Of a stretch of DNA of 64,000 bases, positions 1 through 64,000 are shown one piece after another. The DNA is from Nocardia nova SH22a. GTDB taxonomy: Bacteria; Actinomycetota; Actinomycetes; Mycobacteriales; Mycobacteriaceae. Position numbers and translations under genes: made by a program. A model generated the notes under the pieces. That model worked only from the letters and a program-made list of their open reading frames with translations. It ran no database searches and was not told the DNA's origin. Every line of letters begins with the position of its first letter. Position 1 is the first letter of the stretch. The DNA lies in NCBI RefSeq assembly GCF_000523235.1, contig NZ_CP006850.1, positions 4,650,001 to 4,714,000 of the forward strand, written 5' to 3'.

Positions 1-22
1 GAGTCATCGGCACGGCGGCCAT
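1..22 (-). CDS. 5' end of a divergent gene, cut by the window edge
   Basis: Reading the minus strand from position 22, an ATG opens a frame MAAVPMT that runs off the window. A strong ribosome binding site (GAGGAGGG on the minus strand, about positions 29-36) lies 6-7 bases before it, which is the main support. Only seven codons are visible, so no function can be given. The gene diverges from the LLM oxidoreductase and shares the intergenic space that holds a palindromic operator, so the two units are probably co-regulated. Confidence 0.45.
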
Positions 23-64
23 CGGCAGCCCTCCTCAATATCCACCCGACCTGTGGAGAATCTA

Positions 65-91
65 ATTCTTATCGAGCAAGAATGTTACTCT
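65..91. promoter_or_regulatory. operator-like site, copy 1 of AAGAATGYTAYTCT
   Basis: ATTCTT (65-70) and AAGAAT (78-83) form an inverted repeat with a 7-base spacer. The block AAGAATGTTACTCT (78-91) matches AAGAATGCTATTCT at 6214-6227 with two changes, and flanking bases also agree (TCGAGC here, TCGATC there). Both copies lie between divergently transcribed units, as expected for a TetR-family operator. The TetR gene at 4252-4878 is the obvious candidate regulator (inference). Confidence 0.55.
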
Positions 92-97
92 CGGCTG

Positions 98-1003
98 GTG
101 AGTCTGCGCTTCATATTCCACTATCCGGAGACCTCCGGTACCGACGGCGACGTCCTCGACGCGGGGCCACTGCGCGAGGTCGCGATCACCACCGAGCGGG
201 CCGGATTCCACGGCATCTCGCTGAGTGAGCATCCGATTCCGGGCTCGCGGTGGCTCGCGAGCGGCGGACATCAGACCCTCGATTCGCTCGTGGCCCTCGG
301 TTATATCGCCGCCGCGACCGAACGGCTGCGCCTGCTCACCTATCTCGCGGTCGCGCCCTATCGCAATCCGTTCATCCTCGCCAAGGCCGCCGCCACCATC
401 GACACACTCTCGGGCGGGCGCCTGATCCTGGGATTGGGGGCGGGTTATCAGAAGAGCGAATTTCATGCCCTGGGAGTGGATTTCGACGAACGCAACGCGC
501 TGTTCGACGAGGCGCTCGAGGTGCTGCCGCTGCACTGGCGCGGTGAACCGTTCAGCTATCGGGGACGGCATTTCGACGCGCGCGAGGTGATCGCCCGGCC
601 GCGGCCGGTCCAGGACCCGATACCGATCTGGATCGGCGGCAATTCCGCCGCCAGCAGGCGCCGCGCCGCCACCCGCGCCCAGGGCTGGATGCCGATGACC
701 GGCGGCGCCGAACTCAGCACCACCGCCCGCACCCCTGCCCTCGGCACCCGCACGCAGCTGGCCGAGCGGATCGCCGAGGTCCGTTCGCGAGCCGAATCGG
801 CCGGTCGCACAACCGGTCTCGACGTGCTGTACTCCTATCACGACGAGACCCTCACCGATCCGGCGCAGGCCGATCGGCACCGCGAGACCTTCGCCGAACT
901 GGAGAAGGCGGGAGTCACGTGGATCGTGGTGTCCAGCCGCACCCGCGAGCACCATGCCACCACGGACTTCCTGGAGTCCTTCGGCGCGAGCTATCTGCGA
1001 TGA
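98..1003 (+). CDS. LLM-class (luciferase-like) flavin/F420-dependent oxidoreductase
   Basis: A TIM-barrel luciferase-like monooxygenase or F420-dependent reductase of about 301 residues. Family signs are the opening RFIFHYPETSG strand, ERAGFHGISLSEHP, the segment RLRLLTYLAVAPYRNPFILAKAAATIDTLSGGRLILGLGAGYQ (broken here only for description: positions about 310-450), and IPIWIGGNS near residue 185. Either FMN or F420 could be the cofactor; actinobacterial members are often F420-dependent. I chose GTG at 98 because an in-frame GTG at 53 would place the start upstream of the operator-like palindrome; neither start has a good ribosome binding site. It overlaps the next SDR gene by ATGA, so the two are translationally coupled and probably act on the same hydroxylated or keto substrate. 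Substrate unknown. Confidence 0.85.
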   Translation: MSLRFIFHYPETSGTDGDVLDAGPLREVAITTERAGFHGISLSEHPIPGSRWLASGGHQTLDSLVALGYIAAATERLRLLTYLAVAPYRNPFILAKAAATIDTLSGGRLILGLGAGYQKSEFHALGVDFDERNALFDEALEVLPLHWRGEPFSYRGRHFDAREVIARPRPVQDPIPIWIGGNSAASRRRAATRAQGWMPMTGGAELSTTARTPALGTRTQLAERIAEVRSRAESAGRTTGLDVLYSYHDETLTDPAQADRHRETFAELEKAGVTWIVVSSRTREHHATTDFLESFGASYLR

Positions 1004-1857
1004 GCGGCTGGTTCGAACAGCGCGCGGCCCTGTCCGGCACGGTCGCCGTGATCACCGGCGGCGCGGGCGGTCTCGGCCGCGCCGTCGTCACCGATCTGGT
1101 GGCCAACGGCGTGCGCCCGGCGGTCGTCGACATCGACGCGGCGGCCGTGGCGGAACTGCGCGAGACGCTCGCCGCCGACGGTCACGACGCGCTGATCCAG
1201 CACGGCGACGCCCGCGATCCCGAGGTGCTGACGGCCTTGTTCGAGGCCGCCGACGCCCGGTGGGGGCGGCTGGACACCCTCGTCAACGTCGTGGGCGGCA
1301 CCTTCCGGGCGCCGTTCACCGAAACCCGGCCGAAGGGCTGGGATGCGTTGCTGCGCACCAACTTCACGCACGTGCTGCACGCCTGCACATTGGCGATTCC
1401 CCGGATGCGAGCGGGCGGGCGCGGGGGCAGCATCGTCAACATCACGACGATCGAGGCCCATCGCGCGGCGCCGGGATTCGCGGTATACGCGGCGGCCAAG
1501 GCCGCCGTGGAGCAATTCGCCCGCACGCTGGCGGTGGAACTGGCGCCGGAGGGCATCCGGGTCAACAACGTCGCCCCCGACTTCGTGCCGACACCGAATC
1601 TGAGCCGCATGCCACACGGCGACGCGGCGATGACCGACCCCACCGGCGTGCGGGTGGCGATTCCGCTCGGCCGCGCCGGCGAGGTGGGCGATGTCTCGGG
1701 GTGTGTGGTGTTCCTGGCCTCGGCGCTGTCGGCGTATCTCACCGGAACGACACTGCATCCCGACGGCGGTACCGGCGCCTCGGCGGGCTGGTTCAACTGG
1801 CCCGATACCGGATGGGCGAACTACGCGCCCATGCGGTACCTGACCGGCGATCAGTAA
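1000..1857 (+). CDS. short-chain dehydrogenase/reductase (SDR)
   Basis: Classical SDR of 285 residues that interconverts an alcohol and a ketone using NAD(P). The cofactor loop TGGAGGLG lies near residue 20 and the catalytic YAAAK near residue 165. The usual catalytic serine, 13 residues before the tyrosine, appears to be threonine (NITTIE), which is conservative but worth noting. It has a longer C-terminal tail than most 250-residue SDRs, ending WPDTGWANYAPMRYLTGDQ. Its ATG overlaps the stop of the LLM gene (ATGA), so it is the second gene of that operon. Its 3' end overlaps the convergent DUF1059 gene by 7 bases. Substrate unknown. Confidence 0.88.
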   Translation: MSGWFEQRAALSGTVAVITGGAGGLGRAVVTDLVANGVRPAVVDIDAAAVAELRETLAADGHDALIQHGDARDPEVLTALFEAADARWGRLDTLVNVVGGTFRAPFTETRPKGWDALLRTNFTHVLHACTLAIPRMRAGGRGGSIVNITTIEAHRAAPGFAVYAAAKAAVEQFARTLAVELAPEGIRVNNVAPDFVPTPNLSRMPHGDAAMTDPTGVRVAIPLGRAGEVGDVSGCVVFLASALSAYLTGTTLHPDGGTGASAGWFNWPDTGWANYAPMRYLTGDQ

Positions 1858-1997
1858 GCGAGGAAGAGGATTTCCTCGCGCGAGTAGTCGTGGCCGGGGT
1901 GGTTCTCCGCCAGATGCTGCTTGGTCTTCTCCACGAGGTCGTCCTCGTCGGTTCCGACGATCTGTTCACCACAGGGGCAGCCCAGTCGGGTCTTCAC
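1851..1997 (-). CDS. DUF1059 small protein
   Basis: A 48-residue protein with the pattern RLGCPCGEQIVGTDEDDLVE...HLAENHPGHDY, the Cys-x-Cys-Gly and histidine spacing of the DUF1059 family, which looks like a small metal- or redox-binding protein; no function is established. I chose the GTG at 1997 because GGAGA lies 7 bases upstream; an in-frame ATG at 2033 would add 12 residues rich in Thr, Asp and Arg with no ribosome binding site. It is transcribed convergently to the preceding SDR. The direct repeat at 2039-2066 lies just upstream and may be part of its promoter. Confidence 0.75.
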   Translation of the reverse strand: MKTRLGCPCGEQIVGTDEDDLVEKTKQHLAENHPGHDYSREEILFLAY

Positions 1998-2038
1998 AGT
2001 CTTGTCTCCATCGGGTCGGGCTGTGAGCGTCAATCACG

Positions 2039-2066
2039 TCACCTTATGCACATCACCTTATGCACA
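2039..2066. repeat. tandem 14-bp direct repeat containing TTATGCACA
   Basis: TCACCTTATGCACA occurs twice with no gap (2039-2052 and 2053-2066). Each unit contains TTATGCACA, which fits the relaxed DnaA-box consensus TTWTNCACA. The repeat lies 42 bases upstream of the DUF1059 start on the minus strand. It could be a binding site for a regulator of that gene; an origin is unlikely because no dnaA, dnaN or AT-rich cluster is near. Confidence 0.6.
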
Positions 2067-2310
2067 ATCTGTGCCCTCCGTCACCCCGGGGCAACCTCCG
2101 GGCGGCGTCCGTTCTGCCGTCGCCACGGCCCTGAGCTGGGCGAACACCGTCGCGAGAACCGGTGACAATTCACGCACGGAGGAATACCGATCGATCGCCG
2201 CTCCGGCGCCCCCTGCTCCTGCACCCCGTCGCGAGCGGCCGGCTCGCACGGCGACACTCGTCGCACATCGAGAATCGCTGGGACCGGTGCAGGGACTCCG
2301 GATCGATTAC

Positions 2311-2324
2311 TATAACGTGTTCTA
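2311..2324. promoter_or_regulatory. KstR-type operator
   Basis: TATAACGTGTTCTA fits the KstR consensus TnnAACnnGTTnnA exactly. KstR is the TetR-family repressor of cholesterol/steroid catabolism in mycolata. The site lies 35 bases before the thioesterase start codon, a position that overlaps the expected promoter. Function is inferred from the motif alone. Confidence 0.6.
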
Positions 2325-2359
2325 ATCCGAGGGGCAGGGAACGAGAGAGGCCGGAAACG

Positions 2360-3157
2360 ATGGTGGTGGCGTTCTTCCGTCGTGAGGACAGTGGGTTCGT
2401 CGCGGGCGAACTGGCCGTGAGCCGGTGGTCGCCCGATCAGGTGGCCGGGCCCGCGATCTGCGGGTTGCTGGGCCGGGAACTCGAAACCCACTGCCCGGAC
2501 AACGGTTTCACTCCCGCGCGACTGACGGTCGATCTGTTCCGCCCGGTCCGCAACGAACCGCTCACCGTGCACAGCGCGGTGGTGCGCGACGGGACCCGGG
2601 TGCGGGTGGCGGATGCCTGGATCGAGCAGCAGGACGAGATCCGGGTCCGGGCGTCGGTGATGTTTCTGGCCACGGCACAACAGCCGCCGGGCCGCCTGTG
2701 GCAGGCCCACACACCACTGCCGATCCCCGACATCCGCCTCGACGATCCGGCCGGTCAGCCACCGCTGTTCAAATCCGGGGACGGCGACTGGTCCGGCGAT
2801 TTCGCCACCGCGCAGAACAGTGAGCGCAAATCGGTGTGGCAGAACCTCCCGCCCTTGGTGGCCGGTGAACCGATCTCGGCGTTCCAGCGCGCCGCATTCC
2901 TCGGTGACACCACCAATATGGTGTGCAACTGGGGCACCGAGGGGGTCGGGTACATCAACAGCGATATGACCCTGACACTCACCCGGCTGCCGGTCGGCCA
3001 TGAGCTGGGATTGCATGCCCAGGACCAGGTTTCGGCCGATGGGATCGCGGTCGGCACCGCCACGCTCTACGACCGTCTGGGGCGGCTGGGAACCTGCGTC
3101 GTCACGTGTGTCGCGAATGCGCGTCGCCAGGTCGATTTGGCCGACACCGCCGTCTGA
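2360..3157 (+). CDS. TesB-like / 4HBT_3 double-hotdog acyl-CoA thioesterase
   Basis: A 265-residue thioesterase-superfamily protein that would hydrolyse acyl-CoA to acid plus CoA. It shows the two hotdog halves typical of the TesB-like family: residues about 1-105 (SRWSPDQVAGPAICGLLGRE, then LTVDLFRPV) and residues about 170-260 (the aromatic, Gly- and Asn-rich start of the second hotdog, ending LYDRLGRLG). The ATG at 2360 is preceded by GAGAGG; an upstream in-frame extension to 2162 is Arg-rich, crosses the KstR-like box and is not coding-like. The KstR-type box suggests induction with steroid catabolism, where a thioesterase could recycle CoA from dead-end CoA esters (inference). It stands alone, with no co-directional partner within 250 bases. 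Confidence 0.78.
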   Translation: MVVAFFRREDSGFVAGELAVSRWSPDQVAGPAICGLLGRELETHCPDNGFTPARLTVDLFRPVRNEPLTVHSAVVRDGTRVRVADAWIEQQDEIRVRASVMFLATAQQPPGRLWQAHTPLPIPDIRLDDPAGQPPLFKSGDGDWSGDFATAQNSERKSVWQNLPPLVAGEPISAFQRAAFLGDTTNMVCNWGTEGVGYINSDMTLTLTRLPVGHELGLHAQDQVSADGIAVGTATLYDRLGRLGTCVVTCVANARRQVDLADTAV

Positions 3158-3300
3158 ACCGCGCAGGCTTCGGCCGTGCGCGCCCGGCGGGTTCAGGCAT
3201 CACGGCCGGCACGTGCGGGCATAAAGCCCAGCAGGTGCAGACATCACCGGCCTCGTGCCCGGGCAACTGTATGGCGCTGCACGCAACCATCGGCATCGAC

Positions 3301-3401
3301 ACCGGCACCGGCACCGGCACCGACCGCAAGGGCGAGAGCAGATCGGCATCGGCATCGGCATCGGCATCGGCATCGGCATCGGCATCGGCATCGGCATCGG
3401 C
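3301..3401. repeat. hexanucleotide microsatellites (ACCGGC)3 and (ATCGGC)10
   Basis: Bases 3301-3322 are ACCGGC repeated three and a half times, and 3342-3401 are ten perfect copies of ATCGGC. The second array ends 12 bases before the ATG of the ATP-grasp gene and abuts its ribosome binding site GAGGATGG. Because the unit is six bases, copy-number changes keep any frame but change promoter-to-start spacing. The flanking frames that read as Gly-Ile or His-Arg repeats are not taken as protein. Confidence 0.9.
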
Positions 3402-3413
3402 GAGGATGGTCGC

Positions 3414-4292
3414 ATGATCCTGCTGGTTCCCGCCGACGTCCTGCATCCCCGGCGCCCCGACGAGCATTTCGCCGCCGATGCCGAGGCGGCACGCGAGGCG
3501 GGCTGGGAGATCGGCCTGGTCGACCACGACGCACTGACCAACCTGGATTCCAGCACCGCCGTGCGCCGGGTGCGTGCCACGGGACCGGCTGTCTACCGAG
3601 GCTGGATGCTCGGCACAGCACAGTACGAGGCGTTCGCCGCCGCCCTGCGCGAACGCGAGGTGGTGTTGTGCACCGACGCCGACATGTACCGGCGGGCACA
3701 CGAATTCCCCGGCTGGTACGAAACGTTCACCGGTCACACACCCGAATCCGCGTGGACCCGCGGCACCGATCGCAGCGAATTCGACCGTGCCCGTGCGGCT
3801 CTCGGCCAAGGTCCCGCCGTCGTACGCGACTACACCAAGTCGATGAAACATCACTGGCACGAGGCCATGTACATTCCCGACCTCGCCGATGCCGAGGCCG
3901 CCTGGCGGGTCGCGAGTCGCCTGCGCGATATGCGCGAGGCGGAATTCACGGGAGGTTTCGTGATCCGCCGCTTCGAGGAACTGGCCGCCGCCGAGGTGCG
4001 CACCTGGTGGGTGGACGGTCAGTGCATGCTGACGGGCCCGCACCCGGACACACCGGATCACACACCCCAGCCGGGCCCCGACACAACCGCCGTGGCACCG
4101 CTCGTCGCCGGACTCGGATGCCGTTTCGTCACCGTCGATTTCGCGCTGCGATCCGATGGCACGTGGCGGGTGCTGGAGGTCGGCGACGGCCAGGTCAGCG
4201 ATCGGCCGGTCACGGTCTCGGCGGCGACCCTGACCACCGCGCTCGCCGGACTCACCGATCCGGGCCGGCCACCCGCAGACAGAACGCGGTGA
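3414..4292 (+). CDS. ATP-grasp domain protein (R2K clade)
   Basis: A 292-residue protein that looks like the R2K branch of the ATP-grasp ligases. Visible signs are the N-terminal MILLVPADVLHPRRPDEHF strand-turn, a central DYTKSMKHHWHEAMYIPD block near residue 145 resembling the R2K signature with its lysine and acidic residues, and a C-terminal FVTVDFALRSDGTWRVLEVGDGQVS segment carrying the acidic Asp and Glu and the terminal Asp-Gly-Gln expected for metal-ATP binding. R2K proteins are predicted, not proven, to ligate a small molecule or modify a protein terminus. The ATG follows GAGGATGG directly after the hexanucleotide array. Its 3' end overlaps the convergent TetR gene by 41 bases. Confidence 0.72.
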   Translation: MILLVPADVLHPRRPDEHFAADAEAAREAGWEIGLVDHDALTNLDSSTAVRRVRATGPAVYRGWMLGTAQYEAFAAALREREVVLCTDADMYRRAHEFPGWYETFTGHTPESAWTRGTDRSEFDRARAALGQGPAVVRDYTKSMKHHWHEAMYIPDLADAEAAWRVASRLRDMREAEFTGGFVIRRFEELAAAEVRTWWVDGQCMLTGPHPDTPDHTPQPGPDTTAVAPLVAGLGCRFVTVDFALRSDGTWRVLEVGDGQVSDRPVTVSAATLTTALAGLTDPGRPPADRTR

Positions 4293-4878
4293 CCCGTTCG
4301 ATATCGGCCGCGTCCGGTTCCACCTGCTGCCACAGCGATTCGGCCAGATGGCCGATCACCGCGTGCGCGGTGAGCGTGGCGGCCGATTCCGGTTCGGCAC
4401 AACCCAATTCCGTGAACGGCGCCCGTAGCGGCTGGGCGAGCCGGGCATTGGCCTCCGGTGGTCCGGTGACCAGTCCCTGCGCGAGCCCTCCGGCATTCCA
4501 CATCACCGCGCGCGTGGTCGCGGCCACCTCACCCACGCCCTGTGACAGCACTCCGGCGACCCATTCGCGCACCGCGTCCTCCGGTGTGGCGGTGCGGCCC
4601 ATCCGATGGCCGAGATAGCCCAGCAGCCGGGAGGTTCCGTCCTCGAGCAGGGCGGCGACGAGGGCGTCCTTGGTGGCGAAGTGCCGGTAGAAGGCATCGT
4701 TCGAAAGCCCTGCCGCGGCAACGATATCGGCCACTCGCGGACGTGCGCTGGTTCCGCAGCGGCGCATCACCGCGAGCCCCGCGTCCAGCAGTCGCCGCAC
4801 CTCCTCGGCATAGGCCGCGCCGCGCTGCGCCAGCGCCCGCTGGGCGATGCGGGTCGCGATATCGTCGCCCGTCGTCAT
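4252..4878 (-). CDS. TetR/AcrR-family transcriptional regulator
   Basis: A 208-residue repressor with an N-terminal helix-turn-helix around residues 35-75 (ADIVAAAGLSNDAFYRHFATKDALVAAL) and a ligand-binding C-terminal domain ending IERVTAFCLRVAGPDR. It is the last gene of a minus-strand operon VOC-SDR-TetR; its ATG overlaps the SDR stop (ATGA). This makes it the natural candidate to bind the AAGAATGYTAYTCT sites at 65-91 and 6214-6228 and to control the flanking catabolic units (inference). Its ligand is probably a CoA ester or acid of the pathway. An in-frame extension to 5157 is antisense noise over the SDR. Confidence 0.88.
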   Translation of the reverse strand: MTTGDDIATRIAQRALAQRGAAYAEEVRRLLDAGLAVMRRCGTSARPRVADIVAAAGLSNDAFYRHFATKDALVAALLEDGTSRLLGYLGHRMGRTATPEDAVREWVAGVLSQGVGEVAATTRAVMWNAGGLAQGLVTGPPEANARLAQPLRAPFTELGCAEPESAATLTAHAVIGHLAESLWQQVEPDAADIERVTAFCLRVAGPDR

Positions 4879-5708
4879 CGCTGCCCGTCCGCACCGGCCC
4901 GCATCGCCGCCACCACACCGCCGTCGACCAGCAGATCGGTGCCGTTGAGGAAACTCGCCGCCTCCGAGAGTGCGAAACCCACGACCGCGGCGATCTCCTC
5001 CGGATGCCCCTCGCGTCCCAGCGGCGTCCGCTCCACCAGGGCTCGCATACTCGCGTGTTCGCGCGCCTCCTGACGGCCCTGCGGGGTGTCGATCATGCCC
5101 GGTGAGATCGAGCAGATCCGCGCACCGGCCGCGCCCAGGCGCACCGCTTCCCGCCAAACCAGGCGCTGCACACCACGTTTGGCCCAGCTGTAGGCGATTC
5201 CGGGCTGTTCGACATCGGCGCCGAGCACATTCCGCAGCCGGTCGAGGAAGTCCGCCCGCAGGGGATCGTCGAGGACGGCCAGTGCCGCCGGATCGGGCGG
5301 ATTCGGATCCAGGAGGGGCGCCATGGATGCGAAGACCACGGTGGCCGCGCCGGGACCGGCCAGCGGGCGCAGCGCCTCGAGCAACCGGGCGGTACCGATC
5401 AGGTCCACGTTCACGATGGTGCGCCAGTCCGCCATCGTCGGCGAGATGCCGGCGGCGTGGGCCACCCAGCGCAGATCACCCTGTGCGGCAAGGTATCCGG
5501 TCAAATCGGCGATCCCCGCGGGGTCGGTGACATCGACCACGAACGGTTCCGCGCGGGTTCCAGCGGCGCCGAGCCGGGCCGCGGCGGCGGTCGCACCCGC
5601 CTCGTCCCGGTCGGCCAGCACCAGCAGATCCGCTCGGTCCGCGAGTGCTTCGGCACAGGCCAGGCCCATCCCTCGTCCGGCTCCGGTGATCATGGCGACA
5701 GCGGTCAT
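4875..5708 (-). CDS. SDR of the 3-alpha-hydroxysteroid dehydrogenase/carbonyl reductase type
   Basis: A 277-residue SDR with TGAGRGMG near residue 9, NVDL near residue 90, FASMAP and the catalytic YSWAK near residue 180. Between the catalytic serine and tyrosine there is a long insertion (roughly 35 residues rich in Pro, Asp and Leu), an arrangement known from the 3-alpha-HSD/carbonyl reductase subgroup, hence the call. It is coupled by 4-base overlaps to the VOC gene upstream and TetR downstream. A role in oxidising or reducing an alicyclic hydroxyl group fits the steroid-like context, but the substrate is not known. Confidence 0.85.
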   Translation of the reverse strand: MTAVAMITGAGRGMGLACAEALADRADLLVLADRDEAGATAAAARLGAAGTRAEPFVVDVTDPAGIADLTGYLAAQGDLRWVAHAAGISPTMADWRTIVNVDLIGTARLLEALRPLAGPGAATVVFASMAPLLDPNPPDPAALAVLDDPLRADFLDRLRNVLGADVEQPGIAYSWAKRGVQRLVWREAVRLGAAGARICSISPGMIDTPQGRQEAREHASMRALVERTPLGREGHPEEIAAVVGFALSEAASFLNGTDLLVDGGVVAAMRAGADGQR

Positions 5709-6178
5709 CGGCTCGTACCTTCCTGTTCTGCGGTCACCGGCGCCCAGCACCGGGCGAGACCCGATTCCGCCGCGCGGGTGAGCAATTCGATCCGGAATCC
5801 CGACGCGGCGGTGAGGAAGGCGAACATCGGAGCGCCGTCGGGCCCCGGCCGCACCGCCTCCACCTCGTATCCGGCCGCGGTCAGTTCCGCCATATCGGCG
5901 GCCACATCGTCGGACCAGTACCCGACATGGTGAATTCCGCTGCCGGACACCGGTTCCCACAGCGTGCCCGCGACCGCGCGGATCACCTCCAGCCGCGGCA
6001 CGGTCGTCGAGTACACGCATCGGATATCGACCGAGAGCTGCCCGGACGGCGCCGTCACGGTGAGCGGCCCGCCGGACTCGATTCCCCATTTGTACCCCAG
6101 CAGTCGCGACAGCGCCGCCGTGGTCTGCTCGAGGTCCGCGGCCACGATGCCGAGATGGAACTGATCGGCCGCCTTCAT
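5705..6178 (-). CDS. VOC-family (glyoxalase/dioxygenase-fold) protein
   Basis: A 157-residue protein of the vicinal-oxygen-chelate fold. DQFHLGIVAADLEQTTAALSRLLGYKW forms the first beta-alpha-beta unit with its metal-ligand histidine, and GIHHVGYWSDDVAADMAELTAAGYEV the second, while FRIELLTR supplies the late Glu. It could be a methylmalonyl-CoA epimerase-like isomerase, a lyase or a binding protein. ATG at 6178 was chosen because GGGAGA precedes it by 7 bases; a GTG at 6184 sits too close to it. It heads the VOC-SDR-TetR operon and diverges from the acyl-CoA dehydrogenase across the operator at 6214-6228. Confidence 0.8.
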   Translation of the reverse strand: MKAADQFHLGIVAADLEQTTAALSRLLGYKWGIESGGPLTVTAPSGQLSVDIRCVYSTTVPRLEVIRAVAGTLWEPVSGSGIHHVGYWSDDVAADMAELTAAGYEVEAVRPGPDGAPMFAFLTAASGFRIELLTRAAESGLARCWAPVTAEQEGTSR

Positions 6179-6213
6179 ACCCACTCTCCCGCCGGAACCT
6201 CGTTAGCTCGATC

Positions 6214-6228
6214 AAGAATGCTATTCTT
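6214..6228. promoter_or_regulatory. palindromic operator AAGAATGCTATTCTT, copy 2
   Basis: AAGAAT-GCT-ATTCTT is a perfect 15-bp inverted repeat centred in the 91-base gap between the divergent VOC and acyl-CoA dehydrogenase starts. It shares TCGAKCAAGAATGYTAYTCT with the site at 65-91. TATTCT within it could be the -10 element of the rightward operon, so a bound repressor would block transcription. The TetR gene two genes away is the likely binder. Confidence 0.65.
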
Positions 6229-6269
6229 CGTCACGAGAACTATATTTCCACCGAATGGGAGGAGGCGCA

Positions 6270-7571
6270 ATGGCATGGGATTTCGAGACCGATCCGGAGT
6301 TCCAGCACAAGCTGGACTGGGCGGACGCGTTCGTCCGTGAGGAAGTCGAGCCGCTGGATCTGATCTGGCCGCATCAGCAGTTCGTGCCGCCGGACGCCAA
6401 GCGCCGCGAGGTTGTCGATCCGCTCAAGCAGCGAGTGCGTGACCAGGGATTATGGGCCACGCATCTGGGCCCGGATCTCGGCGGCCAAGGATACGGTCAA
6501 CTGAAACTGGCGCTGCTCAACGAGATTCTGGGCCGCTCCTCCTGGGCGCCGGTGATCTTCGGCTGTCAGGCTCCCGATACCGGTAACGCGGAGATCATCG
6601 CGCATTTCGGCACCGAGGAGCAGAAGCGTCGCTATCTGCGCCCGCTGCTCGACGGTGAGCTGTTCTCCAGTTATTCGATGACCGAACCCCAGGCCGGCGC
6701 CGATCCGACCCGCTTCACCACCGCCGCCGTGCGCGACGGTGACGACTGGATCATCAACGGCTGGAAGTTCTTCTCCTCCAACGCCGCCACCGCCTCGTTC
6801 CTCATCGTGATGGTGGTGACCGACCCGGATGTCAGCGCGTATCAAGGCATGTCGATGTTCCTCGTGCCGACCGATACGCCCGGCGTCCGCATCGAACGCA
6901 ATGTGGGCCTCTACGGCGAACCACTCGACGGCGGCGCGCACGCCCTGATCCATTACGACAATGTGCGAGTACCGAATTCGGCGCTGCTGGGCGGACCGGG
7001 CCAGGCATTCGCCATCGCCCAGACCCGGCTGGGCGGCGGGCGCATCCACCACGCGATGCGGACCATCGGCCTGGCACGCAGCGCGCTGGACATGATGTGC
7101 GAGCGGGCGCTGAGCCGCGAGACCGCGGGCAGCCGGTTGTCGGACAAACAGTTCGTCCAGGGCTATATCGCCGATTCCTACGCCCAGTTGCAGCAGTTCC
7201 GCCTGTTCGTGCTCTACACCGCGTGGGAGATCGACAAATACAACGACTACCGCAAGGTGCGCAAGGACATCGCCGCGGTGAAGGTGGTGATGCCTACCGT
7301 GCTGCACGACATCGCCTGGCGCGCGATGCAGGTGCACGGCGCCCTCGGGGTCACCAACGAGATGCCGTTCTTCACCATGATCCACGGCGCCGGCGTGATG
7401 GGCCTGGCCGACGGCCCGACCGAGGTGCACAAGGGCACCGTCGCCAAACAGGTCCTGCGCGACTACTCCCCCAGCACCGATCTGTGGCCCTCCCAATGGA
7501 TTCCGCGCAAACTCGACGCCGCGCGCGCGAGGTTCGCCGACTATCTCGAACACGAAGCAGGTAACCAGTGA
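6270..7571 (+). CDS. acyl-CoA dehydrogenase, ACAD10/11-like
   Basis: A 433-residue FAD enzyme of the acyl-CoA dehydrogenase family. Seen: the middle-domain motif YSMTEPQAGADPTRF near residue 130, the flavin-contacting WKFFSSNA, and the C-terminal MQVHGALGVTNEMPF and LADGPTEVHKGTVAKQVL. The ADGPTEVH ending and the pairing with an aminoglycoside-phosphotransferase-like kinase are typical of bacterial relatives of human ACAD10/ACAD11, which have been shown to process phosphorylated 4-hydroxyacyl-CoA by phosphate elimination. The ATG at 6270 follows GGAGGAGG; an ATG at 6255 lies inside that ribosome binding site region. It is first in an operon with overlaps to the next three genes. Confidence 0.88.
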   Translation: MAWDFETDPEFQHKLDWADAFVREEVEPLDLIWPHQQFVPPDAKRREVVDPLKQRVRDQGLWATHLGPDLGGQGYGQLKLALLNEILGRSSWAPVIFGCQAPDTGNAEIIAHFGTEEQKRRYLRPLLDGELFSSYSMTEPQAGADPTRFTTAAVRDGDDWIINGWKFFSSNAATASFLIVMVVTDPDVSAYQGMSMFLVPTDTPGVRIERNVGLYGEPLDGGAHALIHYDNVRVPNSALLGGPGQAFAIAQTRLGGGRIHHAMRTIGLARSALDMMCERALSRETAGSRLSDKQFVQGYIADSYAQLQQFRLFVLYTAWEIDKYNDYRKVRKDIAAVKVVMPTVLHDIAWRAMQVHGALGVTNEMPFFTMIHGAGVMGLADGPTEVHKGTVAKQVLRDYSPSTDLWPSQWIPRKLDAARARFADYLEHEAGNQ

Positions 7572-8584
7572 TCGACACCGCCCGCCTCACCGACTGGATG
7601 GACGCCCGCGGCCTGCCCGGCGCGGGCGCACCCGCACAAGCGCGATTCCTGTCCGGCGGAACCCAGAACGAGATCTACCTCATCACCCGCGGCGATCACC
7701 GCTGCGTGCTGCGCATTCCGCCCACCGGCGCGCCCGCCGAACGCGACGGCGGTATCGCGCGCGAATGGCGGATCACCGAGGCGCTGGAGGGCACCGACGT
7801 GCCGCACACCCCGGCGATCGCGGTTTGCACCGATCATTCGGTTCTGGGCCGCACCTTCTACCTCATGGGCTATGTGGACGGCTGGTCGCCGATGGACAGC
7901 AAGACCTGGCCCGCCCCCTTCGACACCGATCTCACCGCCCGCGCGGGCCTGGCATATCAGCTCGCCGAAGGGATCGCGCTGCTGTCGCGAGTGGACTGGC
8001 GCGCCAAGGGATTACAGGATCTCGGCCGCCCCGACGGCTTCCACGAACGCCAGGTGCGGCGCTGGACCGACTTCTTCGCCCGCAACCGGGGCCGCGATCT
8101 CGACGGTATGGAGGTCGCCACCGAATGGCTGCGCACCCACCGGCCGCTGGACTACATTCCCGGGCTCATGCACGGCGACTACCAGTTCGCCAACGTGATG
8201 TTCGAACACGGCGGACCGGCCCGGCTGGCGGCACTGGTGGACTGGGAGATGGGCACCGTCGGTGATCCGAAACTGGATCTGGCCTGGATGGTGCAGAGCT
8301 GGCCTTCCGACACCTCCGCGCCGGAGGCCGCCGGGGTGAGTTATGTGGATCTGCGCGGAATGCCTTCTCGCGATCAGCTCGTCGCGCACTACGCGCAGGT
8401 GTCGGGCCGTCAGGTCGACGATCTCGACTACTACCTCGTCCTGGCGAAGTGGAAGTTGGCGATCGTGCTCGAGCGCGGATTCCAGCGCGCCGGAGACGAT
8501 GTCAAACTGCAATCCTTCGGCCCGATCGTGCCGAAGCTGATGCGCGAGGCCGCCGACCTCGCCGAGAGTACGGAGTACAAGTGA
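7568..8584 (+). CDS. phosphotransferase (APH / ACAD10-11 kinase-like)
   Basis: A 338-residue kinase-fold protein of the APH family. The catalytic loop is HGDYQFANVMF near residue 208 (Asp as base, Asn for metal) and VDWEMGTVGDPKLDLAWM carries the DFG-equivalent Asp. An N-terminal FLSGGTQNEIYLI resembles the nucleotide-binding loop and VLRIPP holds the region of the ATP-lysine position, although here the residue is Arg. In ACAD10/11 and in Pseudomonas levulinate catabolism such kinases phosphorylate the 4-hydroxyl of a 4-hydroxyacyl-CoA. Its GTG start overlaps the dehydrogenase stop (GTGA), so the two polypeptides are made together; here the human fusion exists as two genes. An antibiotic-resistance role is unlikely. 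Confidence 0.85.
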   Translation: MIDTARLTDWMDARGLPGAGAPAQARFLSGGTQNEIYLITRGDHRCVLRIPPTGAPAERDGGIAREWRITEALEGTDVPHTPAIAVCTDHSVLGRTFYLMGYVDGWSPMDSKTWPAPFDTDLTARAGLAYQLAEGIALLSRVDWRAKGLQDLGRPDGFHERQVRRWTDFFARNRGRDLDGMEVATEWLRTHRPLDYIPGLMHGDYQFANVMFEHGGPARLAALVDWEMGTVGDPKLDLAWMVQSWPSDTSAPEAAGVSYVDLRGMPSRDQLVAHYAQVSGRQVDDLDYYLVLAKWKLAIVLERGFQRAGDDVKLQSFGPIVPKLMREAADLAESTEYK

Positions 8585-9390
8585 CCACGAGCGAACCCGC
8601 CACCGAATCCGCCGACCAGGTCGTCATCGACCGCCGCGACGCGGTGCTGATCGCCCGGATCAATCGTCCGCAGGCGCGAAACGCGCTCAACGGCGCCGTT
8701 TTACGCGGTATCGGCGGTGCGGTGCTGACCGCCGAAACCGATCCGGAGATCCGGGCACTGGTTCTCACCGGCACCGGCGACCGCGCGTTCTGCGCCGGAA
8801 TGGATCTGCGCGAATTCGCCGACGGCTCCGGGCAGCACGCGAAGTCACCGCAGGAGCGCGAAGCCCTCGACGCCTACGTCCGCATGGCGGCGGGGCGCAC
8901 GCCCGTCCCCGTGATCGGCGCCGCCAATGCCACGGCCGTGGGCGGCGGTCTCGAACTGCTGATGGGCTGCGACCTCATCGTGGCCTCCTCGGCGGCCGAG
9001 TTCGGCTTCCCGGAGGTCAAGCGCGGATTGTTCGCGGCGGGCGGCGGGACCGGGGTCGGCACCCGCATTCCTCTCGGCATCGCGCTCGAGATGCTGCTGA
9101 CCGGTGAGCGCATCGACGCCGAGCGGGCTCGGCACATCGGGCTGGTGAACGCCGTCGCCGCACCCGGCGACGTCCTCGAGACCGCGATCGCGCTGGCGAC
9201 GACGGTCGCCGCCAACGCACCCCTCGGACTGGCCGCGTCCAAGGAACTCGCACGCCTGTCGGTCACCGACGACGCCGCGGCCACCGAACGCCTGAAGCAT
9301 TGGCAGCGTGAGGTTTTCGCCAGCGCCGACGCCGCCGAGGGCGCCCAGGCATTCCTGGAACGCCGCACACCCCGCTGGCAGGGCAGGTGA
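8581..9390 (+). CDS. enoyl-CoA hydratase (crotonase family)
   Basis: A 269-residue crotonase that would add water to a 2-enoyl-CoA. Both catalytic glutamates of true hydratases appear present: Glu in GGGLELLMGCDL near residue 125 and Glu in FGFPEVKRGLF near residue 143. The CoA-binding and oxyanion segment AFCAGMDLREFAD lies near residue 70. GTG at 8581 overlaps the kinase stop. Following the kinase/dehydrogenase pair, it is well placed to hydrate the 2-enoyl-CoA that pair would form from a 4-hydroxyacyl-CoA (inference). Confidence 0.88.
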   Translation: MTTSEPATESADQVVIDRRDAVLIARINRPQARNALNGAVLRGIGGAVLTAETDPEIRALVLTGTGDRAFCAGMDLREFADGSGQHAKSPQEREALDAYVRMAAGRTPVPVIGAANATAVGGGLELLMGCDLIVASSAAEFGFPEVKRGLFAAGGGTGVGTRIPLGIALEMLLTGERIDAERARHIGLVNAVAAPGDVLETAIALATTVAANAPLGLAASKELARLSVTDDAAATERLKHWQREVFASADAAEGAQAFLERRTPRWQGR

Positions 9391-10358
9391 GCGCCGTAGT
9401 GCGGGCGGCGGTGTGCCCGCACTACGGGCCGCCGGAGGTGGTGCGCGTCGAGGAACTGCCGGTGCCCGAACCGGGTCCGGGTGAGGTGCTGGTGCGCGTG
9501 CACGCCGCGGCGGTCAACTTTCCCGATGTGCTGCTCGTGGCGAACGAGTACCAGATCAGTGTGCCGCCGCCGTTCGTACCCGGAAGCGAGTTCGCGGGGG
9601 TGGTGATCGCGGCGGGCACCGGCTGCGCGGATATCTCGGTCGGCGACCGGGTGTCCGGAACCGGTTTGCACGGTGCGTTCGCCGAACAGCTCGTAGTCGC
9701 CGCGGACAAGGTCGCACGCATTCCCAGCGGCGTGGATTTCGCCGACGCCGCGGCCTTCGGTGTCACGTATCGCACGGCGTACCACTGCATTCGATCGGTC
9801 GCGCGGGCCGGTGCGGGCGACGAGTTGATCGTGCTCGGCGCGGGCGGCGGCGTCGGGTCGGCGGCGGTAGCTCTCGGGGCGAGGCTGGGCCTGTCGGTGA
9901 CGGCCGTCGCGTCCTCGGACGACAAACTCGACATGGCGAAGTCACTGGGCGCACGCCACCTGATCAACCACCGCACCGGCGATCTCCGGGCCGCGCTGCG
10001 CAAAGCACTGCCCGAGGGCGCCGACGCCGTCATCGACCCGGTCGGCGGTGATCTCAGCGAACCGGCCCTGCGCGCCCTACGCCGCGGCGGGCGTTTCGTC
10101 ACCGTCGGCTACGCCTCCGGCACCGTGCCGCGCATTCCGTTGAACCTGGTGCTGGTCAAGGGGATTCACATCCGCGGATTCCAATTCCAGGACATCGCCC
10201 CGGAGGAGTTCCGCCGCAACGAATCCGAACTCGCCGAACTCCTTTCCGCGGGTATGCGCCCCCACATCGGCGCCCGCTTCCCCCTCGCCGACTCCAGTGC
10301 CGCACTGCGGCTCGTCGCCGACGGGCGCGCTGTGGGCAAGGTGATCGTGGACCTCTGA
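9387..10358 (+). CDS. zinc-free quinone oxidoreductase / enoyl reductase (MDR family)
   Basis: A 323-residue medium-chain dehydrogenase/reductase of the quinone-oxidoreductase type. It has the GroES-like N-terminal domain (PEPGPGEVLVRVHAAAVNFPD), lacks the zinc-ligand cysteines of alcohol dehydrogenases, and has the Rossmann nucleotide loop VLGAGGGVGSAAV near residue 150. Such proteins reduce quinones, enones or enoyl-CoA with NADPH. GTG at 9387 overlaps the hydratase stop, making it the fourth gene of the operon. Quinone reductase is the default label; enoyl-thioester reductase is a real alternative in this context. Confidence 0.85.
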   Translation: MSAVVRAAVCPHYGPPEVVRVEELPVPEPGPGEVLVRVHAAAVNFPDVLLVANEYQISVPPPFVPGSEFAGVVIAAGTGCADISVGDRVSGTGLHGAFAEQLVVAADKVARIPSGVDFADAAAFGVTYRTAYHCIRSVARAGAGDELIVLGAGGGVGSAAVALGARLGLSVTAVASSDDKLDMAKSLGARHLINHRTGDLRAALRKALPEGADAVIDPVGGDLSEPALRALRRGGRFVTVGYASGTVPRIPLNLVLVKGIHIRGFQFQDIAPEEFRRNESELAELLSAGMRPHIGARFPLADSSAALRLVADGRAVGKVIVDL

Positions 10359-10578
10359 ACCCCTGCCGTCGTCCGGCGGGCCGCGATCACCGGTCGGCAT
10401 TCGGCGCACCAACTCCGGGTGTCGAGAGCAGATCCACTCTCGCGGCCGGTCACGTTGCCGAATTCGAGCGCCGCACGATGTCCGTTGCGCCGCATCGTGT
10501 CCGTATGGACCGCCGACAACTCAGGGTGGGCGAGTTCCTTCCGGCTCGGTCACAGAGATGGGCAGGGTGACCGTCGGT

Positions 10579-10644
10579 CTACTCGGCGAGCGCGAGAGCG
10601 GCTGTGGCACCGGCGATTCCCGCTCCGACGATATGAACGCGCAC
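10579..10644 (-). pseudogene. N-terminal remnant of an FAD/NAD(P)-dependent oxidoreductase
   Basis: Starting at the GTG at 10644, which overlaps the stop of the preceding hypothetical gene (TAGTG), the frame reads VRVHIVGAGIAGATAALA and then stops after 21 codons. The dinucleotide-binding GxGxxG fingerprint is unmistakable, but nothing after the stop, in any frame down to about 10360, resembles the rest of a flavoprotein. It is therefore a truncated flavoprotein gene that has kept its translational coupling. The 220 bases between it and the quinone oxidoreductase stop hold no gene I can support; a weak hairpin lies near 10365-10380. Confidence 0.65.
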
Positions 10645-11225
10645 TACCGCACCGAGGCGTCGAGCGTGCTCAGCATCGGCGCGAGTAGTTCGTTGAGCTC
10701 CCGGACCACGACGGTCACCGCCCGGTCGGCCAATTCCGGGAGCTCGGCGCTGGGCTCGTCGGGCGGCGGCGGCAGATCGTCCAGCGGGATCGGCGCATCC
10801 ACGAGCAGGGTCGGGCGCGCATACGGATTCCGGCTGATCTCTTCCTGAGAGGGCACGAGGTACTGACCGAACGTCTCCGGCCAGCCACGCCAGCCGCGAT
10901 CGCGCTCCCACACGCGCGATCCGCTCAGCGCCTCCGGCAAGGCGGACACGATCGACACCCGCACCATCAAGGTGCCGTCCCATCGGTTGCGCAGGCATTC
11001 GGCGGACAGCACGCGGCGATGGAACCGGACATAGCCGGGGTCCAGAGCGGGCGCTGTCGCCAGACGCCATGCCGCACAGGCGAATCCGACCGGCGCGATA
11101 TCTCCCCAACAGTCCGCGAACTCCTCGGCGTGATCGCGCACGTGACGACCGAAACGACTGCCGCCGTCACCGGCATTCTCCCGGTCGTAGTTGTGATCCA
11201 CCCAGCACGCACTGCCCACCTTCAC
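10644..11225 (-). CDS. hypothetical protein
   Basis: A 193-residue protein I do not recognise. GTG at 11225 has a good ribosome binding site (GGGAGGA, about 6 bases before); longer starts up to 11330 have none. The sequence is rich in Trp, Arg and acidic residues (RHVRDHAEEFADCWGDIAP, WERDRGWRGWPETFG), has no signal peptide or membrane segment, and has a Pro-rich linker (PLDDLPPPPDEP) before a C-terminal helix that may be amphipathic. It was once followed by a coupled flavoprotein gene of which only the first 21 codons remain, so it may have been that enzyme's partner. Confidence 0.65.
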   Translation of the reverse strand: MKVGSACWVDHNYDRENAGDGGSRFGRHVRDHAEEFADCWGDIAPVGFACAAWRLATAPALDPGYVRFHRRVLSAECLRNRWDGTLMVRVSIVSALPEALSGSRVWERDRGWRGWPETFGQYLVPSQEEISRNPYARPTLLVDAPIPLDDLPPPPDEPSAELPELADRAVTVVVRELNELLAPMLSTLDASVR

Positions 11226-11345
11226 GCGATCCTCCCGGTCATCCACGTTCGAACGGCAACGACTACCGATTCTGCACCGCGCACCGGCTTCTCGCCGGAA
11301 CTGCTCGCGTACGACAGGCCAGTAACACACCAGCTACCTCTGGGC

Positions 11346-11360
11346 GATGTGTCTCACATC
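11346..11360. promoter_or_regulatory. inverted repeat GATGTG-TCT-CACATC
   Basis: A perfect 6-bp inverted repeat with a 3-base spacer lies 21-35 bases upstream of the secreted-protein ATG at 11381 and just before its ribosome binding site. The position suggests an operator, or a transcript-leader hairpin. It does not match the CRP consensus TGTGA-N6-TCACA. Confidence 0.4.
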
Positions 11361-11380
11361 ACCCATTCAGGAGGTTCGAG

Positions 11381-11698
11381 ATGTTTTCTGCCAAGCGTCT
11401 TGTCGCCGGTGCCGCCGTTGTCACCGCGGCTGCGGCCGCCGCGCTCGTCGGTGGTGGCGTGGCACAGGCCGATGTTCCGGTGTGGCAGGCCAACTGTCAC
11501 GTCTACAGCATCTTCAATACCGGTGGCATGTCCACGTGTGAGCTGCCGACCTGGCATCAGGTCAAGCTCACGTGCGTCGCGTGGCCCGTCCCGTTCGTCT
11601 ACTGGAAGTACGGTCCGGCGCAGTACGGGCAGAACCAGTCCTGGGCCAGCTGTGATTCACCGAACGCGATGGTGGGGATCGAGGTCATCCAGGCGTAG
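11381..11698 (+). CDS. small secreted protein with four cysteines
   Basis: A 105-residue protein with a clear Sec signal peptide: KR at 5-6, an Ala/Val-rich core, and AQA before a predicted cleavage after residue 30. The mature part of 75 residues has four cysteines (in NCHVYS, STCELP, LTCVAW and ASCDSP), enough for two disulfides, and many aromatic residues. AGGAGG lies 7 bases before the ATG. I know of no function; such small Cys-containing exported proteins are common in Nocardia. The inverted repeat at 11346-11360 may regulate it. Confidence 0.8.
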   Translation: MFSAKRLVAGAAVVTAAAAAALVGGGVAQADVPVWQANCHVYSIFNTGGMSTCELPTWHQVKLTCVAWPVPFVYWKYGPAQYGQNQSWASCDSPNAMVGIEVIQA

Positions 11699-11739
11699 GG
11701 CGGATGTCCACCGGGCCGGGCGGTGACGGGGTCGAGATA

Positions 11740-11758
11740 TTAGGTTTGACTACCCTAA
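11740..11758. promoter_or_regulatory. iron box (DtxR/IdeR site)
   Basis: TTAGGTTTGACTACCCTAA matches the 19-bp DtxR/IdeR consensus at 16 of 19 positions by my count and keeps its two-fold symmetry (TTAGG...CCTAA). It lies 75-94 bases upstream of the ATG at 11834. By analogy with known iron boxes the downstream gene should be repressed under iron sufficiency. Confidence 0.7.
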
Positions 11759-11833
11759 GTTCTGGACGTAATGTCTGCACACTGTCCCAGGTAGCCGAGC
11801 TACGCCCGGCCCGAGCATTCGCAAGGAAGAACC

Positions 11834-12316
11834 ATGAACAAGATCGTCGGCATTCTCGCCGTTCTCGGTCTGGCCGGACTGCTCACGATCGGCGGCACCG
11901 CGCCCGCTCTCGCGGACGCCTCGGTTCGCAACGCCACCGTCGCGGATCTGTATGTGCGCGATGCCGATCCGTCGCTCGATGCCATCGCCGGGCAGTTCGC
12001 GGCGCTGTGGAATCCGAATCTGCCGATCGGCCCGAAGGAAGAGGTCAGCTACCACGGTTCGACGGTCGGCCCGGCGCTGCAGGGCATTCTGTCGCAGGGC
12101 GGGGTCTACGACTTCCTGTCCATCCAGTTGCGCGCGACCTCCAAGCACATCACCGGCGACAGGATGACCGCCGAGATGTCCGGAGTGATGGCGGGTTTCC
12201 CGGCCTCGAACGGGACCTACACCTACGTTCGCGAGGACGGATTGTGGAAGGTCGACTGGAAGGCGACGTGTGACAGCCTCGGCGGCTGCACCGGCAATCC
12301 CGACTTCGGCTACTGA
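11834..12316 (+). CDS. secreted MTB12-like low-molecular-weight antigen family protein
   Basis: A 160-residue exported protein with a signal peptide (MNKIVGILAVLGLAGLL, ALA cleavage near residue 27). The mature domain (LDAIAGQFAALWNP, then VGPALQGILSQGG, then TYTYVREDGLWKVDWKATCDSL) resembles the cystatin/NTF2-like fold of the mycobacterial MTB12/CFP-2 antigen family; this call rests on pattern similarity only. Two C-terminal cysteines may form a disulfide. An iron box precedes it, so expression is probably iron-responsive. The ABC transporter genes follow 28 bases later on the same strand and may share the transcript. Confidence 0.65.
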   Translation: MNKIVGILAVLGLAGLLTIGGTAPALADASVRNATVADLYVRDADPSLDAIAGQFAALWNPNLPIGPKEEVSYHGSTVGPALQGILSQGGVYDFLSIQLRATSKHITGDRMTAEMSGVMAGFPASNGTYTYVREDGLWKVDWKATCDSLGGCTGNPDFGY

Positions 12317-12344
12317 TGGCCCGCGATCCGAGACGCGATCGCCG

Positions 12345-13106
12345 ATGATCCGAGTTCGCGGCATATCCAAGCGGTTTCGCGGCACGGTCGCGGTCAGCGA
12401 CGTCAGTTTCGAGGCCGCCCGCGGTTCGATCACCTATCTACTGGGCCCCAACGGCGCGGGTAAGTCCACCACCATGAGAATGATCGCGGGCTTGACCAGA
12501 CCGGACGGGGGGACGGTCGAGATCAACGGGCGGTCGCTGCGTCGGCTCGAGCGCACCATGCGGGAAGTTCGTTTCAACCTCGACACGTTCGCGCGCAACC
12601 CCAAGCACACGGCCGCGCAGCATCTGACATGGCAAGCGCGCCTCGGCGGTATCCCCGCCGACGAAGTCGGTCAGGTACTCGCACGAGTGGGCCTGTCCCA
12701 CATCGGAAATCGTCTCGTCGGCGGCTTTTCGCTCGGCATGTTGCAACGTCTCGGCATTGCCACGGCACTACTGGGCGATCCGCAGACCATCGTGCTCGAC
12801 GAGCCCGACAACGGTCTCGACGTGGACGGCATCCTGTGGCTGCGCGAGCTGCTGACCGGACTGGCCGCACAGGGACGCACACTGCTGGTCGCCTCGCACA
12901 ACCTCACCGAAGTCGAGATCACCGCGGACCGGATCGTGATCATGGGCCGCGGGCGGATTCTGTCCGACGCCGACCGCGACGAGACGCTCGCACTCGGTTC
13001 GGGTCCACGCAGACTCGAATCCGCGTATCTGGCGGTCACCCGCGGGAGCGTCGAATACCTGGGCACGCAGGGCGACCAGGCGAGCACCGGCGAGGTGGCG
13101 CGGTGA
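12345..13106 (+). CDS. ABC transporter ATP-binding protein
   Basis: A 253-residue ATPase of the ABC-2/BcrA exporter type. Walker A is GPNGAGKSTT near residue 40, the signature is unusual (FSLGMLQR instead of LSGGQ-type, as common in ABC-2 exporters), Walker B is TIVLDEPDNGLD near residue 155 and the H-loop is ASHNLTEVE. ATG at 12345 is the first codon compatible with the conserved IRVRGISKRF start; the upstream extension overlaps the secreted-protein gene. It is coupled by a GTGA overlap to its permease. Substrate unknown; co-transcription with an iron-boxed gene is possible. Confidence 0.9.
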   Translation: MIRVRGISKRFRGTVAVSDVSFEAARGSITYLLGPNGAGKSTTMRMIAGLTRPDGGTVEINGRSLRRLERTMREVRFNLDTFARNPKHTAAQHLTWQARLGGIPADEVGQVLARVGLSHIGNRLVGGFSLGMLQRLGIATALLGDPQTIVLDEPDNGLDVDGILWLRELLTGLAAQGRTLLVASHNLTEVEITADRIVIMGRGRILSDADRDETLALGSGPRRLESAYLAVTRGSVEYLGTQGDQASTGEVAR

Positions 13107-13894
13107 GCGCGGCGGTGGATTTGGGCCGGGCGGTGCGCAGCGAACTGGCGAAGCTGTCCTGGCGCAGTCCGGTCTGGCTGGCGATCGTGCCGGTCGCGGT
13201 GCTGCTGCCGCTGGCGGTGAACGCGAGTTTGGCGATAGCCACCCAGATGAACAAGGTCAACGGCACCGGCGGTATGGACACCAACAATGCCGGTTACTGG
13301 GTGATGATCTTCTCGACGATCATTCTGATGGCGGCGGGTGTCACCTCGCTGAGCAACGAGTTCAAATACGCCACAGCGGAATTGGTCTACGGCGCCGAGC
13401 CCCGGCGGTGGATGCTGCCGGTGGCGAAGGCGATCGTCTTCGGGCTGATCGCCGCGGCGGCGACGCTGGCTACCGTGCTGGTCCTGCTCGCCGTCTTTCC
13501 GGCCGTGTTTCCCGACGTCTGGGGTCGAGTCGACCTGACGTCCTCGGCCGGTCTCCGATTGCTCTGGGCGCTACCGGTTTTCGACTTCTTCGTCAGCACG
13601 CTGGGAATCGGGATCGCCGGATTGGTGCCCCGGCCGGGGGTCGTGGTGGGCGCGGTGCTGCTGTGGAAGTTCGGTATCGAAACCTTCTCCGCGATGCTGC
13701 CGGTGAAGATCGGCAATATCGTCGCGCAGTGGATGCCGTTCAAGAACGGTGAACTCGGCGCGGGTCAATATCCCACGACCACACCGGCATTCGGCGGCGC
13801 CAACGGCGCGCTGGCATATTTCGCACTCCTCGCGTCGGTGTTCTTCGTGATCGGTATGGTGCGGCTGTCCCGGCGTGATCTCGCAACCGACTGA
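13103..13894 (+). CDS. ABC-2 type transporter permease
   Basis: A 263-residue integral membrane protein with about six hydrophobic helices (for example VWLAIVPVAVLLPLAV, IIFSTIILMAAGV-like, AIVFGLIAAAATLATVLVLL, ALAYFALLASVFFVIGMV). The EFKYATAELVYGAEPRRW segment after the second helix is typical of ABC-2 permeases of antibiotic or peptide exporters. GTG at 13103 overlaps the ATPase stop. It should dimerise and pair with the ATPase encoded just before it. Substrate not predictable. Confidence 0.85.
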   Translation: MSAAVDLGRAVRSELAKLSWRSPVWLAIVPVAVLLPLAVNASLAIATQMNKVNGTGGMDTNNAGYWVMIFSTIILMAAGVTSLSNEFKYATAELVYGAEPRRWMLPVAKAIVFGLIAAAATLATVLVLLAVFPAVFPDVWGRVDLTSSAGLRLLWALPVFDFFVSTLGIGIAGLVPRPGVVVGAVLLWKFGIETFSAMLPVKIGNIVAQWMPFKNGELGAGQYPTTTPAFGGANGALAYFALLASVFFVIGMVRLSRRDLATD

Positions 13895-13916
13895 TTGCCG
13901 ACCACACGACGGCCGT

Positions 13917-14690
13917 TCACGCATCCGTGTCCCGGGTCGCCGACAGGTATCCGAATGCCGCTCGGGGCCGCGTCCATTCGTAGTCGGTGAAACCCGCCGC
14001 GGAGAGGTCGCCACCGAGTGCGTCGATCGCGACGAAATTCAGGCCGAAAAGATTTCCGGCCCATCGTTTCGGCGTCCGGAAGGCATCGTCGCCGGTGGCG
14101 GCGAAGGTGCTGGCGGTCAACCGCGCACCCGGCCGTGCCACCCTCGCGAGTTCCCGGAGAGCCTTCGGAAGATCCGGAAAAGCGTGGAATCCGCCGGAGC
14201 AATTCAGACAGTCGAACGATCGTGGCCGGAGCGGGAGATCGTGGGCGTCGGCGTGGATGAGCACGACATTGTCCAGTCCGCCGTCACGAACGCGGGCGAC
14301 CGCGCGGGCGAGCATGGATTTCGAATAGTCGACCCCGATCACCAGCCCACCCGGTCCGACCCTGCGAGCCCATTCGACAGTGAAGTTCCCGTGCCCGCAG
14401 GCGAGGTCGAGCACGACGTCACCGGCCTCCGGCCGAAGCTGCGCCTCGATGTGTCCGGCCTCGGTGGCGAAGTCGGGTTGCCCGGCCAGGCGTAGTAACC
14501 GATCACGGCCCCTGTCGTAGAGCCAGGCGGTGAACTCGGTGTCCAACGCGCGCTGACTCAGCGTCCGCACGGTCGACGGCGGCAATGTCTCGATGATGCC
14601 GTCGACCAGGCGTGCGGTACCGGGTAGCTCGAGGACCTGGTCGAGGGCACGTCGCGTGGCCGCGTCGGCACGATCCCGGTCGATCGGCAT
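13917..14690 (-). CDS. class I SAM-dependent methyltransferase
   Basis: A 257-residue methyltransferase. Motif I is VLDLACGHGNFT near residue 90, followed by VIGVDYSKSMLARA (acidic residue of motif II), IHADAHDLPLRPRSFD (post-I/motif III) and ALRELARVARPGARLTAS (motif IV region), the pattern of UbiE/Methyltransf_11 enzymes. Of two adjacent ATGs I chose 14690 because AGGAG lies 6 bases before it but only 3 before the other. It ends 22 bases from the convergent ABC permease stop. Substrate unknown. Confidence 0.85.
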   Translation of the reverse strand: MPIDRDRADAATRRALDQVLELPGTARLVDGIIETLPPSTVRTLSQRALDTEFTAWLYDRGRDRLLRLAGQPDFATEAGHIEAQLRPEAGDVVLDLACGHGNFTVEWARRVGPGGLVIGVDYSKSMLARAVARVRDGGLDNVVLIHADAHDLPLRPRSFDCLNCSGGFHAFPDLPKALRELARVARPGARLTASTFAATGDDAFRTPKRWAGNLFGLNFVAIDALGGDLSAAGFTDYEWTRPRAAFGYLSATRDTDA

Positions 14691-14714
14691 CATCGACTCC
14701 TGCTGCAGGCTCCC

Positions 14715-15203
14715 CTATCCCGCCACCGGCACCAGATCCACCGGCGGCGCCCACACCGGCGCGCCGCTGCGGAAGGTTTCCAACGGAGCCACGGTCGCCA
14801 CCGGAATCCCCGCCGCCGCCAGTGCCTGCTTCTTGAAAGCCCGTGCCGCGACGCTCAATCGGTGTTGCACGATATCGACCCGGCAGTCCAGTTCGCTGGG
14901 GCAGTGCTCGCCCAGGAGGGTGACCTCCGAGCCGCCGCGGTCCAGGGTTTCGAGGACTCCGCAGCGGATGCGGTCGTCGGATTCGAACAGCTCACCGGCC
15001 AGGGCCACGGCGTCCGGGTGTAGTTCGTGGGTGGCCGAGGACAGGGAGTCCTCGAGGTCGAGGACGATCGCACCGAGGATGTCCAGGGCCCGGGAGTGGG
15101 TCGGGTCGGCGACGATGACGGTGACCTCCCAGCCCGCCATGCCGCGATCGAACAACCAGCCGCCCGCGCAGCGGACCACCTCGGTCACCGTCGGCGCCAC
15201 CAC
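14715..15203 (-). CDS. hypothetical protein downstream of TetR
   Basis: About 162 residues, not recognised. It alternates hydrophobic beta strands and helices (VVAPTVTEVVRCAGGWLFDRG, WEVTVIVADPTH, LDILGAIVLDLEDSL, AVALAGELFESDD), suggesting a soluble Rossmann-like alpha/beta domain; PTVTEVVRCAGGWLFDR looks like a receiver- or transcription-antitermination-like start but no family fits. The start is uncertain: the coding-like sequence extends back to a CTG at 15221 overlapping the TetR stop (CTGA), while the first usual start codon is GTG at 15203. It is evidently coupled to the TetR gene upstream. Confidence 0.6.
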   Translation of the reverse strand: MVAPTVTEVVRCAGGWLFDRGMAGWEVTVIVADPTHSRALDILGAIVLDLEDSLSSATHELHPDAVALAGELFESDDRIRCGVLETLDRGGSEVTLLGEHCPSELDCRVDIVQHRLSVAARAFKKQALAAAGIPVATVAPLETFRSGAPVWAPPVDLVPVAG

Positions 15204-15217
15204 ACCCAGGCGATACT

Positions 15218-15841
15218 TCAGTGGACGTCGTTGCGCGTCAGCTCGCGTTCGAGCGACCGAGCGTACTCCTGGAACACCTTGGTCAGTGGAATCGAGGGAT
15301 CGAGCAGCCATGACGTTTCCATTCCATTGAGAAAAGCGACAATCTCCACAGCCTTGACGGCAGGGTCAACATCGGCGCTGTAGCGCCCGCAGCGCTGTCC
15401 GCGCCGGATACTCTCGGCCACCTGCTCGGTGGCGGCCCGATATCTGCCCAGCAGCCGATCATGCAGGGGCGCATCGGGTTCCAGGTTCTCGATCAGCAGC
15501 ACCGCGTACATGCCGATCAGATCGGGTGAGCGCCGGAACCGGTCGGCGACACCCTCGATCTGCTCGACCAGATCGCCCTGGCGATCGGCGTGCATCTCGT
15601 CGTCGGTGTCGCGGGCCTCGAGCACCGCGTGCAGCAGCTGATCCTTCGATTCGAAGTGATGCAGCAGCCCCGCGGGCGTGACCCCGGCTTCCCGCGCGAT
15701 CTGCGCGAGGGTCGTCGACCGCCATCCGTTGCGGGCGAGCATGCGCTGCGCCACCGCGAGGATGCGAAGTTTGCGCTCCTCGCCCTTGGCGAGCAGCGTG
15801 TCATAGGCCCGGACGTTAGCCGGTCGTCGCTGACCTGACAC
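15218..15841 (-). CDS. TetR-family transcriptional regulator
   Basis: A 207-residue repressor: helix-turn-helix at about residues 30-65 (TTLAQIAREAGVTPAGLLHHFESKDQLLHAV) and an all-helical C-terminal domain (DLIGMYAVLLIENLEPDAPLHDRL). GTG at 15841 was chosen because AGGAG precedes it by 4-5 bases; an upstream in-frame ATG at 15895 would run through the palindrome. The ACCTACTG-N6-CAGTAGGT palindrome at 15863-15884 lies immediately upstream, so autoregulation is likely. It follows the crotonase gene in the same direction after a 140-base gap and is coupled to a hypothetical gene. Confidence 0.88.
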   Translation of the reverse strand: MSGQRRPANVRAYDTLLAKGEERKLRILAVAQRMLARNGWRSTTLAQIAREAGVTPAGLLHHFESKDQLLHAVLEARDTDDEMHADRQGDLVEQIEGVADRFRRSPDLIGMYAVLLIENLEPDAPLHDRLLGRYRAATEQVAESIRRGQRCGRYSADVDPAVKAVEIVAFLNGMETSWLLDPSIPLTKVFQEYARSLERELTRNDVH

Positions 15842-15862
15842 CGAACTCCTTTGGTCGAAGCA

Positions 15863-15884
15863 ACCTACTGAACACACAGTAGGT
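15863..15884. promoter_or_regulatory. 22-bp palindromic TetR operator
   Basis: ACCTACTG-N6-CAGTAGGT, two perfect 8-bp arms around AACACA. It lies 22 bases before the GTG of the TetR gene on the minus strand and overlaps where its promoter should be. Arm length and spacing are those of a TetR-family autoregulatory operator. Confidence 0.75.
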
Positions 15885-15982
15885 CGTTTACCCATCCTGT
15901 GACAAGGGTCTCATTTGTGCCAACTTTTGCCCCAGATCACATCTGAGCAGGTGGACGCATAACTGGAAGGAACGGGCATCGG

Positions 15983-16762
15983 TCAACGCCCCTTCCACAC
16001 CGGCGCCCGGTGCGCGGCGAAGGCCGCCGGGCCCTCCTGCGCGTCCTCGCTGTTGTAGCACCACTCGCTGGCGGCACGGGCCGCCTGCAGGGCGGCCGAG
16101 CGTCCCATCTCGGTGGCGAGCATAACGGTCTCGCGGGCGGCGCGAACCGAAAGTGGTGCGCCGCCGAGTATTTCGTGCGCCAGTTCGATCGCGGCGGGCA
16201 GTAGCCGGTCGGGTTCGGCGAGCCGGTTCACCAGTCCGATCTCGTAGGCGCGGTGCGCGTCGATCGGATTGCCGGTGAGTAGCAGCTCCATCATGATCCG
16301 CTGCGGGATCATGTGGATCAGCGGGGCCGCCCAGGGCGAGCTGCGGCCCACCTTCACCTCGCTGATCGCGAATCGCGCCGTCGTGGCGGCGACACACAGA
16401 TCGCACGCCTGCGCGATCATCCACCCGCCCGCGTAGGCCGCCCCGTTCACCGCGGCGATGGTCGGCTTCGACAGTTCGATGGTGTCGTAGGGCAGTGCGT
16501 ACATCTCCCGCGGCGGCACCCGCATGCCGGTGGCGACCATCTCGGCGAGATCACCGCCCGCGCAGAACGCCTTCTCCCCCGCACCGGTGAGGATCGCGAT
16601 CCGCAGTGCCGCATCGTGTTCGAACCGGTCCCATGCCGCGAACAGGCCCGCGCGGACGTCCGCGTCGAGGCAGTTGCGCCGGTCCGGGCGGTTCAGGGTG
16701 ATGACGGCGATGCCGTCGTCGCGGGCCTCGAACAGCACCGCGTCGGAGGATGTGGCACCCAT
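15983..16762 (-). CDS. enoyl-CoA hydratase/isomerase family protein
   Basis: A 259-residue crotonase. AFCAGGDLAEM near residue 68 and NGAAYAGGWMIAQACDL near residue 105 mark the oxyanion hole; in the second motif the first catalytic glutamate of hydratases is replaced (Met by alignment). The second glutamate is kept (FAISEVKVGR). Single-Glu crotonases are often isomerases or act on special substrates, so plain hydratase activity is uncertain. Its ATG abuts the stop of the CoA-transferase-family gene, making a minus-strand operon CaiB - Cat1-like - crotonase. Confidence 0.85.
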   Translation of the reverse strand: MGATSSDAVLFEARDDGIAVITLNRPDRRNCLDADVRAGLFAAWDRFEHDAALRIAILTGAGEKAFCAGGDLAEMVATGMRVPPREMYALPYDTIELSKPTIAAVNGAAYAGGWMIAQACDLCVAATTARFAISEVKVGRSSPWAAPLIHMIPQRIMMELLLTGNPIDAHRAYEIGLVNRLAEPDRLLPAAIELAHEILGGAPLSVRAARETVMLATEMGRSAALQAARAASEWCYNSEDAQEGPAAFAAHRAPVWKGR

Positions 16763-18034
16763 TCAGAATCCTCGTTTCTCGATCTCGGCGGCGGCCTGTT
16801 CCAACTCGGCACGGAAGTCGGGATGAGCGATCTCGACCAGCCGCCGAGCCCGCTCCGCCAGCGTCCGCCCGGCCAGCTCGGCCGCGCCGAATTCGGTGAC
16901 GACGATGTCGACCTCACTGCGCGCGGTCGTGACCGGACCGGCCAGTGCCGCGCTGATCCGGCTCACGGTGCCGCCCTTGGCCGTGGCGGGAAGTGCGATG
17001 ATGGCGTGCCCGCCGCGCGAGCGGGCTCCGCCGCGCACGAAATCGACCTGCCCGCCGGTGCCGCCCAGATAGGCCGAGCCGTGTTGTTCGGCATTGACCT
17101 GTCCGGTGAGGTCGATCTGCATGGCGGAGTTGATCGAGATCAGATCGTCGATACCCGCGAGGACGGCGGGGTCGTGGGTGTAGGTCGCCGGGGACAATCG
17201 GATCGCGGGATTGCGGTCGGCGAAATCGTAGAGGCGGCGGCTGCCGATGAGCGCGCCGGTGACCGAGACGCCGGTGTCGATTCGCTTGCGCGCGTTGGTG
17301 AGCGCGCCCGCCTCGACCAGATCCACCAGTCCGTCGCCGACCATGCCGGAGTGCACGCCGAGATCCCGGCGATCGGTGAGCGCGCGCAGCAGCGCGTCGG
17401 GGACCGCGCCGACGCCGGTCTGCAGCACCGCGCCGTCGCCGATGTAGGCGGCCGCGTGCGCGGCGATCGCCTCGTCGATCGGCCCGATCCGGGCCGGTGC
17501 GACGGTCACGGGAGGGCGCGAAACCTCTACCGCGTAATCGATCTCGCTGCCCGCGATGGTCTCCCCCGGCACCCGTGGCACCTGATCGTTGATCTCGGCC
17601 ACCACCACCCGTGCGGCGCGCACGGCCGCGCCGACGTGGTCGGCGATCAGTCCGAGACTGTGGTTGCCGTCGCGATCGGCGGGCGCCACCTGGATGACCG
17701 CGCAGTCGCACGGCATCGCGCCGGACTCGATCATGGGGCCGATCTGCCCGACGTGACAGGCGATCACATCGAGGGCATGGGCGACGGTGAGCGAGCGCAG
17801 TGTGCCGATCGCGCCCATACTGCGCATCCGCAGGCCCGCGACGGATTCCGGGGTGAAGATCCCGGAGAAGCTGGTGGCGACGAAGGCGCTCAGCTCGCCG
17901 ATCCGCGCCGCCTGCGGCAGCAGTGTCTCGAGCAGAGTCGTGGGTTCGCCGCAGGCCTGGCCGATCACCAGATGGTCACCGGGACAGAGGAATTCGCTCC
18001 AGTCCAGGACCGCCGGATCTCGCACGGCCGTCAT
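16763..18034 (-). CDS. acetyl-CoA hydrolase/transferase-family protein lacking the catalytic Glu
   Basis: A 423-residue protein of the Cat1/4-hydroxybutyrate CoA-transferase family. The glycine loop GVGAVPDALL near residue 205, LYDFADRNP, INSAMQIDLTGQVNAEQHGS and the late GGTGGQVDFVRGG are all present. However, in this family the catalytic glutamate lies in a HTEM-type motif about 23 residues after the glycine loop, and here that motif reads HSGM with glycine at residue 230. A thioester-to-protein intermediate could then not form in the usual way. It may act as a hydrolase, lyase or binding protein on a CoA ester. ATG at 18034 overlaps the CaiB stop by ATGA. Confidence 0.8.
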   Translation of the reverse strand: MTAVRDPAVLDWSEFLCPGDHLVIGQACGEPTTLLETLLPQAARIGELSAFVATSFSGIFTPESVAGLRMRSMGAIGTLRSLTVAHALDVIACHVGQIGPMIESGAMPCDCAVIQVAPADRDGNHSLGLIADHVGAAVRAARVVVAEINDQVPRVPGETIAGSEIDYAVEVSRPPVTVAPARIGPIDEAIAAHAAAYIGDGAVLQTGVGAVPDALLRALTDRRDLGVHSGMVGDGLVDLVEAGALTNARKRIDTGVSVTGALIGSRRLYDFADRNPAIRLSPATYTHDPAVLAGIDDLISINSAMQIDLTGQVNAEQHGSAYLGGTGGQVDFVRGGARSRGGHAIIALPATAKGGTVSRISAALAGPVTTARSEVDIVVTEFGAAELAGRTLAERARRLVEIAHPDFRAELEQAAAEIEKRGF

Positions 18035-19230
18035 GCCGCGCCTCCGCCCGCCCGGGCGCGCGCCAAACCCTCGTCCCGCAGATCCGCGAGGACGGTGTCG
18101 GTGTGCGCGCCCAGTCGCGGAGCCGGACCGGCCACATGTCCGGGGGTGCGCGAGAACCACGCGGGCGGGCCCGGAAAGCGGACGGGACCGTTCGGGGTGT
18201 CGACGGTTTCGAAGAATCCGACGGCGGCGAGGTGGTCGTTGTCGAACAGATCGGCCAGGGTGTTCACCGGGGCCGCCGGGATGTCGAGTGAACCCAGCAG
18301 TTCCAGCCATTGCGCGGTGGTGCGCTCGCGGAAGGTCTCGGCGAGCAGGGCGTAGACCTCGTCTATGCGGGCGGCGCGCTGGGCCAGGGTCGCGAATTCC
18401 TCGGTGGCCCAGACGGGACGGACCGCCGAGACGAAGGCGTTCCACTGTTTATCGTTGTAGACGAGTGCGGCCAGATATCCATCGGCGGTGCGGTAGGGCT
18501 TGCGATCGGGGGTGAGGGCGCGCGGATATCCGGGCGGCGCCGGGGCGGGATCGAACAGGGCCCCGGCCGCGTGCTCGACCAGCATGAACGCGGCCATGGT
18601 CTCGAACATCGCGACCTCGACCTCCTGGCCCTCGCCGGTGCGTTCGCGATGGAACAGCGCCATCATGGTGGCGTAGAGCGCGGTGAGCCCGGCGATCTTG
18701 TCGGCCATGATGGTGCCGACGTAGCCGGTGTGCCCGGTGAGCCGCTGCTGTACATAGGGCAGACCGCATTCGGCCTGGACGGTGTCGTCGTAGGCGGTGC
18801 GGTCGGCGTCGGGGCCGCGGCGGCCGTAGCCGTAGCAATTGGTGTAGACGATCGACGGATTGAGGGCGGCGACCGATTCGTAGCCGAAACCCAGCGCCGT
18901 GATCGCGCGCCCGCGCATCGAATGGATGAACACGTCACCGGTGCGGATCAGCTCGCGCAGGGCCGCGGCGCCGGATTCGCTGCGCAGATCCAGCACCACA
19001 CTGCGCTTACCGCGATTGACATTGACGAACACCCCGCCCATTCCGGGTTCGGGCCCGGCGGAGATGTAGCGGGTGTTGTCCCCGGCGGGCGGCTCGACCT
19101 TGATCACCTCCGCGCCCATGTCCGCCATGATCTGCGTGCAGTAGGGGCCCATGACCATCGCGGTCAGATCGATGACCCGCACTCCCGACAGCGGCCCCGC
19201 GGCCCGGGCAGAGGTATTCGGCGGCTGCAT
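18031..19230 (-). CDS. CaiB/BaiF family CoA transferase
   Basis: A 399-residue class III CoA transferase that moves CoA between carboxylic acids. Seen: GPLSGVRVIDLTAMVMGPYCTQIMADMGAEVIKVE at the N-terminus, NRGKRSVVLDL, TAYDDTVQAECGL holding the catalytic aspartate near residue 165, and a C-terminal GPPAWFSRTPG-GAHTDTVLADL segment (two parts). ATG at 19230 follows GGGAGG. It heads the minus-strand operon with the Cat1-like protein and crotonase and diverges from the acyl-CoA synthetase across an operator shared with two other promoters, so both CoA-activating activities are probably co-induced. Confidence 0.9.
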   Translation of the reverse strand: MQPPNTSARAAGPLSGVRVIDLTAMVMGPYCTQIMADMGAEVIKVEPPAGDNTRYISAGPEPGMGGVFVNVNRGKRSVVLDLRSESGAAALRELIRTGDVFIHSMRGRAITALGFGYESVAALNPSIVYTNCYGYGRRGPDADRTAYDDTVQAECGLPYVQQRLTGHTGYVGTIMADKIAGLTALYATMMALFHRERTGEGQEVEVAMFETMAAFMLVEHAAGALFDPAPAPPGYPRALTPDRKPYRTADGYLAALVYNDKQWNAFVSAVRPVWATEEFATLAQRAARIDEVYALLAETFRERTTAQWLELLGSLDIPAAPVNTLADLFDNDHLAAVGFFETVDTPNGPVRFPGPPAWFSRTPGHVAGPAPRLGAHTDTVLADLRDEGLARARAGGGAA

Positions 19231-19363
19231 GCTCGCGGGCCTCCCTGGTTCGAATTTCGCACCGGCGAATTCGGCGCGCGCCACGACGGGTGCCACGCCG
19301 ATGGGGCCCCATCGGCCGCACGGTCGATCGAACGGTCCTCGGGGGCAACGCCTTCAGGCTATC

Positions 19364-19398
19364 TGATGAATCTTTACAAGGATAGTGATATCAAGGTT
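19364..19398. promoter_or_regulatory. shared operator element, copy A
   Basis: ATCTTTACAAGGAT (19370-19383) is a near-palindrome whose reverse complement, ATCCTTGTAAAGAT, differs from copy C at 32088-32101 by one base. The following AGTGATATCAAGG also lines up with copies B (27983-28009) and C. It lies in the gap between the divergent CaiB transferase and acyl-CoA synthetase genes. The GntR regulator beside copy B is the candidate binder (inference). Confidence 0.6.
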
Positions 19399-19400
19399 CG

Positions 19401-20939
19401 GTGGGCACTGTAAACAGCGGGCGATTTCCCGCATCGATCGCCACGGTTCTCGATCCCGTGCTGTCCGCGCGACCGCGGGCGACCGCGATCGAGGCCGCGT
19501 CCGGCGCGTGGACCTACGCCGAACTCGACGAGCAAGCCGGGAGGGCGGCCGGTGCACTGTGGGCGCTGGGGGTGCGGCCTGGTGATCGGGTCGCCGCGTG
19601 CTTGCCCAACGACCTCGCGATCGTCGCGGCCTTCCACGGTGCGCAGCGCATCGGCGCGATCTGGTCCGGGATCGGTGAGGCGGCCGGTGCGGGCGAGCAA
19701 CAGTCACTGTGCGATCTGGTGGAACCGTCGGTGGTGCTCGCGGGACCGCGGTTCCGTGCCACGGTGCGCAATCCGGTGGATCCGGACCGGTGGGCGAATG
19801 CGCTCGCGTCCGCAGAGCCCGCGCCGCCCGTCGACATCGATCCGGACGCACCGGCGGGGATCGGTTTCACCAGTGGCACATCCGGACATCCGAAGGCCGT
19901 GGTGCACTCCCAGCGCGGCATGCTGCTGCCCGGCGCGGTGACGGTGGCGACCCGGGGCTGGGGTCCGGATCTACGCCGGGGTGACAGCTTCCCGCTCACG
20001 ATTCTGAACATGATGATCCTGTCCACCCTGACCACCGCCCAGGCCGGGGGCTGCGCGGTGATCATGGACCGACGCGATGCCGCCGGGGTCGCGGAATGGA
20101 TTGCCGCACACCGGGTCACGGTGTGGAACGGGGCGCCCGCGCAGATCTACGATCTCGCCCGGCGCGACGACGATCTGAGTTCGCTGCGGGAGGTGTGGAG
20201 CGGCGGCAGCGACACCCTGGACGCGGTGCGCACCGCCTTCGCCGACGCCCACGGCGTGATTCCTCGGGTCACCTACGGGCTCACCGAGGCGCCCACGGTG
20301 GTCTCGATCGATCCGGCCGGTTCGCAGTGGCGTTCGGGAACCAGCGGGCAGGTGCAGCCGCAGTTCGATGTGGCCGCCTATGACGATGCGGGCCGTCGGC
20401 TGCCGCCGGGCGAACCCGGCGAATTGCGTTTGGCGCCCGCCTCGTCCGGGCCGTGGGCGCATCGATGGGCGCCGTCGCTCGGGCACTGGGCCGACGGAGG
20501 CGTGCGGCCGCTGGACTCCGGTCCGCTGCCCACCGGCGATATCGGTACCGTCACCGACGACGGCTGGCTGCGCGTCATCGACCGCAAGAAGCTGGTGATC
20601 ATTCGCGGCGGGGCGAATGTCTATCCGCTCGAGGTGGAGCGGGTGATCGCCGCCCATCCCGAGGTCGCCGCGGTCGGGGTCTGCGCCCTGCCCGACGAGC
20701 GGCTGGGCCAGCGGGTCGCCGCGGTCGTCGAGAGTACCGGTCCCGCACTGGATTTCGCCACGCTCACCGAGCTGTGCCGACGTGAGCTGGCCGGGTACAA
20801 GGTTCCCGAATCGTGGACCCAGGTCGAGGCGCTGCCGGTCAACGCGATGGGCAAATTACAGCGCACCGCGCTGGCCGATCTGGTCCGGCAGGATCCGGTA
20901 CGGCCGTCCACCACCCGGAACCGAAGGGACGACGCGTGA
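19401..20939 (+). CDS. acyl-CoA synthetase (class I adenylate-forming, AMP-binding)
   Basis: A 512-residue enzyme that would activate a carboxylic acid to its CoA thioester via an acyl-AMP. Motifs in order: FTSGTSGHPKAVVHS (P-loop, A3) near residue 155, YGLTEAPT (A5) near residue 292, TGDIGTVTDDGWLRVIDRKK (A7-A8 hinge) near residue 380, and a C-terminal NAMGKLQRTAL with the catalytic lysine (A10). GTG at 19401 has no clear ribosome binding site, and the operator lies immediately upstream, so the transcript may be nearly leaderless. It is followed after 130 bases by an SDR. With the divergent CoA transferase it gives two routes to a CoA ester. Confidence 0.9.
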   Translation: MGTVNSGRFPASIATVLDPVLSARPRATAIEAASGAWTYAELDEQAGRAAGALWALGVRPGDRVAACLPNDLAIVAAFHGAQRIGAIWSGIGEAAGAGEQQSLCDLVEPSVVLAGPRFRATVRNPVDPDRWANALASAEPAPPVDIDPDAPAGIGFTSGTSGHPKAVVHSQRGMLLPGAVTVATRGWGPDLRRGDSFPLTILNMMILSTLTTAQAGGCAVIMDRRDAAGVAEWIAAHRVTVWNGAPAQIYDLARRDDDLSSLREVWSGGSDTLDAVRTAFADAHGVIPRVTYGLTEAPTVVSIDPAGSQWRSGTSGQVQPQFDVAAYDDAGRRLPPGEPGELRLAPASSGPWAHRWAPSLGHWADGGVRPLDSGPLPTGDIGTVTDDGWLRVIDRKKLVIIRGGANVYPLEVERVIAAHPEVAAVGVCALPDERLGQRVAAVVESTGPALDFATLTELCRRELAGYKVPESWTQVEALPVNAMGKLQRTALADLVRQDPVRPSTTRNRRDDA

Positions 20940-21069
20940 GCGGGCCTGTTCCCGATGCCGGTCCGCGGCGCCTGCGCCCGGCACTCACACTGGAGTGGCG
21001 AGCGAACAAGGCCATGCGCCCACAGGCAACACTCCCCACTCGTGGGGCTACAGAAGGGATGAGGCCCCG

Positions 21070-21846
21070 ATGAGTGAGCAACAGTTGCCCGGCACCGAGC
21101 TGTTCGATCTGAAAGGACGGGTCGCGATCGTGACCGGCGCGTCCTCGGGCCTCGGCGCGGCCGTCGCGCGGAGCCTCGCGGCTCTCGGCGCACATGTCGC
21201 GGTGGTAGCCCGGCGAGCCGACAGATTGGCCGAATTGACGCAGGAGACAGGTGGTTTCGCGATCGCCGCAGACCTGTCGGACCTGGACCGGATCGGCGAG
21301 GTGGTGGACGCGGCCGCCACCGAACTGGGACCGCCGGAGATCCTGATCAATGCGGCGGGCAGCATGTTCACCGAGGAACGCGCCGAATCCGAACCGCTGC
21401 CCGCGATCCGCTCCACCCTGGAGTTGAACCTCGCCGCACCACTTCTGCTGTCGCAGGCGGTATTCGAGCACATGCGTGCGGCCGGGCGCGGCAGCATCGT
21501 CAACATCTCCTCGATCAGCGGGCGGGTCGGCATCCCCGGCATCCCACAGGCCTCCTACGCGGCCAGCAAGGCCGGATTATCCGGTCTCACCGCCGAATTG
21601 GCCGTGCAGTGGGCGCGGCACTCGATCCGGGTGAACACCGTGGCGCCCGGCTTCTTCCGCAGCGAGATCACCGCACCGCTGTACGAGAACGAACGCTCCC
21701 TGGAATACCTGCGCCGCAACACTCCCCTGCCGCGCCACGGCACCCCGGAGGATGTGGTCGGCGCCGTAGCCTGGCTCGCGGGTGACGCCTCGGCCTATGT
21801 CACGGGCCAGACCATCGTGGTCGACGGCGGCTGGACCGCCCGCTGA
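21070..21846 (+). CDS. short-chain dehydrogenase/reductase
   Basis: A 258-residue classical SDR with TGASSGLG near residue 20, NAAG near residue 93, the catalytic triad SISG...YAASK near residues 145-162 and an IVVDGGW C-terminus, the 3-oxoacyl-ACP reductase-like subgroup. It would oxidise a hydroxyacyl-CoA or ring alcohol, or run in reverse. ATG at 21070 follows GAGG at 21061-21064. It shares direction with the acyl-CoA synthetase. A degenerate second copy of its 3' end lies 70 bases downstream. Confidence 0.88.
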   Translation: MSEQQLPGTELFDLKGRVAIVTGASSGLGAAVARSLAALGAHVAVVARRADRLAELTQETGGFAIAADLSDLDRIGEVVDAAATELGPPEILINAAGSMFTEERAESEPLPAIRSTLELNLAAPLLLSQAVFEHMRAAGRGSIVNISSISGRVGIPGIPQASYAASKAGLSGLTAELAVQWARHSIRVNTVAPGFFRSEITAPLYENERSLEYLRRNTPLPRHGTPEDVVGAVAWLAGDASAYVTGQTIVVDGGWTAR

Positions 21847-21914
21847 CGGTTCGCACCACCCCGGCGCAGTGACCGAGCGATGACCCCCGAGCGGACGATC
21901 GCTCGACCGCCCGG

Positions 21915-22043
21915 CTCCCTCGAGTGCCTGCGCCGCAACACTCCCCTGCACCCCCGAGGACGTCGTAGGCGCCGTCACCTGGCTGGCCGGTGACGCCGCG
22001 GCCGACGTGACTGACCAGACCATCGTGATCGCGGCTGGACCGC
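21915..22043 (+). pseudogene. degenerate partial duplicate of the SDR 3' end
   Basis: This stretch repeats bases about 21696-21841 of the preceding SDR. Matching blocks include CTGCGCCGCAACACTCCCCTG, identical in both (21 bases, described here by position: 21708-21728 and 21927-21947), GTAGGCGCCGTCACCTGGCT against GTCGGCGCCGTAGCCTGGCT, and GACCAGACCATCGTGATC against GGCCAGACCATCGTGGTC. Small deletions (including about ten bases after the first block) destroy the frame. It is a tandem partial duplication that has decayed, and it ends beside the GGCTC satellite. Confidence 0.8.
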
Positions 22044-22055
22044 ACGTGCCGCAGC

Positions 22056-22200
22056 GGCTCGGCTCGGCTCGGCTCGGCTCGGCTCGGCTCGGCTCGGCTC
22101 GGCTCGGCTCGGCTCGGCTCGGCTCGGCTCGGCTCGGCTCGGCTCGGCTCGGCTCGGCTCGGCTCGGCTCGGCTCGGCTCGGCTCGGCTCGGCTCGGCTC
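22056..22200. repeat. pentanucleotide satellite (GGCTC)29
   Basis: Twenty-nine uninterrupted copies of GGCTC, 145 bases, between the convergent SDR and acyl-CoA dehydrogenase genes. All frames across it translate to the same five-residue repeat (Leu-Gly-Ser-Ala-Arg or Ala-Glu-Pro-Ser-Arg), and no ribosome binding site or coding flank supports a protein. Arrays this perfect and long are expected to be unstable in copy number. The 165 bases after it, up to the acyl-CoA dehydrogenase stop, hold nothing I can identify. Confidence 0.95.
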
Positions 22201-22365
22201 GGGACAGCGTCGGTCCGGGGCCGCGTGCAACGCAACACCGTCCGACCCTCATAGCAGAACGGTGTGGCTCAGAATGCCTTGCCGGATGAGCAAAACAGAG
22301 GTGCGCCAGTGGCCGAGAGGTTCGCGGACGCGTACTCGACCGCGTGACGTTCTGCCTCCAATGCC

Positions 22366-23469
22366 TCAAGGTGTGAAGGCCGTGTCTCGGTATCGTGCGG
22401 CCAACTCGGCCCGGTGCTGGGTTGGTGATCCGTAGAGGGATCGGTTGAGGGTCGCGCGTTCGAGGTAGCGGTGGATGCCGCTCTCCCATGTGTAGCCCAT
22501 TCCGCCGTGCAGTTGTACGGCTTTGCCCGCGATGTCGACGGCCGCGGCGCAGGTGTAGGACTTGGCGCGGGCGGCGGCGATCCAGGCGTCCGGGTCGTCG
22601 CGGACTTCGGCGGTGACGGCGGCGTCTACGAGTTGCCCGGCGATGCGCAGGCTCACCAGCATGTCGGCGCAGGCGTGTTTCACGGCCTGGAAGGAGCCGA
22701 CCGGGCGGCCGAATTGCGCACGGGTGCGGACATGTTCGACGGTGGTCTCGAGCGCCGCCTCGGCCAGGCCGAGACTGTCGATCGCGGTGGCGACGGTCCG
22801 GCGCCGGGCGACCGCGGCCAGGGGGTCAGCCCCTGCGCGCCCCCACCGCCACACCGCATCGTCGCCGACGACCGCGGCCTCGGCGGACAGTGTGCCGAAG
22901 TCACGGGTGGTGTCCAGGCACGGCTGGGCAGCGACGGATATTCCAGGGGCTTCCGGCCGTGTGGCAACCAGAACGGTCGCCCCGTCGGTATCGCGTGCGG
23001 GGAGCATGACGGTGGTCGCCGCGGTGATGTCGGCGGTGAATTCCGTTGTGCCCGTGAGGCTCGTACCGCCACTGCCGCGCGAGATCGTGAACGGTGGGTT
23101 GTCCGCGGTGCTACCACTCATGGCCAGCACCGGGACCGCCCCGCCGGTCGCGGTGTCGCGCAACAACCCGTCACGCCCGGGGCCCGGCTCTGCGTGAGCG
23201 AGTGCGGCCACCGCCACCGCGACCGAGGCGTACGGGCTGCGGGTCAGGGCCCGCCCCATTTCCCGCAGCACCACTGCCACTTCGGCGAAAGTCACTCCGG
23301 CGCCGTCGAATTCACTGCCGATCTCCAGCCCGGGCCAATCCGCCGCCACGATCGCCGACCACTCCCGCACTGTTCCCGGTGCGGTCGCGGTGAGAATATT
23401 CCGCGCGACGGTACGCAATTCGTCGTGGAGTTCGGCGAATTCGCTCGCCCGCGCCAACTGCCCGGTCAC
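22366..23469 (-). CDS. acyl-CoA dehydrogenase (small-subunit type of a heteromeric pair)
   Basis: A 367-residue acyl-CoA dehydrogenase-like protein. The N-terminal helical domain and the middle beta domain are weakly conserved and the usual WCQGFSEP/TEP flavin motif is missing, while the C-terminal part is clear: RTRAQFGRPVGSFQAVKHACADM and LHGGMGYTWESGIHRYLERA, which carries a TWE glutamate. This lopsided conservation is typical of the partner subunits in alpha2-beta2 dehydrogenases of steroid side-chain catabolism. It follows the complementary gene at 23838-25013 in the same direction. GTG at 23469 was chosen. Confidence 0.82.
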   Translation of the reverse strand: MTGQLARASEFAELHDELRTVARNILTATAPGTVREWSAIVAADWPGLEIGSEFDGAGVTFAEVAVVLREMGRALTRSPYASVAVAVAALAHAEPGPGRDGLLRDTATGGAVPVLAMSGSTADNPPFTISRGSGGTSLTGTTEFTADITAATTVMLPARDTDGATVLVATRPEAPGISVAAQPCLDTTRDFGTLSAEAAVVGDDAVWRWGRAGADPLAAVARRRTVATAIDSLGLAEAALETTVEHVRTRAQFGRPVGSFQAVKHACADMLVSLRIAGQLVDAAVTAEVRDDPDAWIAAARAKSYTCAAAVDIAGKAVQLHGGMGYTWESGIHRYLERATLNRSLYGSPTQHRAELAARYRDTAFTP

Positions 23470-23837
23470 CGCCGCACCTTCCGTTCACTACAGCAGGCCG
23501 GGCTTGCTACGGCCGAGCGCAAACTCTCCGCCCACGACGCTCGCCCGTCCATCACAGCTCCCACTCTGTCCAGCAACAGATCCCGGCCCACAACGAGGCC
23601 GCGCCTCCGCCCTGGCACTGCCCCGCTCATCACCGCACCCGCCCCTCACCGCGACCGGCCCGACCCACAGTCGCAGACGGCGCACTCCTCGCCCGCGATA
23701 CTCGCCCGCTCGTCACCGCAGCCGACGCTTGCCGCATGCCGCCCTGGGCCCCTGTCGACGATGGGGCACTCACCGCACACGATCCTCGCCCGCGCATGAC
23801 GGCTCCCACCGGTTCCGCAAGGTTCCCGCCCCGCTCA
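23470..23837. other. 368-base intergenic stretch with degenerate repeats
   Basis: No gene is supported here. The 19-base string CCCCGCTCATCACCGCACC occurs at 23621-23639 and again at 23829-23847, where it covers the stop codon of the next dehydrogenase. Looser relatives (CTCGCCCG followed by an ATCAC-, GTCAC- or ATGAC-like core and a C-rich tail) occur near 23540, 23700 and 23785. The region looks like decayed tandem copies of that gene's 3' end, or of a repeat that seeded there. Confidence 0.5.
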
Positions 23838-25013
23838 TCACCGCACCACCGGTTCCCGGGGCAGCCCGAGGCCGCGCTCCGCGATGATGGTGCGCTGGAT
23901 TTCGCTGGTACCACCGGGAATCGTCCATTCCCAGGAGCCGAGGAAGTCGAGCATCCATGCTCCCGATTCCCAGCCGCTGGAGCGTGGAGTGCGGAGCACC
24001 GTGTGAGTGCTCGTTCCGGCGATCTCGGTCCCGAAGTCCATCAGCCGCTGCAGTAGTTCGCTGTAGTAGAGCTTCACGATCGACGCGTCGGCGGGTCCCG
24101 GTTCGTCGGCGGCGACCAGGTCGGCGCACAGTCCGCGCAATCCGGTGAGCTCGGTTTCGAGCCGCGCGAGCCGATCGCACACGATCGGATCGTCCAGTGC
24201 ACTACTACCGTCCGGCCGGGGCTGCGCGCACATCCGGACCAGCCGCCCGAATCCACCGTGGGCCAATCGCTCGGCCAGTTCCAGCATCGTCATCCCGCGT
24301 TCGGCGCCGAGGGTCTGCTGGGCGACCTGCCAGCCCTTGTTCTCCGGCCCGATCAGATCGGCGGCCGGGATCTCGACATCGTCGAGGAAGATCTCGCAGA
24401 AATGCCACTCGCCGGTCGCCTGCCGGATCGGCCGGACCTCGACACCCGGTGAGCGCATATCCATCAGGAAGTACGAAATACCGTGCCGCTGCGGCGCATC
24501 CGGATCGGTGCGGGCCAGGAGCAGGCACCAGTCGGCGAAGGCCGCGCCACTGGCCCACAGTTTGGTGCCGTTGACGACGTAGGTGTCCCCGCGCCTGCGC
24601 GCCGAGGTCGACAACGCCGCCAGATCGGATCCGGCGCCGGGTTCGGAGAAGCCCTGGCACCAGATCTCACCGTCGAGGATCGCGGGCAGGTGCCGCCGCC
24701 GCTGCTCGTCGGTGCCCGCGGCGAGCAATGTGGCCGCCGCGTGGTGGATGGATACGAAGGCCAGCACCAGCCGTGGCGCGTCGTGCGCGGCCAGTTCCGA
24801 ATACAGCACCGTCTGCTGTTCGACCGGCATCCCGCCGCCCCACTGCGCCGGCCAGTGCGGCACCGCGAATCCGCCCGCGCGCAAGCGCTGGAACCACTCC
24901 TGCTGGAAGGCCACGAATTCGGCGTCGGTGACGCCGGTCTGGGCGTCGCGCCAGTCCGGCGGGATGTTGGCGGCACACCAGTCGCGCACCCGCTGCCGGA
25001 ATTCGGATTCCAT
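23838..25013 (-). CDS. acyl-CoA dehydrogenase (FadE type)
   Basis: A 391-residue FAD enzyme that introduces an alpha,beta double bond into an acyl-CoA. Seen: FAVPHWPAQWGG, WCQGFSEPGAGSDLAAL near residue 120, VNGTKLWASGA, VRPIRQATGEWHFCEIFLDDVEIP, and the C-terminal WTIPGGTSEIQRTIIAERGLGLPR. With the partner at 22366-23469 it probably forms a heteromer of the kind described for cholesterol catabolism (FadE/ChsE). The gene ends in the sequence repeated at 23621-23639. It starts 3 bases after the crotonase stop, so it belongs to the same minus-strand operon. Confidence 0.9.
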   Translation of the reverse strand: MESEFRQRVRDWCAANIPPDWRDAQTGVTDAEFVAFQQEWFQRLRAGGFAVPHWPAQWGGGMPVEQQTVLYSELAAHDAPRLVLAFVSIHHAAATLLAAGTDEQRRRHLPAILDGEIWCQGFSEPGAGSDLAALSTSARRRGDTYVVNGTKLWASGAAFADWCLLLARTDPDAPQRHGISYFLMDMRSPGVEVRPIRQATGEWHFCEIFLDDVEIPAADLIGPENKGWQVAQQTLGAERGMTMLELAERLAHGGFGRLVRMCAQPRPDGSSALDDPIVCDRLARLETELTGLRGLCADLVAADEPGPADASIVKLYYSELLQRLMDFGTEIAGTSTHTVLRTPRSSGWESGAWMLDFLGSWEWTIPGGTSEIQRTIIAERGLGLPREPVVR

Positions 25014-25016
25014 CGG

Positions 25017-25817
25017 CTACCTCCCCGCCCGCGCGCGCAGCGCCAGCAGTCGTTCGCGATGTTCCGGTGAGCACATGGTGACCGATTCGGCGGCGAATCC
25101 CGCCTGCATCGCCCCGCTCAACGCCTGCGACAGGTACATGTTCGCCACCCGTTTGGTCGCGCGCAGCGCGGGTGCGGGCTGCGCGGCCAGCCGCTGCGCC
25201 AGCTTCGCGGCGTTCTCGGCGAGTTCGTCGGGTTCGGAGATCGAGGTGGCCAGGCCGAGATCCACGGCGGTGGGCGCGTCGATGCGGTCACCGGTGTAGA
25301 GGTAGATGCGCGAGCGCAGCAGCGGAGTGAGCAACGGCCAGAAGGCCGCCCCGCCGTCCCCGGCGACCAGCCCGACACTCACATGCGGGTCGGCCAGATA
25401 CGCGCTGCGTGACATCAGCACCACATCCGACAGCACGGCGACGCTGGCCCCGAGCCCCATCGCCGGGCCGTTGACCGCCGCGATCACCGGCAGCGGGAAA
25501 CGCAGCATCTCCTCGATGATCTGCGCGCCCTCGCGCAGGCTCTCCTCCCGCGCCACCGGATCGTCGAGGAAGGAGGTGATCCAATCCAGATCACCGCCCG
25601 CGCTGAACGCCCGCCCGGCGCCGGTCACCACGACCACCTTCGCGCCGGTGTCGGCGGCCAGCTGCCGCCATACGTTCGCCAGCGCCCAGTGCAGCGGTTC
25701 GTTCACCGCGTTCAGTTCCGCGGGACGATTGATGGTGACCGTCCGGACGGCGCCGTCGGCCGTCACGGTCAGCTCATCGGGCAGGTCGTAGATCGAATGA
25801 TCGTCCGTCACAGGCAC
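25017..25817 (-). CDS. crotonase-family protein without the two hydratase glutamates
   Basis: A 266-residue crotonase-fold protein. AFSAGGDLDWITSFL near residue 70 and NGPAMGLGASVAVLSDVV near residue 115 form the CoA and oxyanion site, but Ser replaces the first catalytic Glu, and DPHVSVGLVAGDGG has His where the second Glu should be. True hydration is therefore doubtful; isomerase, retro-aldol or hydrolase chemistry are alternatives. The start is GTG at 25817 (a second GTG at 25811 is possible; neither has a good ribosome binding site). It lies between the two dehydrogenase pairs in one operon. Confidence 0.82.
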   Translation of the reverse strand: MPVTDDHSIYDLPDELTVTADGAVRTVTINRPAELNAVNEPLHWALANVWRQLAADTGAKVVVVTGAGRAFSAGGDLDWITSFLDDPVAREESLREGAQIIEEMLRFPLPVIAAVNGPAMGLGASVAVLSDVVLMSRSAYLADPHVSVGLVAGDGGAAFWPLLTPLLRSRIYLYTGDRIDAPTAVDLGLATSISEPDELAENAAKLAQRLAAQPAPALRATKRVANMYLSQALSGAMQAGFAAESVTMCSPEHRERLLALRARAGR

Positions 25818-25851
25818 TTACCGCCATTTCGCATATCGCGCAGAGTTGCAT

Positions 25852-26814
25852 TCACTGCCGACTCGCAGCCGGTGCGTCCCGGTCGGCGTCGAACAGCCCG
25901 GACAGTCCCCGGGTGCCCACCTGCCGGGTCAGTTGATCACGGGTGCCGGAACTCGCCCAGGGCAACCGGCGCAGCGGCAGGCTGTAGCGCGACAGCCACG
26001 ACAGTGTCGATTCATCGCAGAATCCGACCGCACCGTGCAATTGATGGGCGACGCGGAAGACGATCTCGGCGGCGTCCAACGCGGCGGTGCGCGCGGCCAG
26101 CGCGTCCGCCAATGCCTCGGCCCCGCCGCCGCCCGCACTCCACAGCGCGTACTTGGCCAGGACCTCGACACCGCTGCGCTCGACCTCGGCGTCGGCGAGC
26201 TGGAACTGCACACTCTGGAATTTCGCCAGCGGCTGCCCGAACTGGGTGCGCAGCAATACATGTGAGCGAGTGAGTTCGATCGCGCGGTCGAGCATCCCCA
26301 GCAGGGTCCAGCACCCCAGGGTCAGGGCGAGTGCCGCGTCCGTACCGCCGGCGCCCTCGACCGGGGTCAGCTCGAGCGGCGCCACGAACGCGGAGGTTCG
26401 CGGCGGCACACCGTCGGGTATCGCCCGCGCGGTGAAGCGCGCACCCTCGAAAGTGACCGCGGCCCAGCGCAGATCGAGATCGGCGACCGCGGCGCGCGGA
26501 CCGGATTCGGTCACCACCAGCAGACCGTCCACGTCGAGATCGACCGGGCGGGACAGCCGTTCGGCGACCGGATACGGCAGCCCCCAGTACCCCGCGCTGC
26601 GGCACAGCGCACCGGCCGCCTCGAGATCGTCGGCGTCGCGGCGCGGGTCCAGTTCCCACGCGCCGAGTCCGGTCAGGACGGGGTCGACGGCCTCGGCGCG
26701 CCGGGCGGGTTCGGCCTCCGCGGCTTCCAGCAGCCGATCGCCACCGGCGGTCTCGAACGCCCGGATCGCCTCGCGGCCGTAATCGGCCGCCTCCTTGCTC
26801 AATTCGATGTTCAC
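25852..26814 (-). CDS. acyl-CoA dehydrogenase-like subunit
   Basis: A 320-residue acyl-CoA dehydrogenase-family protein, shorter than the usual 380. The flavin-binding TEP-type motif is absent, but SHVLLRTQFGQPLAKFQSVQFQLADAEVE and LHGAVGFCDESTLSWLSRYSLPLRRLPW are diagnostic of the family's C-terminal helical domain. As with 22366-23469, it looks like the degenerate subunit of a heteromer, the partner being 26811-27965, to which it is coupled by a GTGA overlap. The second Glu-containing motif reads CDEST. Confidence 0.82.
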   Translation of the reverse strand: MNIELSKEAADYGREAIRAFETAGGDRLLEAAEAEPARRAEAVDPVLTGLGAWELDPRRDADDLEAAGALCRSAGYWGLPYPVAERLSRPVDLDVDGLLVVTESGPRAAVADLDLRWAAVTFEGARFTARAIPDGVPPRTSAFVAPLELTPVEGAGGTDAALALTLGCWTLLGMLDRAIELTRSHVLLRTQFGQPLAKFQSVQFQLADAEVERSGVEVLAKYALWSAGGGGAEALADALAARTAALDAAEIVFRVAHQLHGAVGFCDESTLSWLSRYSLPLRRLPWASSGTRDQLTRQVGTRGLSGLFDADRDAPAASRQ

Positions 26815-27965
26815 GATGCCGCCAGCATGGCTCGGGACAACAACAGTCGCTGCATTTCGATACTCCCGGAGGCGATGGTCGCGGCCTGCGAATACCGCCA
26901 GTGATCGGCTACCGCGCGACGGAACCAGCTCTGCCGCTCGGTCGACGGCTCACCCGACAGCTGATCGGCCACTTCGGCGAGGACCTCGGCACTGTCCTGG
27001 TCCAGTCGCGTGACCGCGATCCGGTAGGCCGCGGCGTCGCCGGGTGCCACCCGGTCCTCGGCCTGCATCGCGACCACCCGATAGGCGAGCAGCCGGGCCC
27101 GGCGGCAGTGCACCAGCATCCCGGCCCAGCGATCGCGCAGTCCGGCGGGCAGCTCGTCCCATCGCGGTCCCAGCACCTCGGGCGCGGCACGCAGCAGGCG
27201 CTCGCAGCGGGCGTAGCGGGCGATGCCGACCCGTTCGAAGGCCAGTACCTCCTGGACCACCTTCCAGCCCTCGCCGACCGTGCCGAGCACATCCGCCTCG
27301 GTGACGCGCAGATCGTCGATGAACACCTCGTTGAGGTGGTGCGGGCCCATCATCGCCCGGATGGGACGCACCTGGATGCCCGGCGCCGACATCGGCACCA
27401 GGAAGATCGTCAGGCCCTGCTGCTTGCGTTCGCCGGTGCCGGTGCGCGCCAGCAGGAAACACCACTGCGCCATGGTGGCGTAGGAGGTCCAGATCTTCTG
27501 CCCGCTCACCAGCCACCCGTCCCGGTCGCGGCGCGCGGTGGTGCGCAGCGACGCCAGATCCGATCCGGCCTCGGGTTCGCTGAAGCCCTGGCACCAGATC
27601 ACCTCCCCGCGCGCGATGGGCGGCAGATGGGTGCGCTGTTGTTCGGGCGTGCCGTGGCGCATGACGGTCGGCCCCACCCAGTTGACGCCCATGTACTGCG
27701 CGCCGCGCGGTTCGTGATGAGCCCACATCTCCTCGCGGACGGCGGTCTGCTCCCACACCGATCCGCCCCGGCCGCCGAATTCGGTCGGCCACGCCGCACA
27801 CAGCAGCCCGCGCTCGGCGAGCAGCCCGCAGAAGCGTTGCGCGATGTCGAGATCGGCCGGATCGTCGGTGAAGGCGCCGAGGAAGTCAGCGGGGACATGT
27901 TCGGTCACCAAGTGCCGCAACTCATCTCGGAGTTCGGTGGCGGCCTCCCCCATCGTGAAGTCCAT
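26811..27965 (-). CDS. acyl-CoA dehydrogenase (FadE type)
   Basis: A 384-residue FAD enzyme. Seen: CAAWPTEFGGRGGSVWEQ, WCQGFSEPEAGSDLASLRTTA near residue 125, VSGQKIWTSYATMAQWCFLLART, VRPIRAMMGPHHLNEVFIDDLRV, and ASGSIEMQRLLLSRAM at the C-terminus in place of the usual GGTSEIQ. ATG at 27965 was chosen; an upstream TTG at 27983 lies inside the operator. It is the first gene of the long minus-strand operon running down to 22366 (two dehydrogenase pairs plus a crotonase) and diverges from the GntR regulator across operator copy B. Confidence 0.9.
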   Translation of the reverse strand: MDFTMGEAATELRDELRHLVTEHVPADFLGAFTDDPADLDIAQRFCGLLAERGLLCAAWPTEFGGRGGSVWEQTAVREEMWAHHEPRGAQYMGVNWVGPTVMRHGTPEQQRTHLPPIARGEVIWCQGFSEPEAGSDLASLRTTARRDRDGWLVSGQKIWTSYATMAQWCFLLARTGTGERKQQGLTIFLVPMSAPGIQVRPIRAMMGPHHLNEVFIDDLRVTEADVLGTVGEGWKVVQEVLAFERVGIARYARCERLLRAAPEVLGPRWDELPAGLRDRWAGMLVHCRRARLLAYRVVAMQAEDRVAPGDAAAYRIAVTRLDQDSAEVLAEVADQLSGEPSTERQSWFRRAVADHWRYSQAATIASGSIEMQRLLLSRAMLAAS

Positions 27966-27976
27966 CACCCGACGGT

Positions 27977-28033
27977 ACTTCAATCCTCATAAGGATAGCA
28001 ATATTTGAATGGTCAAGATCGGCTGGTTAGAAT
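27977..28033. promoter_or_regulatory. shared operator element, copy B, with GntR promoter
   Basis: ATCCTCATAAGGAT (27983-27996) is an imperfect palindrome followed by AGCAATATTTGAATG, which matches copy C (AACAACACTTGAATG). TTGAAT at 28005-28010 and TAGAAT at 28028-28033 are separated by 17 bases and make a good -35/-10 promoter for the regulator gene at 28060. A protein bound at the palindrome could control this promoter and the leftward dehydrogenase operon at once. Confidence 0.65.
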
Positions 28034-28059
28034 TTCCGGATGACAACCAGGCAGCCCGC

Positions 28060-28866
28060 GTGACGAGCCCACGGCGCGGGCGGATCCCGCAGCGCCGCAT
28101 CGCCGAAACCGTCGCCTCCGAGCTGCGCACCCGCATCCTGTCCGGCGACGACGACTATCGTCTCCCCACCCAGGACCAGCTGGTCAAGGAATTCGGCGTG
28201 AGTTATCCGTCGATCCGGGAATCGCTGCGGATTCTCGAGACCGAGGGACTGGTCACGGTGCGGCGCGGCAATGTCGGTGGCGCCGAGGTCCACCGGCCCG
28301 ACGAATCCTCGGCCGCCTACCATCTGGGGCTGGCATTGCAGGGCGCGCGGGTCACCCTCGGCGATCTGGCCGCCGCGTTGCAGATGCTCGAACCCCTGTG
28401 CGCCGCCGAGTGCGCGCGCCGCCCCGACCGCGCCGAGGTCGTCGTGCCCGCGCTCGAGGCCAATATCCACGCCTGCGAGCAGGTGGTGGGCGACGGTGTG
28501 GAATTCACCCGCACCGCACGCGAATTCCACGATCTCGTGGTCGCCTTCACCCCCAACGCGACGGTGCGCTGCGTGGTGTCGAGTCTCGTCACGCTGTGGT
28601 CGGCACAGGAACAGGCCTGGGCCGAAACGCTGACCCGCCGCGGTGAATACCCGTCCAAGCCCCAGGCCCACGACGCCGCCCGGGTGCACGCCCGCCTGGT
28701 CACCGCCATCGCCGACGGCGACGACGCGGAGGCCGAACGACTGGCCCGGTCGCACCTGCGCGCCACCCAGTCGGTGGTGCTCGAACGCTACGACTCCGGG
28801 ATGGTCAACGCCTCCTCGGACATGGCCCGCCAAGCCATCGCCGCCGGACCGCGCCTGCGCCTGTAG
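28060..28866 (+). CDS. GntR-family regulator, FadR subfamily (FCD domain)
   Basis: A 268-residue regulator. The winged helix lies at about residues 10-75 (RRIAETVASELRTRILSGD, QLVKEFGVSYPSIRESLRILETEGLVTVRRG), and the C-terminal all-helical FCD ligand domain contains TAREFHDLVVAFTPN and HARLVTAIADGDDAEAERLARSHL, with the histidines that usually bind a metal. I chose GTG at 28060 because a promoter (-10 at 28028-28033) lies upstream of it but downstream of the alternative ATG at 28009. Its position next to operator copy B makes it the best candidate to control copies A, B and C. Ligand probably an acid or CoA ester of the pathway. Confidence 0.88.
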   Translation: MTSPRRGRIPQRRIAETVASELRTRILSGDDDYRLPTQDQLVKEFGVSYPSIRESLRILETEGLVTVRRGNVGGAEVHRPDESSAAYHLGLALQGARVTLGDLAAALQMLEPLCAAECARRPDRAEVVVPALEANIHACEQVVGDGVEFTRTAREFHDLVVAFTPNATVRCVVSSLVTLWSAQEQAWAETLTRRGEYPSKPQAHDAARVHARLVTAIADGDDAEAERLARSHLRATQSVVLERYDSGMVNASSDMARQAIAAGPRLRL

Positions 28867-28896
28867 CGGCCGACGCGGTACGCCACAGCGTCCGGA

Positions 28897-29739
28897 TCAG
28901 GTGTGATAGCGCTGCGCGACGGCCGCGAACTCGTCGAGGATGCGCAGCGATTCCGATTCCGGCACGGTCGGCAAGGAGAGGGTCACCCGCTGCACGCCTG
29001 CTTCGGCATAGGCATCCAGCAGTGCGGGATCCGGTGCGGCCGGGGTGATCGCGACCGGAATTCCCGCCTCGCGGGCCGCGACGAGCTGAGCCGGTACCTG
29101 CGCCGGATCGGCGACGCCGTTGGGCACCCAGCCCAGCCCGAGCCGGATGGCGCGCTGCGCCGCGGCGGCGCCACCACCGATGAAGATCGGCGGATGCGGC
29201 CGCTGCACCGGTTTGGGCCAGGCGAAGATCGGATCGAAATCGACGAAGCGGCCGTGATATTCGGCCAGGTCCTGCGTCCAGATAGCGCGGATGGCGGCCA
29301 GTTGCTCGTCGAGCAGGGCGCCGCGGGTACGCGGATCGGTGCCGTGATCGGCCATCTCCTCGCGGTTCCAGCCCACGCCGACGCCGAATACGACCCGCCC
29401 ACCGGACAGGTGGTCGAGGGTGGCCACCTCCTTGGCGGTGTGAATCGGATCGCGTTGGATCAGCAGGGTCACGCCGGTGCCCAGCACCAGCCGATCGGTC
29501 ACCGTCGCGATCGCGGCCAGGGCGACGAACGGGTCGAAGGTGCGGTAGTACACCCGCGGTAGCTCCCCGCCGCCCGGATAGGGCGATTCCCGGCTCGCGG
29601 GGATATGGGAGTGCTCGGCCAGGAACAAGGATTCGAAACCGCGCTCTTCCAGCGCGGTGCCGAGTACGCGGGGGGCGATGCCCTCGTCGGTCAGGAAGGT
29701 GTTGACTCCGATCTGCATGTAGAGGCCGAACCTCGCCAC
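28897..29739 (-). CDS. LLM-class F420-dependent oxidoreductase
   Basis: A 280-residue TIM-barrel protein of the luciferase-like family. LAEHSHIPASRESPYPGGGELP, ATVTDRLVLGTGVTLLIQRDPIHTAKEVATLDHLSGGRVVFGVGVGWNREEM (positions about 29350-29560) and PPIFIGGGAAAAQRAIRLGLGWVP are typical of the mycobacterial F420-dependent subgroup. It would catalyse a hydride transfer to a ketone, alcohol or enone. GTG at 29739 is the first start; an ATG at 29718 is possible. It converges with the GntR gene with 30 bases between the stops. Confidence 0.87.
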   Translation of the reverse strand: MARFGLYMQIGVNTFLTDEGIAPRVLGTALEERGFESLFLAEHSHIPASRESPYPGGGELPRVYYRTFDPFVALAAIATVTDRLVLGTGVTLLIQRDPIHTAKEVATLDHLSGGRVVFGVGVGWNREEMADHGTDPRTRGALLDEQLAAIRAIWTQDLAEYHGRFVDFDPIFAWPKPVQRPHPPIFIGGGAAAAQRAIRLGLGWVPNGVADPAQVPAQLVAAREAGIPVAITPAAPDPALLDAYAEAGVQRVTLSLPTVPESESLRILDEFAAVAQRYHT

Positions 29740-29982
29740 CGCGACCGGCTATTCCCGGGTCGGCGTGTCCGGAATCGCGTATCCGCCCGAATCCCCGAAT
29801 TCACCGGCCGGTGCGGAAACGATGACCACCACGCGGCACGGCATCACCGCCCGGGCGAGGCCGATCCGGCGCGGCGAAACACCCGTATCGGCCCGAATTG
29901 CCCGGCTGGATGAGCCACGTGCGAAACAATTGTCACCATCGGCGCGGCATCGCCCAGCCGTGCCCTCCGAGAGGAGTGTGAC

Positions 29983-30678
29983 ATGCAACCCGAGGCATCG
30001 TCGTATCCGGTCCACGTCCGCGGCGACCTGGATCCGAATGTGTCGCGCTGGCAGTGGATCGTCAAGTGGCTGTTGGCCATTCCGCACTACATCGTGTTGT
30101 TCTTCCTGCATATCGCGTATTCGGTGGTGACGATCATCGCCTTCTTCGCGATTCTGATCACCGGCCGCTATCCGCGCGGGCTGTTCGACTTCAATGTCGG
30201 CGTCCTGCGCTGGTCGTGGCGGGTGCGCTTCTACGCGCTCTCGGCGCTGGGCACCGACCGGTATCCGCCGTTCAGCCTGCGTGCCGACGAGAACTATCCG
30301 GCCGATCTCGACGTCGAGTATCCCGAGCGGTTGCATCGCGGACTGGTCCTGATCAAGTGGTGGCTGCTGGCGATCCCGCAGTACCTGATCGTGTGGGCGT
30401 TCGTCGGCGGCGCCCGGTACTGGGGCGGTGACGACGACGGAATGGCGATGGTCTGGATTCCGCTGCTGGGCATCCTCGTCCTGATCGCCGCCATCGCACT
30501 GCTGTTCACCGGCCGCTATCCGACCGGCCTGTTCGCCTTCGTCGTCGGCGTGAACCGGTGGATCCTGCGCGTGCGGGCCTACGCCTCGCTGATGCGCGAC
30601 GAATATCCGCCGTTCCGGCTGGACCAGGGGCCGCGCGATCCCGAAATCGGCACGCGCCCGGCCGAATCCGGCGCCTGA
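29983..30678 (+). CDS. DUF4389 membrane protein with internal duplication
   Basis: A 231-residue membrane protein with two homologous halves. WLLAIPHYIVLFFL...TGRYPRGLFDFNVGVLRW...DRYPPFSL (residues about 27-100) is repeated as WLLAIPQYLIVWAF...TGRYPTGLFAFVVGVNRW...DEYPPFRL (about 120-215). Each half has about two hydrophobic helices separated by the TGRYP loop. The DUF4389 family has no assigned function. The ATG follows GAGAGGAG. The preceding 240 bases hold no other gene. It converges head-on with the MFS gene: the two stop codons are adjacent. Confidence 0.87.
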   Translation: MQPEASSYPVHVRGDLDPNVSRWQWIVKWLLAIPHYIVLFFLHIAYSVVTIIAFFAILITGRYPRGLFDFNVGVLRWSWRVRFYALSALGTDRYPPFSLRADENYPADLDVEYPERLHRGLVLIKWWLLAIPQYLIVWAFVGGARYWGGDDDGMAMVWIPLLGILVLIAAIALLFTGRYPTGLFAFVVGVNRWILRVRAYASLMRDEYPPFRLDQGPRDPEIGTRPAESGA

Positions 30679-32019
30679 TCAATCCCCGGCCGGTTCCGGC
30701 AGTGCCCGCGAGGCCGCCGGAACCGCCCGGGGATCGACCTCCCGCACCGGGCGCAGCGCGTGCCGGGGCGGGCGCGCCGCGACGGCCAGCACCACCGATC
30801 CGGCCAGCAATCCCGTCACCAGATGCACCGGGATCTCGTAGGAGTGCGTGGCGTCCACGATGCGCCCGGTCAGATACGGGCCGAGCCCGCCCATCGTTCC
30901 CGCCACCAGTTGCCCCGCGCCGAACGCCCGCGGGAAGTTACGCGCCCCGTAGTACCGGCCCAGGGCGACCGCGACCGTCGGCACCAGCATGCCGTACCCC
31001 GCGCCGAACAGGATCGAGTACGCGTACAGCGGCAGACTCGACCGCGCTGCCGCGAAGACGACCGACCCGGCCGTCATCGCCGCCGTCGACGCGATCAGCA
31101 CATAATAGGGACTGATCCGATCATTGAAGCGCGACAACAGGATTCCCGAACAGGCCGCCACCCCCGCGGCGATCCCCAGCGCACCGGAGGACACCTGCTC
31201 GCTCACCCCCACACTGCGCAGATACAGCACCTGATACGCGGCGTAGGTGCCCAATGACCACGCCTCGATACCGAAGACGACGAACAACATCCAGAACACC
31301 GGACTGCGCAGGATCCGGCGCACCGGCTGCTGCACCGTGCCGATCACATCCGTCCCACCGGCGGCCGGAATCTCCCGCCCGGCCACGCCGTCCACCCACT
31401 GCCCGGCCGAACGTGGATCGTCGCGCAGCCACAGCGCGGGCACCGCAAGAACCGCGATGATCACCGCGAGCGCGAACATCGCATGCCGCCAGCCCAGTTC
31501 GCGCACCAGCCATCCCATCAGCGGCGCGAAGATCAGCCCGCCGAATCCGGCGCCGGAGTTCACGAATCCCATCACCACCGCGCGCCGGCCCAGAAACCAC
31601 TTCTGCACCAGCGTCGCGGCCGGGGTGTATCCCATGAACGAGTCGGCCACGGTCAGCGCAATACCGAACACGATCATGAACTCGACCGGATTGCGGACCA
31701 GCCCGGTCAGCGCGGTGCACACGGCCGTGGTCGCCCCGCCGATCAGCACGATCGGCCGCACCCCGAATCGCGACACCAGCCACCCCGTCAAGGGGCCCAT
31801 CCCGGCCGAGAGCAGACCGCGCACGAGCAGTGCCGCGGACACCACGCCCAGGCTCCACCCGACGTCGGGCACCATCGCCGCCAGTAGCGGGCCGACCACG
31901 AAATAGACCGCGCCGACAGCGGTTCCGTACTGCAGGAACGCGATCGCGCCCTGCCGGTATCCGGCGAAGGTGATCAGATCGGAGAAGCGGAAGCGGGGGG
32001 TCGCGACGACGACGGGCAC
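30679..32019 (-). CDS. MFS transporter, oxalate/formate-antiporter-like
   Basis: A 446-residue transporter with about twelve membrane helices. The central pattern of a long N-terminal half, cytoplasmic loop (LRDDPRSAGQWVDGVAGRE) and a second half beginning SPVFWMLFVVFGIEAW is typical of the OFA/monocarboxylate branch of the major facilitator superfamily; the GWLVSRFGVRP loop is the MFS signature between helices 2 and 3. GTG at 32019 is preceded by GGAGGAGG. It diverges from the 13-gene catabolic run across operator copy C, so it probably imports the substrate, an acid. Confidence 0.87.
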   Translation of the reverse strand: MPVVVATPRFRFSDLITFAGYRQGAIAFLQYGTAVGAVYFVVGPLLAAMVPDVGWSLGVVSAALLVRGLLSAGMGPLTGWLVSRFGVRPIVLIGGATTAVCTALTGLVRNPVEFMIVFGIALTVADSFMGYTPAATLVQKWFLGRRAVVMGFVNSGAGFGGLIFAPLMGWLVRELGWRHAMFALAVIIAVLAVPALWLRDDPRSAGQWVDGVAGREIPAAGGTDVIGTVQQPVRRILRSPVFWMLFVVFGIEAWSLGTYAAYQVLYLRSVGVSEQVSSGALGIAAGVAACSGILLSRFNDRISPYYVLIASTAAMTAGSVVFAAARSSLPLYAYSILFGAGYGMLVPTVAVALGRYYGARNFPRAFGAGQLVAGTMGGLGPYLTGRIVDATHSYEIPVHLVTGLLAGSVVLAVAARPPRHALRPVREVDPRAVPAASRALPEPAGD

Positions 32020-32081
32020 GATGAGCCTCCTCCCCCGCGGACGACGTCGCCGCAGGTGATGATCGATGGCCCGCGCATGCT

Positions 32082-32138
32082 ACGTCAATCCTTGTAATGA
32101 TAACAACACTTGAATGCTAGCTAAGTGAGAACTACGCT
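32082..32138. promoter_or_regulatory. shared operator element, copy C, with catabolic promoter
   Basis: TCAATCCTTGTAATGAT (32085-32101) followed by AACAACACTTGAATGC aligns over about 30 bases with copy B and, in the palindrome, with copy A. TTGAAT at 32110-32115 and TACGCT at 32133-32138, 17 bases apart, could be the -35/-10 of the rightward run starting at 32291. It sits between the divergent MFS gene and that run. Confidence 0.6.
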
Positions 32139-32290
32139 CTCCACTTACGAGAAGGTGCGCTACATCACCATCGTCCCGCGCGGGACACGGTGATGCCGCC
32201 CGTTCGGCGATTTCGCCTCGCCGACGCATTTCCCGAGCAGTGCCGACCGATTCCGAACGAACCGTTCCCGAGCAGTACGGAGGCTTCGCG

Positions 32291-33886
32291 GTGACTCCAC
32301 CCGCGCGCTACATCACCACCACCGCAGCGAATGTGGCCGACGGGTGGGCCCTGCGACGGGTCACCGCGCCCAGCCGATTGTTCGGCGCCAACGGCATTCG
32401 CACCGGCGCCGACGGCCGCATCTACATCGCCCAGGTCGCGGGCAGCCAGATCAGCGCCCTCGATCCCGATACCGGCGACCTCGAGACGATCAGCGCGATG
32501 GGCAGCGAGGTGGTGGCGCCCGACGACATCGCCTTCGCACCCGACGGCGACCTGTACATCACCGAGTACTACGACGGACGGATCAGCGTCCGCGACGCGG
32601 GCGGCGCGACCCGGGTGCTGCGCGACGACATTCCCGGCGCCAACGGCATCACGTTCCATCAGGGGCGGTTGTTCGTCGACGAGTGCCGCCCGGGCGGACG
32701 GCTCATGGAACTCGATCTCGCCGGTGGCGCGCCCCGGATCCTGCTCGACAATCTCCCGATGCCCAATGCGCTCGAGGTCGGGCCGGACGGCAAGTTGTAC
32801 TACCCGCTGCTGGGCAGTAACGAGATCTGGCGCATCGATCCCGAGGGCGGTGAGCCCGAGCGGGTCGCGGCCGATCTCGGCGGCCCGGACGCGGTGAAAT
32901 TCGACGCGGCGGGCAATATCGTGTCCACCCAGGTCGCCACCGGCGAGGTGCTGCGCATCGATCCGCGCAGCGGTGAGCGGACCGTACTGGCGACCGTCGG
33001 CCCGGGGCTGGACAATCTGACCTTCGTCGACGGGCGCCTGTTCGTCTCCGGCTTCACCGGCAGCATCACCGAGATCCTGGGCGGCGGCCGGACCCGCACC
33101 GCGCTGGCCGACGGCCTGACCTGGCCGCTGGATCTGACCGTGGGCGCCGACGGCACCCTCTACATCGCCGACGGCACCTTCCTGCTCGCGGTGCCGCCGG
33201 GTGGTGAGATCCACACCGCGGGAATGCTTTTCAGCCCCGGATATCCGGGCTACATCCGCGGCATCACCGCGGTGGGCGACGATGAGTTCATCGTCACCGG
33301 CAACGGATCGGTGTCGCGCTATCGCCCCGGCGCCGCCGAGAGCGAGGTGCTGTTCGACGGGCTCGATCAGCTCTACGGCGTGGCGGTCTCGGCGCGCGGC
33401 ACCGTCGCGGTCGCCGACCTCGGCACCGGATCGGTGCACGCGGTGCGATCCGGCGGCTCGGAGGTACTGGCCCGGGGTCTGCACGATCCGATGGGCGTGG
33501 CGTTCACCGCGAACGGCACCTGCCTGGTCGCCGAGGCCGGCGCCGGGCGCGTGGTCGCCGTGGACGGCTCCGCGGTCGACACCGTGGTCGACGGCCTGCG
33601 GACCCCGCACGGGCTCGCGGTCCACGACGATCTGCTCTACGTCGTCGACGTGGGTGACCGGACCTTGATCGAGGTCGATCCGAAAACCGGTGCGCGGCAG
33701 GTGATCGCGAAACACCTGCCGGTGGGAGCCCCGGCCGGGGTGACACCGAAACCGCTCAAGGGCCTGCTGCCCTTCTCCGGCCCGCAGGGACCGTTCACCG
33801 GACTCGCCGCCGGACCGGACGGGACGCTGTACATATCCGGAGATGCCGAGGGCAGCGTGCTCGCCGTCCGGCGCGAGGAGCGGTGA
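32291..33886 (+). CDS. SMP-30/NHL-type beta-propeller, lactonase-like
   Basis: A 531-residue beta-propeller. At least eight copies of a blade motif are visible, each resembling GADGRIYIAQ...ISALDPDTGD or APDGDLYITEYYDGRISVRD, and calcium- or metal-binding acidic residues occur as in SMP-30/gluconolactonase proteins (PGANGITFHQGRLFVDECRPGGR). It is longer than the 300-residue SMP-30 family, so it may contain extra blades. I chose GTG at 32291 because CGGAGG precedes it; an in-frame GTG at 32240 has none. No signal peptide. In an operon with a Baeyer-Villiger monooxygenase, a lactone-opening role is attractive but inferred. Confidence 0.78.
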   Translation: MTPPARYITTTAANVADGWALRRVTAPSRLFGANGIRTGADGRIYIAQVAGSQISALDPDTGDLETISAMGSEVVAPDDIAFAPDGDLYITEYYDGRISVRDAGGATRVLRDDIPGANGITFHQGRLFVDECRPGGRLMELDLAGGAPRILLDNLPMPNALEVGPDGKLYYPLLGSNEIWRIDPEGGEPERVAADLGGPDAVKFDAAGNIVSTQVATGEVLRIDPRSGERTVLATVGPGLDNLTFVDGRLFVSGFTGSITEILGGGRTRTALADGLTWPLDLTVGADGTLYIADGTFLLAVPPGGEIHTAGMLFSPGYPGYIRGITAVGDDEFIVTGNGSVSRYRPGAAESEVLFDGLDQLYGVAVSARGTVAVADLGTGSVHAVRSGGSEVLARGLHDPMGVAFTANGTCLVAEAGAGRVVAVDGSAVDTVVDGLRTPHGLAVHDDLLYVVDVGDRTLIEVDPKTGARQVIAKHLPVGAPAGVTPKPLKGLLPFSGPQGPFTGLAAGPDGTLYISGDAEGSVLAVRREER

Positions 33887-33890
33887 GCGT

Positions 33891-34739
33891 ATGAGCCTCG
33901 ACGACTTCTTCGGACTGGACGGGCGCGTCGTCATCGTCTCGGGGGCCAGCGGGGGCGGTATCGGCACCGCGGTCGCCCGGCGCATCGCCGAGGCGGGCGC
34001 GCACGTGATCGCCGTGGGCCGCTCCGCCGAGAAACTCGACATCGACATCGCACCCCTTGCCGCACAAGGACTTCCGATCACGCCGGTGGCCGCCGACGCC
34101 ACGACCGACGATGGGATCGCGACCGTCCTCGAGCAGGCCCGCCGCGCCGACGGGCAGCTCTACGGGCTGGTCAACATCGCCGGTGGGGCGGCGCCGGCGA
34201 CCTGGATGCCGGCCACCCGGGTCACCCGCGCCGACTGGCGGGCGCTGCTGGAGTGGAACCTCGAGACGATGTTCTTCTTCAGCCAGGCGGTCGCCGCCGA
34301 GCTGAAATCCACCGGCCGCCCGGGCTCGATCGTGTCGCTGTCCTCGATCAGCGGTATGAACGCCGCACCGTTCCACATCGCCTACGGCACCGCGAAAGCC
34401 GCACTCGTCGCCGCCACCCGGACACTCGCCGCGGAACTGGCACTGGACGGTATCCGGGTCAACGCGGTCGCGCCGGGCGTCACCGCCACCCCGGCCTCGG
34501 GCACCTACGTCGGCGCCGATCCCGGCCGCGACCGCCGGGCCATCGCGATGGGGCGCCGGGCCCGCCCCGAGGAACAGGCCGGGCCCATCCTGTTCCTGCT
34601 GTCCGAACTGTCCAGCTACATCACCGGGCAGACGGTGCTGGTGGACGGCGGGCTGAACCTCAAATGGACCCATCTGGGTGCGGACAACACGTCGCTGTTC
34701 CTCGAGGACGACGGGTTCCGCGCCGCCATCACCCGCTGA
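33891..34739 (+). CDS. short-chain dehydrogenase/reductase
   Basis: A 282-residue SDR with SGASGGGIG near residue 20 (one residue longer than usual), NIAGG near residue 95, SSISG and the catalytic YGTAK near residue 165, and TVLVDGG near the end, with an extra C-terminal tail of about 25 residues. It should oxidise a ring alcohol to a ketone, which is the step needed before Baeyer-Villiger oxidation (inference). Only 4 bases separate it from the beta-propeller gene, and GAGGAG precedes the ATG. Confidence 0.88.
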   Translation: MSLDDFFGLDGRVVIVSGASGGGIGTAVARRIAEAGAHVIAVGRSAEKLDIDIAPLAAQGLPITPVAADATTDDGIATVLEQARRADGQLYGLVNIAGGAAPATWMPATRVTRADWRALLEWNLETMFFFSQAVAAELKSTGRPGSIVSLSSISGMNAAPFHIAYGTAKAALVAATRTLAAELALDGIRVNAVAPGVTATPASGTYVGADPGRDRRAIAMGRRARPEEQAGPILFLLSELSSYITGQTVLVDGGLNLKWTHLGADNTSLFLEDDGFRAAITR

Positions 34740-34759
34740 GACGCCGTGGAGGAGAAATC

Positions 34760-36136
34760 ATGACCGATATCGCCGACAGCACCACCGAAACGGCTGCGGC
34801 GCAACCGTTGTCGACACCGAAGACGATCGGTGTCGATGCCTATATCTCCCCCGAATACGCCCGTGCCGAGGCCGACAGGCTGTGGGCGAAGGTCTGGCAG
34901 CAGGTCTGCCGGGTGGAGGAGCTTCCGCGCGTCGGCGATTTCCTGACCTACGAGATCGCCGCCGACTCGATTCTCGTGGTCCGCACCGCCCCCGACACCC
35001 TGCGCGCCTATCACAACGTCTGCGCCCATCGCGGCCGCCGCCTGGTCGACACCCCGCCCGGCGCGCACGACGCGCACGGTCAGCGCAAGCAGTTCGTGTG
35101 CGGATTCCACGGCTGGCGCTACGACCTGGAGGGCCGCAACACCTTCGTGCCCGAGCGCGGCGACTGGCCGTGCGGGCTCACCGAGCGCAACGACGGACTG
35201 CCGCCGGTGCGCATCGACACCTGGGGCGGCTGGGTCTGGATCAATCTCGACCCCGACTGCGGGCCACTGCGCGACTACCTCGAACCCGCCGCGTCCCTGC
35301 TGGATCCGTTCCAGCTGGAGAACATGCGCTACCGGTGGCGGCGCTGGCTGACCTTCGACTGCAACTGGAAGGTCGCCTTCGAGGCGTTCATGGAGACCTA
35401 TCACGTGCCCTACACCCATCCGGAGTTCATGAACTTCGGAAACTTCCTCGGGTGGGGACGCGCGCAGGGCCGGCACAGCAATATCGGCTACGACGCGCCG
35501 AAGGGAATGGAGGAGAACCAGGGCAAGCTGCGGATCGGCGCCGGACCCGACGCCCGGCTCTCGACGGCGCAGTTGCAGAACTTCACCTGGGACAACGCCA
35601 ACACCAACACCACCGAGACCATGGTGGCGGTGGCCAACCGGCTGGAAGGCGAACTGCCCGCCGACACCCCGCCCGATCAGGTGATGCGGTACTGGCTCGA
35701 CACCTGCCGCAAGGAGGACGCCGAGCGCGGGGTGATCTGGCCGACGGTGGATCCGAAGATCGTCGCCGAGGCCGGGACCGCCTGGCAGATCTTCCCCAAC
35801 TTCCAGATCGGGCACGCGCTCAACAACATGCTGTGCTACCGGTTCCGGCCGTACGGCCACGATCCGGACAAGTGCGTCTTCGAGGCCGCGGTCTTCGAAT
35901 TGTTCCCGCCCGGAGAGGAACCGGAGACCGAATGGGTCTACACCCCGGTCGGTGATCCCGGCTGGCGCACGGTGCTGCCGCAGGATTTCGACAATATGGC
36001 GGCGGTGCAGCAGGGCATGAAATCGCGCGGGTTCTCCGGGCCGAAACCCAATCCGTATCGCGAGCGCACGATCGTCAACCTGCACCACAACCTCGCGACA
36101 TACATGGGCACCGGCGAACCCACCGACCTCGTCTGA
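34760..36136 (+). CDS. Rieske non-heme iron oxygenase, alpha subunit
   Basis: A 458-residue ring-hydroxylating oxygenase. The Rieske cluster ligands are Cys88-x-His90 (CAHRGRR) and Cys114-x2-His117 (CGFHGW); the 23 residues between them exceed the usual 15-17 because of a small insertion. The mononuclear iron site is marked by YHVPYTHPEF near residue 220 (His-x4-His). Electrons must come from a ferredoxin/reductase that is not encoded in this window. The ATG is preceded by GGAGGAG. It is probably the first oxygenation step of the pathway; steroid- or terpenoid-hydroxylating monooxygenases have a similar arrangement, so substrate is open. Confidence 0.9.
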   Translation: MTDIADSTTETAAAQPLSTPKTIGVDAYISPEYARAEADRLWAKVWQQVCRVEELPRVGDFLTYEIAADSILVVRTAPDTLRAYHNVCAHRGRRLVDTPPGAHDAHGQRKQFVCGFHGWRYDLEGRNTFVPERGDWPCGLTERNDGLPPVRIDTWGGWVWINLDPDCGPLRDYLEPAASLLDPFQLENMRYRWRRWLTFDCNWKVAFEAFMETYHVPYTHPEFMNFGNFLGWGRAQGRHSNIGYDAPKGMEENQGKLRIGAGPDARLSTAQLQNFTWDNANTNTTETMVAVANRLEGELPADTPPDQVMRYWLDTCRKEDAERGVIWPTVDPKIVAEAGTAWQIFPNFQIGHALNNMLCYRFRPYGHDPDKCVFEAAVFELFPPGEEPETEWVYTPVGDPGWRTVLPQDFDNMAAVQQGMKSRGFSGPKPNPYRERTIVNLHHNLATYMGTGEPTDLV

Positions 36137-36169
36137 CCCGATTCTCCTTCAGTCACAAGGACTTTTCGA

Positions 36170-37993
36170 ATGAAACCCTGTTCCCCGACCGAGACCCCCG
36201 AGGTCGACAAAGAGGCGCTGCGCCGCAAGTATCTCGCCGAGCGCGACAAGCGCCTGCGACCGGAAGGACAGCAGCAGTACCTCGAGGCCGACAACGAATT
36301 CGCCGACTTCTACGAGGCGGATCCGCATCTGCCGGTCACGCCCCGCGAGCCGATCGACGCCGATATCGAGGTGGCGATCCTCGGCGGCGGATTCGCCGGT
36401 CTCATCGCGGGACATCGCCTGCAGCAGGCCGGAGTCGAGGATTTCCGGTTCATCGAACTCGGCGGCGATTTCGGCGGAGTCTGGTACTGGAATCGCTATC
36501 CGGGAATCCAGATCGATTCCGACGCCTACTGTTATCTGCCGCTGCTCGAGGAAACCGGGTTCATCCCGAAGGAGAAGTTCTCCCACGGCGACGAATGCTA
36601 CGAGCACGCCCAGCGCATCGGAAAACACTTCGGCTTCTACGACAAGGCGATCTTCCACACCTTGGTGCGATCGCTGGAGTGGGACGAGGACATCTCGCGG
36701 TGGCGCATCACCACCAACCGCGGCGACGATATCCGCGCCCGCTATCTGATCATGTGCCAGGGGCCCTACAACCGGCCGAAACTCCCCGGCATTCCGGGTA
36801 TCACCGATTTCGAGGGTCATACCTTCCACACCGCGCGCTGGGACTACGAGTACACCGGCGGTGATCTGCACGGTGGACTGGATCGCATCGCGGACAAGCG
36901 CATCGCCGTCATCGGCACGGGAGCCAGTGGGGTGCAGGCCATTCCGCATCTGGCGCGCGGCGCGCGGCATGTGACCGTATTCCAGCGCACGCCGTCCTAC
37001 ATCTTCGAACGCGACAATCACCCGACCGATCCGGACTGGGTGAAATCGCTGCAACCCGGATGGCGGACCGAGCGGCAACGCAATTTCCACAATGCCGCCT
37101 ACGCCTTCTACTCCCCCGGCGAACCGGATCTGATCTGCGACGGCTGGACCGAGGTCGCCCGCAATCTCGCCGCCAAACTCGACGCGACCGACGGCTGGGC
37201 CGCACTCGCGGATCCGGCGAAATTCCTCGAGCTCAAGGAGATCGAGGACTACCGGGCGATGGAGCGGCTGCGCAATCGGGTCTCCGAGATCGTCACCGAT
37301 CCCGAGACCGCGGAGAAGCTCAAGCCGTACTACCGCAATCTCTGCAAGCGCCCGGTGTTCAACGACGACTATCTGCCGACGTTCAACCGCGACAACGTGA
37401 CCCTGGTCGACGTCTCGGACACCAAGGGTGTCGAGCGCATCACCGACAAGGGCGTCGTCGCGGGCGGTGTCGAATACGAGGTGGACTGCATCGTGTTCGC
37501 CAGCGGATTCGAAATCACCACGGCGCTGGAACGCCAGTACGATATCGCTCCCTTCGCCGGACGCGGCGGTAAATCGCTGTACGAGCACTGGGGCAAGGGT
37601 TTCCGCACCCTGCACGGGATCATGGCGCACGGATTCCCGAACCACTTCGCCACCGGATTCATCCAGGGCGGCGTCACCGCGGCCACCACGCTCATGTACG
37701 AGCAGCAGGCCGATCACATCGCCTACATCATCGCCGCCGCCGCCGAGCGCGGCGCGACCCAGATCGAACCCACCGCCGAGGCCGAGGAGGCGTGGGTGCG
37801 GACCATCCGGGCCAATGCCTTCGACAACAGCACCTTCACCACCGAATGCACGCCCGGTTACTACAACAGCGAGGGCGAGCCCAACGGCCGCTCCTTCCTG
37901 GGCGATCCGTTCTGGGGCGGCTTCTACGTCCTCGAGGAGCTGCTGCAGGGCTGGCGCGATGCCGGTGACCTGGACGGCCTGGCGCTGAAATAG
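36170..37993 (+). CDS. Baeyer-Villiger-type flavin monooxygenase
   Basis: A 607-residue FAD- and NADPH-dependent monooxygenase. Seen: the FAD loop ILGGGFAGL near residue 70, WNRYPGIQIDSDAYCY, the Baeyer-Villiger fingerprint FEGHTFHTARWD near residue 217, and the NADPH loop VIGTGASGVQ near residue 250. An N-terminal extension of about 60 residues, typical of cyclopentadecanone- or steroid-monooxygenase-sized members, precedes the first Rossmann fold. It should convert a (cyclic) ketone into an ester or lactone. The run places it after the Rieske oxygenase and SDR and beside a propeller lactonase-like protein. Confidence 0.92.
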   Translation: MKPCSPTETPEVDKEALRRKYLAERDKRLRPEGQQQYLEADNEFADFYEADPHLPVTPREPIDADIEVAILGGGFAGLIAGHRLQQAGVEDFRFIELGGDFGGVWYWNRYPGIQIDSDAYCYLPLLEETGFIPKEKFSHGDECYEHAQRIGKHFGFYDKAIFHTLVRSLEWDEDISRWRITTNRGDDIRARYLIMCQGPYNRPKLPGIPGITDFEGHTFHTARWDYEYTGGDLHGGLDRIADKRIAVIGTGASGVQAIPHLARGARHVTVFQRTPSYIFERDNHPTDPDWVKSLQPGWRTERQRNFHNAAYAFYSPGEPDLICDGWTEVARNLAAKLDATDGWAALADPAKFLELKEIEDYRAMERLRNRVSEIVTDPETAEKLKPYYRNLCKRPVFNDDYLPTFNRDNVTLVDVSDTKGVERITDKGVVAGGVEYEVDCIVFASGFEITTALERQYDIAPFAGRGGKSLYEHWGKGFRTLHGIMAHGFPNHFATGFIQGGVTAATTLMYEQQADHIAYIIAAAAERGATQIEPTAEAEEAWVRTIRANAFDNSTFTTECTPGYYNSEGEPNGRSFLGDPFWGGFYVLEELLQGWRDAGDLDGLALK

Positions 37994-38025
37994 CCGCGAA
38001 ACCCCCGACGCGAGAGGACAATTCG

Positions 38026-38943
38026 TTGACCGAACTCAGATTCGACGACCGCGTCGCCGTGATCACCGGCGCCGGGCGCGGTCTCGGCCGCGCCTACGCG
38101 CTGCTGCTGGCCGGACTCGGCGCGCGGGTCGTGGTGAACGATCCCGGCGGCAGTATGCGCGGTGACAGCGCCGATGCCGGTGTCGCCGCCGAGGTGGTCG
38201 CCGAGATCGAGGCCGCCGGCGGCACCGCCGTGGCCTGTACCGAATCGGTGGCGACCCCGGCCGGTGGCCGCGGGATCGTCGAATCGGCGCTCGATCATTT
38301 CGGCCGCCTCGACATCCTCGTGCACAACGCGGGCACCGTGCGCTACGGCTCGCTGACCGAACTGACCTACGAGGATTTCGAGGCGGTCGTCGACGTGCAC
38401 CTGCGCGGCGCGTTCCACACGGTGCGCGCGGCGTTCCCGGTCATGAGCGCGGCCCGTTACGGGCGGGTGGTGCTGACCTCCTCGATCGGCGGCATCTACG
38501 GCAACCGGTCGGTCGCCAACTACGCGGTGGCCAAGGCGGGCATGATCGGGCTGTCGAATGTGGTGGCCCTCGAGGGCGCCGAGGTGGGGGTGCGGTCCAA
38601 CATCATCGTGCCCTCGGCAGTCACCCGGATGGCCGACGGTATCGACACCTCGGCCTATCCGGATATGCGGCCGGAACTCGTGGCTCCCGCGGTGGGCTAT
38701 CTCGCGCACGAATCCTGCACGCTCACCGGCGAATTGCTCGTCGCCATCGCCGGGCGCATCGCGCGGGCCTACCTCGCCGAAACGCCGGGCGTGTACCAGC
38801 CGTCCTGGACCGTCGACGAGGTCGCCGCCCGGATCGGCGACATCCGCGACACCGACAACTCATGGATCCTGCCGCCGCTGAGCGCGCATGCCGATCACAT
38901 CGGCCGCAGCTTCGCGATGGCCACAGAAGGGAAGCAACAGTGA
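38026..38943 (+). CDS. SDR of the multifunctional-enzyme type 2 (3-hydroxyacyl-CoA dehydrogenase-like)
   Basis: A 305-residue SDR. TGAGRGLGRAYA near residue 15, the nicotinamide-region VVNDPGG near residue 40, and catalytic TSSIGG...YAVAK near residue 160 match the dehydrogenase domain of peroxisomal MFE-2 and its bacterial homologues, which act on 3-hydroxyacyl-CoA. A C-terminal part of about 50 residues extends past the usual fold. The start is TTG at 38026 with GAGAGGA 8 bases before; no in-frame ATG or GTG is better placed. It overlaps the ThDP gene start (GTGA). Confidence 0.87.
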   Translation: MTELRFDDRVAVITGAGRGLGRAYALLLAGLGARVVVNDPGGSMRGDSADAGVAAEVVAEIEAAGGTAVACTESVATPAGGRGIVESALDHFGRLDILVHNAGTVRYGSLTELTYEDFEAVVDVHLRGAFHTVRAAFPVMSAARYGRVVLTSSIGGIYGNRSVANYAVAKAGMIGLSNVVALEGAEVGVRSNIIVPSAVTRMADGIDTSAYPDMRPELVAPAVGYLAHESCTLTGELLVAIAGRIARAYLAETPGVYQPSWTVDEVAARIGDIRDTDNSWILPPLSAHADHIGRSFAMATEGKQQ

Positions 38944-40640
38944 AGGTCTACGAACGCATCCTGGAACTCTTCGAGGCGGAGGGCATCAACACCCTGTTCG
39001 GGATTCCCGATCCCAATTTCGTGCACCTGTTCCATCTCGCCGAGGAGCGGGGCTGGAACGTGGTGGCGCCGCATCACGAGGAGTCGGCCGGGATGATGGC
39101 CGAGGGTGTGTCGCGGATGACGGGTAAGCCCGCGGTGTGTATCGGGACGCTGGGGCCGGGGATCGCGAATCTGGCGGGGTCGATCATGTGCGCCAAGGTG
39201 GAGAACACTCCGGTGATCTTCCTGGGCGGGCAGCGTGACCGGATCACCGAGCAGCGGGTGCGGCGCGGGCGGATCCAGTTCGTGCAGCAGGCGCCGTTGA
39301 TTGAGAACGCCGTGAAGTACAGCGCGAGTATCGAATACGCGGATCAGACCGACGAGATCATCCGCGAGGGCATCCGCAAGGCGGTGTCGGGGACGCCGGG
39401 ACCGGTGTACATCGAGTATCCGCAGCATGTGATCCAGGCCGAGCTGGATGTGCCCGAAGCGCTCCCGCCGCACCGCTACCGCCTGGTGGGCCAGACCGCG
39501 GGGCAGGACGCGGTGGCCGCCGCGGCCGAGGCGATCCGGACCGCGAAGCAGCCGATCCTGCTGATCGGTCACGGTGTGCACACCGCGCGGGCCGGAGAGT
39601 CGGTGAAGGAGCTGGCGGATCTGATGGCCGCACCGGTCATCCAGACCTCCGGCGGCACCTCGTATATCGCCGGACTCGAGGACCGCACCTTCCCCTACGG
39701 TTTCTCGCCGTCGGCCGTGGAGGCGGTGGTGGCCTCGGACCTGTGCCTGGCCATCGGCACCGAACTGGGCGAGCCCGTGCACTTCGGCCGCGGCCGGCAC
39801 TGGGTCGAGGGCGAGGCGAACCGGACCTGGATTCTGGTGGAACAGGATCCGTCCGCGATCGGGGTCAACCGGCCCATCGATGTGCCGCTCGTCGGCGATC
39901 TGCGCGCGATCGTGCCGCAGCTGGTGGAGGCCCTGCGCGATACCCCGCGCACCGCGACTCCGGAACTCGCGCAGTGGATCGAACGCGATGCCGCGCGCCT
40001 GGCGGAGCTGGCCGAGTCCGCGCCCAGCGGCATGAGCCCGGTCCATCCCGCCCGGATGATCGTGGAGGCCACGAAAGCCTTTCCCGCCGACGGGATCATG
40101 GCCCGCGACGGCGGCGCGACCACGATCTTCGGCTGGACCTACTCGCAGGCCAAGCCGCACGACGTGATGTGGAATCAGAACTTCGGGCATCTGGGCACCG
40201 GATTGCCCTATGCCATCGGCGCTTCGGTGGCCGAGGGCGGTAAGCGCCCGGTCATGCTCGTCACCGGTGACTCGTCGTTCCAGTTCCAGATCGCCGAACT
40301 CGAGACCGCGGTGCGGTTGAATCTGCCGCTGGTGTGCGTGGTGGGCGTCGACTACGCGTGGGGGCTGGAAGTCGGTGTGTACAAACGGACTTTCGGGCAC
40401 GGCTCGCGCGAGACGGGGGTGCACTGGAGCACCGGCACGCGACTGGACAAGGTCGCCGAGGGGTTCGGTTGCTACGGCGAGTACGTCGAACGCGACGAGG
40501 ACATCGCACCGGCCATCAAACGGGCGTACGCCAGCGGCAAGCCCGGCGTGATCCACGTCGCGGTCGATCCGAAGGCCAACTCCGAGGAGATGCCCAGCTA
40601 CGACGAATTCCGCACCTGGTACGCCGAAGGCCAGCAGTAG
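38940..40640 (+). CDS. thiamine-diphosphate-dependent lyase/decarboxylase
   Basis: A 566-residue enzyme of the acetolactate synthase/2-hydroxyacyl-CoA lyase/benzoylformate decarboxylase superfamily. The PYR domain carries the catalytic Glu in HHEESAGMMAEG near residue 48; the central domain has a regular Rossmann fold; the ThDP/Mg motif begins GDSSFQFQ near residue 440 and ends VVGVDYAWGLE, with Asp where most relatives have Asn. It lies directly before an aldehyde dehydrogenase gene, so C-C cleavage of a 2-hydroxyacyl-CoA or 2-keto acid to an aldehyde is plausible. Plain acetolactate synthase is unlikely in this context. Confidence 0.85.
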   Translation: MKVYERILELFEAEGINTLFGIPDPNFVHLFHLAEERGWNVVAPHHEESAGMMAEGVSRMTGKPAVCIGTLGPGIANLAGSIMCAKVENTPVIFLGGQRDRITEQRVRRGRIQFVQQAPLIENAVKYSASIEYADQTDEIIREGIRKAVSGTPGPVYIEYPQHVIQAELDVPEALPPHRYRLVGQTAGQDAVAAAAEAIRTAKQPILLIGHGVHTARAGESVKELADLMAAPVIQTSGGTSYIAGLEDRTFPYGFSPSAVEAVVASDLCLAIGTELGEPVHFGRGRHWVEGEANRTWILVEQDPSAIGVNRPIDVPLVGDLRAIVPQLVEALRDTPRTATPELAQWIERDAARLAELAESAPSGMSPVHPARMIVEATKAFPADGIMARDGGATTIFGWTYSQAKPHDVMWNQNFGHLGTGLPYAIGASVAEGGKRPVMLVTGDSSFQFQIAELETAVRLNLPLVCVVGVDYAWGLEVGVYKRTFGHGSRETGVHWSTGTRLDKVAEGFGCYGEYVERDEDIAPAIKRAYASGKPGVIHVAVDPKANSEEMPSYDEFRTWYAEGQQ

Positions 40641-40663
40641 GTCACGAGGAGGACGGACAGCTC

Positions 40664-42094
40664 ATGCGTGAATATCGGAAGTTCTACATCGGCGGGCAGT
40701 GGGTCGACCCGGTGACCTCGCAGACCTTCGACGTGATCAATCCGGCGACGGAGAAGGTCTGCGGGACCGTGGCCGCGGGGTCGGCGCAGGATGTGGACCG
40801 GGCGGTGGCGGCGGCGCGCGCGGCCTTCCCGTCCTGGTCGGCATCGACGGTCGCGGACAGACTCGACCTGTTGCGGGCGATCGCGGCCGAATACGACCGG
40901 CGCCGTGCGGATCTCGCGGCGGCGCTCACCGAGGAGATGGGCGCTCCCGCCGGGCTGGCGGGCGGATTCCAGGTCGATCTGGTGGCCGGGCATCTCGCCA
41001 CCGCTACCAGCGTGCTCGAGAGCTACTCCTTCACCGAACTACGCGGCGGATCGTTGCTGGCCAAGGAACCGATCGGCGTCTGCGCGATGATCACTCCGTG
41101 GAATTGGCCGCTGAGTCTCATCGCGGTCAAGGTGTTCCCCGCTCTGGCCACCGGATGCACGATGATCCTCAAACCGTCGGAGAAGTCGCCGTTCACCGGT
41201 CAGATCTTCGCCGAGGTCCTGGCCGCGGCCGGAGTTCCGGCGGGAGTGTTCAATCTGCTGCAGGGTGACGGCCCCGGAGTCGGCACACCGCTGTCGGTCC
41301 ATCCGGACATCGACATGATCTCGTTCACCGGCTCCGTGCGCGCGGGCATCGACATCGCCCGCAACGCGGCGCCGTCGGTGAAGCGGGTCAGCCAGGAACT
41401 GGGCGGTAAGAGCCCCAATATCGTGCTCGACGACGCGGACTTCGCCGAGAACGTCGCCAAGGGCGTCGTGTCGATGATGGGCAATTCGGGCCAGACCTGC
41501 AGCGCCCCCTCGCGCATGCTGGTACCGGCCGCCCGGATGTCCGAGGCGGCCGATGCGGCACGGGCGGCAGCCGCCGACATCACGGTGGGCGATCCGACCG
41601 GAGAGGTCGCGATGGGGCCGGTGGTGTCGGGCGCCCAGTTCGATCGGGTGCAGGCGCTGATCCGAAAGGGCGTCGAGGAGGGCGCTTCTCTCGTCACCGG
41701 CGGGCCCGGCCGCCCCGAGGGCCTGGATGTCGGTTTCTATGTCAAGCCAACGGTTTTCGCCGATGTCACCAACGACATGACCATCGCGCGGGAGGAGATC
41801 TTCGGCCCCGTGCTGACGATCCTCGGCTACGACGACATCGACCACGCCGTCGAGATCGCCAACGACACCGAATACGGCCTGGCCGGATTCGTCGCGGGCG
41901 CCGACCTGGAGCAGGCGCGGGCGGTGGCGCGGCGCATCCGTGCGGGATCGGTCTCGATCAACGACGGATTCGACTTCGCCGCCCCGTTCGGCGGGTATCG
42001 CAAGAGCGGTAACGGGCGGGAGTGGGGTGCGTCGGGTTTCGAGGAATACCTCGAGACCAAGGCAGTGCTCGGATACGAACCCGAGGCGTCGTGA
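40664..42094 (+). CDS. NAD(P)-dependent aldehyde dehydrogenase
   Basis: A 476-residue aldehyde dehydrogenase that oxidises an aldehyde to an acid. Motifs: ITPWNWPLSL near residue 145 (cofactor), FTGSVRAG near residue 220, the catalytic glutamate in QELGGKSPN near residue 245 and the catalytic cysteine in GNSGQTCSAPSR near residue 280, plus EEIFGPVLTI. All key residues are intact. GAGGAGG lies 10 bases before the ATG. It probably removes the aldehyde produced by the ThDP lyase encoded just upstream. The 163 bases after it hold no gene I can support. Confidence 0.92.
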   Translation: MREYRKFYIGGQWVDPVTSQTFDVINPATEKVCGTVAAGSAQDVDRAVAAARAAFPSWSASTVADRLDLLRAIAAEYDRRRADLAAALTEEMGAPAGLAGGFQVDLVAGHLATATSVLESYSFTELRGGSLLAKEPIGVCAMITPWNWPLSLIAVKVFPALATGCTMILKPSEKSPFTGQIFAEVLAAAGVPAGVFNLLQGDGPGVGTPLSVHPDIDMISFTGSVRAGIDIARNAAPSVKRVSQELGGKSPNIVLDDADFAENVAKGVVSMMGNSGQTCSAPSRMLVPAARMSEAADAARAAAADITVGDPTGEVAMGPVVSGAQFDRVQALIRKGVEEGASLVTGGPGRPEGLDVGFYVKPTVFADVTNDMTIAREEIFGPVLTILGYDDIDHAVEIANDTEYGLAGFVAGADLEQARAVARRIRAGSVSINDGFDFAAPFGGYRKSGNGREWGASGFEEYLETKAVLGYEPEAS

Positions 42095-42257
42095 GCGCCG
42101 ATCGCGACGACGGCGCACCGATGGCGACCGGGTGTGACCAGCGACCAGAGTGCTGCGCGGGCCGGGATGCGCGCGCCGTGCGGGGCGGCTTCCGGCGACA
42201 CCGGACAATCCCGCGGGCCTGGAACTCGGCCCCGCATGGTGAAGGGATGTGGGTGCG

Positions 42258-42800
42258 GTGAACATCGCACCGGACGACGCCGAGGCCTCGACGGCCCGCG
42301 AACACATTCGTGATCTTCTCGCACGTATCGCCCGTGGCGAGGACCGCCGCGACCGCGACCTGATCCGGTCCGGCTTCTGGCCCGACGCGACAGTCGATTT
42401 CGGAATCTTCGCCGGAACGTTCGACGACTATCTCGCCTGGGTGGTGCCGGGGTCGGCGGCCGTGGTCCTCACCGCGCACGTCCTGGGCCAGACGCTGGCC
42501 GACATCGGCGACACGGTGGCGCTGGCCGAAACCCATGTCACCGCCTATCACCGCGTCGACACCGGCGACGGGCACCGCGATCTGGTGCTCGGGGGCCGCT
42601 ATCTCGACCGCTTCGAACAGCGTTCCACCGGAATACGCCTCGCGCGGCGCGTCATGCTCTACGACTGGACCACCGACCTCGGCCCCTCGGCCGACTGGTC
42701 ACAGGGACTGATGGGCGCGCCGTTGTCGGCACCGCATTTCACCGGCCGCGCCACCGGCGACCACAGCGCGGCGTTCTTCGATCGGGTGCGCACGCGATGA
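42258..42800 (+). CDS. SnoaL-like / NTF2-fold protein
   Basis: A 180-residue protein of the SnoaL-like NTF2 superfamily: an N-terminal helix (AREHIRDLLARIARGEDRRDRDLIRSGFWPDATVDFG) then curved strands around VTAYHRV, LVLGGRYLDRFEQRS and RVMLYDWT. These small cone-shaped proteins include ketosteroid isomerases, hydratases and hydroxylase partners. I chose GTG at 42258, which has GAAGGG about 11 bases upstream, rather than the GTG at 42249. The N-terminal part closely parallels the protein at 43866-44417 (RxxDRxLFxSxFxPDATV), so the two are probably paralogues that work together. Confidence 0.8.
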   Translation: MNIAPDDAEASTAREHIRDLLARIARGEDRRDRDLIRSGFWPDATVDFGIFAGTFDDYLAWVVPGSAAVVLTAHVLGQTLADIGDTVALAETHVTAYHRVDTGDGHRDLVLGGRYLDRFEQRSTGIRLARRVMLYDWTTDLGPSADWSQGLMGAPLSAPHFTGRATGDHSAAFFDRVRTR

Positions 42801-42829
42801 AAAATGTTCGGTAGCAAGGGAGTCCGGCA

Positions 42830-43690
42830 ATGGGCAGGTTGACCGGCAAGGTCGCGGTCGTCACCGGTGCGAGCCGCGGAATCGGCAAGGGTATCGCGCT
42901 GGCCCTGGCCGCACAGGGCGCCACGGTGTACGTGACCGGGCGGACGGTCACCGCGGGATCGCATCCGCTGCCCGGCACGGTCGGTGAGACCGCCGCCGCA
43001 TGCGATCGCCGCGGCGGCACCGGCATCGCGGTGGCGGTCGATCACGGTGACGACGAGCAGGTCGCCGCGCTGTTCGACCGTGTACGCAGCGAAAAGGGTC
43101 GCCTCGACATCCTGGTCAACAATGCCTTCGCACTGCCCGACGACCTCACCGACCCGCGGCCGTTCTGGGAGAAACCGCTGTCGAACTGGGAGATGGTGGA
43201 CGTCGGGGTGCGCTCGAACTTCGTCGCGGCCCGGCACGCGGCCGCGATCATGGCGCCTCGGGGGTCCGGTCTGATCGTGGCGATCAGCGGCTACACCGGC
43301 GTCGCCTACACCTACGGCGTGGTGTTCGGCACCGCGAAGTCCGCAGTGGACCGGATGGCGCGTGATATGGCCGTGGAGCTGAAACCTCATGGTGTGGCCT
43401 CGGTTTCGCTGTGGCAGGGCCTGACCCTCACCGAGCGCGCGGAGCGCAATCTCGCCGCGATCCCCGGACTCGGCGATCAGGCCGCGACCCGCCCGGCGGA
43501 CGCCTGCACACCGGAATTCCCCGGCCGGGTCATCGCGGCACTGGCCACCGACCCCGATCTCCTGACGCGCACCGGCGGCACCTACATCACCGCCGAGCTC
43601 GCCGCGCACTACGGCCTCACCGACGTGGACGGCGCCACTCCTCCGTCGCTGCGCGAGACCCGCGGCACGCCGATCTGGGGTCCGATATGA
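42830..43690 (+). CDS. DHRS1-like SDR with Phe at the catalytic Tyr position
   Basis: A 286-residue SDR. TGASRGIG near residue 14 and TGRTVTAGSHPLPGT resemble the DHRS1-type subgroup, and NNAFA near residue 97 replaces the usual NNAG. The catalytic YxxxK motif reads FGTAK: residue 166 is Phe and residue 170 Lys. A Tyr two residues before the nearby VVF segment (TYG) might substitute after a local shift, but as written the proton donor is missing. It is flanked by two SnoaL-like genes in the same operon. It could be an inactive or binding member, or use another acid. Confidence 0.8.
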   Translation: MGRLTGKVAVVTGASRGIGKGIALALAAQGATVYVTGRTVTAGSHPLPGTVGETAAACDRRGGTGIAVAVDHGDDEQVAALFDRVRSEKGRLDILVNNAFALPDDLTDPRPFWEKPLSNWEMVDVGVRSNFVAARHAAAIMAPRGSGLIVAISGYTGVAYTYGVVFGTAKSAVDRMARDMAVELKPHGVASVSLWQGLTLTERAERNLAAIPGLGDQAATRPADACTPEFPGRVIAALATDPDLLTRTGGTYITAELAAHYGLTDVDGATPPSLRETRGTPIWGPI

Positions 43691-43869
43691 ACGCATCCGC
43701 CCACTCGCCACACGCCGTCTCCACATTCGGCGAAACGAAGCCGAACGTATTCGGCCACAGGGCATTACCCGAGCCGTCGGCAACCACGCCGGAGCCGGAC
43801 GGTCGGCCCCGCGGGGGCGCCCATCGTCAACTCGTCGACAGCACACAGATCGCGGGGCCGACAGCATGA
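43687..43869 (+). CDS. possible small coupled protein
   Basis: A 60-codon frame that starts at an ATG overlapping the SDR stop by 4 bases (ATGA) and ends at a TGA overlapping the next ATG by 4 bases (ATGA). That double overlap is the pattern of coupled genes in the rest of the operon. The predicted protein (beginning MNASAHSPHAVSTFGETKPN) is Pro-, Ala- and Thr-rich with no motif I recognise, and G/C at third positions is about 75 per cent by my count, below the neighbours. It may be real, or a translated spacer. Confidence 0.4.
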   Translation: MNASAHSPHAVSTFGETKPNVFGHRALPEPSATTPEPDGRPRGGAHRQLVDSTQIAGPTA

Positions 43870-44417
43870 CCACATCCGACCACCAGACCCGGCTCGACAC
43901 TCTCCTGCACCGCCAGGACATTCTCGACTGCCTCATCCGGTTCAGCCGCGGTATGGACCGCTTCGACCGGGTCCTGTTCCTGTCGGCGTTCCACCCGGAC
44001 GCCACCGTCGCCGCGGGTGATTTCGTCGGCGGTCCGGCCGATCTCTACGACTGGGCCTCGGCCATGCACGAGCAGGGGCAGATCGCGACCCAGCACAATC
44101 TGCTCAACCACACCTGCGATATCGACGGCGGCACCGCGCACACCGAGACCTACTACCTGTTCGCCGCGCGCAATCGCGACGACAGCAACTGGCTGGCCGG
44201 CGGCCGCTATCTCGACCGGCTCGAACGGCGCGCCGGGCAATGGCGAATCACCCTGCGCACCAATGTCATCGAATGGTCCGGAATGGCGCCCACCATGCCG
44301 ATCCCCTTCGCCGACGTCCCCGATATCGCCGTCAACGGCACGTCGTCGCGCAGTGCCGACGACCCGTCCTATCACCGGCCGCTGACCAACAGACGGCGCC
44401 ATCACATTCCCGGCTGA
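43866..44417 (+). CDS. SnoaL-like / NTF2-fold protein
   Basis: A 183-residue protein: DILDCLIRFSRGMDRFDRVLFLSAFHPDATVAAGDFVGGPADLYDWASAMHEQGQ, then THNL-type strands (QHNLLNHTCDID), HTETYYLFAARN and GGRYLDRLERRAGQWRIT, the sequence order of SnoaL-like proteins with the YLDRLE core seen in 42258-42800. The RFSRGMDRFDR and HPDATV motifs are typical of a branch annotated as nuclear transport factor 2 family proteins near Rieske and SDR genes; several are hydratases or dehydratases. His and Asp in the cavity could be catalytic. Function unknown. Confidence 0.82.
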   Translation: MTTSDHQTRLDTLLHRQDILDCLIRFSRGMDRFDRVLFLSAFHPDATVAAGDFVGGPADLYDWASAMHEQGQIATQHNLLNHTCDIDGGTAHTETYYLFAARNRDDSNWLAGGRYLDRLERRAGQWRITLRTNVIEWSGMAPTMPIPFADVPDIAVNGTSSRSADDPSYHRPLTNRRRHHIPG

Positions 44418-44461
44418 GCCCCGAGCGCAGCGCGGTACCGCATCGACAGACAGGAGCCCCG

Positions 44462-45289
44462 ATGCCCGCGATCACCACGACACCCCTGACCGAGACGGTC
44501 GGCGTGCGCGTGGAAGACGTCGACCTCGACCGTCTTCGCACCGACGACGACCTTCCCGCGGCCTGTCTGGAGGCACTGGAGAAACACGGGGTCCTGCTGT
44601 TTCCCGAACTGCACGCCGACGACCCGACCCAGGCCGCGTTCTGCCGCAAACTCGGTGAGCTGGTGCAGTTTCCGCTGTATCCGAACCCCGATGTGATGGA
44701 GATCAGCTTCGATCCCGACAACCCCAACGTCGAGTACTTCGCCAGCAACGACTACTGGCATCTGGACGGATTCATGGACGAGGTCCCGGCGAAGGCGTCG
44801 ATCATGAGCGCGCACCAGGTCACCGACGTCGGCGGCGAGACCGCCTTCATCAGCACCTATGTCGCCTACGACGAACTCTCCGACGAGGAGAAGCGGCGCT
44901 TCGAAGGGCTGCGCGTCATGCACAGTTTCGAACGGATCCAGCGGCTCACCTACGCCGACCCGACCCCGGAACAGCTCGAGGAGTGGGCGCGCCGGGGCGG
45001 TCGCGAGCATCCGCTGGTGTGGACCCACGAATCCGGGCGTCGCTCACTGGTTTTCGGCGCCTCGGCCGACTACGTGATCGGCATGGACCACGAGGAGGGC
45101 CGCGCGCTCCTGGAGGATCTGCTCGAGCGCGCGACGGCGCCGGAACGCGTGTTGTCGCACAGCTGGACGGTCGGCGACATGGTCATGTGGGACAACACCG
45201 GCCTGCTGCACCGCGCCTGCCCGTTCGATCGGTCCCAGCCGCGCCGGATGCACCGGTCCACCCTGGTCGGACAGGAGTCGGTCAAATGA
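44462..45289 (+). CDS. TauD/TfdA-family Fe(II)/2-oxoglutarate dioxygenase
   Basis: A 275-residue non-heme iron oxygenase using 2-oxoglutarate and oxygen. The iron-binding HxD is in NDYWHLDGFM near residue 100 and the distal His in GLLHRACPFD near residue 255, followed by the 2-oxoglutarate-binding Arg in RRMHRSTL; all are intact. It would hydroxylate, desaturate or cleave a substrate such as an ether or sulfonate. AGGAG precedes the ATG. It is coupled to the SDR after it by ATGA overlap, which suggests oxidation of the new hydroxyl. Confidence 0.9.
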   Translation: MPAITTTPLTETVGVRVEDVDLDRLRTDDDLPAACLEALEKHGVLLFPELHADDPTQAAFCRKLGELVQFPLYPNPDVMEISFDPDNPNVEYFASNDYWHLDGFMDEVPAKASIMSAHQVTDVGGETAFISTYVAYDELSDEEKRRFEGLRVMHSFERIQRLTYADPTPEQLEEWARRGGREHPLVWTHESGRRSLVFGASADYVIGMDHEEGRALLEDLLERATAPERVLSHSWTVGDMVMWDNTGLLHRACPFDRSQPRRMHRSTLVGQESVK

Positions 45290-46029
45290 GCGGCCGGATC
45301 GCGATAGTCACCGGCGGCGCCTCCGGGATCGGGGGCGCGATCGCCGCGCGGCTGGCCGCCGACGGTGATCCGGTAGCGGTCTTCGACCTCGACGGCGACG
45401 CCGCACGCACGGCCGCAGAGGCCATCGCCGAATCGGGCGGCAAGGCCATCGGGGTGGCCGTGGACGTGGCCGATCGGGCGGCGATCGATGCCGGAGTCGA
45501 TCAGGTGCGCCGCGAACTGGGCGCGCCGTCGATTCTGGTGAACAGCGCCGGAATCTCCACCTCCGGGCCGTTTCTGGAGATCACCGCGGCGCAGTGGGCG
45601 CGGGTGCTGTCGGTCAATCTGACCGGCACCTTCGACTGCTGCCAGGCGGTGCTGCCGGATATGGTCGCCCAGGGCTGGGGGCGGATCGTGAACATCTCCT
45701 CCTCCAGCATCCACAGCGGCGCCGCGCAGATGGCGGCGTATGTGTCCTCCAAATCCGGCGTCCTGGGCCTGACCAAGGTGCTGGCGCTGGAGTTCGCGCG
45801 CCAGGGCGTGACCGTGAATACGATTCCGCCGGGATTCATCGATACGCCGATGATGCGGGCCACCGCCGAACGCGGCTTCATCGACATGCAGAAGGCCATC
45901 GACAACACCCCGGTCGGGCGGGTCGGACGGCCCGAGGACATCGCCGCGGCCTGTGCGTTCCTGGTCAGCGAGGAGGCGGGCTACATCACCGGGCAAGTGA
46001 TCGGCGTCAACGGCGGGCGCAACACCTAG
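45286..46029 (+). CDS. short-chain dehydrogenase/reductase (FabG-like)
   Basis: A 247-residue SDR with TGGASGIG near residue 11, NSAG near residue 85, SSSIHSG and the catalytic YVSSK near residue 150, and GQVIGVNGG at the end, all in the arrangement of 3-oxoacyl-ACP reductase-like enzymes. It should oxidise the product of the preceding dioxygenase. It is the last gene of the run that begins at 32291, and a strong hairpin terminator starts 12 bases after its stop. Confidence 0.9.
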   Translation: MSGRIAIVTGGASGIGGAIAARLAADGDPVAVFDLDGDAARTAAEAIAESGGKAIGVAVDVADRAAIDAGVDQVRRELGAPSILVNSAGISTSGPFLEITAAQWARVLSVNLTGTFDCCQAVLPDMVAQGWGRIVNISSSSIHSGAAQMAAYVSSKSGVLGLTKVLALEFARQGVTVNTIPPGFIDTPMMRATAERGFIDMQKAIDNTPVGRVGRPEDIAAACAFLVSEEAGYITGQVIGVNGGRNT

Positions 46030-46041
46030 TACACCGTGGGT

Positions 46042-46068
46042 GCGGGATCCGGCGATACCGGATCCCGC
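46042..46068. terminator. bidirectional hairpin terminator
   Basis: GCGGGATCCGG (46042-46052), loop CGATA, CCGGATCCCGC (46058-46068): a perfect 11-bp stem. It sits in the 46-base gap between the convergent stops of the SDR run and the carboxymuconolactone decarboxylase-like gene. No U-tract follows, as usual in actinobacteria. It probably ends both transcripts. Confidence 0.8.
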
Positions 46069-46075
46069 CCGCACC

Positions 46076-46654
46076 TCACCGGCGCGGCAGATACGGCACG
46101 AGATCGGGCTCGGGCTCCACGCCGAACGACCGCAACGCCATCGCGAGCATGTCGTAGGTGCCGATGGTGAAGACGATATCCATCAATTGATTCTCGTCGA
46201 ATTCCCCGGCGAGCACCTGCCAGGTATCCGCTCCCACCACACCGTCGGACAGTAATTCGTCGGCGGCCGACAACAATGCTTTGTCGATGGCATCCCATTC
46301 CGCGCCCGGCGCTGTTTCTCGCACCTTCTGAATCTGCCCTTCCGGGATACCGGCTATTTTCGCGAGAATCGCATGTTGCGCCCATTCGTAGTCGCATTCG
46401 CGCACGGCCGCGACGCGCAGCACCAGGAGTTCGCGCCTGCGCTCGGACAGGGTCGATCCGTAGAGCAGATGACCGTTGAAGGTCAGGAACGCCTTGGCCA
46501 GAGCCGGATATCGGGCCAGGGTGCCGAGCAGGTTCGCCCCGGCGGGGTGGGTGTCGGCCGGTGTGTCACCGAGTACCGAACTCCGGAATTCGCCGATGAA
46601 TTCGAGCAGATCCGGTGACCAGTCGGATTTTTCCGCGGGTGCTATGCGAGCCAT
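46076..46654 (-). CDS. carboxymuconolactone decarboxylase-family (AhpD-like) protein
   Basis: A 192-residue all-helical protein. The core motif RRELLVLRVAAVRECDYEWAQHAILAKIAGI near residues 75-105 matches the CMD family, with Glu-Cys-Asp-Tyr-Glu and a His 5 residues on; there is a single Cys rather than the Cys-x2-Cys of AhpD peroxidases, so decarboxylase or unassigned activity is as likely as peroxidase. The ATG at 46654 follows GGAGGGGAG. The terminator at 46042-46068 separates it from the convergent catabolic run. Confidence 0.85.
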   Translation of the reverse strand: MARIAPAEKSDWSPDLLEFIGEFRSSVLGDTPADTHPAGANLLGTLARYPALAKAFLTFNGHLLYGSTLSERRRELLVLRVAAVRECDYEWAQHAILAKIAGIPEGQIQKVRETAPGAEWDAIDKALLSAADELLSDGVVGADTWQVLAGEFDENQLMDIVFTIGTYDMLAMALRSFGVEPEPDLVPYLPRR

Positions 46655-46973
46655 GACCGGCTCCCCTCCGGCCGGGTACGAACGGTTCCGGCCACGATGA
46701 TTTCAGAAAAGACCGACCGGAGATCCCGGTCGTATCCGGCAGCTGCATTCCGCCGATTACCGCCGACTCCGGAAATGCTATCAAAACAACAATTGTTCCG
46801 GCTTCCGTCGGATGCTATTGATGACACCTATCACGACCATGGAATACCGGTATTGGACGCTATATCCACTGGTCATGCATTCTCGATGAGGTCAGCACCC
46901 ACATCCGGCCGCACCTCGGCGAGGTGAGCCGGTCCAGGCCGGTCGCGACACCGGCGACCGAGAGGACAGTGTC
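46655..46973. other. 319-base gap between divergent genes
   Basis: No gene is supported. The stretch is more A/T-rich than its surroundings (46780-46870) and contains two short perfect palindromes, AACAATTGTT at 46788-46797 and AATACCGGTATT at 46843-46854. It should hold the promoters of the CMD-like gene (leftward) and the lipoprotein gene (rightward). Either palindrome could be an operator, but nothing links them to a known regulator. Confidence 0.5.
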
Positions 46974-47489
46974 ATGAACAAGCTCGCCCCCGTCTTGGCG
47001 ACGCTCGCCGCGGCCGGGCTGCTCGCCGCCTGCGGTAGCACCGGCGACCACGCCGACGCCCCGGCACCGGCGGCCACCACGACGGCCACGGACCATGCCG
47101 TGCCCGGTTCCCCGGCGGCGGCACTCGCCGCGACACCGTGGGAGACGACCGCCGCGAAGGATGCCCACGGCGCTCCCGTCGCACTCGACGATGCGAACGT
47201 CGCGAGCTATGTCGGCTTCGCCTATTTCCACGACGACGGCACGTTCACGATGGTGAACCTCGACGACTCCCCGAAGATGCACGGCGACTGGTCGGTCTCG
47301 CCGGACGGCCGGACCCGCACGCTCGTCGCGAAAGACGATGCGGGACAGGTCCGTTTCACCCGGGTGGTCGACATCGTCACCCTCGACGACTCCGAGTTCA
47401 CCTACCGCGTCCACCCCGACGCCGCGGACGGGTCGGTGTACTTCGACATCGTCCACACCCCGACCACGCACCCGGAACCGGCCGCGTAG
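46974..47489 (+). CDS. lipoprotein, DUF4822-like
   Basis: A 171-residue lipoprotein: signal peptide with lipobox LAAC, Cys20 as the lipidated residue, then an Ala/Thr/Pro-rich linker. The folded part begins TPWETTAAKDAHGAPV and continues through FAYFHDDGTFTMVNLDDSPKMHGDWSVSPDGRTRTLVAKDD and VVDIVTLDDSEFTYRV, which resembles the DUF4822 domain of secreted Gram-positive proteins; the resemblance is by pattern only. AGAGGAC lies about 8 bases before the ATG. It is converged upon by the msrC-like gene. Function unknown. Confidence 0.75.
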   Translation: MNKLAPVLATLAAAGLLAACGSTGDHADAPAPAATTTATDHAVPGSPAAALAATPWETTAAKDAHGAPVALDDANVASYVGFAYFHDDGTFTMVNLDDSPKMHGDWSVSPDGRTRTLVAKDDAGQVRFTRVVDIVTLDDSEFTYRVHPDAADGSVYFDIVHTPTTHPEPAA

Positions 47490-47504
47490 TCACTCGATCC
47501 GGAG

Positions 47505-47987
47505 TCAGGACAGCGCGTCGAGGGAGTCCAGGTACAGCTCGGCGACCGCCTCCAGTCCGTTCTGGTCGGCGGGGCCGAACCGATCCGTGACGGGACTGTC
47601 GAGATCGAAGACGCCGAGCAGGGTCCCGTTGCGCACCAGGGGGACGACGAGTTCCGATCTACTCGCCGGGTCGCAGGCGATGTGGTCGGCGACCGCGTGC
47701 ACGTCCGCGACCCGCTGGGTCCGGCGGGTGCGCGCCGCCGCGCCGCACACGCCCCGGTCCAGCGCGATCCGCACACAGGCCGGTTGTCCCTGGAACGGCC
47801 CGACCACGAGCTCCCGGCCGTCGAAGAAGTAGAAGCCGACCCAGTTGACGTCGGGCAGGGCGTGATAGACCAACGCCGACAGATTGGCCGCGTTGGCGAT
47901 GCGATCGTGTTCGCCGTCGAGCAGTCCGGCCGCCGCGGACACCAGTTCACGATATCGCCGGTCGACCTCGTCTTCGTGGTTGCTCAT
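47505..47987 (-). CDS. msrC: free methionine-(R)-sulfoxide reductase (GAF domain)
   Basis: A 160-residue GAF-domain protein that reduces free methionine-R-sulfoxide in the cytoplasm. Diagnostic features: NWVGFYFFDGRELVVGPFQGQPACVRI near residue 50, GVCGAAA near residue 80 and HIACD near residue 105; the three cysteines correspond to those used in catalysis and resolution in fRMsr enzymes. The start is ATG at 47987; GTG at 47993 is also possible. It is a stand-alone stress gene on the minus strand between a lipoprotein and a VOC gene. Confidence 0.88.
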   Translation of the reverse strand: MSNHEDEVDRRYRELVSAAAGLLDGEHDRIANAANLSALVYHALPDVNWVGFYFFDGRELVVGPFQGQPACVRIALDRGVCGAAARTRRTQRVADVHAVADHIACDPASRSELVVPLVRNGTLLGVFDLDSPVTDRFGPADQNGLEAVAELYLDSLDALS

Positions 47988-48038
47988 GACCACAGTCTGC
48001 CCCGGCCCCGCGAACGCGGGAACCGCTGCGCTCGAGCC

Positions 48039-48055
48039 GATCCGGATTCCGGATC
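48039..48055. terminator. short hairpin after the VOC gene
   Basis: GATCCGG-ATT-CCGGATC, a perfect 7-bp stem with a 3-base loop, overlaps the last two bases of the VOC stop codon and lies 52-68 bases before the msrC-like start, both on the minus strand. It may end the VOC transcript. A loop of three is tight, so confidence is moderate. Confidence 0.5.
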
Positions 48056-48425
48056 AGCCGCCACGCATGATGGTCAGGCAGAACGGGTGGCCGGCCGGAT
48101 CCAGCAGTACCCGCCATCGATCGGGCGACGGCTGGACCGCGGCCTCGACGGCGCCGCACGCGATCGCCGCCGCCTGGGCGGTGTCGAGATCGTCGACGAA
48201 CAGGTCGAGGTGCATCTGCTTGGGTATGCGGTTACCGGGCCAGTCCGGGGGTTCGTGGTCGGCGACGTGCTCGATGGTCACGAGGACTCCGGCGCCGCCC
48301 AGGACGACGAGTTCATCGGATTCGTGCCGGATCTCGGCGCCGAGCAGGGCGGCGTAGAACTGCCCCAGGCGGTGCGGGTCCCGGCTGTCCAGCGACACGG
48401 CTCCGAGCTTCGCGATTGCGGTCAT
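48054..48425 (-). CDS. VOC-family (glyoxalase-like) protein
   Basis: A 123-residue protein of the vicinal-oxygen-chelate superfamily. LGAVSLDSRDPHRLGQFYAALLGAEI is the first beta-alpha-beta unit, PKQMHLDLFVDDLDTAQAAAIACGA the second with a metal-like His, and RVLLDPAGHPFCLT the usual C-terminal strand. It is of the single-domain size common among uncharacterised bacterial VOC proteins (for example related to bleomycin-binding or glyoxalase families). ATG at 48425 follows GGGGG. No linked pathway is evident. Confidence 0.85.
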   Translation of the reverse strand: MTAIAKLGAVSLDSRDPHRLGQFYAALLGAEIRHESDELVVLGGAGVLVTIEHVADHEPPDWPGNRIPKQMHLDLFVDDLDTAQAAAIACGAVEAAVQPSPDRWRVLLDPAGHPFCLTIMRGG

Positions 48426-48531
48426 GACAGCCCCCGTTGTCGGTCTGTGCGATCGGTCCGTGCGGACTCTACTCGCCGCCACCGACAGGTGATCGGGCGC
48501 GCGAGGGCGCCCGACCACCCGTCGGCACGGG

Positions 48532-49428
48532 TCAGCCCCGGGTGTAGGCCCCGGCGGCGATATCCGTCAGCAGGGTCGGGCCGGTCGGCGTCCAGTCCAG
48601 CGATTCGCGGGTGCGAACGGCGGTGGCGGACATATCCATTCCGAAGAACCGCCCCACGAAGCCGAAATGGCTCGCGGCGTCGTCGGGGGCGACGGAGACG
48701 ACCGGGACATCGAGCGCCACCCCGATGGCCGCCGCGATATCGCGGGCCGGGACCGCGGTTTCGGCGACGACGTGCAGCCGGGAACCGGCCGACCCGCGCT
48801 CGAGGCCCAGCCGGATCAGCCGGGCGGCATCACCGCGGTGGACCGCCGCCCACGCGGTGTCACCGTCGCCGATATACGCGGATACCCCGCGCTCGCGCGC
48901 GACCGAGGTCAGATGGGCGACGAATCCGGTGTCGCCGGTACCGTGCACCGACGGCGCGAAGCGGGCACTCATCACACGAACTCCCTTCTCCGCGTACGTG
49001 AGTGCGAGGTTCTCACTGCCACCGCGCGGGGAATCGGGGCCCACCGCGGGCGAGGGATCGTCCTCGGTGGCGGGCCGACCGCGGACCAGGCCCGACAGGG
49101 CCGAGGCGAGGACGAACGGCCGGTCGCTTCCGGTCAGGGTGTCGGCGATCGCCGTCACCGCGTCGCGCTCGGCTCGATTGGTCGCGACGGGATCAGACCA
49201 GTCGTGCTTGTTGGCGAGATGGACCACCGCGTCGGCGGATGCGGCGGCGTCGCGGATGCTGTCGAGGTCGTCGAGGTCGCCCCGCTGGACCAGGGCGCCC
49301 TGCTCGGTCAGCGCGGCGGCCGAGTGCGCGGACCGGGCGAGCCCGGTGACCGTGTGTCCCGAGTCGAGCAGTTCGGCGACGACGGCCGAGCCGATCCATC
49401 CGGATGCTCCGGTGACGAAGACGTGCAT
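48532..49428 (-). CDS. NAD-dependent epimerase/dehydratase-like extended SDR
   Basis: A 298-residue extended-SDR protein with an N-terminal VTGASGWIGSAVVAELL NAD(P)-binding loop, then LVQRGDLDDLDSI and VVHLANKH. The catalytic YxxxK is not obvious (the region reads ALTYAEKGVRV, which gives Tyr but no Lys at plus four), so it may be an atypical member. It is similar to proteins annotated as NAD-dependent epimerase or NmrA-like. AGGAG precedes the ATG at 49428. It follows the DHA2 transporter gene in the same direction with 36 bases between, suggesting one transcript. Confidence 0.82.
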   Translation of the reverse strand: MHVFVTGASGWIGSAVVAELLDSGHTVTGLARSAHSAAALTEQGALVQRGDLDDLDSIRDAAASADAVVHLANKHDWSDPVATNRAERDAVTAIADTLTGSDRPFVLASALSGLVRGRPATEDDPSPAVGPDSPRGGSENLALTYAEKGVRVMSARFAPSVHGTGDTGFVAHLTSVARERGVSAYIGDGDTAWAAVHRGDAARLIRLGLERGSAGSRLHVVAETAVPARDIAAAIGVALDVPVVSVAPDDAASHFGFVGRFFGMDMSATAVRTRESLDWTPTGPTLLTDIAAGAYTRG

Positions 49429-49464
49429 GTCGATACTCCTGTGCTTGTTGTGTGGAAGGGCCGA

Positions 49465-50958
49465 TCACCGGCGCCGCGTGAGCAGCGACTCGGCGACGAC
49501 GAGGACACCGAGGACGAGGACGGTCGCGCCGATCACGCACCATCCGGTCCGGGTGGCGGTGACGAAGGCCGCCACGATCTCGGGCCCTCGTCCGGGCGCG
49601 GCGGCCAGGGCCGCACCCACCGTGCGGGCGCCGTGTCCCGCACGCAGATCCGGTGGGAGCGCGGCGGTGAACCGCGCGGTCAGCAGGGTGCCGACCACGG
49701 CGACGCCGAGCGCGCTGCCGAATTCCCTGGTGGTGGCCTGCAATCCGGCGCCGACTCCGGCCTGCGCGGGTGGCAGCGCTCCGGCGATGGCGCCGGAGAG
49801 AGTCGGAAGTGCCAGTGTCACACCGGTTCCGGCCACCAGCAGCCAGGCGGCGTAGACGAGATAGGGCGCGTGCGCATCGGTCGCGGCCAGGCCCAGCAGT
49901 CCGCAGCCGACGAACCCGAACGCCAGCGCGACGGTGGCCGCGAATCCGATCCGCGCGGCCAGCCGGCCGACATATCGGGTGCCGACGATGACCGGAAGGG
50001 TCAGCGGGAGGATGCCGAGCCCGGTCCGCAGCACCCCGAATCCCCTGGCGTACTGCAGATACGAGGCGTTGACATAGAACAGTGCGAACATGCCGAAGAA
50101 GATCGCCGTCATGCCCAGGCAGGCGCTGCGCAGCGCCGGAATCCGGAACGATCGAGGATCCAGCAGCGGATGCTCGACCCGCGACTCCACGACCACCCAC
50201 AGAGCGAACAACGCTGCCGAACAACAGAATCCGGTGATCACGAGCGGACTGCCCCAGCCCGCCTCCGGCCCCTGGACGATCCCGATCAGCAGCGCGAAGG
50301 ACGCGCCGACGAGCAGCAGCGCGCCGATCGGATCCAGCCGCCGATCGTGGCGTGCCGACACCGGCGCCCACCGGGCCACCAGCATCGCGAGTACCACCGC
50401 GATCGGCACCGTCGCACCGAACAGCCAGCGCCAGGAACCGCCGGTGAGGATCGCGCCGCCGCCCACATTGCCCACGACGCCGCCGATTCCGGTCATCGAG
50501 GCCCACACCGCGATGGTCGATGCCTTGCGTTCCGCGGAAACGGCATGCAGCAGCACCGCCAGCGTATTGGGCAGCACGGCGGCCGCGCCCACACCCGTGA
50601 GCGCCCGGCCGACCAACAGCACGGGCACGGACGGCGCCGCCGCCGACAGCGCCGCACCGGCGGCGAAGATCAGCAGTCCGGTCAGCAGAATTCCCTTGCG
50701 GCCGAACCGATCACCCGCCGCGCCACCCGGAATGACCAGGCAGGCGAAGACGATCACATAGCTATCGACGATCCACACCAGCGCCGAGGCGGACGGATGC
50801 AGTCCGCTCGCCGCGAACAGCGGCACCGCGAGGTTGATCGCGGCGACCGTGCCGACGACCAGGACCACACACGCGCTCATCAACGCGAGCAGTGCGCCGG
50901 AGGCCGGGCGCACCGGATCACGTACCGAGATTTCTCGATTACCAACATTCGCTTGCAT
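49465..50958 (-). CDS. MFS transporter, DHA2 (14-helix) drug efflux type
   Basis: A 497-residue transporter with about 14 membrane helices. FACLVIPGGAAGDRFGRKGILLTG contains the MFS loop motif, and GRALTGVGAAAVLPNTLAVL the motif C-like region of drug:H+ antiporters. WASMTGIGGVVGNVGGGAILTGGSWRWLF is typical of the DHA2 branch. The start was set at ATG 50958, since upstream residues are noise. It diverges from a LysR gene across a 74-base gap, so LysR probably controls it together with the epimerase-like gene. Exported compound unknown. Confidence 0.9.
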   Translation of the reverse strand: MQANVGNREISVRDPVRPASGALLALMSACVVLVVGTVAAINLAVPLFAASGLHPSASALVWIVDSYVIVFACLVIPGGAAGDRFGRKGILLTGLLIFAAGAALSAAAPSVPVLLVGRALTGVGAAAVLPNTLAVLLHAVSAERKASTIAVWASMTGIGGVVGNVGGGAILTGGSWRWLFGATVPIAVVLAMLVARWAPVSARHDRRLDPIGALLLVGASFALLIGIVQGPEAGWGSPLVITGFCCSAALFALWVVVESRVEHPLLDPRSFRIPALRSACLGMTAIFFGMFALFYVNASYLQYARGFGVLRTGLGILPLTLPVIVGTRYVGRLAARIGFAATVALAFGFVGCGLLGLAATDAHAPYLVYAAWLLVAGTGVTLALPTLSGAIAGALPPAQAGVGAGLQATTREFGSALGVAVVGTLLTARFTAALPPDLRAGHGARTVGAALAAAPGRGPEIVAAFVTATRTGWCVIGATVLVLGVLVVAESLLTRRR

Positions 50959-51015
50959 GAGAAATACGCTATGGACAGCGATGACTTCGCGCGACGCAAG
51001 TTTTGTAAGGACTCT

Positions 51016-51030
51016 TTGCGTACGATGCAA
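51016..51030. promoter_or_regulatory. LysR-type binding site candidate
   Basis: TTGCGTACGATGCAA, with TTGC and GCAA arms, fits the T-N11-A pattern of LysR sites. It ends 2 bases before the LysR ATG at 51033 and lies in the gap shared with the divergent DHA2 gene. A partial extra half-site, CGCAAG, is at 50995-51000. Binding at the start codon would repress LysR itself. Confidence 0.45.
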
Positions 51031-51032
51031 CT

Positions 51033-51938
51033 ATGACCGATCAGCTCGACCTGAACCTGCTGCGGGTCTTCGACGCACTACTGCAGGAGGGCAGCGTCAC
51101 GGCCGCCTCCGATCGCCTGCACTTGTCCATTCCCGCGACCAGCCGGGCGCTGAGCCGCCTGCGGCGAGCGATGAACGACCCGATCCTCGTCCGCGCGGGA
51201 CGCGGTATGGCCCCGACACCGTTCGCCCTGCGCACCGCACCCCGCGTGCGGTCACTACTGGACGAGGCGGCGGCACTCGTGAGCGCCGATCGCGGGGTCA
51301 CCGCCGCGGATCTGAAGCGCACCTTCACCATTCGCATCAACGACGGTGTCGCCGCGACGCTGGTCACGACGGTCGTCGAGGCCACCGCCGCCCGCGCCCC
51401 CGGGGTTGTCCTGCGCTTCGTCACCGAGGGCAGTGAGAGCCCGGAGGCGCTGCGCGACGGTTCGATCGATCTCGATATCGGCGCCGGGCCCGTCACCGCA
51501 CCGGATATCCACTCGGCCGAGCTGTACAGCGAGCACCTGGTGGGCATCGTGCGCGCCGACAACCCGCTCGGCCGCCACCGCAGGCCCACGCTGGCCCAGC
51601 TGTGCCGCCACCCGCACGTCTCGTCCTCACGACGCGGCCGCGCCCACGGGCCGCTCGACGACGCGCTCGCGGCGGAAGGGCTGCGGCGCCACGTCGCGGC
51701 GGTGGTGCCGACCTCGGCGGTGGCCGCACTGCTGGTGTCGTCGAGCCCCTACGTCGGCCTGGTACCGCGTCGCCTCGCCGAGCAGTATGCCGACGCTCTC
51801 GGCCTCCGCTGGTTCCCCGTGCCCGCGGACCTCCCGGAGGTCGAGGTACGCCTGTCCTGGCACGCCCGGCTCGACGCCGACCCGGCGCAGACCTGGGTGC
51901 GCGACACGATCCGCGAGGCCGTCGGACCGGCCGCCTGA
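51033..51938 (+). CDS. LysR-family transcriptional regulator
   Basis: A 301-residue regulator. The N-terminal winged helix is LLRVFDALLQEGSVTAASDRLHLSIPATSRALSRLRRAMNDPILVR at residues about 8-55; the rest is a periplasmic-binding-protein-like effector domain (AADLKRTFTIRINDGVAATL, DLDIGAGPV). LysR proteins commonly activate or repress the divergently placed gene, here the DHA2 exporter at 49465-50958. The ATG at 51033 has no strong ribosome binding site. It converges with the HxlR gene after 10 bases. Confidence 0.9.
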   Translation: MTDQLDLNLLRVFDALLQEGSVTAASDRLHLSIPATSRALSRLRRAMNDPILVRAGRGMAPTPFALRTAPRVRSLLDEAAALVSADRGVTAADLKRTFTIRINDGVAATLVTTVVEATAARAPGVVLRFVTEGSESPEALRDGSIDLDIGAGPVTAPDIHSAELYSEHLVGIVRADNPLGRHRRPTLAQLCRHPHVSSSRRGRAHGPLDDALAAEGLRRHVAAVVPTSAVAALLVSSSPYVGLVPRRLAEQYADALGLRWFPVPADLPEVEVRLSWHARLDADPAQTWVRDTIREAVGPAA

Positions 51939-51948
51939 GCCGCCCGGC

Positions 51949-52344
51949 CTACGTGCCGTCCCCGTTCGCGGCACGATGGTCGTCGATCTCGGCCATATGC
52001 GTTTCCGCCCACTTCCGCAACGCACCGAGCGGAACCTCCAGCGACACACCGAGTTCGGTCAGTCCGTAATGCACCCGCGGCGGCACCGTCGCCTCGACCC
52101 GCCGGGTCACCAGCCCGTCGGCCACCAGACCCCGCAATGTCTGCGAGAGCATCTTCTGCGACACCCCGGGCATCGCGCGCCGGAGGTCGGCGAAACGCAC
52201 CTCGTCCGGACGCGACCGGGCCAGCACCTCGATCGTCATCGAGGTCCATTTCGTGCCGATGCGGTCCAGCAGATGACGAGTGGGGCAGGCCGGATCGAAC
52301 AGATCGCCCCTGCGGCCGGTTCCCGCGGATATGCCTGATTCCAC
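51949..52344 (-). CDS. HxlR/DUF24-family winged-helix regulator
   Basis: A 131-residue regulator of the HxlR family. FDPACPTRHLLDRIGTKWTSMTIEVLARSRPDEVRFADLRRAMPGVSQKMLSQTLRGLVADGLVTR is the classic HxlR winged helix (residues about 18-85); the Cys in ACPT occupies the position that serves as a redox or electrophile sensor in relatives such as QorR or HypR. I chose GTG at 52344, which follows AGGAGG by 7 bases; GTG at 52347 is an alternative. It diverges from the alpha/beta hydrolase, whose promoter contains a matching palindrome. Confidence 0.87.
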   Translation of the reverse strand: MESGISAGTGRRGDLFDPACPTRHLLDRIGTKWTSMTIEVLARSRPDEVRFADLRRAMPGVSQKMLSQTLRGLVADGLVTRRVEATVPPRVHYGLTELGVSLEVPLGALRKWAETHMAEIDDHRAANGDGT

Positions 52345-52522
52345 CACGATGCCTCCTTGTCCAGCAGATCCCGCGAGCGTGCCGGTCGCGAGCGAAGGGC
52401 CCGCGGATCTCGCCACCGCCGGGAACCCGGTGTCGGCCGCCACTCCGCGCCACGGGCGGTTACCCCGGGGTCACCAGGTGTCGCCACAGTGCCTCATTGT
52501 TCCGGCCCCTCGACCTCCATAC

Positions 52523-52537
52523 AGTTACTTGGTAACT
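52523..52537. promoter_or_regulatory. palindromic operator AGTTAC-TTG-GTAACT
   Basis: AGTTAC (52523-52528), TTG, GTAACT (52532-52537) is a perfect inverted repeat, and a third half-site, GTTAC, follows at 52542-52546. TATACG at 52537-52542 may be the -10 of the hydrolase promoter. Repeated GTTAC/GTAAC arms are what HxlR-family proteins bind, and such a gene diverges from here. Confidence 0.65.
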
Positions 52538-52561
52538 ATACGTTACCGATAGGAGCGCGAG

Positions 52562-53452
52562 ATGTTCGACCACTCCACGCACGAAACGATCCGTGTGACA
52601 ACGAATTCCGTCGATCTCACCGTGACGGCGGCGGGCGACGGACCGGCCCTGATCCTGCTGCACGGCTGGCCGCACACCCGCCACATCTGGCATCGGGTCC
52701 TGCCGGATCTCGCGCGCGAGCATCGGGTGTTCGCACCGGATCTGCGCGGATTCGGCGACAGCTCCCGGCCCGCGGACGGCTACGACGCGGCGTCGGTCTC
52801 CGGTGACATCCTGGGCCTGCTGGATCACTTCGACCTGGACCGCGCGGCACTGATGGCCCTGGACGCGTCCGTGCCCGCCGCCGCGCTCACCGCGCTGCGA
52901 CACCCCGATCGTGTCGATCGCCTGATCGTGATGGAGTCATTGCTCGGCAACCTCCCCGGCGCCGAGTCGTTTCTCGCGGCGGGCCCGCCGTGGTGGTTCG
53001 GTTTCCACGCGGTGCCCGGGCTGGCGGAAACCGTCCTGCCCGGACACGAAGCCGAATATCTGGACTGGTTTCTCGACTCCGGCACGGTGCACGCCGACAG
53101 CGTCGGTCCGGCATTGCGCGCCCATCTGCATCGGGCGTACACAGGCGCCTCGGCCCTGCGCGCGGGATTCGGCTACTACCGGGCACTCCCCCGGACCGCC
53201 GCACAACTCGCCGAGGCCGTCGCACACGCCCGCCTGACGGTCCCGACGCTGGCACTGGGCGCGAACGCCGTCGGTCCGGCGCTGTATCGCCAGCTGCTTC
53301 CGATCACCGATCATATTGCCGGACAACAGATCCCGGACTGCGGTCACATCGTGCCACTCGACCGGCCCGATGCCCTGCTCGCCGCCGCCGTGCCGTTTCT
53401 CGCCGGAGATCACCCGGCGGACACGCCCGCAGCACCCCGGACAAACAGCTAA
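52562..53452 (+). CDS. alpha/beta-fold hydrolase, epoxide-hydrolase-like
   Basis: A 296-residue hydrolase. ALILLHGWPHTRHIWHRVLPDLA supplies the oxyanion-hole HGWP motif of epoxide hydrolases and dehalogenases; the nucleophile elbow reads ALMALDASVPAAA near residue 100, giving Asp as nucleophile, and the catalytic His is in DCGHIVPLDRPD near residue 260. A cap domain with several Trp and His residues lies between. The usual Gly before Asp in the elbow (GHDWG) is changed, so the substrate class is uncertain. AGGAG precedes the ATG at 52562. Regulated by the divergent HxlR protein (inference). Confidence 0.87.
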   Translation: MFDHSTHETIRVTTNSVDLTVTAAGDGPALILLHGWPHTRHIWHRVLPDLAREHRVFAPDLRGFGDSSRPADGYDAASVSGDILGLLDHFDLDRAALMALDASVPAAALTALRHPDRVDRLIVMESLLGNLPGAESFLAAGPPWWFGFHAVPGLAETVLPGHEAEYLDWFLDSGTVHADSVGPALRAHLHRAYTGASALRAGFGYYRALPRTAAQLAEAVAHARLTVPTLALGANAVGPALYRQLLPITDHIAGQQIPDCGHIVPLDRPDALLAAAVPFLAGDHPADTPAAPRTNS

Positions 53453-53528
53453 CACTAGGCAACCGACCGGAAGAGTGCGAGGATGCGAATTATCGAATGA
53501 AACAGTCACTGGAAAGGACGCGGAACAC

Positions 53529-53831
53529 ATGACGAACGCCGTTCACACCAGCCACACCGGTCACGACCATGTCCACGGTGAAGGTTGCGGACATGTCGCG
53601 GTGCCGCACGGAGATCACACCGACTACGTGCACGACGGTCACCTGCACCGCATTCACGGCGACCATGTCGACGAATGCGAACCGTCCGGCCACACCGAGC
53701 ACACCGGATCCCACGACCATGTGCACGGTGAGGGCTGCGGGCACGTCGCCGTACCCCACGGAGACCACATCGACTACATCCACGACGGCCATCGCCACGC
53801 CGCCCACGCGGGGCACTACGACGAGCACTGA
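53529..53831 (+). CDS. His-rich metal-binding protein with internal duplication
   Basis: A 100-residue protein that is about one quarter histidine. The segment HDHVHGEGCGHVAVPHGDHTDY, continuing VHDGHLHR, is repeated with few changes 45 residues later (HDHVHGEGCGHVAVPHGDHIDY, continuing IHDGHRHA), so the gene arose by an internal tandem duplication also visible in DNA. One Cys in each copy (GEGCGHV), with the surrounding His, suggests zinc or nickel binding. There is no signal peptide. Homologous short proteins occur near metal transporters or Zur-regulated genes, but none is adjacent here. AAAGGA lies upstream of the ATG. Confidence 0.82.
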   Translation: MTNAVHTSHTGHDHVHGEGCGHVAVPHGDHTDYVHDGHLHRIHGDHVDECEPSGHTEHTGSHDHVHGEGCGHVAVPHGDHIDYIHDGHRHAAHAGHYDEH

Positions 53832-53847
53832 GCTCCGGGCGGCGGCC

Positions 53848-54957
53848 TCACAAGGGGTAGCGCAGGATCGCCGCGGCCACGGCCTCCTCCGGAATATCGG
53901 ATTTACGCACCGCGAGGACCCGCCCGCCGGACAGCAGGACCCGGCGGGCGATCTCGTCGGCGATTCCCGGTGTCTCGGTATCGGATTCGGGCCCGAACTC
54001 GATGGCTCCGGTATCGGCCGAGATGGTGCCGGGCACCGCGGTATCGATGTCGACCAGCAGGGTGTGCACGCTGCCGAAGGTCGCCGCGCGCGCGATGTCG
54101 GCGAGGTCGGCGGTGGCGCGCCCCTCCCCGCGCCGCTTGTCGAACAGTTCGCGCAGATCGGCGAGCTGGGCCGCGTAGTGACCGTCGAGGATGTGCCGGG
54201 TGCGGTCGGCCAGTTCCTGATCCGACAGCTGTTCGGGGTTTCCGGGGATTCCGTCCTCGAGTAGTTCGCCGTAGGTCGCGACCGAGCGGAAGATCGCGTC
54301 GATCGGTTCCGGGGCGGCCAGGACGAGCGGGGTGTCGCGTCCGGAGAGGATGTCGCGCAGGGCCCGATCGACACCGCGCGCGTACTGCCGCACCCGCACC
54401 TTCTTCCCTTCGCTGCCGGTGAGCCGTCCCTTCGGCGCGCGGTCGCCGATCGAGGACTTGTTGGCGAAATCCGCTGCGTCGCGGGGCATATCGGGTACGC
54501 GCACATCCTCGGCCGGACGGTCGGGGGTGACCTCCACCAGCCGCACCGACCCCTCGGCCAGCGCCAGCACGAACGCGGTCTGCGGGAAGGTGATCGCCCG
54601 CAGCAGCGGCTTGAGCAAGAAGCGATCGGACACCGTGACCGCGGCGCCGAGCCGGTTCGGAATCCGGTAGGTCCACATGTGGTGGGGTGCGACGTGCACG
54701 ACCAGGGTGTGCGATTGATAGCGCCAGAAATCCTCGTCGTCGATCAGATCGGTCAGCTGCTCCTCGACGGCGCCGCGGCTGGAGTCGTCGGTGATCAGGT
54801 CGAGCGCCTCGCGCACCTGATTGCCGAACGCGATCCGGTTCGCCTCGGGATTCGGGGTGGCGGCCTCGGTGGGCAGATAGATCGACACCGACCACGGGCC
54901 GGTCCATTCGGCGAGCGCCTCGATCTCACGGCGGGTCGGGATGTCGGTGTGCAGCAC
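53848..54957 (-). CDS. archaeo-eukaryotic release-factor-like (baeRF7-type) protein
   Basis: A 369-residue protein. VLHTDIPTRREIEALAEWTGPWSVSIYLPTEAATPNPEANRIAFGNQVREAL and GEGRATADLADIARAATFGSVHTLLVDID are the recurrent segments of the bacterial aeRF1-related family, which shows an actinobacterial distribution and no proven biochemical role; a ribosome-linked or stress role is suggested. GTG at 54957 is chosen because AAGGAGG precedes it by 6 bases; an upstream extension to 55074 is Arg-rich noise. A domain order of N-terminal Lsm-like, middle and C-terminal eL30-like parts is expected. Confidence 0.72.
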   Translation of the reverse strand: MLHTDIPTRREIEALAEWTGPWSVSIYLPTEAATPNPEANRIAFGNQVREALDLITDDSSRGAVEEQLTDLIDDEDFWRYQSHTLVVHVAPHHMWTYRIPNRLGAAVTVSDRFLLKPLLRAITFPQTAFVLALAEGSVRLVEVTPDRPAEDVRVPDMPRDAADFANKSSIGDRAPKGRLTGSEGKKVRVRQYARGVDRALRDILSGRDTPLVLAAPEPIDAIFRSVATYGELLEDGIPGNPEQLSDQELADRTRHILDGHYAAQLADLRELFDKRRGEGRATADLADIARAATFGSVHTLLVDIDTAVPGTISADTGAIEFGPESDTETPGIADEIARRVLLSGGRVLAVRKSDIPEEAVAAAILRYPL

Positions 54958-55152
54958 GTCGATCCTCCTTCGTTGCCCCCGCCCGCGGCGTGGGATACGG
55001 GCCCGTGACCGGCGGAGCGACGCGATCCCGCCGCGCGGGCTACGAGCTGAATATTTGCCGACTCGTAACCACATCGACGGTACTGGATCACCCCACCCGT
55101 TGGTACACGCACGAGCATCGGATGCAGAACTGTTGCTACACCTGGACCGCAG

Positions 55153-56454
55153 TCACCGGGACGGCGTCGCGGCCGTGGACGATCCGGCCCCGCCGCCCGG
55201 GGCGTACAACCTGCCGATGATCTCCTTGGCGATCTCGCTGGCCGCCGCGTGCCCGTCCGCGGTCGGTTCCAGATTCGCCCACACCACCACCGTCACCCGG
55301 CGCACGGGATCGGTTCCGGCGAAGGTGTTGAATCCGGGCAGCTCGCCCGTATGTCCGTAGAGCGCACCGAATTTCGCGATCGCCAGCCCGTACTGCGGCG
55401 CATCCGGCGGGTTGGCGGGATCGGTCGGCCGCAGACTCGCCATGCGGGTGGCCTGGGTGGCGGGGTCGAGCACCTTGCCGCCGGCGAGCGCCTCCGACCA
55501 GGTGGCCAGGTCGGCGACCGTCGAAATTCCGGCTCCGGCCGCCCATCCCCAGGACGGGTTGTCGTCGGTGCGGTCACCGGGCTGCAGGGTCCCGGCCTGC
55601 GCGCGCTCCTGGAGTTCGGGCGGCAGTGCCGGTGGCGAGCCCATGGTCTGCACATTGGTGCCGTACATGTATCCCTGCGGATGCGGATCGGGGATCGCCG
55701 CGTCGGCAGGCGGCGGGAACGAGGTGCCGGTGAGCCCGAGTGGGCCGAACAGCCGATCGTGGAAGATCCGTTCGAGCGGTTTGCCGTCCAGCTGTTCGGC
55801 GATGAGCCCGAGCAGCACGGTGTTGGTGTTCGAGTAGTGATACCCCTGGCCCGGCGGGAAGTACGGCGGATGGGCGTAGGCCATCGCGAGCAGTTCCCCG
55901 GGTCGCCACACCCGGCCCGGATCGGCGTCCATCGCCTCGGCCAGCTCCCGGGTCTCGCTGTAATTGAACAGGCCGCTGCGCATGTCGAGCAGTTCCGCGA
56001 TCGTGATCGCCTGTCCGCCGGGCACTTCCGGCCGGAATCTCGTCACCGGATCGTCGAGGCTCAGCCTGCCCTCCTGCACCAGCTGCAGGATCACCGTGCC
56101 CGTCCAGGTCTTGGTGACCGACCCGATCCGTACGTGATCGACCGGTGTCACCGCCGGCCCGCCACCGAACGTCCTTGTGCCGTAGGCGGTTCCGACATCA
56201 CCGGCGGGCGTGCGGACCAGCGCCACCACCCCCGGCACCGACCACTGCCGGGCCAGCGGTTCGATGATTCCGGTGAGCGCCTTCTCGTCGAGCGGATGGA
56301 TTCCGGGAACCGGCGAGGACGCGGACGAGGTGGCCGGGCCGGAGGGTTCCGGCGACGATCCGCACCCGCCCGCGACGGCCAGCGCGGCGACGCCGAGCAG
56401 AGCGCAGAACTGTCGCCGCAGACGTGTCCGTAGCGAGACTGATACCGGGGGCAA
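55153..56454 (-). CDS. serine hydrolase of the beta-lactamase/DD-peptidase family, lipoprotein
   Basis: A 433-residue extracytoplasmic hydrolase. The signal region LRRQFCALLGVAALAVAGGC carries a lipobox-like AGGC (Cys31). Catalytic motifs of class C beta-lactamases/D-Ala-D-Ala carboxypeptidases are present: SVTK (Ser-x-x-Lys) near residue 112, YSN near residue 202, and HTGELPG near residue 368 as the KTG equivalent. It could be a peptidase, esterase or beta-lactamase-like protein. TTG at 56454 is the start with GGGAGG upstream. No neighbouring cell-wall genes were recognised. Confidence 0.85.
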   Translation of the reverse strand: MPPVSVSLRTRLRRQFCALLGVAALAVAGGCGSSPEPSGPATSSASSPVPGIHPLDEKALTGIIEPLARQWSVPGVVALVRTPAGDVGTAYGTRTFGGGPAVTPVDHVRIGSVTKTWTGTVILQLVQEGRLSLDDPVTRFRPEVPGGQAITIAELLDMRSGLFNYSETRELAEAMDADPGRVWRPGELLAMAYAHPPYFPPGQGYHYSNTNTVLLGLIAEQLDGKPLERIFHDRLFGPLGLTGTSFPPPADAAIPDPHPQGYMYGTNVQTMGSPPALPPELQERAQAGTLQPGDRTDDNPSWGWAAGAGISTVADLATWSEALAGGKVLDPATQATRMASLRPTDPANPPDAPQYGLAIAKFGALYGHTGELPGFNTFAGTDPVRRVTVVVWANLEPTADGHAAASEIAKEIIGRLYAPGGGAGSSTAATPSR

Positions 56455-56501
56455 CGCACGACCTCCCTCAGGGAGAAACGGGTGGAGCCGGGATCAGAAC
56501 T

Positions 56502-57800
56502 CTACTGCTGCGACACCATTCGCGAAGCGGGTTGGCGAATGCTCAGCGACAGCACCGCGGCCACCGCGCACAGACCGCCCGCGAGATACCAGGCCAGCTG
56601 GTAGCTGCCCTGCAGATCGCGGATGACACCGGCGCCGGAGGCCGCGATCGCCGCGCCGATCTGATGGGAGGCGAACACCCAGCCGAAGGCGATCGGCCCG
56701 TCCGCGCCGAAGTGCGCGCGGCACAACGCGACCGTCGGCGGGACGGTGGCGATCCAGTCCAGCCCGTAGAAGACGATGAACATCCACATACTCGGCCGCA
56801 CATCGGGCGCGAACAACGCGGGCAGGATCAGCAGCGACAGACAGCGCAGCGCGTAGTAGGTGGTCAGCAGGTAGCGCGAACCGACCCGGTCGGTGAGCCA
56901 GCCGGAGGCGATGGTGCCCGCGACATCGAAGATGCCGACGGTGGCCAGCAGTCCGGCGGCGGTGGTGGGCGGCATCCCGTGATCGTGTGCGGCGCTGACG
57001 AAATGGGTGCCCACCAGCCCGTTGGTCGTGGCGCCGCAGATCGCGAAACCGCCTGCCAGCAACCAGAACACGGGACGGCGGACCACCGTGGCGAGCACCG
57101 TCACGGCCCGCATCGCGTCGCCGGCGGCCACGCGGGTGCCCGTGTCGTCGTCCGGACCGGCGCCGTAGGCGGTGCGGCCGATATCGCTGGGGTAGTCGCG
57201 GATGAACATCAGCACCAGCGGCACCACCGCGAGCGCGGTGGCGGCCACGACGAGTGCCGGTGTGCGCCAGCCGTGGTCGCGGGCCAGCGCCGAGATCAAC
57301 GGCAGGAACACCAGCTGACCGGTCGCACCGGCGGCGGTCAGCACGCCGGTGACCAGTCCGCGTTGCCGGACGAACCACCGCCCGGTGATGGTGGCGACGA
57401 ACGGCATCGACATCGATCCCACGCCGACACCCACGAGCACGCCCCAGGTCGCCATCAACTGCCACGGCTGCGTCATGAAGACCGTCAGGCCGCTGCCCGC
57501 CGCGACGAGGACCAGTGCGCACGAGACCACCCAGCGGATCCCGAACCGGTCCATCAAGGCGGCCGCGAACGGCGAAATCAGCCCGTACAGCAGCATATTC
57601 ACCGACACGGCCGTCCCGATCGTGCCGTGCGACCAGCCGAATTCGTCGTGCAGCGGATCCATCAGCACACTCGGCACCGAGCGGAAGGCGGCCGCGCCGA
57701 TCAGTGCGACGAATCCGACCGCGGCGACGGTCCAGGCCGGATGCGGGAGCCGACCGCGGGGCGGGGCGGAAGTGTTGTCGGCGAGGCGAATTTCGGTCAC
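56502..57800 (-). CDS. MFS transporter, monocarboxylate/oxalate-type
   Basis: A 432-residue transporter with about 12 membrane helices. Its signature stretches, AAFRSVPSVLMDPLHDEFGWSHGTIGTAVSVNMLLYGLISPFAAALMDRFGIRWVV and the central TGQLVFLPLISALARDHGWRTP, match the MFS branch of OFA-like carboxylate transporters, similar to 30679-32019. GTG at 57800 opens the frame VTEIRLADNTSAPP; an ATG at 57851 is an alternative with no ribosome binding site. It diverges from a GlxA-type AraC regulator, so it may be under its control. Confidence 0.87.
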   Translation of the reverse strand: MTEIRLADNTSAPPRGRLPHPAWTVAAVGFVALIGAAAFRSVPSVLMDPLHDEFGWSHGTIGTAVSVNMLLYGLISPFAAALMDRFGIRWVVSCALVLVAAGSGLTVFMTQPWQLMATWGVLVGVGVGSMSMPFVATITGRWFVRQRGLVTGVLTAAGATGQLVFLPLISALARDHGWRTPALVVAATALAVVPLVLMFIRDYPSDIGRTAYGAGPDDDTGTRVAAGDAMRAVTVLATVVRRPVFWLLAGGFAICGATTNGLVGTHFVSAAHDHGMPPTTAAGLLATVGIFDVAGTIASGWLTDRVGSRYLLTTYYALRCLSLLILPALFAPDVRPSMWMFIVFYGLDWIATVPPTVALCRAHFGADGPIAFGWVFASHQIGAAIAASGAGVIRDLQGSYQLAWYLAGGLCAVAAVLSLSIRQPASRMVSQQ

Positions 57801-57896
57801 CGGCCGATCGTGCCGAATCCCGCATCCGGTCACGAGTGGCCTGAATGCCATAATGCGTAAAGATTCGGCCAGTACGGAATGGATGAGGAGACGACC

Positions 57897-58877
57897 ATGG
57901 CAGTTCCCCATTCGGTCGCGGTCCTGGCCTTGGCGCCGATCGTCGGCTTCGACATGACGATTCCGCCGACCGTGCTGGGCGCGGCCACGACCCCGTCCGG
58001 CGAGCCGCACTACGACGTGCGGATCTGCGGTATCGATCGCACGCCGATCCGCTCCACGAGCGGATATACGGTCGTGCCGGAACACGGCCCGGAATTGCTC
58101 ACGAGCGCCGACACCGTGATCGTGCCGGGCACCAGCCTTCCGGATGCGCGTCACGAGGGCACCCTCCCGCCCGCGGTCCGCGACGCGCTCGCGCACATCC
58201 GGCCGGACGCGCGCATCGTCTCGATCTGCACCGGCGCCTTCGTCCTCGGCGCGGCGGGTCTGCTCGACGGCCGCCGCGCGACCACGCACTGGGCGCATGC
58301 CGACAGCTTCCGGCGGTTGTATCCCGAGGTGCGGCTCGACGAGAACCTGTTGTTCGTGGAGGACGGCAACATCTGCACCGCGGCGGGCCTGGCCGCGGGG
58401 GTGGATCTGTGCCTGCATCTGGTGCGCGGTGATCACGGCAGCGCCGCCGCGAACCGGGCCGCGCGCTACTGCGTCGTGCCGTCGTGGCGCGAGGGCGGCC
58501 AGTCCCAGTTCATCGAGCAGTCGGTTCCCGATCCCGGTGACGACGGCACCGGCCCGACCCGCGAATGGGCGCTGAGCCGCCTCGATCGCGACCTCGACCT
58601 GAGCACACTGGCCGCGCACGCCAGGATGAGCGTGCGGACCTTCACCCGGCGGTTCAAAGCCGAGACCGGCCAGGCCCCCGGCGCCTGGGTGCTGCATCAA
58701 CGCCTGCGGCACGCCCGGCACCTGCTCGAGACCACCACACTGCCGGTCGACGAGGTCGCGCGCGCGGCGGGCATGGGCACCGCGGCGTCGCTGCGCCACC
58801 ATCTGCGCACCCGGCTGGGGGTCGCCCCCAGCGCCTACCGCAGGACCTTTCTGCAACCCGGCGGCACAGCACACTGA
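57897..58877 (+). CDS. GlxA-family (DJ-1/PfpI + AraC) transcriptional regulator
   Basis: A 326-residue regulator with two domains: an N-terminal DJ-1/PfpI-like domain (residues about 5-175; the elbow SICTGAFVLGAAGLL with Cys) and a C-terminal AraC helix-turn-helix (residues about 225-320; LSTLAAHARMSVRTFTRRFKAETG, then VDEVARAAGMGTAASLRHH). GlxA-type proteins usually sense small amides, aldehydes or amines. ATG at 57897 was chosen because GAGGAG precedes it by 8 bases; ATG at 57879 lies before that ribosome binding site. It diverges from the MFS gene at 56502-57800. Confidence 0.88.
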   Translation: MAVPHSVAVLALAPIVGFDMTIPPTVLGAATTPSGEPHYDVRICGIDRTPIRSTSGYTVVPEHGPELLTSADTVIVPGTSLPDARHEGTLPPAVRDALAHIRPDARIVSICTGAFVLGAAGLLDGRRATTHWAHADSFRRLYPEVRLDENLLFVEDGNICTAAGLAAGVDLCLHLVRGDHGSAAANRAARYCVVPSWREGGQSQFIEQSVPDPGDDGTGPTREWALSRLDRDLDLSTLAAHARMSVRTFTRRFKAETGQAPGAWVLHQRLRHARHLLETTTLPVDEVARAAGMGTAASLRHHLRTRLGVAPSAYRRTFLQPGGTAH

Positions 58878-58930
58878 GGCCGCGCGACACGCTCCGAACC
58901 CATTGCAGCGCTCCCGGCCGGGGTGCTACC

Positions 58931-58968
58931 TTAGGCAAGGGTTACCTGTTTAGGCGAGGCTTACCTGC
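58931..58968. promoter_or_regulatory. two abutting iron boxes (DtxR/IdeR)
   Basis: TTAGGCAAGGGTTACCTGT (58931-58949) and TTAGGCGAGGCTTACCTGC (58950-58968) are two DtxR/IdeR-like 19-mers joined head to tail with no gap. They lie 46-83 bases upstream of the bfd GTG. In mycobacteria tandem IdeR boxes well upstream of bfrB mediate iron-dependent activation, so this arrangement may activate, rather than repress, storage genes when iron is plentiful (inference). Confidence 0.8.
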
Positions 58969-59013
58969 TTCTCGACCCGAGTAGTTGTCGTTCAGAGCAA
59001 TTCGAGGCCCACC

Positions 59014-59205
59014 GTGTACGTCTGCATCTGCAATGCCGTCTCCGAAGCAGACGTGCACACATGTGTCGCCGCTGGCGCCTGTTCGACAAAACAAGTGAAG
59101 AAGGCCTGTGGCTGGAAACCCGGCTGCGGCTCGTGTACGGCTCGACTGGCCGAAGTGATCGGCCGGGCTCGCGAAGGAGACCCGGCGCAAACAAGCGCGG
59201 CCTGA
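59014..59205 (+). CDS. bfd: bacterioferritin-associated ferredoxin
   Basis: A 63-residue [2Fe-2S] protein that docks on bacterioferritin and passes electrons to release stored iron. The cluster ligands are Cys4-x-Cys6 (VCICNA) near the start and Cys38-x2-Cys41 (GCGSC), the Bfd pattern, with extra cysteines at 17, 23 and 32. The gene begins GTG at 59014. It lies 55 bases before bfr and behind the paired iron boxes, so the two form an iron-controlled operon. Confidence 0.9.
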   Translation: MYVCICNAVSEADVHTCVAAGACSTKQVKKACGWKPGCGSCTARLAEVIGRAREGDPAQTSAA

Positions 59206-59260
59206 TCCGACACACCCCCCACCATTTCCTTAGTCGTGTGATCTGTGCCACGATCACTTC

Positions 59261-59740
59261 ATGGAAGGCGACAAGGAAATCATTGGGCTGCTCAATGAAC
59301 AATTGACAGCCGAACTCACGGCGATCAATCAGTACTTCCTGCACGCCAAGATGCAGGAGAACTGGGGCTACACCAAGCTGGCCAAGCACACGCGGCACGA
59401 ATCCATCGACGAGATGAAGCACGCGGAGATCCTGACCGACCGGATTCTGTTCCTCGAGGGCCTGCCCAACTACCAGAAGCTCAACATCCTGCGGATCGGC
59501 CAGACCGTGCCGGAGCAACTGCAGGCGGACCTGCAGATCGAGATGGAGGCCGTGACGCGGCTGCGTGGTGGTATCGATCTGATGCGTTCGCGCGGTGACG
59601 TGACCTCCGCGCGCATCTTCGAATCGATCCTCGAGGACGAGGAGAGCCACGTCGACTACCTCGAGACCGAACTCGATCTGCTGACCGCGCTCGGCGAGCA
59701 ACTGTATCTGCAGCGGTTCACCGACACCCCCGACGACTGA
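59261..59740 (+). CDS. bfr: bacterioferritin
   Basis: A 159-residue haem-binding ferritin whose 24-mer stores iron. Residues are in the canonical places: Glu18 and Glu51 with His54 (HESIDEMKHAEI) for the ferroxidase centre, Met52 as haem ligand, and the later Glu and His (LEDEESHVDYLETE) that complete the di-iron site. No Shine-Dalgarno sequence precedes the ATG; instead a GTGATC-N8-GATCAC hairpin (59238-59257) ends 3 bases before it. Co-directional with bfd, and probably iron-induced through the paired iron boxes. Confidence 0.95.
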   Translation: MEGDKEIIGLLNEQLTAELTAINQYFLHAKMQENWGYTKLAKHTRHESIDEMKHAEILTDRILFLEGLPNYQKLNILRIGQTVPEQLQADLQIEMEAVTRLRGGIDLMRSRGDVTSARIFESILEDEESHVDYLETELDLLTALGEQLYLQRFTDTPDD

Positions 59741-59749
59741 TCGCCGACG

Positions 59750-59776
59750 CCCGGCCGCGGGAAGGCCGCGGCCGGG
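59750..59776. terminator. hairpin terminator after bfr
   Basis: CCCGGCCGCGG (59750-59760), loop GAAGG, CCGCGGCCGGG (59766-59776): a perfect 11-bp G+C-rich stem in the 57-base gap between bfr and the convergent acyl-CoA dehydrogenase. A short TCTTC follows on the bfr side. It likely ends both transcripts. Confidence 0.8.
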
Positions 59777-59797
59777 TCTTCACGGATCGCCGATCGG

Positions 59798-60946
59798 TTA
59801 CAGCGACAGTGATTTCGCGATGATCGTCTTCATCACCTCACTGGTTCCGGCATAGATGCGCGCCACCCTGGCATCGGTGTAGAGACGCGCGATGGGGTAC
59901 TCCATCATGTAGCCGTAGCCGCCGAACAGCTGCAGGCACCGATCCACGACCCGCGCCTGTACCTCGGTGCAGAACAGTTTCACCCGGGCGGCGTCGGCGC
60001 CCGACAGCACCCCGTCGACCAGATCGGCGACCGCGCGGTCGAGCATGGTCTGCGCCGCTTCGATTTCCGCCGACATCGCCGCGAGTTCGAATTTCGTGTT
60101 CTGGAACGACGCGACCGGCGTCCCGAATGCCTTGCGCTCCTTCACATAGTCGACGGTGGCCGTCACCGCGGCCCGCGACTGCGCCACCGATCCCACGGCG
60201 ACGGTGAGCCGTTCCTGGGGCAGATTGTGGCCCAGATAGCCGAAGGCCGCGCCCTCCTCGCCGAGCCGGTTGGCGACCGGCACCCGGACATCCTCGAAGA
60301 ACAGCTCCACGGTGTCCTGCACCTTGCAGCCCATCTTCTCCAGCACCCGGCCGCGGCGGAAGCCCGCCATTCCGTCCTCCACCACCAGCAGCGTGAGGCC
60401 GTTGCGGCGATTGCCGGGGTCGGTGGAGGTGCGGCAGACGACGACCACCAGATCGGCCAGCAGACCGCCGGTGATGAACGTCTTGGATCCGTTGAGCACA
60501 TAGTGGTCGCCGTCGCGCACTGCGGTGGTGCGCATTCCGGCCAGATCCGATCCGGTGCCGGGTTCGGTCATCGCGATCGCGCTCAGCAGGTGACCACTCG
60601 CCAGGCCGGGGAACCAGCGCTCGCGCTGTTCGGCGTCGGCGTAGTCGAGGAAGTACGGCAGGATCACATCCAGTTGCGTACGGACCGTCGACAGTGTGAC
60701 CAGGGCCCGCGCCGCCTCCTCCTGCAGGACGACGTTGTAGCGGTAGTCCCGCTGTCCCCCGCCCCCGTACTGTTCGAGAATCGCGAATCCGAGCAGGCCC
60801 AATTCGCCCAGGCGCGTGAAGATCTCGCGCGGCATGCGCCCCTCGCGCTCCCAGTCCGGATAGTTCCCGACCACGTGTTTGCCGATGAATTCGCGGGCCA
60901 GGGCCCGGAATGCCTCGTGGTCGGCGGTGAACAGTTCTCGGCGCAC
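59798..60946 (-). CDS. acyl-CoA dehydrogenase
   Basis: A 382-residue FAD enzyme. In order: GELGLLGFAILEQYGGGGQRDYRYNVVLQEE (N-terminal domain), AIAMTEPGTGSDLAGMRTTAVRDGDHYVLNGSKTFITGG with the flavin motif near residue 125, ERKAFGTPVASFQNTKFELAAMSAEIEA and LQLFGGYGYMMEYPIARLYTDARVARIYAGTSEVMKTIIAKSL with catalytic Glu in GTSEVMK. This is the canonical short/medium-chain type, unlike the heteromeric ones in 22-28 kb. GTG at 60946 follows GGAGAA. It is third in a minus-strand operon after the crotonase and thiolase genes. Confidence 0.92.
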   Translation of the reverse strand: MRRELFTADHEAFRALAREFIGKHVVGNYPDWEREGRMPREIFTRLGELGLLGFAILEQYGGGGQRDYRYNVVLQEEAARALVTLSTVRTQLDVILPYFLDYADAEQRERWFPGLASGHLLSAIAMTEPGTGSDLAGMRTTAVRDGDHYVLNGSKTFITGGLLADLVVVVCRTSTDPGNRRNGLTLLVVEDGMAGFRRGRVLEKMGCKVQDTVELFFEDVRVPVANRLGEEGAAFGYLGHNLPQERLTVAVGSVAQSRAAVTATVDYVKERKAFGTPVASFQNTKFELAAMSAEIEAAQTMLDRAVADLVDGVLSGADAARVKLFCTEVQARVVDRCLQLFGGYGYMMEYPIARLYTDARVARIYAGTSEVMKTIIAKSLSL

Positions 60947-60959
60947 GGTGGTTCTCCGA

Positions 60960-62105
60960 TCAGCTCAGCAGTTCGACGACGGTCGCGTTGGCGGTGCCGC
61001 CGCCCTCGCACATGGTCTGCAGGCCGTAGCGAATCCCGTTGTCGCGCATGTGATGAACCATGCGGGTCAGCAGCACCGCACCCGAGGCGCCGAGCGGATG
61101 CCCCAGGGCGATGGCGCCGCCCAGGGGGTTGACGCGCTCCGGGTCGGCGCCGGTTTCGGCCAGCCAGGCCAGCGGCACCGGGGCGAACGCCTCGTTCACC
61201 TCGAAGACGCCGATATCCGATATGCCCAGACCGCATCTGCGCAGCACCTTCTCGGTGGCGGGGATCGGGCCGGTGAGCATGAGAACGGGATCGGCGCCGG
61301 TCACCGCGCCGCCGCGATAGCGCACGAGCGGGGTGAGCCCCAGTTCCCGGGCCCGCTCGGGCGTGGTGATGAGCACCGCGGCCGCGCCGTCGGAGATCTG
61401 GGAGGAGTTTCCGGCGTGGATGACGCCGTCGGCGCGGAAGGCGGGCTTCAGCCGGGCCAGCGTCTCGGCCGACGTGCCGCGGCGGATGCCCTCGTCGGCG
61501 GTGATCGTTCCGGAATCGACGGGGACGTCGACGATCTGGTCGTCGAAGGCGCCGCGGTCGACGGCCGCGGCGGCCAGCGCGTGCGAGCGGCCCGAGTAGT
61601 CGTCGAGCCGAGTGCGCGTGAATCCCCATTTCTCGGCGATCAATTCGGCCGAGATGCCCTGATCGAAGGAGAAATCGTCATAGCGGGCACGGGCTTTCGG
61701 ACCGTAAGGCGCTCCGGTGGAGCGCGCGGCGCCCAGCGGCACCCGGCTCATCACCTCCACCCCGCCCGCGACCACGAGGTCCTGCTGTCCCGAACCGACC
61801 ACGGCGGCAGCGAAATCCACGGCCTGCTGACTCGATCCGCAGGCGCGGTTGATCGTGGTGCCCGGCACCGATTCGGGCCAGCCCGCCGCGAGCACCGCGT
61901 AGCGCCCGATATTCGAGGACTGGTCGCCGACCTGGGACACACATCCCCAGATCACGTCGTCGACCAGCGCCGGATCCAGGCCGGTGCGCTCGGCGAGCGT
62001 CGTCAGGACCAGGGCGGACAGGTCCGCCGGGTGGCAACCGGCCAGTCCGCCGTTGCGTTTGCCGATCGGGGTGCGGATCGCCGCGGCGATGACTACCTCA
62101 CGCAT
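60960..62105 (-). CDS. thiolase (acetyl-CoA acetyltransferase)
   Basis: A 381-residue thiolase that cleaves 3-ketoacyl-CoA with CoA. IRTPIGKRNGGLAGCHPADL at the N-terminus, the nucleophilic Cys in NRACGSSQQA near residue 87, FEVNEAFAPV near residue 315, ALGHPLGASGAVL near residue 345 and the C-terminal CEGGGTANA are all present. ATG at 62105 overlaps the crotonase stop by 8 bases. Together with the dehydrogenase and crotonase of this operon it covers much of a beta-oxidation round; a 3-hydroxyacyl-CoA dehydrogenase would be the missing step and could be one of the SDRs. Confidence 0.93.
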   Translation of the reverse strand: MREVVIAAAIRTPIGKRNGGLAGCHPADLSALVLTTLAERTGLDPALVDDVIWGCVSQVGDQSSNIGRYAVLAAGWPESVPGTTINRACGSSQQAVDFAAAVVGSGQQDLVVAGGVEVMSRVPLGAARSTGAPYGPKARARYDDFSFDQGISAELIAEKWGFTRTRLDDYSGRSHALAAAAVDRGAFDDQIVDVPVDSGTITADEGIRRGTSAETLARLKPAFRADGVIHAGNSSQISDGAAAVLITTPERARELGLTPLVRYRGGAVTGADPVLMLTGPIPATEKVLRRCGLGISDIGVFEVNEAFAPVPLAWLAETGADPERVNPLGGAIALGHPLGASGAVLLTRMVHHMRDNGIRYGLQTMCEGGGTANATVVELLS

Positions 62106-62937
62106 CTGTTGCACCTTCGTTGTCGGGCCGGTCGCTGCGGACCGGCGGCCGGATGACCGTCCATCGGCCGGTGAACCGGGGTTGGCGTTTCTCGGCGAAG
62201 GCGGCGAACGCCTCCGGAGCGTCGGCGGTGGCGAAATTGATGCCCTGCGCCCGCGCCTCCCCCGCCAGCGCCTCGCGCAGGGTGCGGTCGGCGCCCTCGT
62301 TGAGCAGGGCCTTGGTCTGTGCCAGCGCCACCGGCGGACCGGCCGCCAGACGCACCGCCAGATCACCTGCGAATCGGTCGATCTCGTCATCGGGGCACAG
62401 CCAGGTGACCAGATTCATGCCGAGTGCCTGCTCGCCGTCGATCGTATCGCCCAGTAGTGCAAGTCTTTTCGCCTGCTGCAGGCCCACGATCTTGGGCAGC
62501 AGCCACGATCCGCCCAGATCCGGTGACAGGCCGCGCCGGGGAAAGATCTGCGCGAACCGGGCCTGCGGGGTGGCGACGACGAAATCACAACCCAGCGCGA
62601 GATTCCAGCCCGCACCCACCGCCACGCCGCGGACCTTCGCCACACTCGGCATGGGCAGTTCGTGCAGTGCCAGGGCCACCTCGGTGAGATCCCGCATCCG
62701 ATAGGTCGGATGCCTGTTGTCGGGCGTGGAAATATCGGCGCCGGAACAGAAGTCGCCACCCGCGCCGGTGAGGATCACGGCCCGCACATCGCGGTCCTCC
62801 GCAGTGTCGCGCAGGGTCTGCTGCAGTGCCGCCCACAGCTCGGCGTCGATCGCGTTCTTGTGATGCGGGCGATTGAGGGTGAGGGTGCGCACGCCGTCAC
62901 TGTCGTCGCATAGCAGAACCGGTTCAGCCGGGGTCAT
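62098..62937 (-). CDS. crotonase-family protein, isomerase-like
   Basis: A 279-residue crotonase. DFCSGADIS near residue 65 and GVAVGAGWNLALGCDF near residue 108 form the oxyanion site, but the first catalytic Glu is Asn and the second region reads FAQIFPRRGLSPDLGGS, with Phe at the Glu position. The Asp in SPDLGG matches the acid used by PaaG-type isomerases (delta3-delta2 or epoxyphenylacetyl-CoA isomerase), so isomerisation is more likely than hydration. ATG at 62937 was chosen; a GTG at 62979 is possible. First gene of the crotonase-thiolase-dehydrogenase operon. Confidence 0.85.
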   Translation of the reverse strand: MTPAEPVLLCDDSDGVRTLTLNRPHHKNAIDAELWAALQQTLRDTAEDRDVRAVILTGAGGDFCSGADISTPDNRHPTYRMRDLTEVALALHELPMPSVAKVRGVAVGAGWNLALGCDFVVATPQARFAQIFPRRGLSPDLGGSWLLPKIVGLQQAKRLALLGDTIDGEQALGMNLVTWLCPDDEIDRFAGDLAVRLAAGPPVALAQTKALLNEGADRTLREALAGEARAQGINFATADAPEAFAAFAEKRQPRFTGRWTVIRPPVRSDRPDNEGATDA

Positions 62938-63075
62938 ATCCGCGCCCCAGCCCGCAGAGGCAGGGTCGTGAGTGCCCACGGCCCTTGTGTGGTCACCCGC
63001 TCTGGCATATGTGTTTCTCGCGCAGGGGTGTACCTGCTCGCTCTCGCTGCCGCCAACCGCGCAGCGGCGACATCA

Positions 63076-64000
63076 TCACCGCGCATGGGCGGCCCTCACC
63101 GCGTACTCGGGCCCGATCGCACCGTCCGTTCGCCATTGTCCGATCTCTGTGGCGCTGCAACCGAATTCGGTGAGTACGGCATCGGTGTGCTCACCCAGGC
63201 CGGGCACCGCGCCCATCGGCGGGTGATATCCCTCGATCACCGCCGGGGGCAGCAGCGAGGGAATCGGGCCGTTCGGGGTGTCGATACCGCGCCAGCGATC
63301 GCGTTCGGACAGCTGCGGGTGGGCCAGTACGTCGCTCGGTGTGTTGTAGCGCGAATTGCCGATTCCGGCCGCGTCGGCGGCGGTCTGGATGGCGGCGAGA
63401 TCGTTTCGCGCGCACCAGGTTCCGATCGCGGCGTCCAGTTCGCCGCGATGTGCGACGCGGCCCGGGTTGGTCCGGAAGCGTTCGTCGGCGGCGAGGTCGG
63501 GACGGTCGAGGATGTCGGTGGCCAGGCGCTGCCATTCGCGGTCGTTGGTGGTGCCCAGGACGACGGTCTGCCCGTCGGCGGTGCCGTAGGCGCCGTAGGG
63601 CGCCACCGCCGGGGAGCTCATTCCCAGTGGCTGCTGGTCGATTCCGCTGTGCCGGGCATAGGTGAGGTGATAGCCCATCATCTCGGCCATGGTGTCGAAC
63701 AGGCTCACCGCGATCGTGGTTCCGGGCCCGGGACCGCGCCGCAGCCGCCCGCACAGCGAGGCCACGATCGACAGCGCCGCGTACAGCCCGGTCGTCACAT
63801 CGGCCACCGGCGGACCGGGTTTGGCGGGTTCGCCCGCGGTGCCGGTCACCGAGCACACCCCGGATTCGGCCTGGACGAGCAGATCGTAGGCGCGCTTGTG
63901 CGACAGCGGCCCGCCCGCACCGAAACCGTCGATGCTCAGCGAGATCAGATCCGGATGGCGGCGTTCGAGTTCGGCCGCCGACAGGCCGAGCCGGTCGATC
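63076..64000 (-). CDS. CaiB/BaiF CoA transferase, 5' end beyond the window
   Basis: The last 308 codons of a class III CoA transferase on the minus strand; the reading frame is open at the window edge. Seen: FGAGGPLSHKRAYDLLVQAESG with the catalytic Asp in AYDLL, VADVTTGLYAALSIVASL, VSLFDTMAEMMGYHL and the C-terminal GIDTPNGPIPSLLPPAVIEG-type and GLGEHTDAVLTEFG segments. A complete member would be about 390-400 residues, so about 85-90 N-terminal residues are missing. The GTG at 63858 is internal. It follows the same direction as the crotonase operon after 138 bases with no other gene in the gap. Confidence 0.9.
   Translation of the reverse strand, partial: IDRLGLSAAELERRHPDLISLSIDGFGAGGPLSHKRAYDLLVQAESGVCSVTGTAGEPAKPGPPVADVTTGLYAALSIVASLCGRLRRGPGPGTTIAVSLFDTMAEMMGYHLTYARHSGIDQQPLGMSSPAVAPYGAYGTADGQTVVLGTTNDREWQRLATDILDRPDLAADERFRTNPGRVAHRGELDAAIGTWCARNDLAAIQTAADAAGIGNSRYNTPSDVLAHPQLSERDRWRGIDTPNGPIPSLLPPAVIEGYHPPMGAVPGLGEHTDAVLTEFGCSATEIGQWRTDGAIGPEYAVRAAHAR

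What the first reader, a model, noticed from the sequence alone, without database searches (positions are those of the whole stretch)
19364..32138. Three divergent promoters share a long operator: a GntR-controlled catabolic regulon
Copies A (19370-19398), B (27983-28010) and C (32088-32115) share the palindrome ATCYTT..AAGGAT form and the downstream AGCAATATTTGAATG-like block. They precede the CoA transferase/acyl-CoA synthetase, the dehydrogenase operon/GntR gene, and the MFS/13-gene run. B and C have the same TTGAAT -35 placed identically. One regulator could therefore switch uptake, activation and degradation together. Repeated sites are seen; the regulator assignment is inference.
Basis: partly seen in the sequence, partly recalled or inferred. 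Interest (0 to 1): 0.7.

Follow-up and report, generated by a model that had tools for sequence, protein, structure and literature searches.

The report
Shared switch for a Nocardia degradation cluster
Three promoters in a Nocardia-like soil bacterium carry related copies of one control site, and comparison with dozens of relatives says the neighbouring regulator gene probably switches a whole degradation pathway through it: a solid but fairly ordinary kind of gene control with an unusual site design.

Summary
The sites are real; A is weaker than claimed. B (27982-28009) and C (32087-32114) match one 28-base pattern exactly and are its only matches (up to 3 mismatches) in the 8.35-Mb genome. 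A shares only the palindrome; its downstream block is a different conserved element. A looser pattern finds exactly A, B and C genome-wide. The case rests on relatives. A B-type site lies upstream of gntR in 43 of 65 loci, the window included. Sites recur at the same three modules (dehydrogenase operon/gntR; CoA-transferase/acyl-CoA synthetase; Rieske/Baeyer-Villiger run), also where gntR is on another contig or 60-100 kb away. Of 99 genomes, 21 of 23 with the gntR orthologue and 0 of 76 others have the motif. The site is nested in back-to-back promoters, so bound protein should block both. Best reading: an autoregulated FCD-type GntR repressor of a catabolic regulon. Binding, ligand and substrate are untested. 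Less ordinary: no FadR-type GT/AC boxes, a third alternating half-site, two altered helix residues, and a micro-ORF coupled to gntR. New member of a known kind.

The parts
19369..19384 (+). Site A: palindrome AATCTTTACAAGGATA between CoA-transferase and acyl-CoA synthetase (first dyad only)
   Evidence: orthologous sites
19385..19396 (+). Conserved block after A, GTGATATCAAGG; possibly an extended -10 of the synthetase promoter (my reading)
   Evidence: TGATATCAA in 26 of 28 distinct A regions printed
18031..19296 (-). CoA-transferase family III gene (start uncertain)
   Evidence: Pfam PF02515
19401..20939 (+). AMP-binding acyl-CoA synthetase gene
   Evidence: Pfam PF00501
23838..25013 (-). 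Acyl-CoA dehydrogenase 3
25017..25817 (-). Enoyl-CoA hydratase
25852..26814 (-). Acyl-CoA dehydrogenase 2 (partner-type subunit; PDB matches 5ol2, 6wy8_A, 4x28_D)
26811..27965 (-). Acyl-CoA dehydrogenase 1; the ATG starts 6 nt after the -10, so probably leaderless
27972..27977 (-). -10 box TACCGT of the dehydrogenase promoter (-35 TTGCTA at 27996-28001)
   Evidence: TANNNT at this place in 42 of 43 B sites
27982..28006 (+). Site B operator: half-sites 27982-27988, 27991-27997 and 28000-28006
28005..28033 (+). gntR promoter: TTGAAT 28005-28010, 17 bp, TAGAAT 28028-28033
   Evidence: TANNNT at 15-20 bp in 37 of 43 B sites
28040..28063 (+). Micro-ORF MTTRQPA*, probably leaderless; its TGA overlaps the gntR GTG
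   Evidence: coupled arrangement in 44 of 65 loci
28060..28866 (+). gntR: GntR wHTH plus FCD domain; the proposed regulator
30679..32019 (-). MFS transporter gene
   Evidence: Pfam PF07690
32077..32082 (-). -10 box TAGCAT of the MFS promoter (-35 TTGTTA at 32101-32106)
32087..32111 (+). Site C operator: half-sites 32087-32093, 32096-32102 and 32105-32111
32110..32138 (+). Promoter of the right-hand run: TTGAAT 32110-32115, 17 bp, TACGCT 32133-32138
32291..46029 (+). Run of 12 genes: beta-propeller (SGL), SDR, Rieske oxygenase, Baeyer-Villiger monooxygenase, SDR, TPP enzyme, aldehyde dehydrogenase, SnoaL, SDR, SnoaL, TauD, SDR

Best explanation
A, B and C are operators of one local regulon run by the neighbouring FCD-type GntR protein. 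The binding core is an inverted repeat, AATCCTT-2 bp-AAGGATT. B and C add a third half-site in alternating orientation 9 bp on. At B and C the operator sits inside two back-to-back promoters: the first two half-sites fill the spacer of one, and the third overlaps the -35 boxes of both. Bound protein would silence the dehydrogenase operon and gntR itself (B), and MFS and the Rieske/BVMO run (C), at once; at A it would block the CoA-transferase/synthetase module. A pathway intermediate in the FCD domain would release it. Shown: sequence, genome-wide specificity, conservation, promoter overlap, co-inheritance. Inferred: binding by GntR, repression rather than activation, the ligand, and the substrate (perhaps a polycyclic ketone or terpenoid/steroid-like compound).
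For: Only A, B and C in the genome fit. Site upstream of gntR in 43 of 65 loci, and the perfect palindrome in all 5 mycobacterial loci, which are not among those 43. Same three modules carry sites across genera. Scattered modules keep sites: dehydrogenase operon in L149 and L150 (scores 40.6, 44.4); in one-contig G051 the CoA-transferase is 90 kb from gntR. Motif in 21 of 23 genomes with the gntR orthologue, 0 of 76 without; CoA-transferase orthologue in 22 genomes, all among those 23. -10 boxes flank the operator in 37 and 42 of 43 B sites. Helix residues Asp39 (62 of 64) and Tyr49 (63 of 64) replace the Arg residues of NanR and PdhR, in line with a site lacking the usual GT/AC boxes.
Against: No binding or expression data. 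A is only just above chance by sequence and lacks the third half-site. L082 has a gntR orthologue (73% identity) and no site within 350 bp; three Frankia-type loci have degraded sites; G095 has neither motif (up to 2 mismatches) nor CoA-transferase, and G091 has only weaker sites. 4 of 39 named genomes searched had no match at up to 2 mismatches, and a few matches in other genomes lie on other contigs than gntR without my checking their genes. Part of the co-occurrence is trivial since B adjoins gntR. The MFS is rarely beside C in relatives. Species are related, so counts are not independent.
Confidence: 0.85

Rival explanations
1. Another transcription factor binds A-C, and gntR is merely one of its targets.
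For: No binding data. A LysR gene lies at 51033-51938. Binding-site position cannot by itself name the protein.
Against: gntR is the gene that stays beside the site in mycobacterial loci where the Rieske/BVMO run was not found nearby. Motif and gntR co-occur. The LysR gene was not tested for co-occurrence.
Confidence: 0.07
2. GntR binds A-C but acts mainly as an activator or roadblock-type modulator.
For: Site A lies just upstream of a possible extended -10 rather than clearly over promoter boxes (my reading).
Against: At B and C the half-sites fill the spacer and overlap the -35 boxes, a position that favours steric repression.
Confidence: 0.05
3. The shared letters are promoter boxes of one kind, not an operator.
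For: B and C share identical promoter spacing. The third half-site partly coincides with -35 boxes. The bare palindrome is not significant in the window alone.
Against: The palindrome lies between -35 and -10 of the left-hand promoter, where promoters are not conserved. In 19 inverted C sites conservation is high over columns 1-27 and falls to a mean 0.3 bits from column 29. The motif is confined to genomes with gntR.
Confidence: 0.02
4. Chance similarity of A-C.
For: A alone is weak.
Against: Genome-wide uniqueness and conservation at orthologous promoters.
Confidence: 0.01

Closest known systems
FadR-subfamily (FCD) GntR local repressors (survey PMC4494728: sections 10 and 17 and search passages read)
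   Same: GntR wHTH plus FCD, own gene beside the operator, palindromic site in a divergent intergenic region, weaker extra half-site near the palindrome.
   Different: Site lacks the TKGT/ACMA boxes; Asp and Tyr replace two Arg residues of NanR and PdhR in the helix region; orthologous group not found described in my searches.
E. coli NanR (PMC8012715: passages read; PDB 6on4, 6wfq)
   Same: Closest solved relative by sequence (E 1.1e-7) and first in the fold search; a three-part operator.
   Different: NanR uses three direct GGTATA repeats and a 32-residue N-terminal extension; here the half-sites alternate and the match starts at residue 9 here against 27 in NanR, so no such extension.
Leaderless coupled small ORFs of mycobacteria (PMC4633059: passages read)
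   Same: Predicted leaderless start, RTGA overlap with the downstream gene, junction kept while the peptide changes.
   Different: Here before a regulator gene in several genera; no transcript or ribosome data.

Membership tests
FadR-subfamily (FCD) GntR regulator | GntR wHTH and FCD domains | tested here: met
   PF00392 and PF07729 above their cut-offs
FadR-subfamily (FCD) GntR regulator | Fold of solved members | tested here: met
   Model mean pLDDT 83.9; best Foldseek matches NanR, CGL2915, VanR, probability 1.00, but TM 0.34-0.52 for the best ten, so domain placement differs
FadR-subfamily (FCD) GntR regulator | Metal-binding His residues of the FCD domain (recalled) | tested here: inconclusive
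   His157, His210 and His232 are each present in 64 of 64; that they are the ligands, and the acidic ligand, were not checked
FadR-subfamily (FCD) GntR regulator | Operator with TKGT/ACMA boxes (PMC4494728) | tested here: not met
   A-C are AATCCTT..AAGGATT types; the survey itself names exceptions such as NanR and BioR
FadR-subfamily (FCD) GntR regulator | Operator at its own gene | tested here: met
   43 of 65 loci
FadR-subfamily (FCD) GntR regulator | Specific DNA binding released by a ligand | not testable with these tools
   needs EMSA and ligand assays
NanR-type cooperative operator | Three direct repeats and an N-terminal extension | tested here: not met
   alternating half-sites; no extension in the alignment
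Leaderless coupled small ORF | Stop codon overlapping the next start (RTGA) | tested here: met
   28060-28063 GTGA; 44 of 65 loci
Leaderless coupled small ORF | Transcript starts at the ATG | tested here: inconclusive
   -10 ends 6 nt before the ATG; no start-site data

The most novel reading that the evidence does not exclude
This GntR group reads DNA with a rewired helix region (Asp and Tyr where NanR and PdhR have Arg) and recognises an alternating three-half-site operator. A dimer can sit on either of two overlapping dyads (AATCCTT-AAGGATT or AAGGATT-GC-AATACTT), and different promoters use different dyads: the first at A and in mycobacteria, both at B and C, mainly the second before gntR in the N. 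carnea/fusca group. One regulator would then repress its modules to different degrees.
Probability: 0.35. Interest if true: 0.55.

Novelty: new member of a known kind. Interest (0 to 1): 0.42.

Why it matters
It assigns a likely regulator and operator to an apparently uncharacterised catabolic regulon of Nocardia, Rhodococcus and relatives (heteromeric-type acyl-CoA dehydrogenases, CoA activation, Rieske and Baeyer-Villiger oxygenases). It gives a searchable motif that marks regulon genes even when they have moved away from the regulator, and an orthologous family in which operator and helix residues both depart from the FadR-type pattern, which is useful for the question of how GntR proteins recognise DNA.

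Tried and rejected
(1) Palindrome alone as evidence: rejected; in the window 9 matches against 5.1 expected. (2) A as a full copy: rejected (4 mismatches; own conserved block). (3) Antisense control of gntR by the inverted C site of other species: in the 9 loci looked at (of 19) some have a TTG...TANNNT pair pointing towards the 3' end of gntR, but no consistent ORF follows, and in L046 and L070 an inverted repeat lies there (read by eye); dropped. (4) A steroid 9-hydroxylase identity for the Rieske enzyme: not supported; best PDB matches are carnitine monooxygenase and aromatic dioxygenases. (5) Substrate: not settled; the BVMO is below the NCBIfam PtlE cut-off (654.3 of 1100 bits), nearest to PDB 5mq6, and its 120 listed relatives carry general names, among them cyclohexanone monooxygenase and neopentalenolactone D synthase. 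(6) Literature: eight searches; six motif strings gave 0 papers, and the listings showed no title or abstract about this regulator. Only open-licence PMC text is held, so this is weak evidence of absence. (7) Structure prediction and fold search only confirmed the family.

Known flaws. In one search the query labelled SDRa was out of frame, so its rows mean nothing and are not used; the ends of several other query ORFs were mechanical. In one search three loci (L025, L027, L032) were translated on the wrong strand; they were turned round and left out of the 64-row counts, as were L026 and L028 (distant paralogues). 'gntR orthologue' in the 99-genome test means 49% identity or more, a line drawn after seeing the list; the tool's own E-value line gave 29 of 99 genomes. 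Reversed-pattern control hits: 2 of 99 genomes, 2 of 39. The 19 inverted C sites were found with a matrix that includes the third half-site, which favours conserved columns. The regular expression preselects A-like sites. In one search the 9 loci classed 'uORF other' come from a first-match rule: one search shows that in 8 of them a short ORF after a TANNNT ends 23 nt before gntR, and in L064 one is coupled. The published-sequence loci include several strains of one species (N. carnea, N. wallacei, N. abscessus), so counts are not independent.
Full report
WHAT IS THERE. The window is a 64-kb piece of an 8.35-Mb single-contig genome. The closest gntR relatives in named genomes (96-97% identity over the best segment) are from Nocardia elegans, cerradoensis, nova, kruczakiae, aobensis, mikamii and a Nocardia sp.. 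At the stated coordinates the sites read: A GAATCTTTACAAGGATAGTGATATCAAGG (19368-19396), B CAATCCTCATAAGGATAGCAATATTTGAA (27981-28009), C CAATCCTTGTAATGATAACAACACTTGAA (32086-32114). B and C fit one 28-base pattern with no mismatch, and nothing else in the window or genome fits it with up to 3 (reversed-pattern control 0). A fails that pattern: it shares the palindrome, not the downstream block. A looser pattern returns exactly A, B and C genome-wide, and a dyad-only pattern returns 7 places, three of them A, B and C within 12.7 kb. In the window alone the bare palindrome is unremarkable (9 found, 5.1 expected), and A scores only slightly above the null maximum on a matrix built from B sites (17.9 against 15.1). 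The case for A is evolutionary.

GENES. Pfam gives: CoA-transferase III | A | AMP-binding synthetase; three acyl-CoA dehydrogenases and an enoyl-CoA hydratase | B | gntR; luciferase-type gene and MFS | C | beta-propeller, SDR, Rieske oxygenase, Baeyer-Villiger monooxygenase, SDR, TPP enzyme, aldehyde dehydrogenase, SnoaL, SDR, SnoaL, TauD, SDR. Dehydrogenase 1 is nearest in the PDB to 4x28 and 6wy8/6wy9; dehydrogenase 2 also matches these entries, second and fourth in its list; that these are heteromeric steroid-type enzymes is recalled. The monooxygenase is nearest to 5mq6 and to the NCBIfam model for neopentalenolactone D synthase, below that model's cut-off. A polycyclic ketone or terpenoid/steroid-like substrate is my inference.

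CONSERVATION OF THE SITES. The gntR protein found 65 loci in named genomes; one, L097, is a weak partial match and was left out. Of the other 64 plus the window, 43 of 65 carry, within 350 bp upstream of gntR, a B-type site with up to 3 mismatches. The 22 that do not are 13 Nocardia loci in which gntR is not beside the dehydrogenase operon (N. carnea, N. fusca and others), 8 mycobacterial and Frankia-type loci, and L082. The 5 mycobacterial loci have the perfect palindrome CAATCCTTAYAAGGATTG; the 3 Frankia-type loci are degraded; L082 has nothing. Mapping window proteins onto 86 loci and scanning these with the matrix shows sites at the same three modules: dehydrogenase 1/gntR, upstream of the SGL-Rieske-BVMO run, and between CoA-transferase and synthetase. 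A-type sites in Actinomadura (L065, L076, L096) and Parafrankia (L145) are closer to the perfect palindrome than the window's A, which ties A to B. Of 28 distinct A regions printed (43 loci given, several from the same genomes, preselected by an A-like expression) 26 keep TGATATCAA after the palindrome; L146 and L147 do not. An MFS match next to C was seen, apart from the window, only in L033 (short) and L041, so the uptake part of the regulon is the least supported.

TRANS CONTROL. In some Nocardia the modules are scattered. In N. carnea (L149) and N. jinanensis (L150) the dehydrogenase operon lies away from gntR but keeps a strong site (scores 40.6 and 44.4). In one-contig genome G051 gntR is at 271.8 kb, the CoA-transferase at 181.8 kb, and motif matches are at 164.6 and 256.1 kb; in G031 gntR and CoA-transferase are about 62 kb apart; in G003, G004, G014, G015, G024, G030 and G055 they are on different contigs, whose true distance is unknown. 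Across 99 genomes, the window's own included, the motif (up to 2 mismatches) is found in 21 of 23 genomes with a gntR homologue of 49% identity or more and in 0 of 76 others; the reversed-pattern control hit 2 of 99. The CoA-transferase orthologue occurs in 22 genomes, all among those 23. The exceptions are G091, which has a weaker A-type site at its CoA-transferase (L169), and G095. The Fisher value (1.6e-19) ignores kinship, and part of the association is trivial because B adjoins gntR; the A-type sites and the scattered modules are the non-trivial part. In a second set, 35 of 39 genomes reached through named loci had a match at up to 2 mismatches to a slightly looser pattern; 4 had none, and 2 had a control hit.

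PROMOTERS AND MECHANISM. In 43 B sites a TANNNT lies 15-20 bp after the TTG box on the gntR side in 37, and at the matching place on the dehydrogenase side in 42; the background is 0.0014 per position. In the window both TTGAAT boxes are followed after 17 bp by TAGAAT (B) or TACGCT (C); the opposite promoters read TTGCTA-18-TACCGT and TTGTTA-18-TAGCAT. The operator therefore lies within one promoter and over the -35 boxes of both. I infer steric repression with autoregulation, released by a ligand in the FCD domain. For A the mode is less clear: the palindrome is just upstream of a conserved TGATATCAA that could be an extended -10 for the synthetase (my reading).

OPERATOR DESIGN. Half-sites resembling AATCCTT occur three times in alternating direction at 9-bp steps in B and C, and twice in A. 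In 19 loci the C site is inverted relative to the run it serves. Over these, the first, second and third half-site columns carry on average 1.96, 1.85 and 1.83 bits, and columns 29-60 only 0.31. Two cautions: the sites were found with a matrix that includes these columns, and part of the third half-site doubles as promoter boxes, so its role as a protein contact is not proven. A survey of GntR sites reports additional half-sites 7-12 nt from site centres (PMC4494728, section 17), so this is a known theme. The survey gives TKGT/ACMA as the FadR-subfamily consensus (section 10), which these sites lack. The Arg residues that NanR and PdhR have at the aligned positions are Asp39 (62 of 64) and Tyr49 (63 of 64) here. 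I read this as matched change of protein and site; it is correlation only.

MICRO-ORF. Between the gntR -10 and gntR lies MTTRQPA* (28040-28063), starting 6 nt after the -10 and ending in the GTGA that holds the gntR start. By the script's rule 44 of 65 loci have such a coupled micro-ORF, 7 to 22 codons long with varying peptides but the same junction; 7 have a leaderless gntR instead, 1 a leaderless longer gntR, 9 another arrangement and 4 none. This is the 'coupled' class described for mycobacteria in PMC4633059 (passages read).

VERDICT. It is an orthologous group of a known kind of local regulator, with an atypical operator; interest is moderate.

Noticed in passing
28040-28063: Probably leaderless 7-codon ORF whose TGA overlaps the gntR GTG; coupled arrangement in 44 of 65 loci with varying peptides.
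   Followed up: yes
L046, L047, L050, L051, L094 and 14 further loci, upstream of SGL: The C operator is inverted relative to the window's C, so the run is driven by the other face of the same element.
   Followed up: partly
L054, L056, L057, L071 and relatives, about 90 bp upstream of gntR: Where gntR has left the dehydrogenase operon its promoter keeps mainly the second dyad, AANTATTGCAATCNTT type, rather than the first.
   Followed up: partly
L132 about 3030 and L141 about 2980; L044 and L066 9897-9949: Doubled sites: a second A-like copy about 30 bp upstream of A, and a second partial B copy 24 bp downstream of B.
   Followed up: no
L043:577, L044:732, L066:708, L084:488: A further strong site (scores 30.7-44.6) about 9-10 kb from gntR at a promoter whose genes I did not identify.
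   Followed up: no
38862-45289 and 18031-19296: TPP enzyme, aldehyde dehydrogenase, TauD-type dioxygenase and CoA-transferase III (matches include 2-hydroxyacyl-CoA lyases and formyl-CoA transferases) would fit an alpha-oxidation-like step; speculation.
   Followed up: no
28060-28866: His157, His210 and His232 of GntR are each present in 64 of 64 aligned proteins, possibly the FCD metal site.
   Followed up: no
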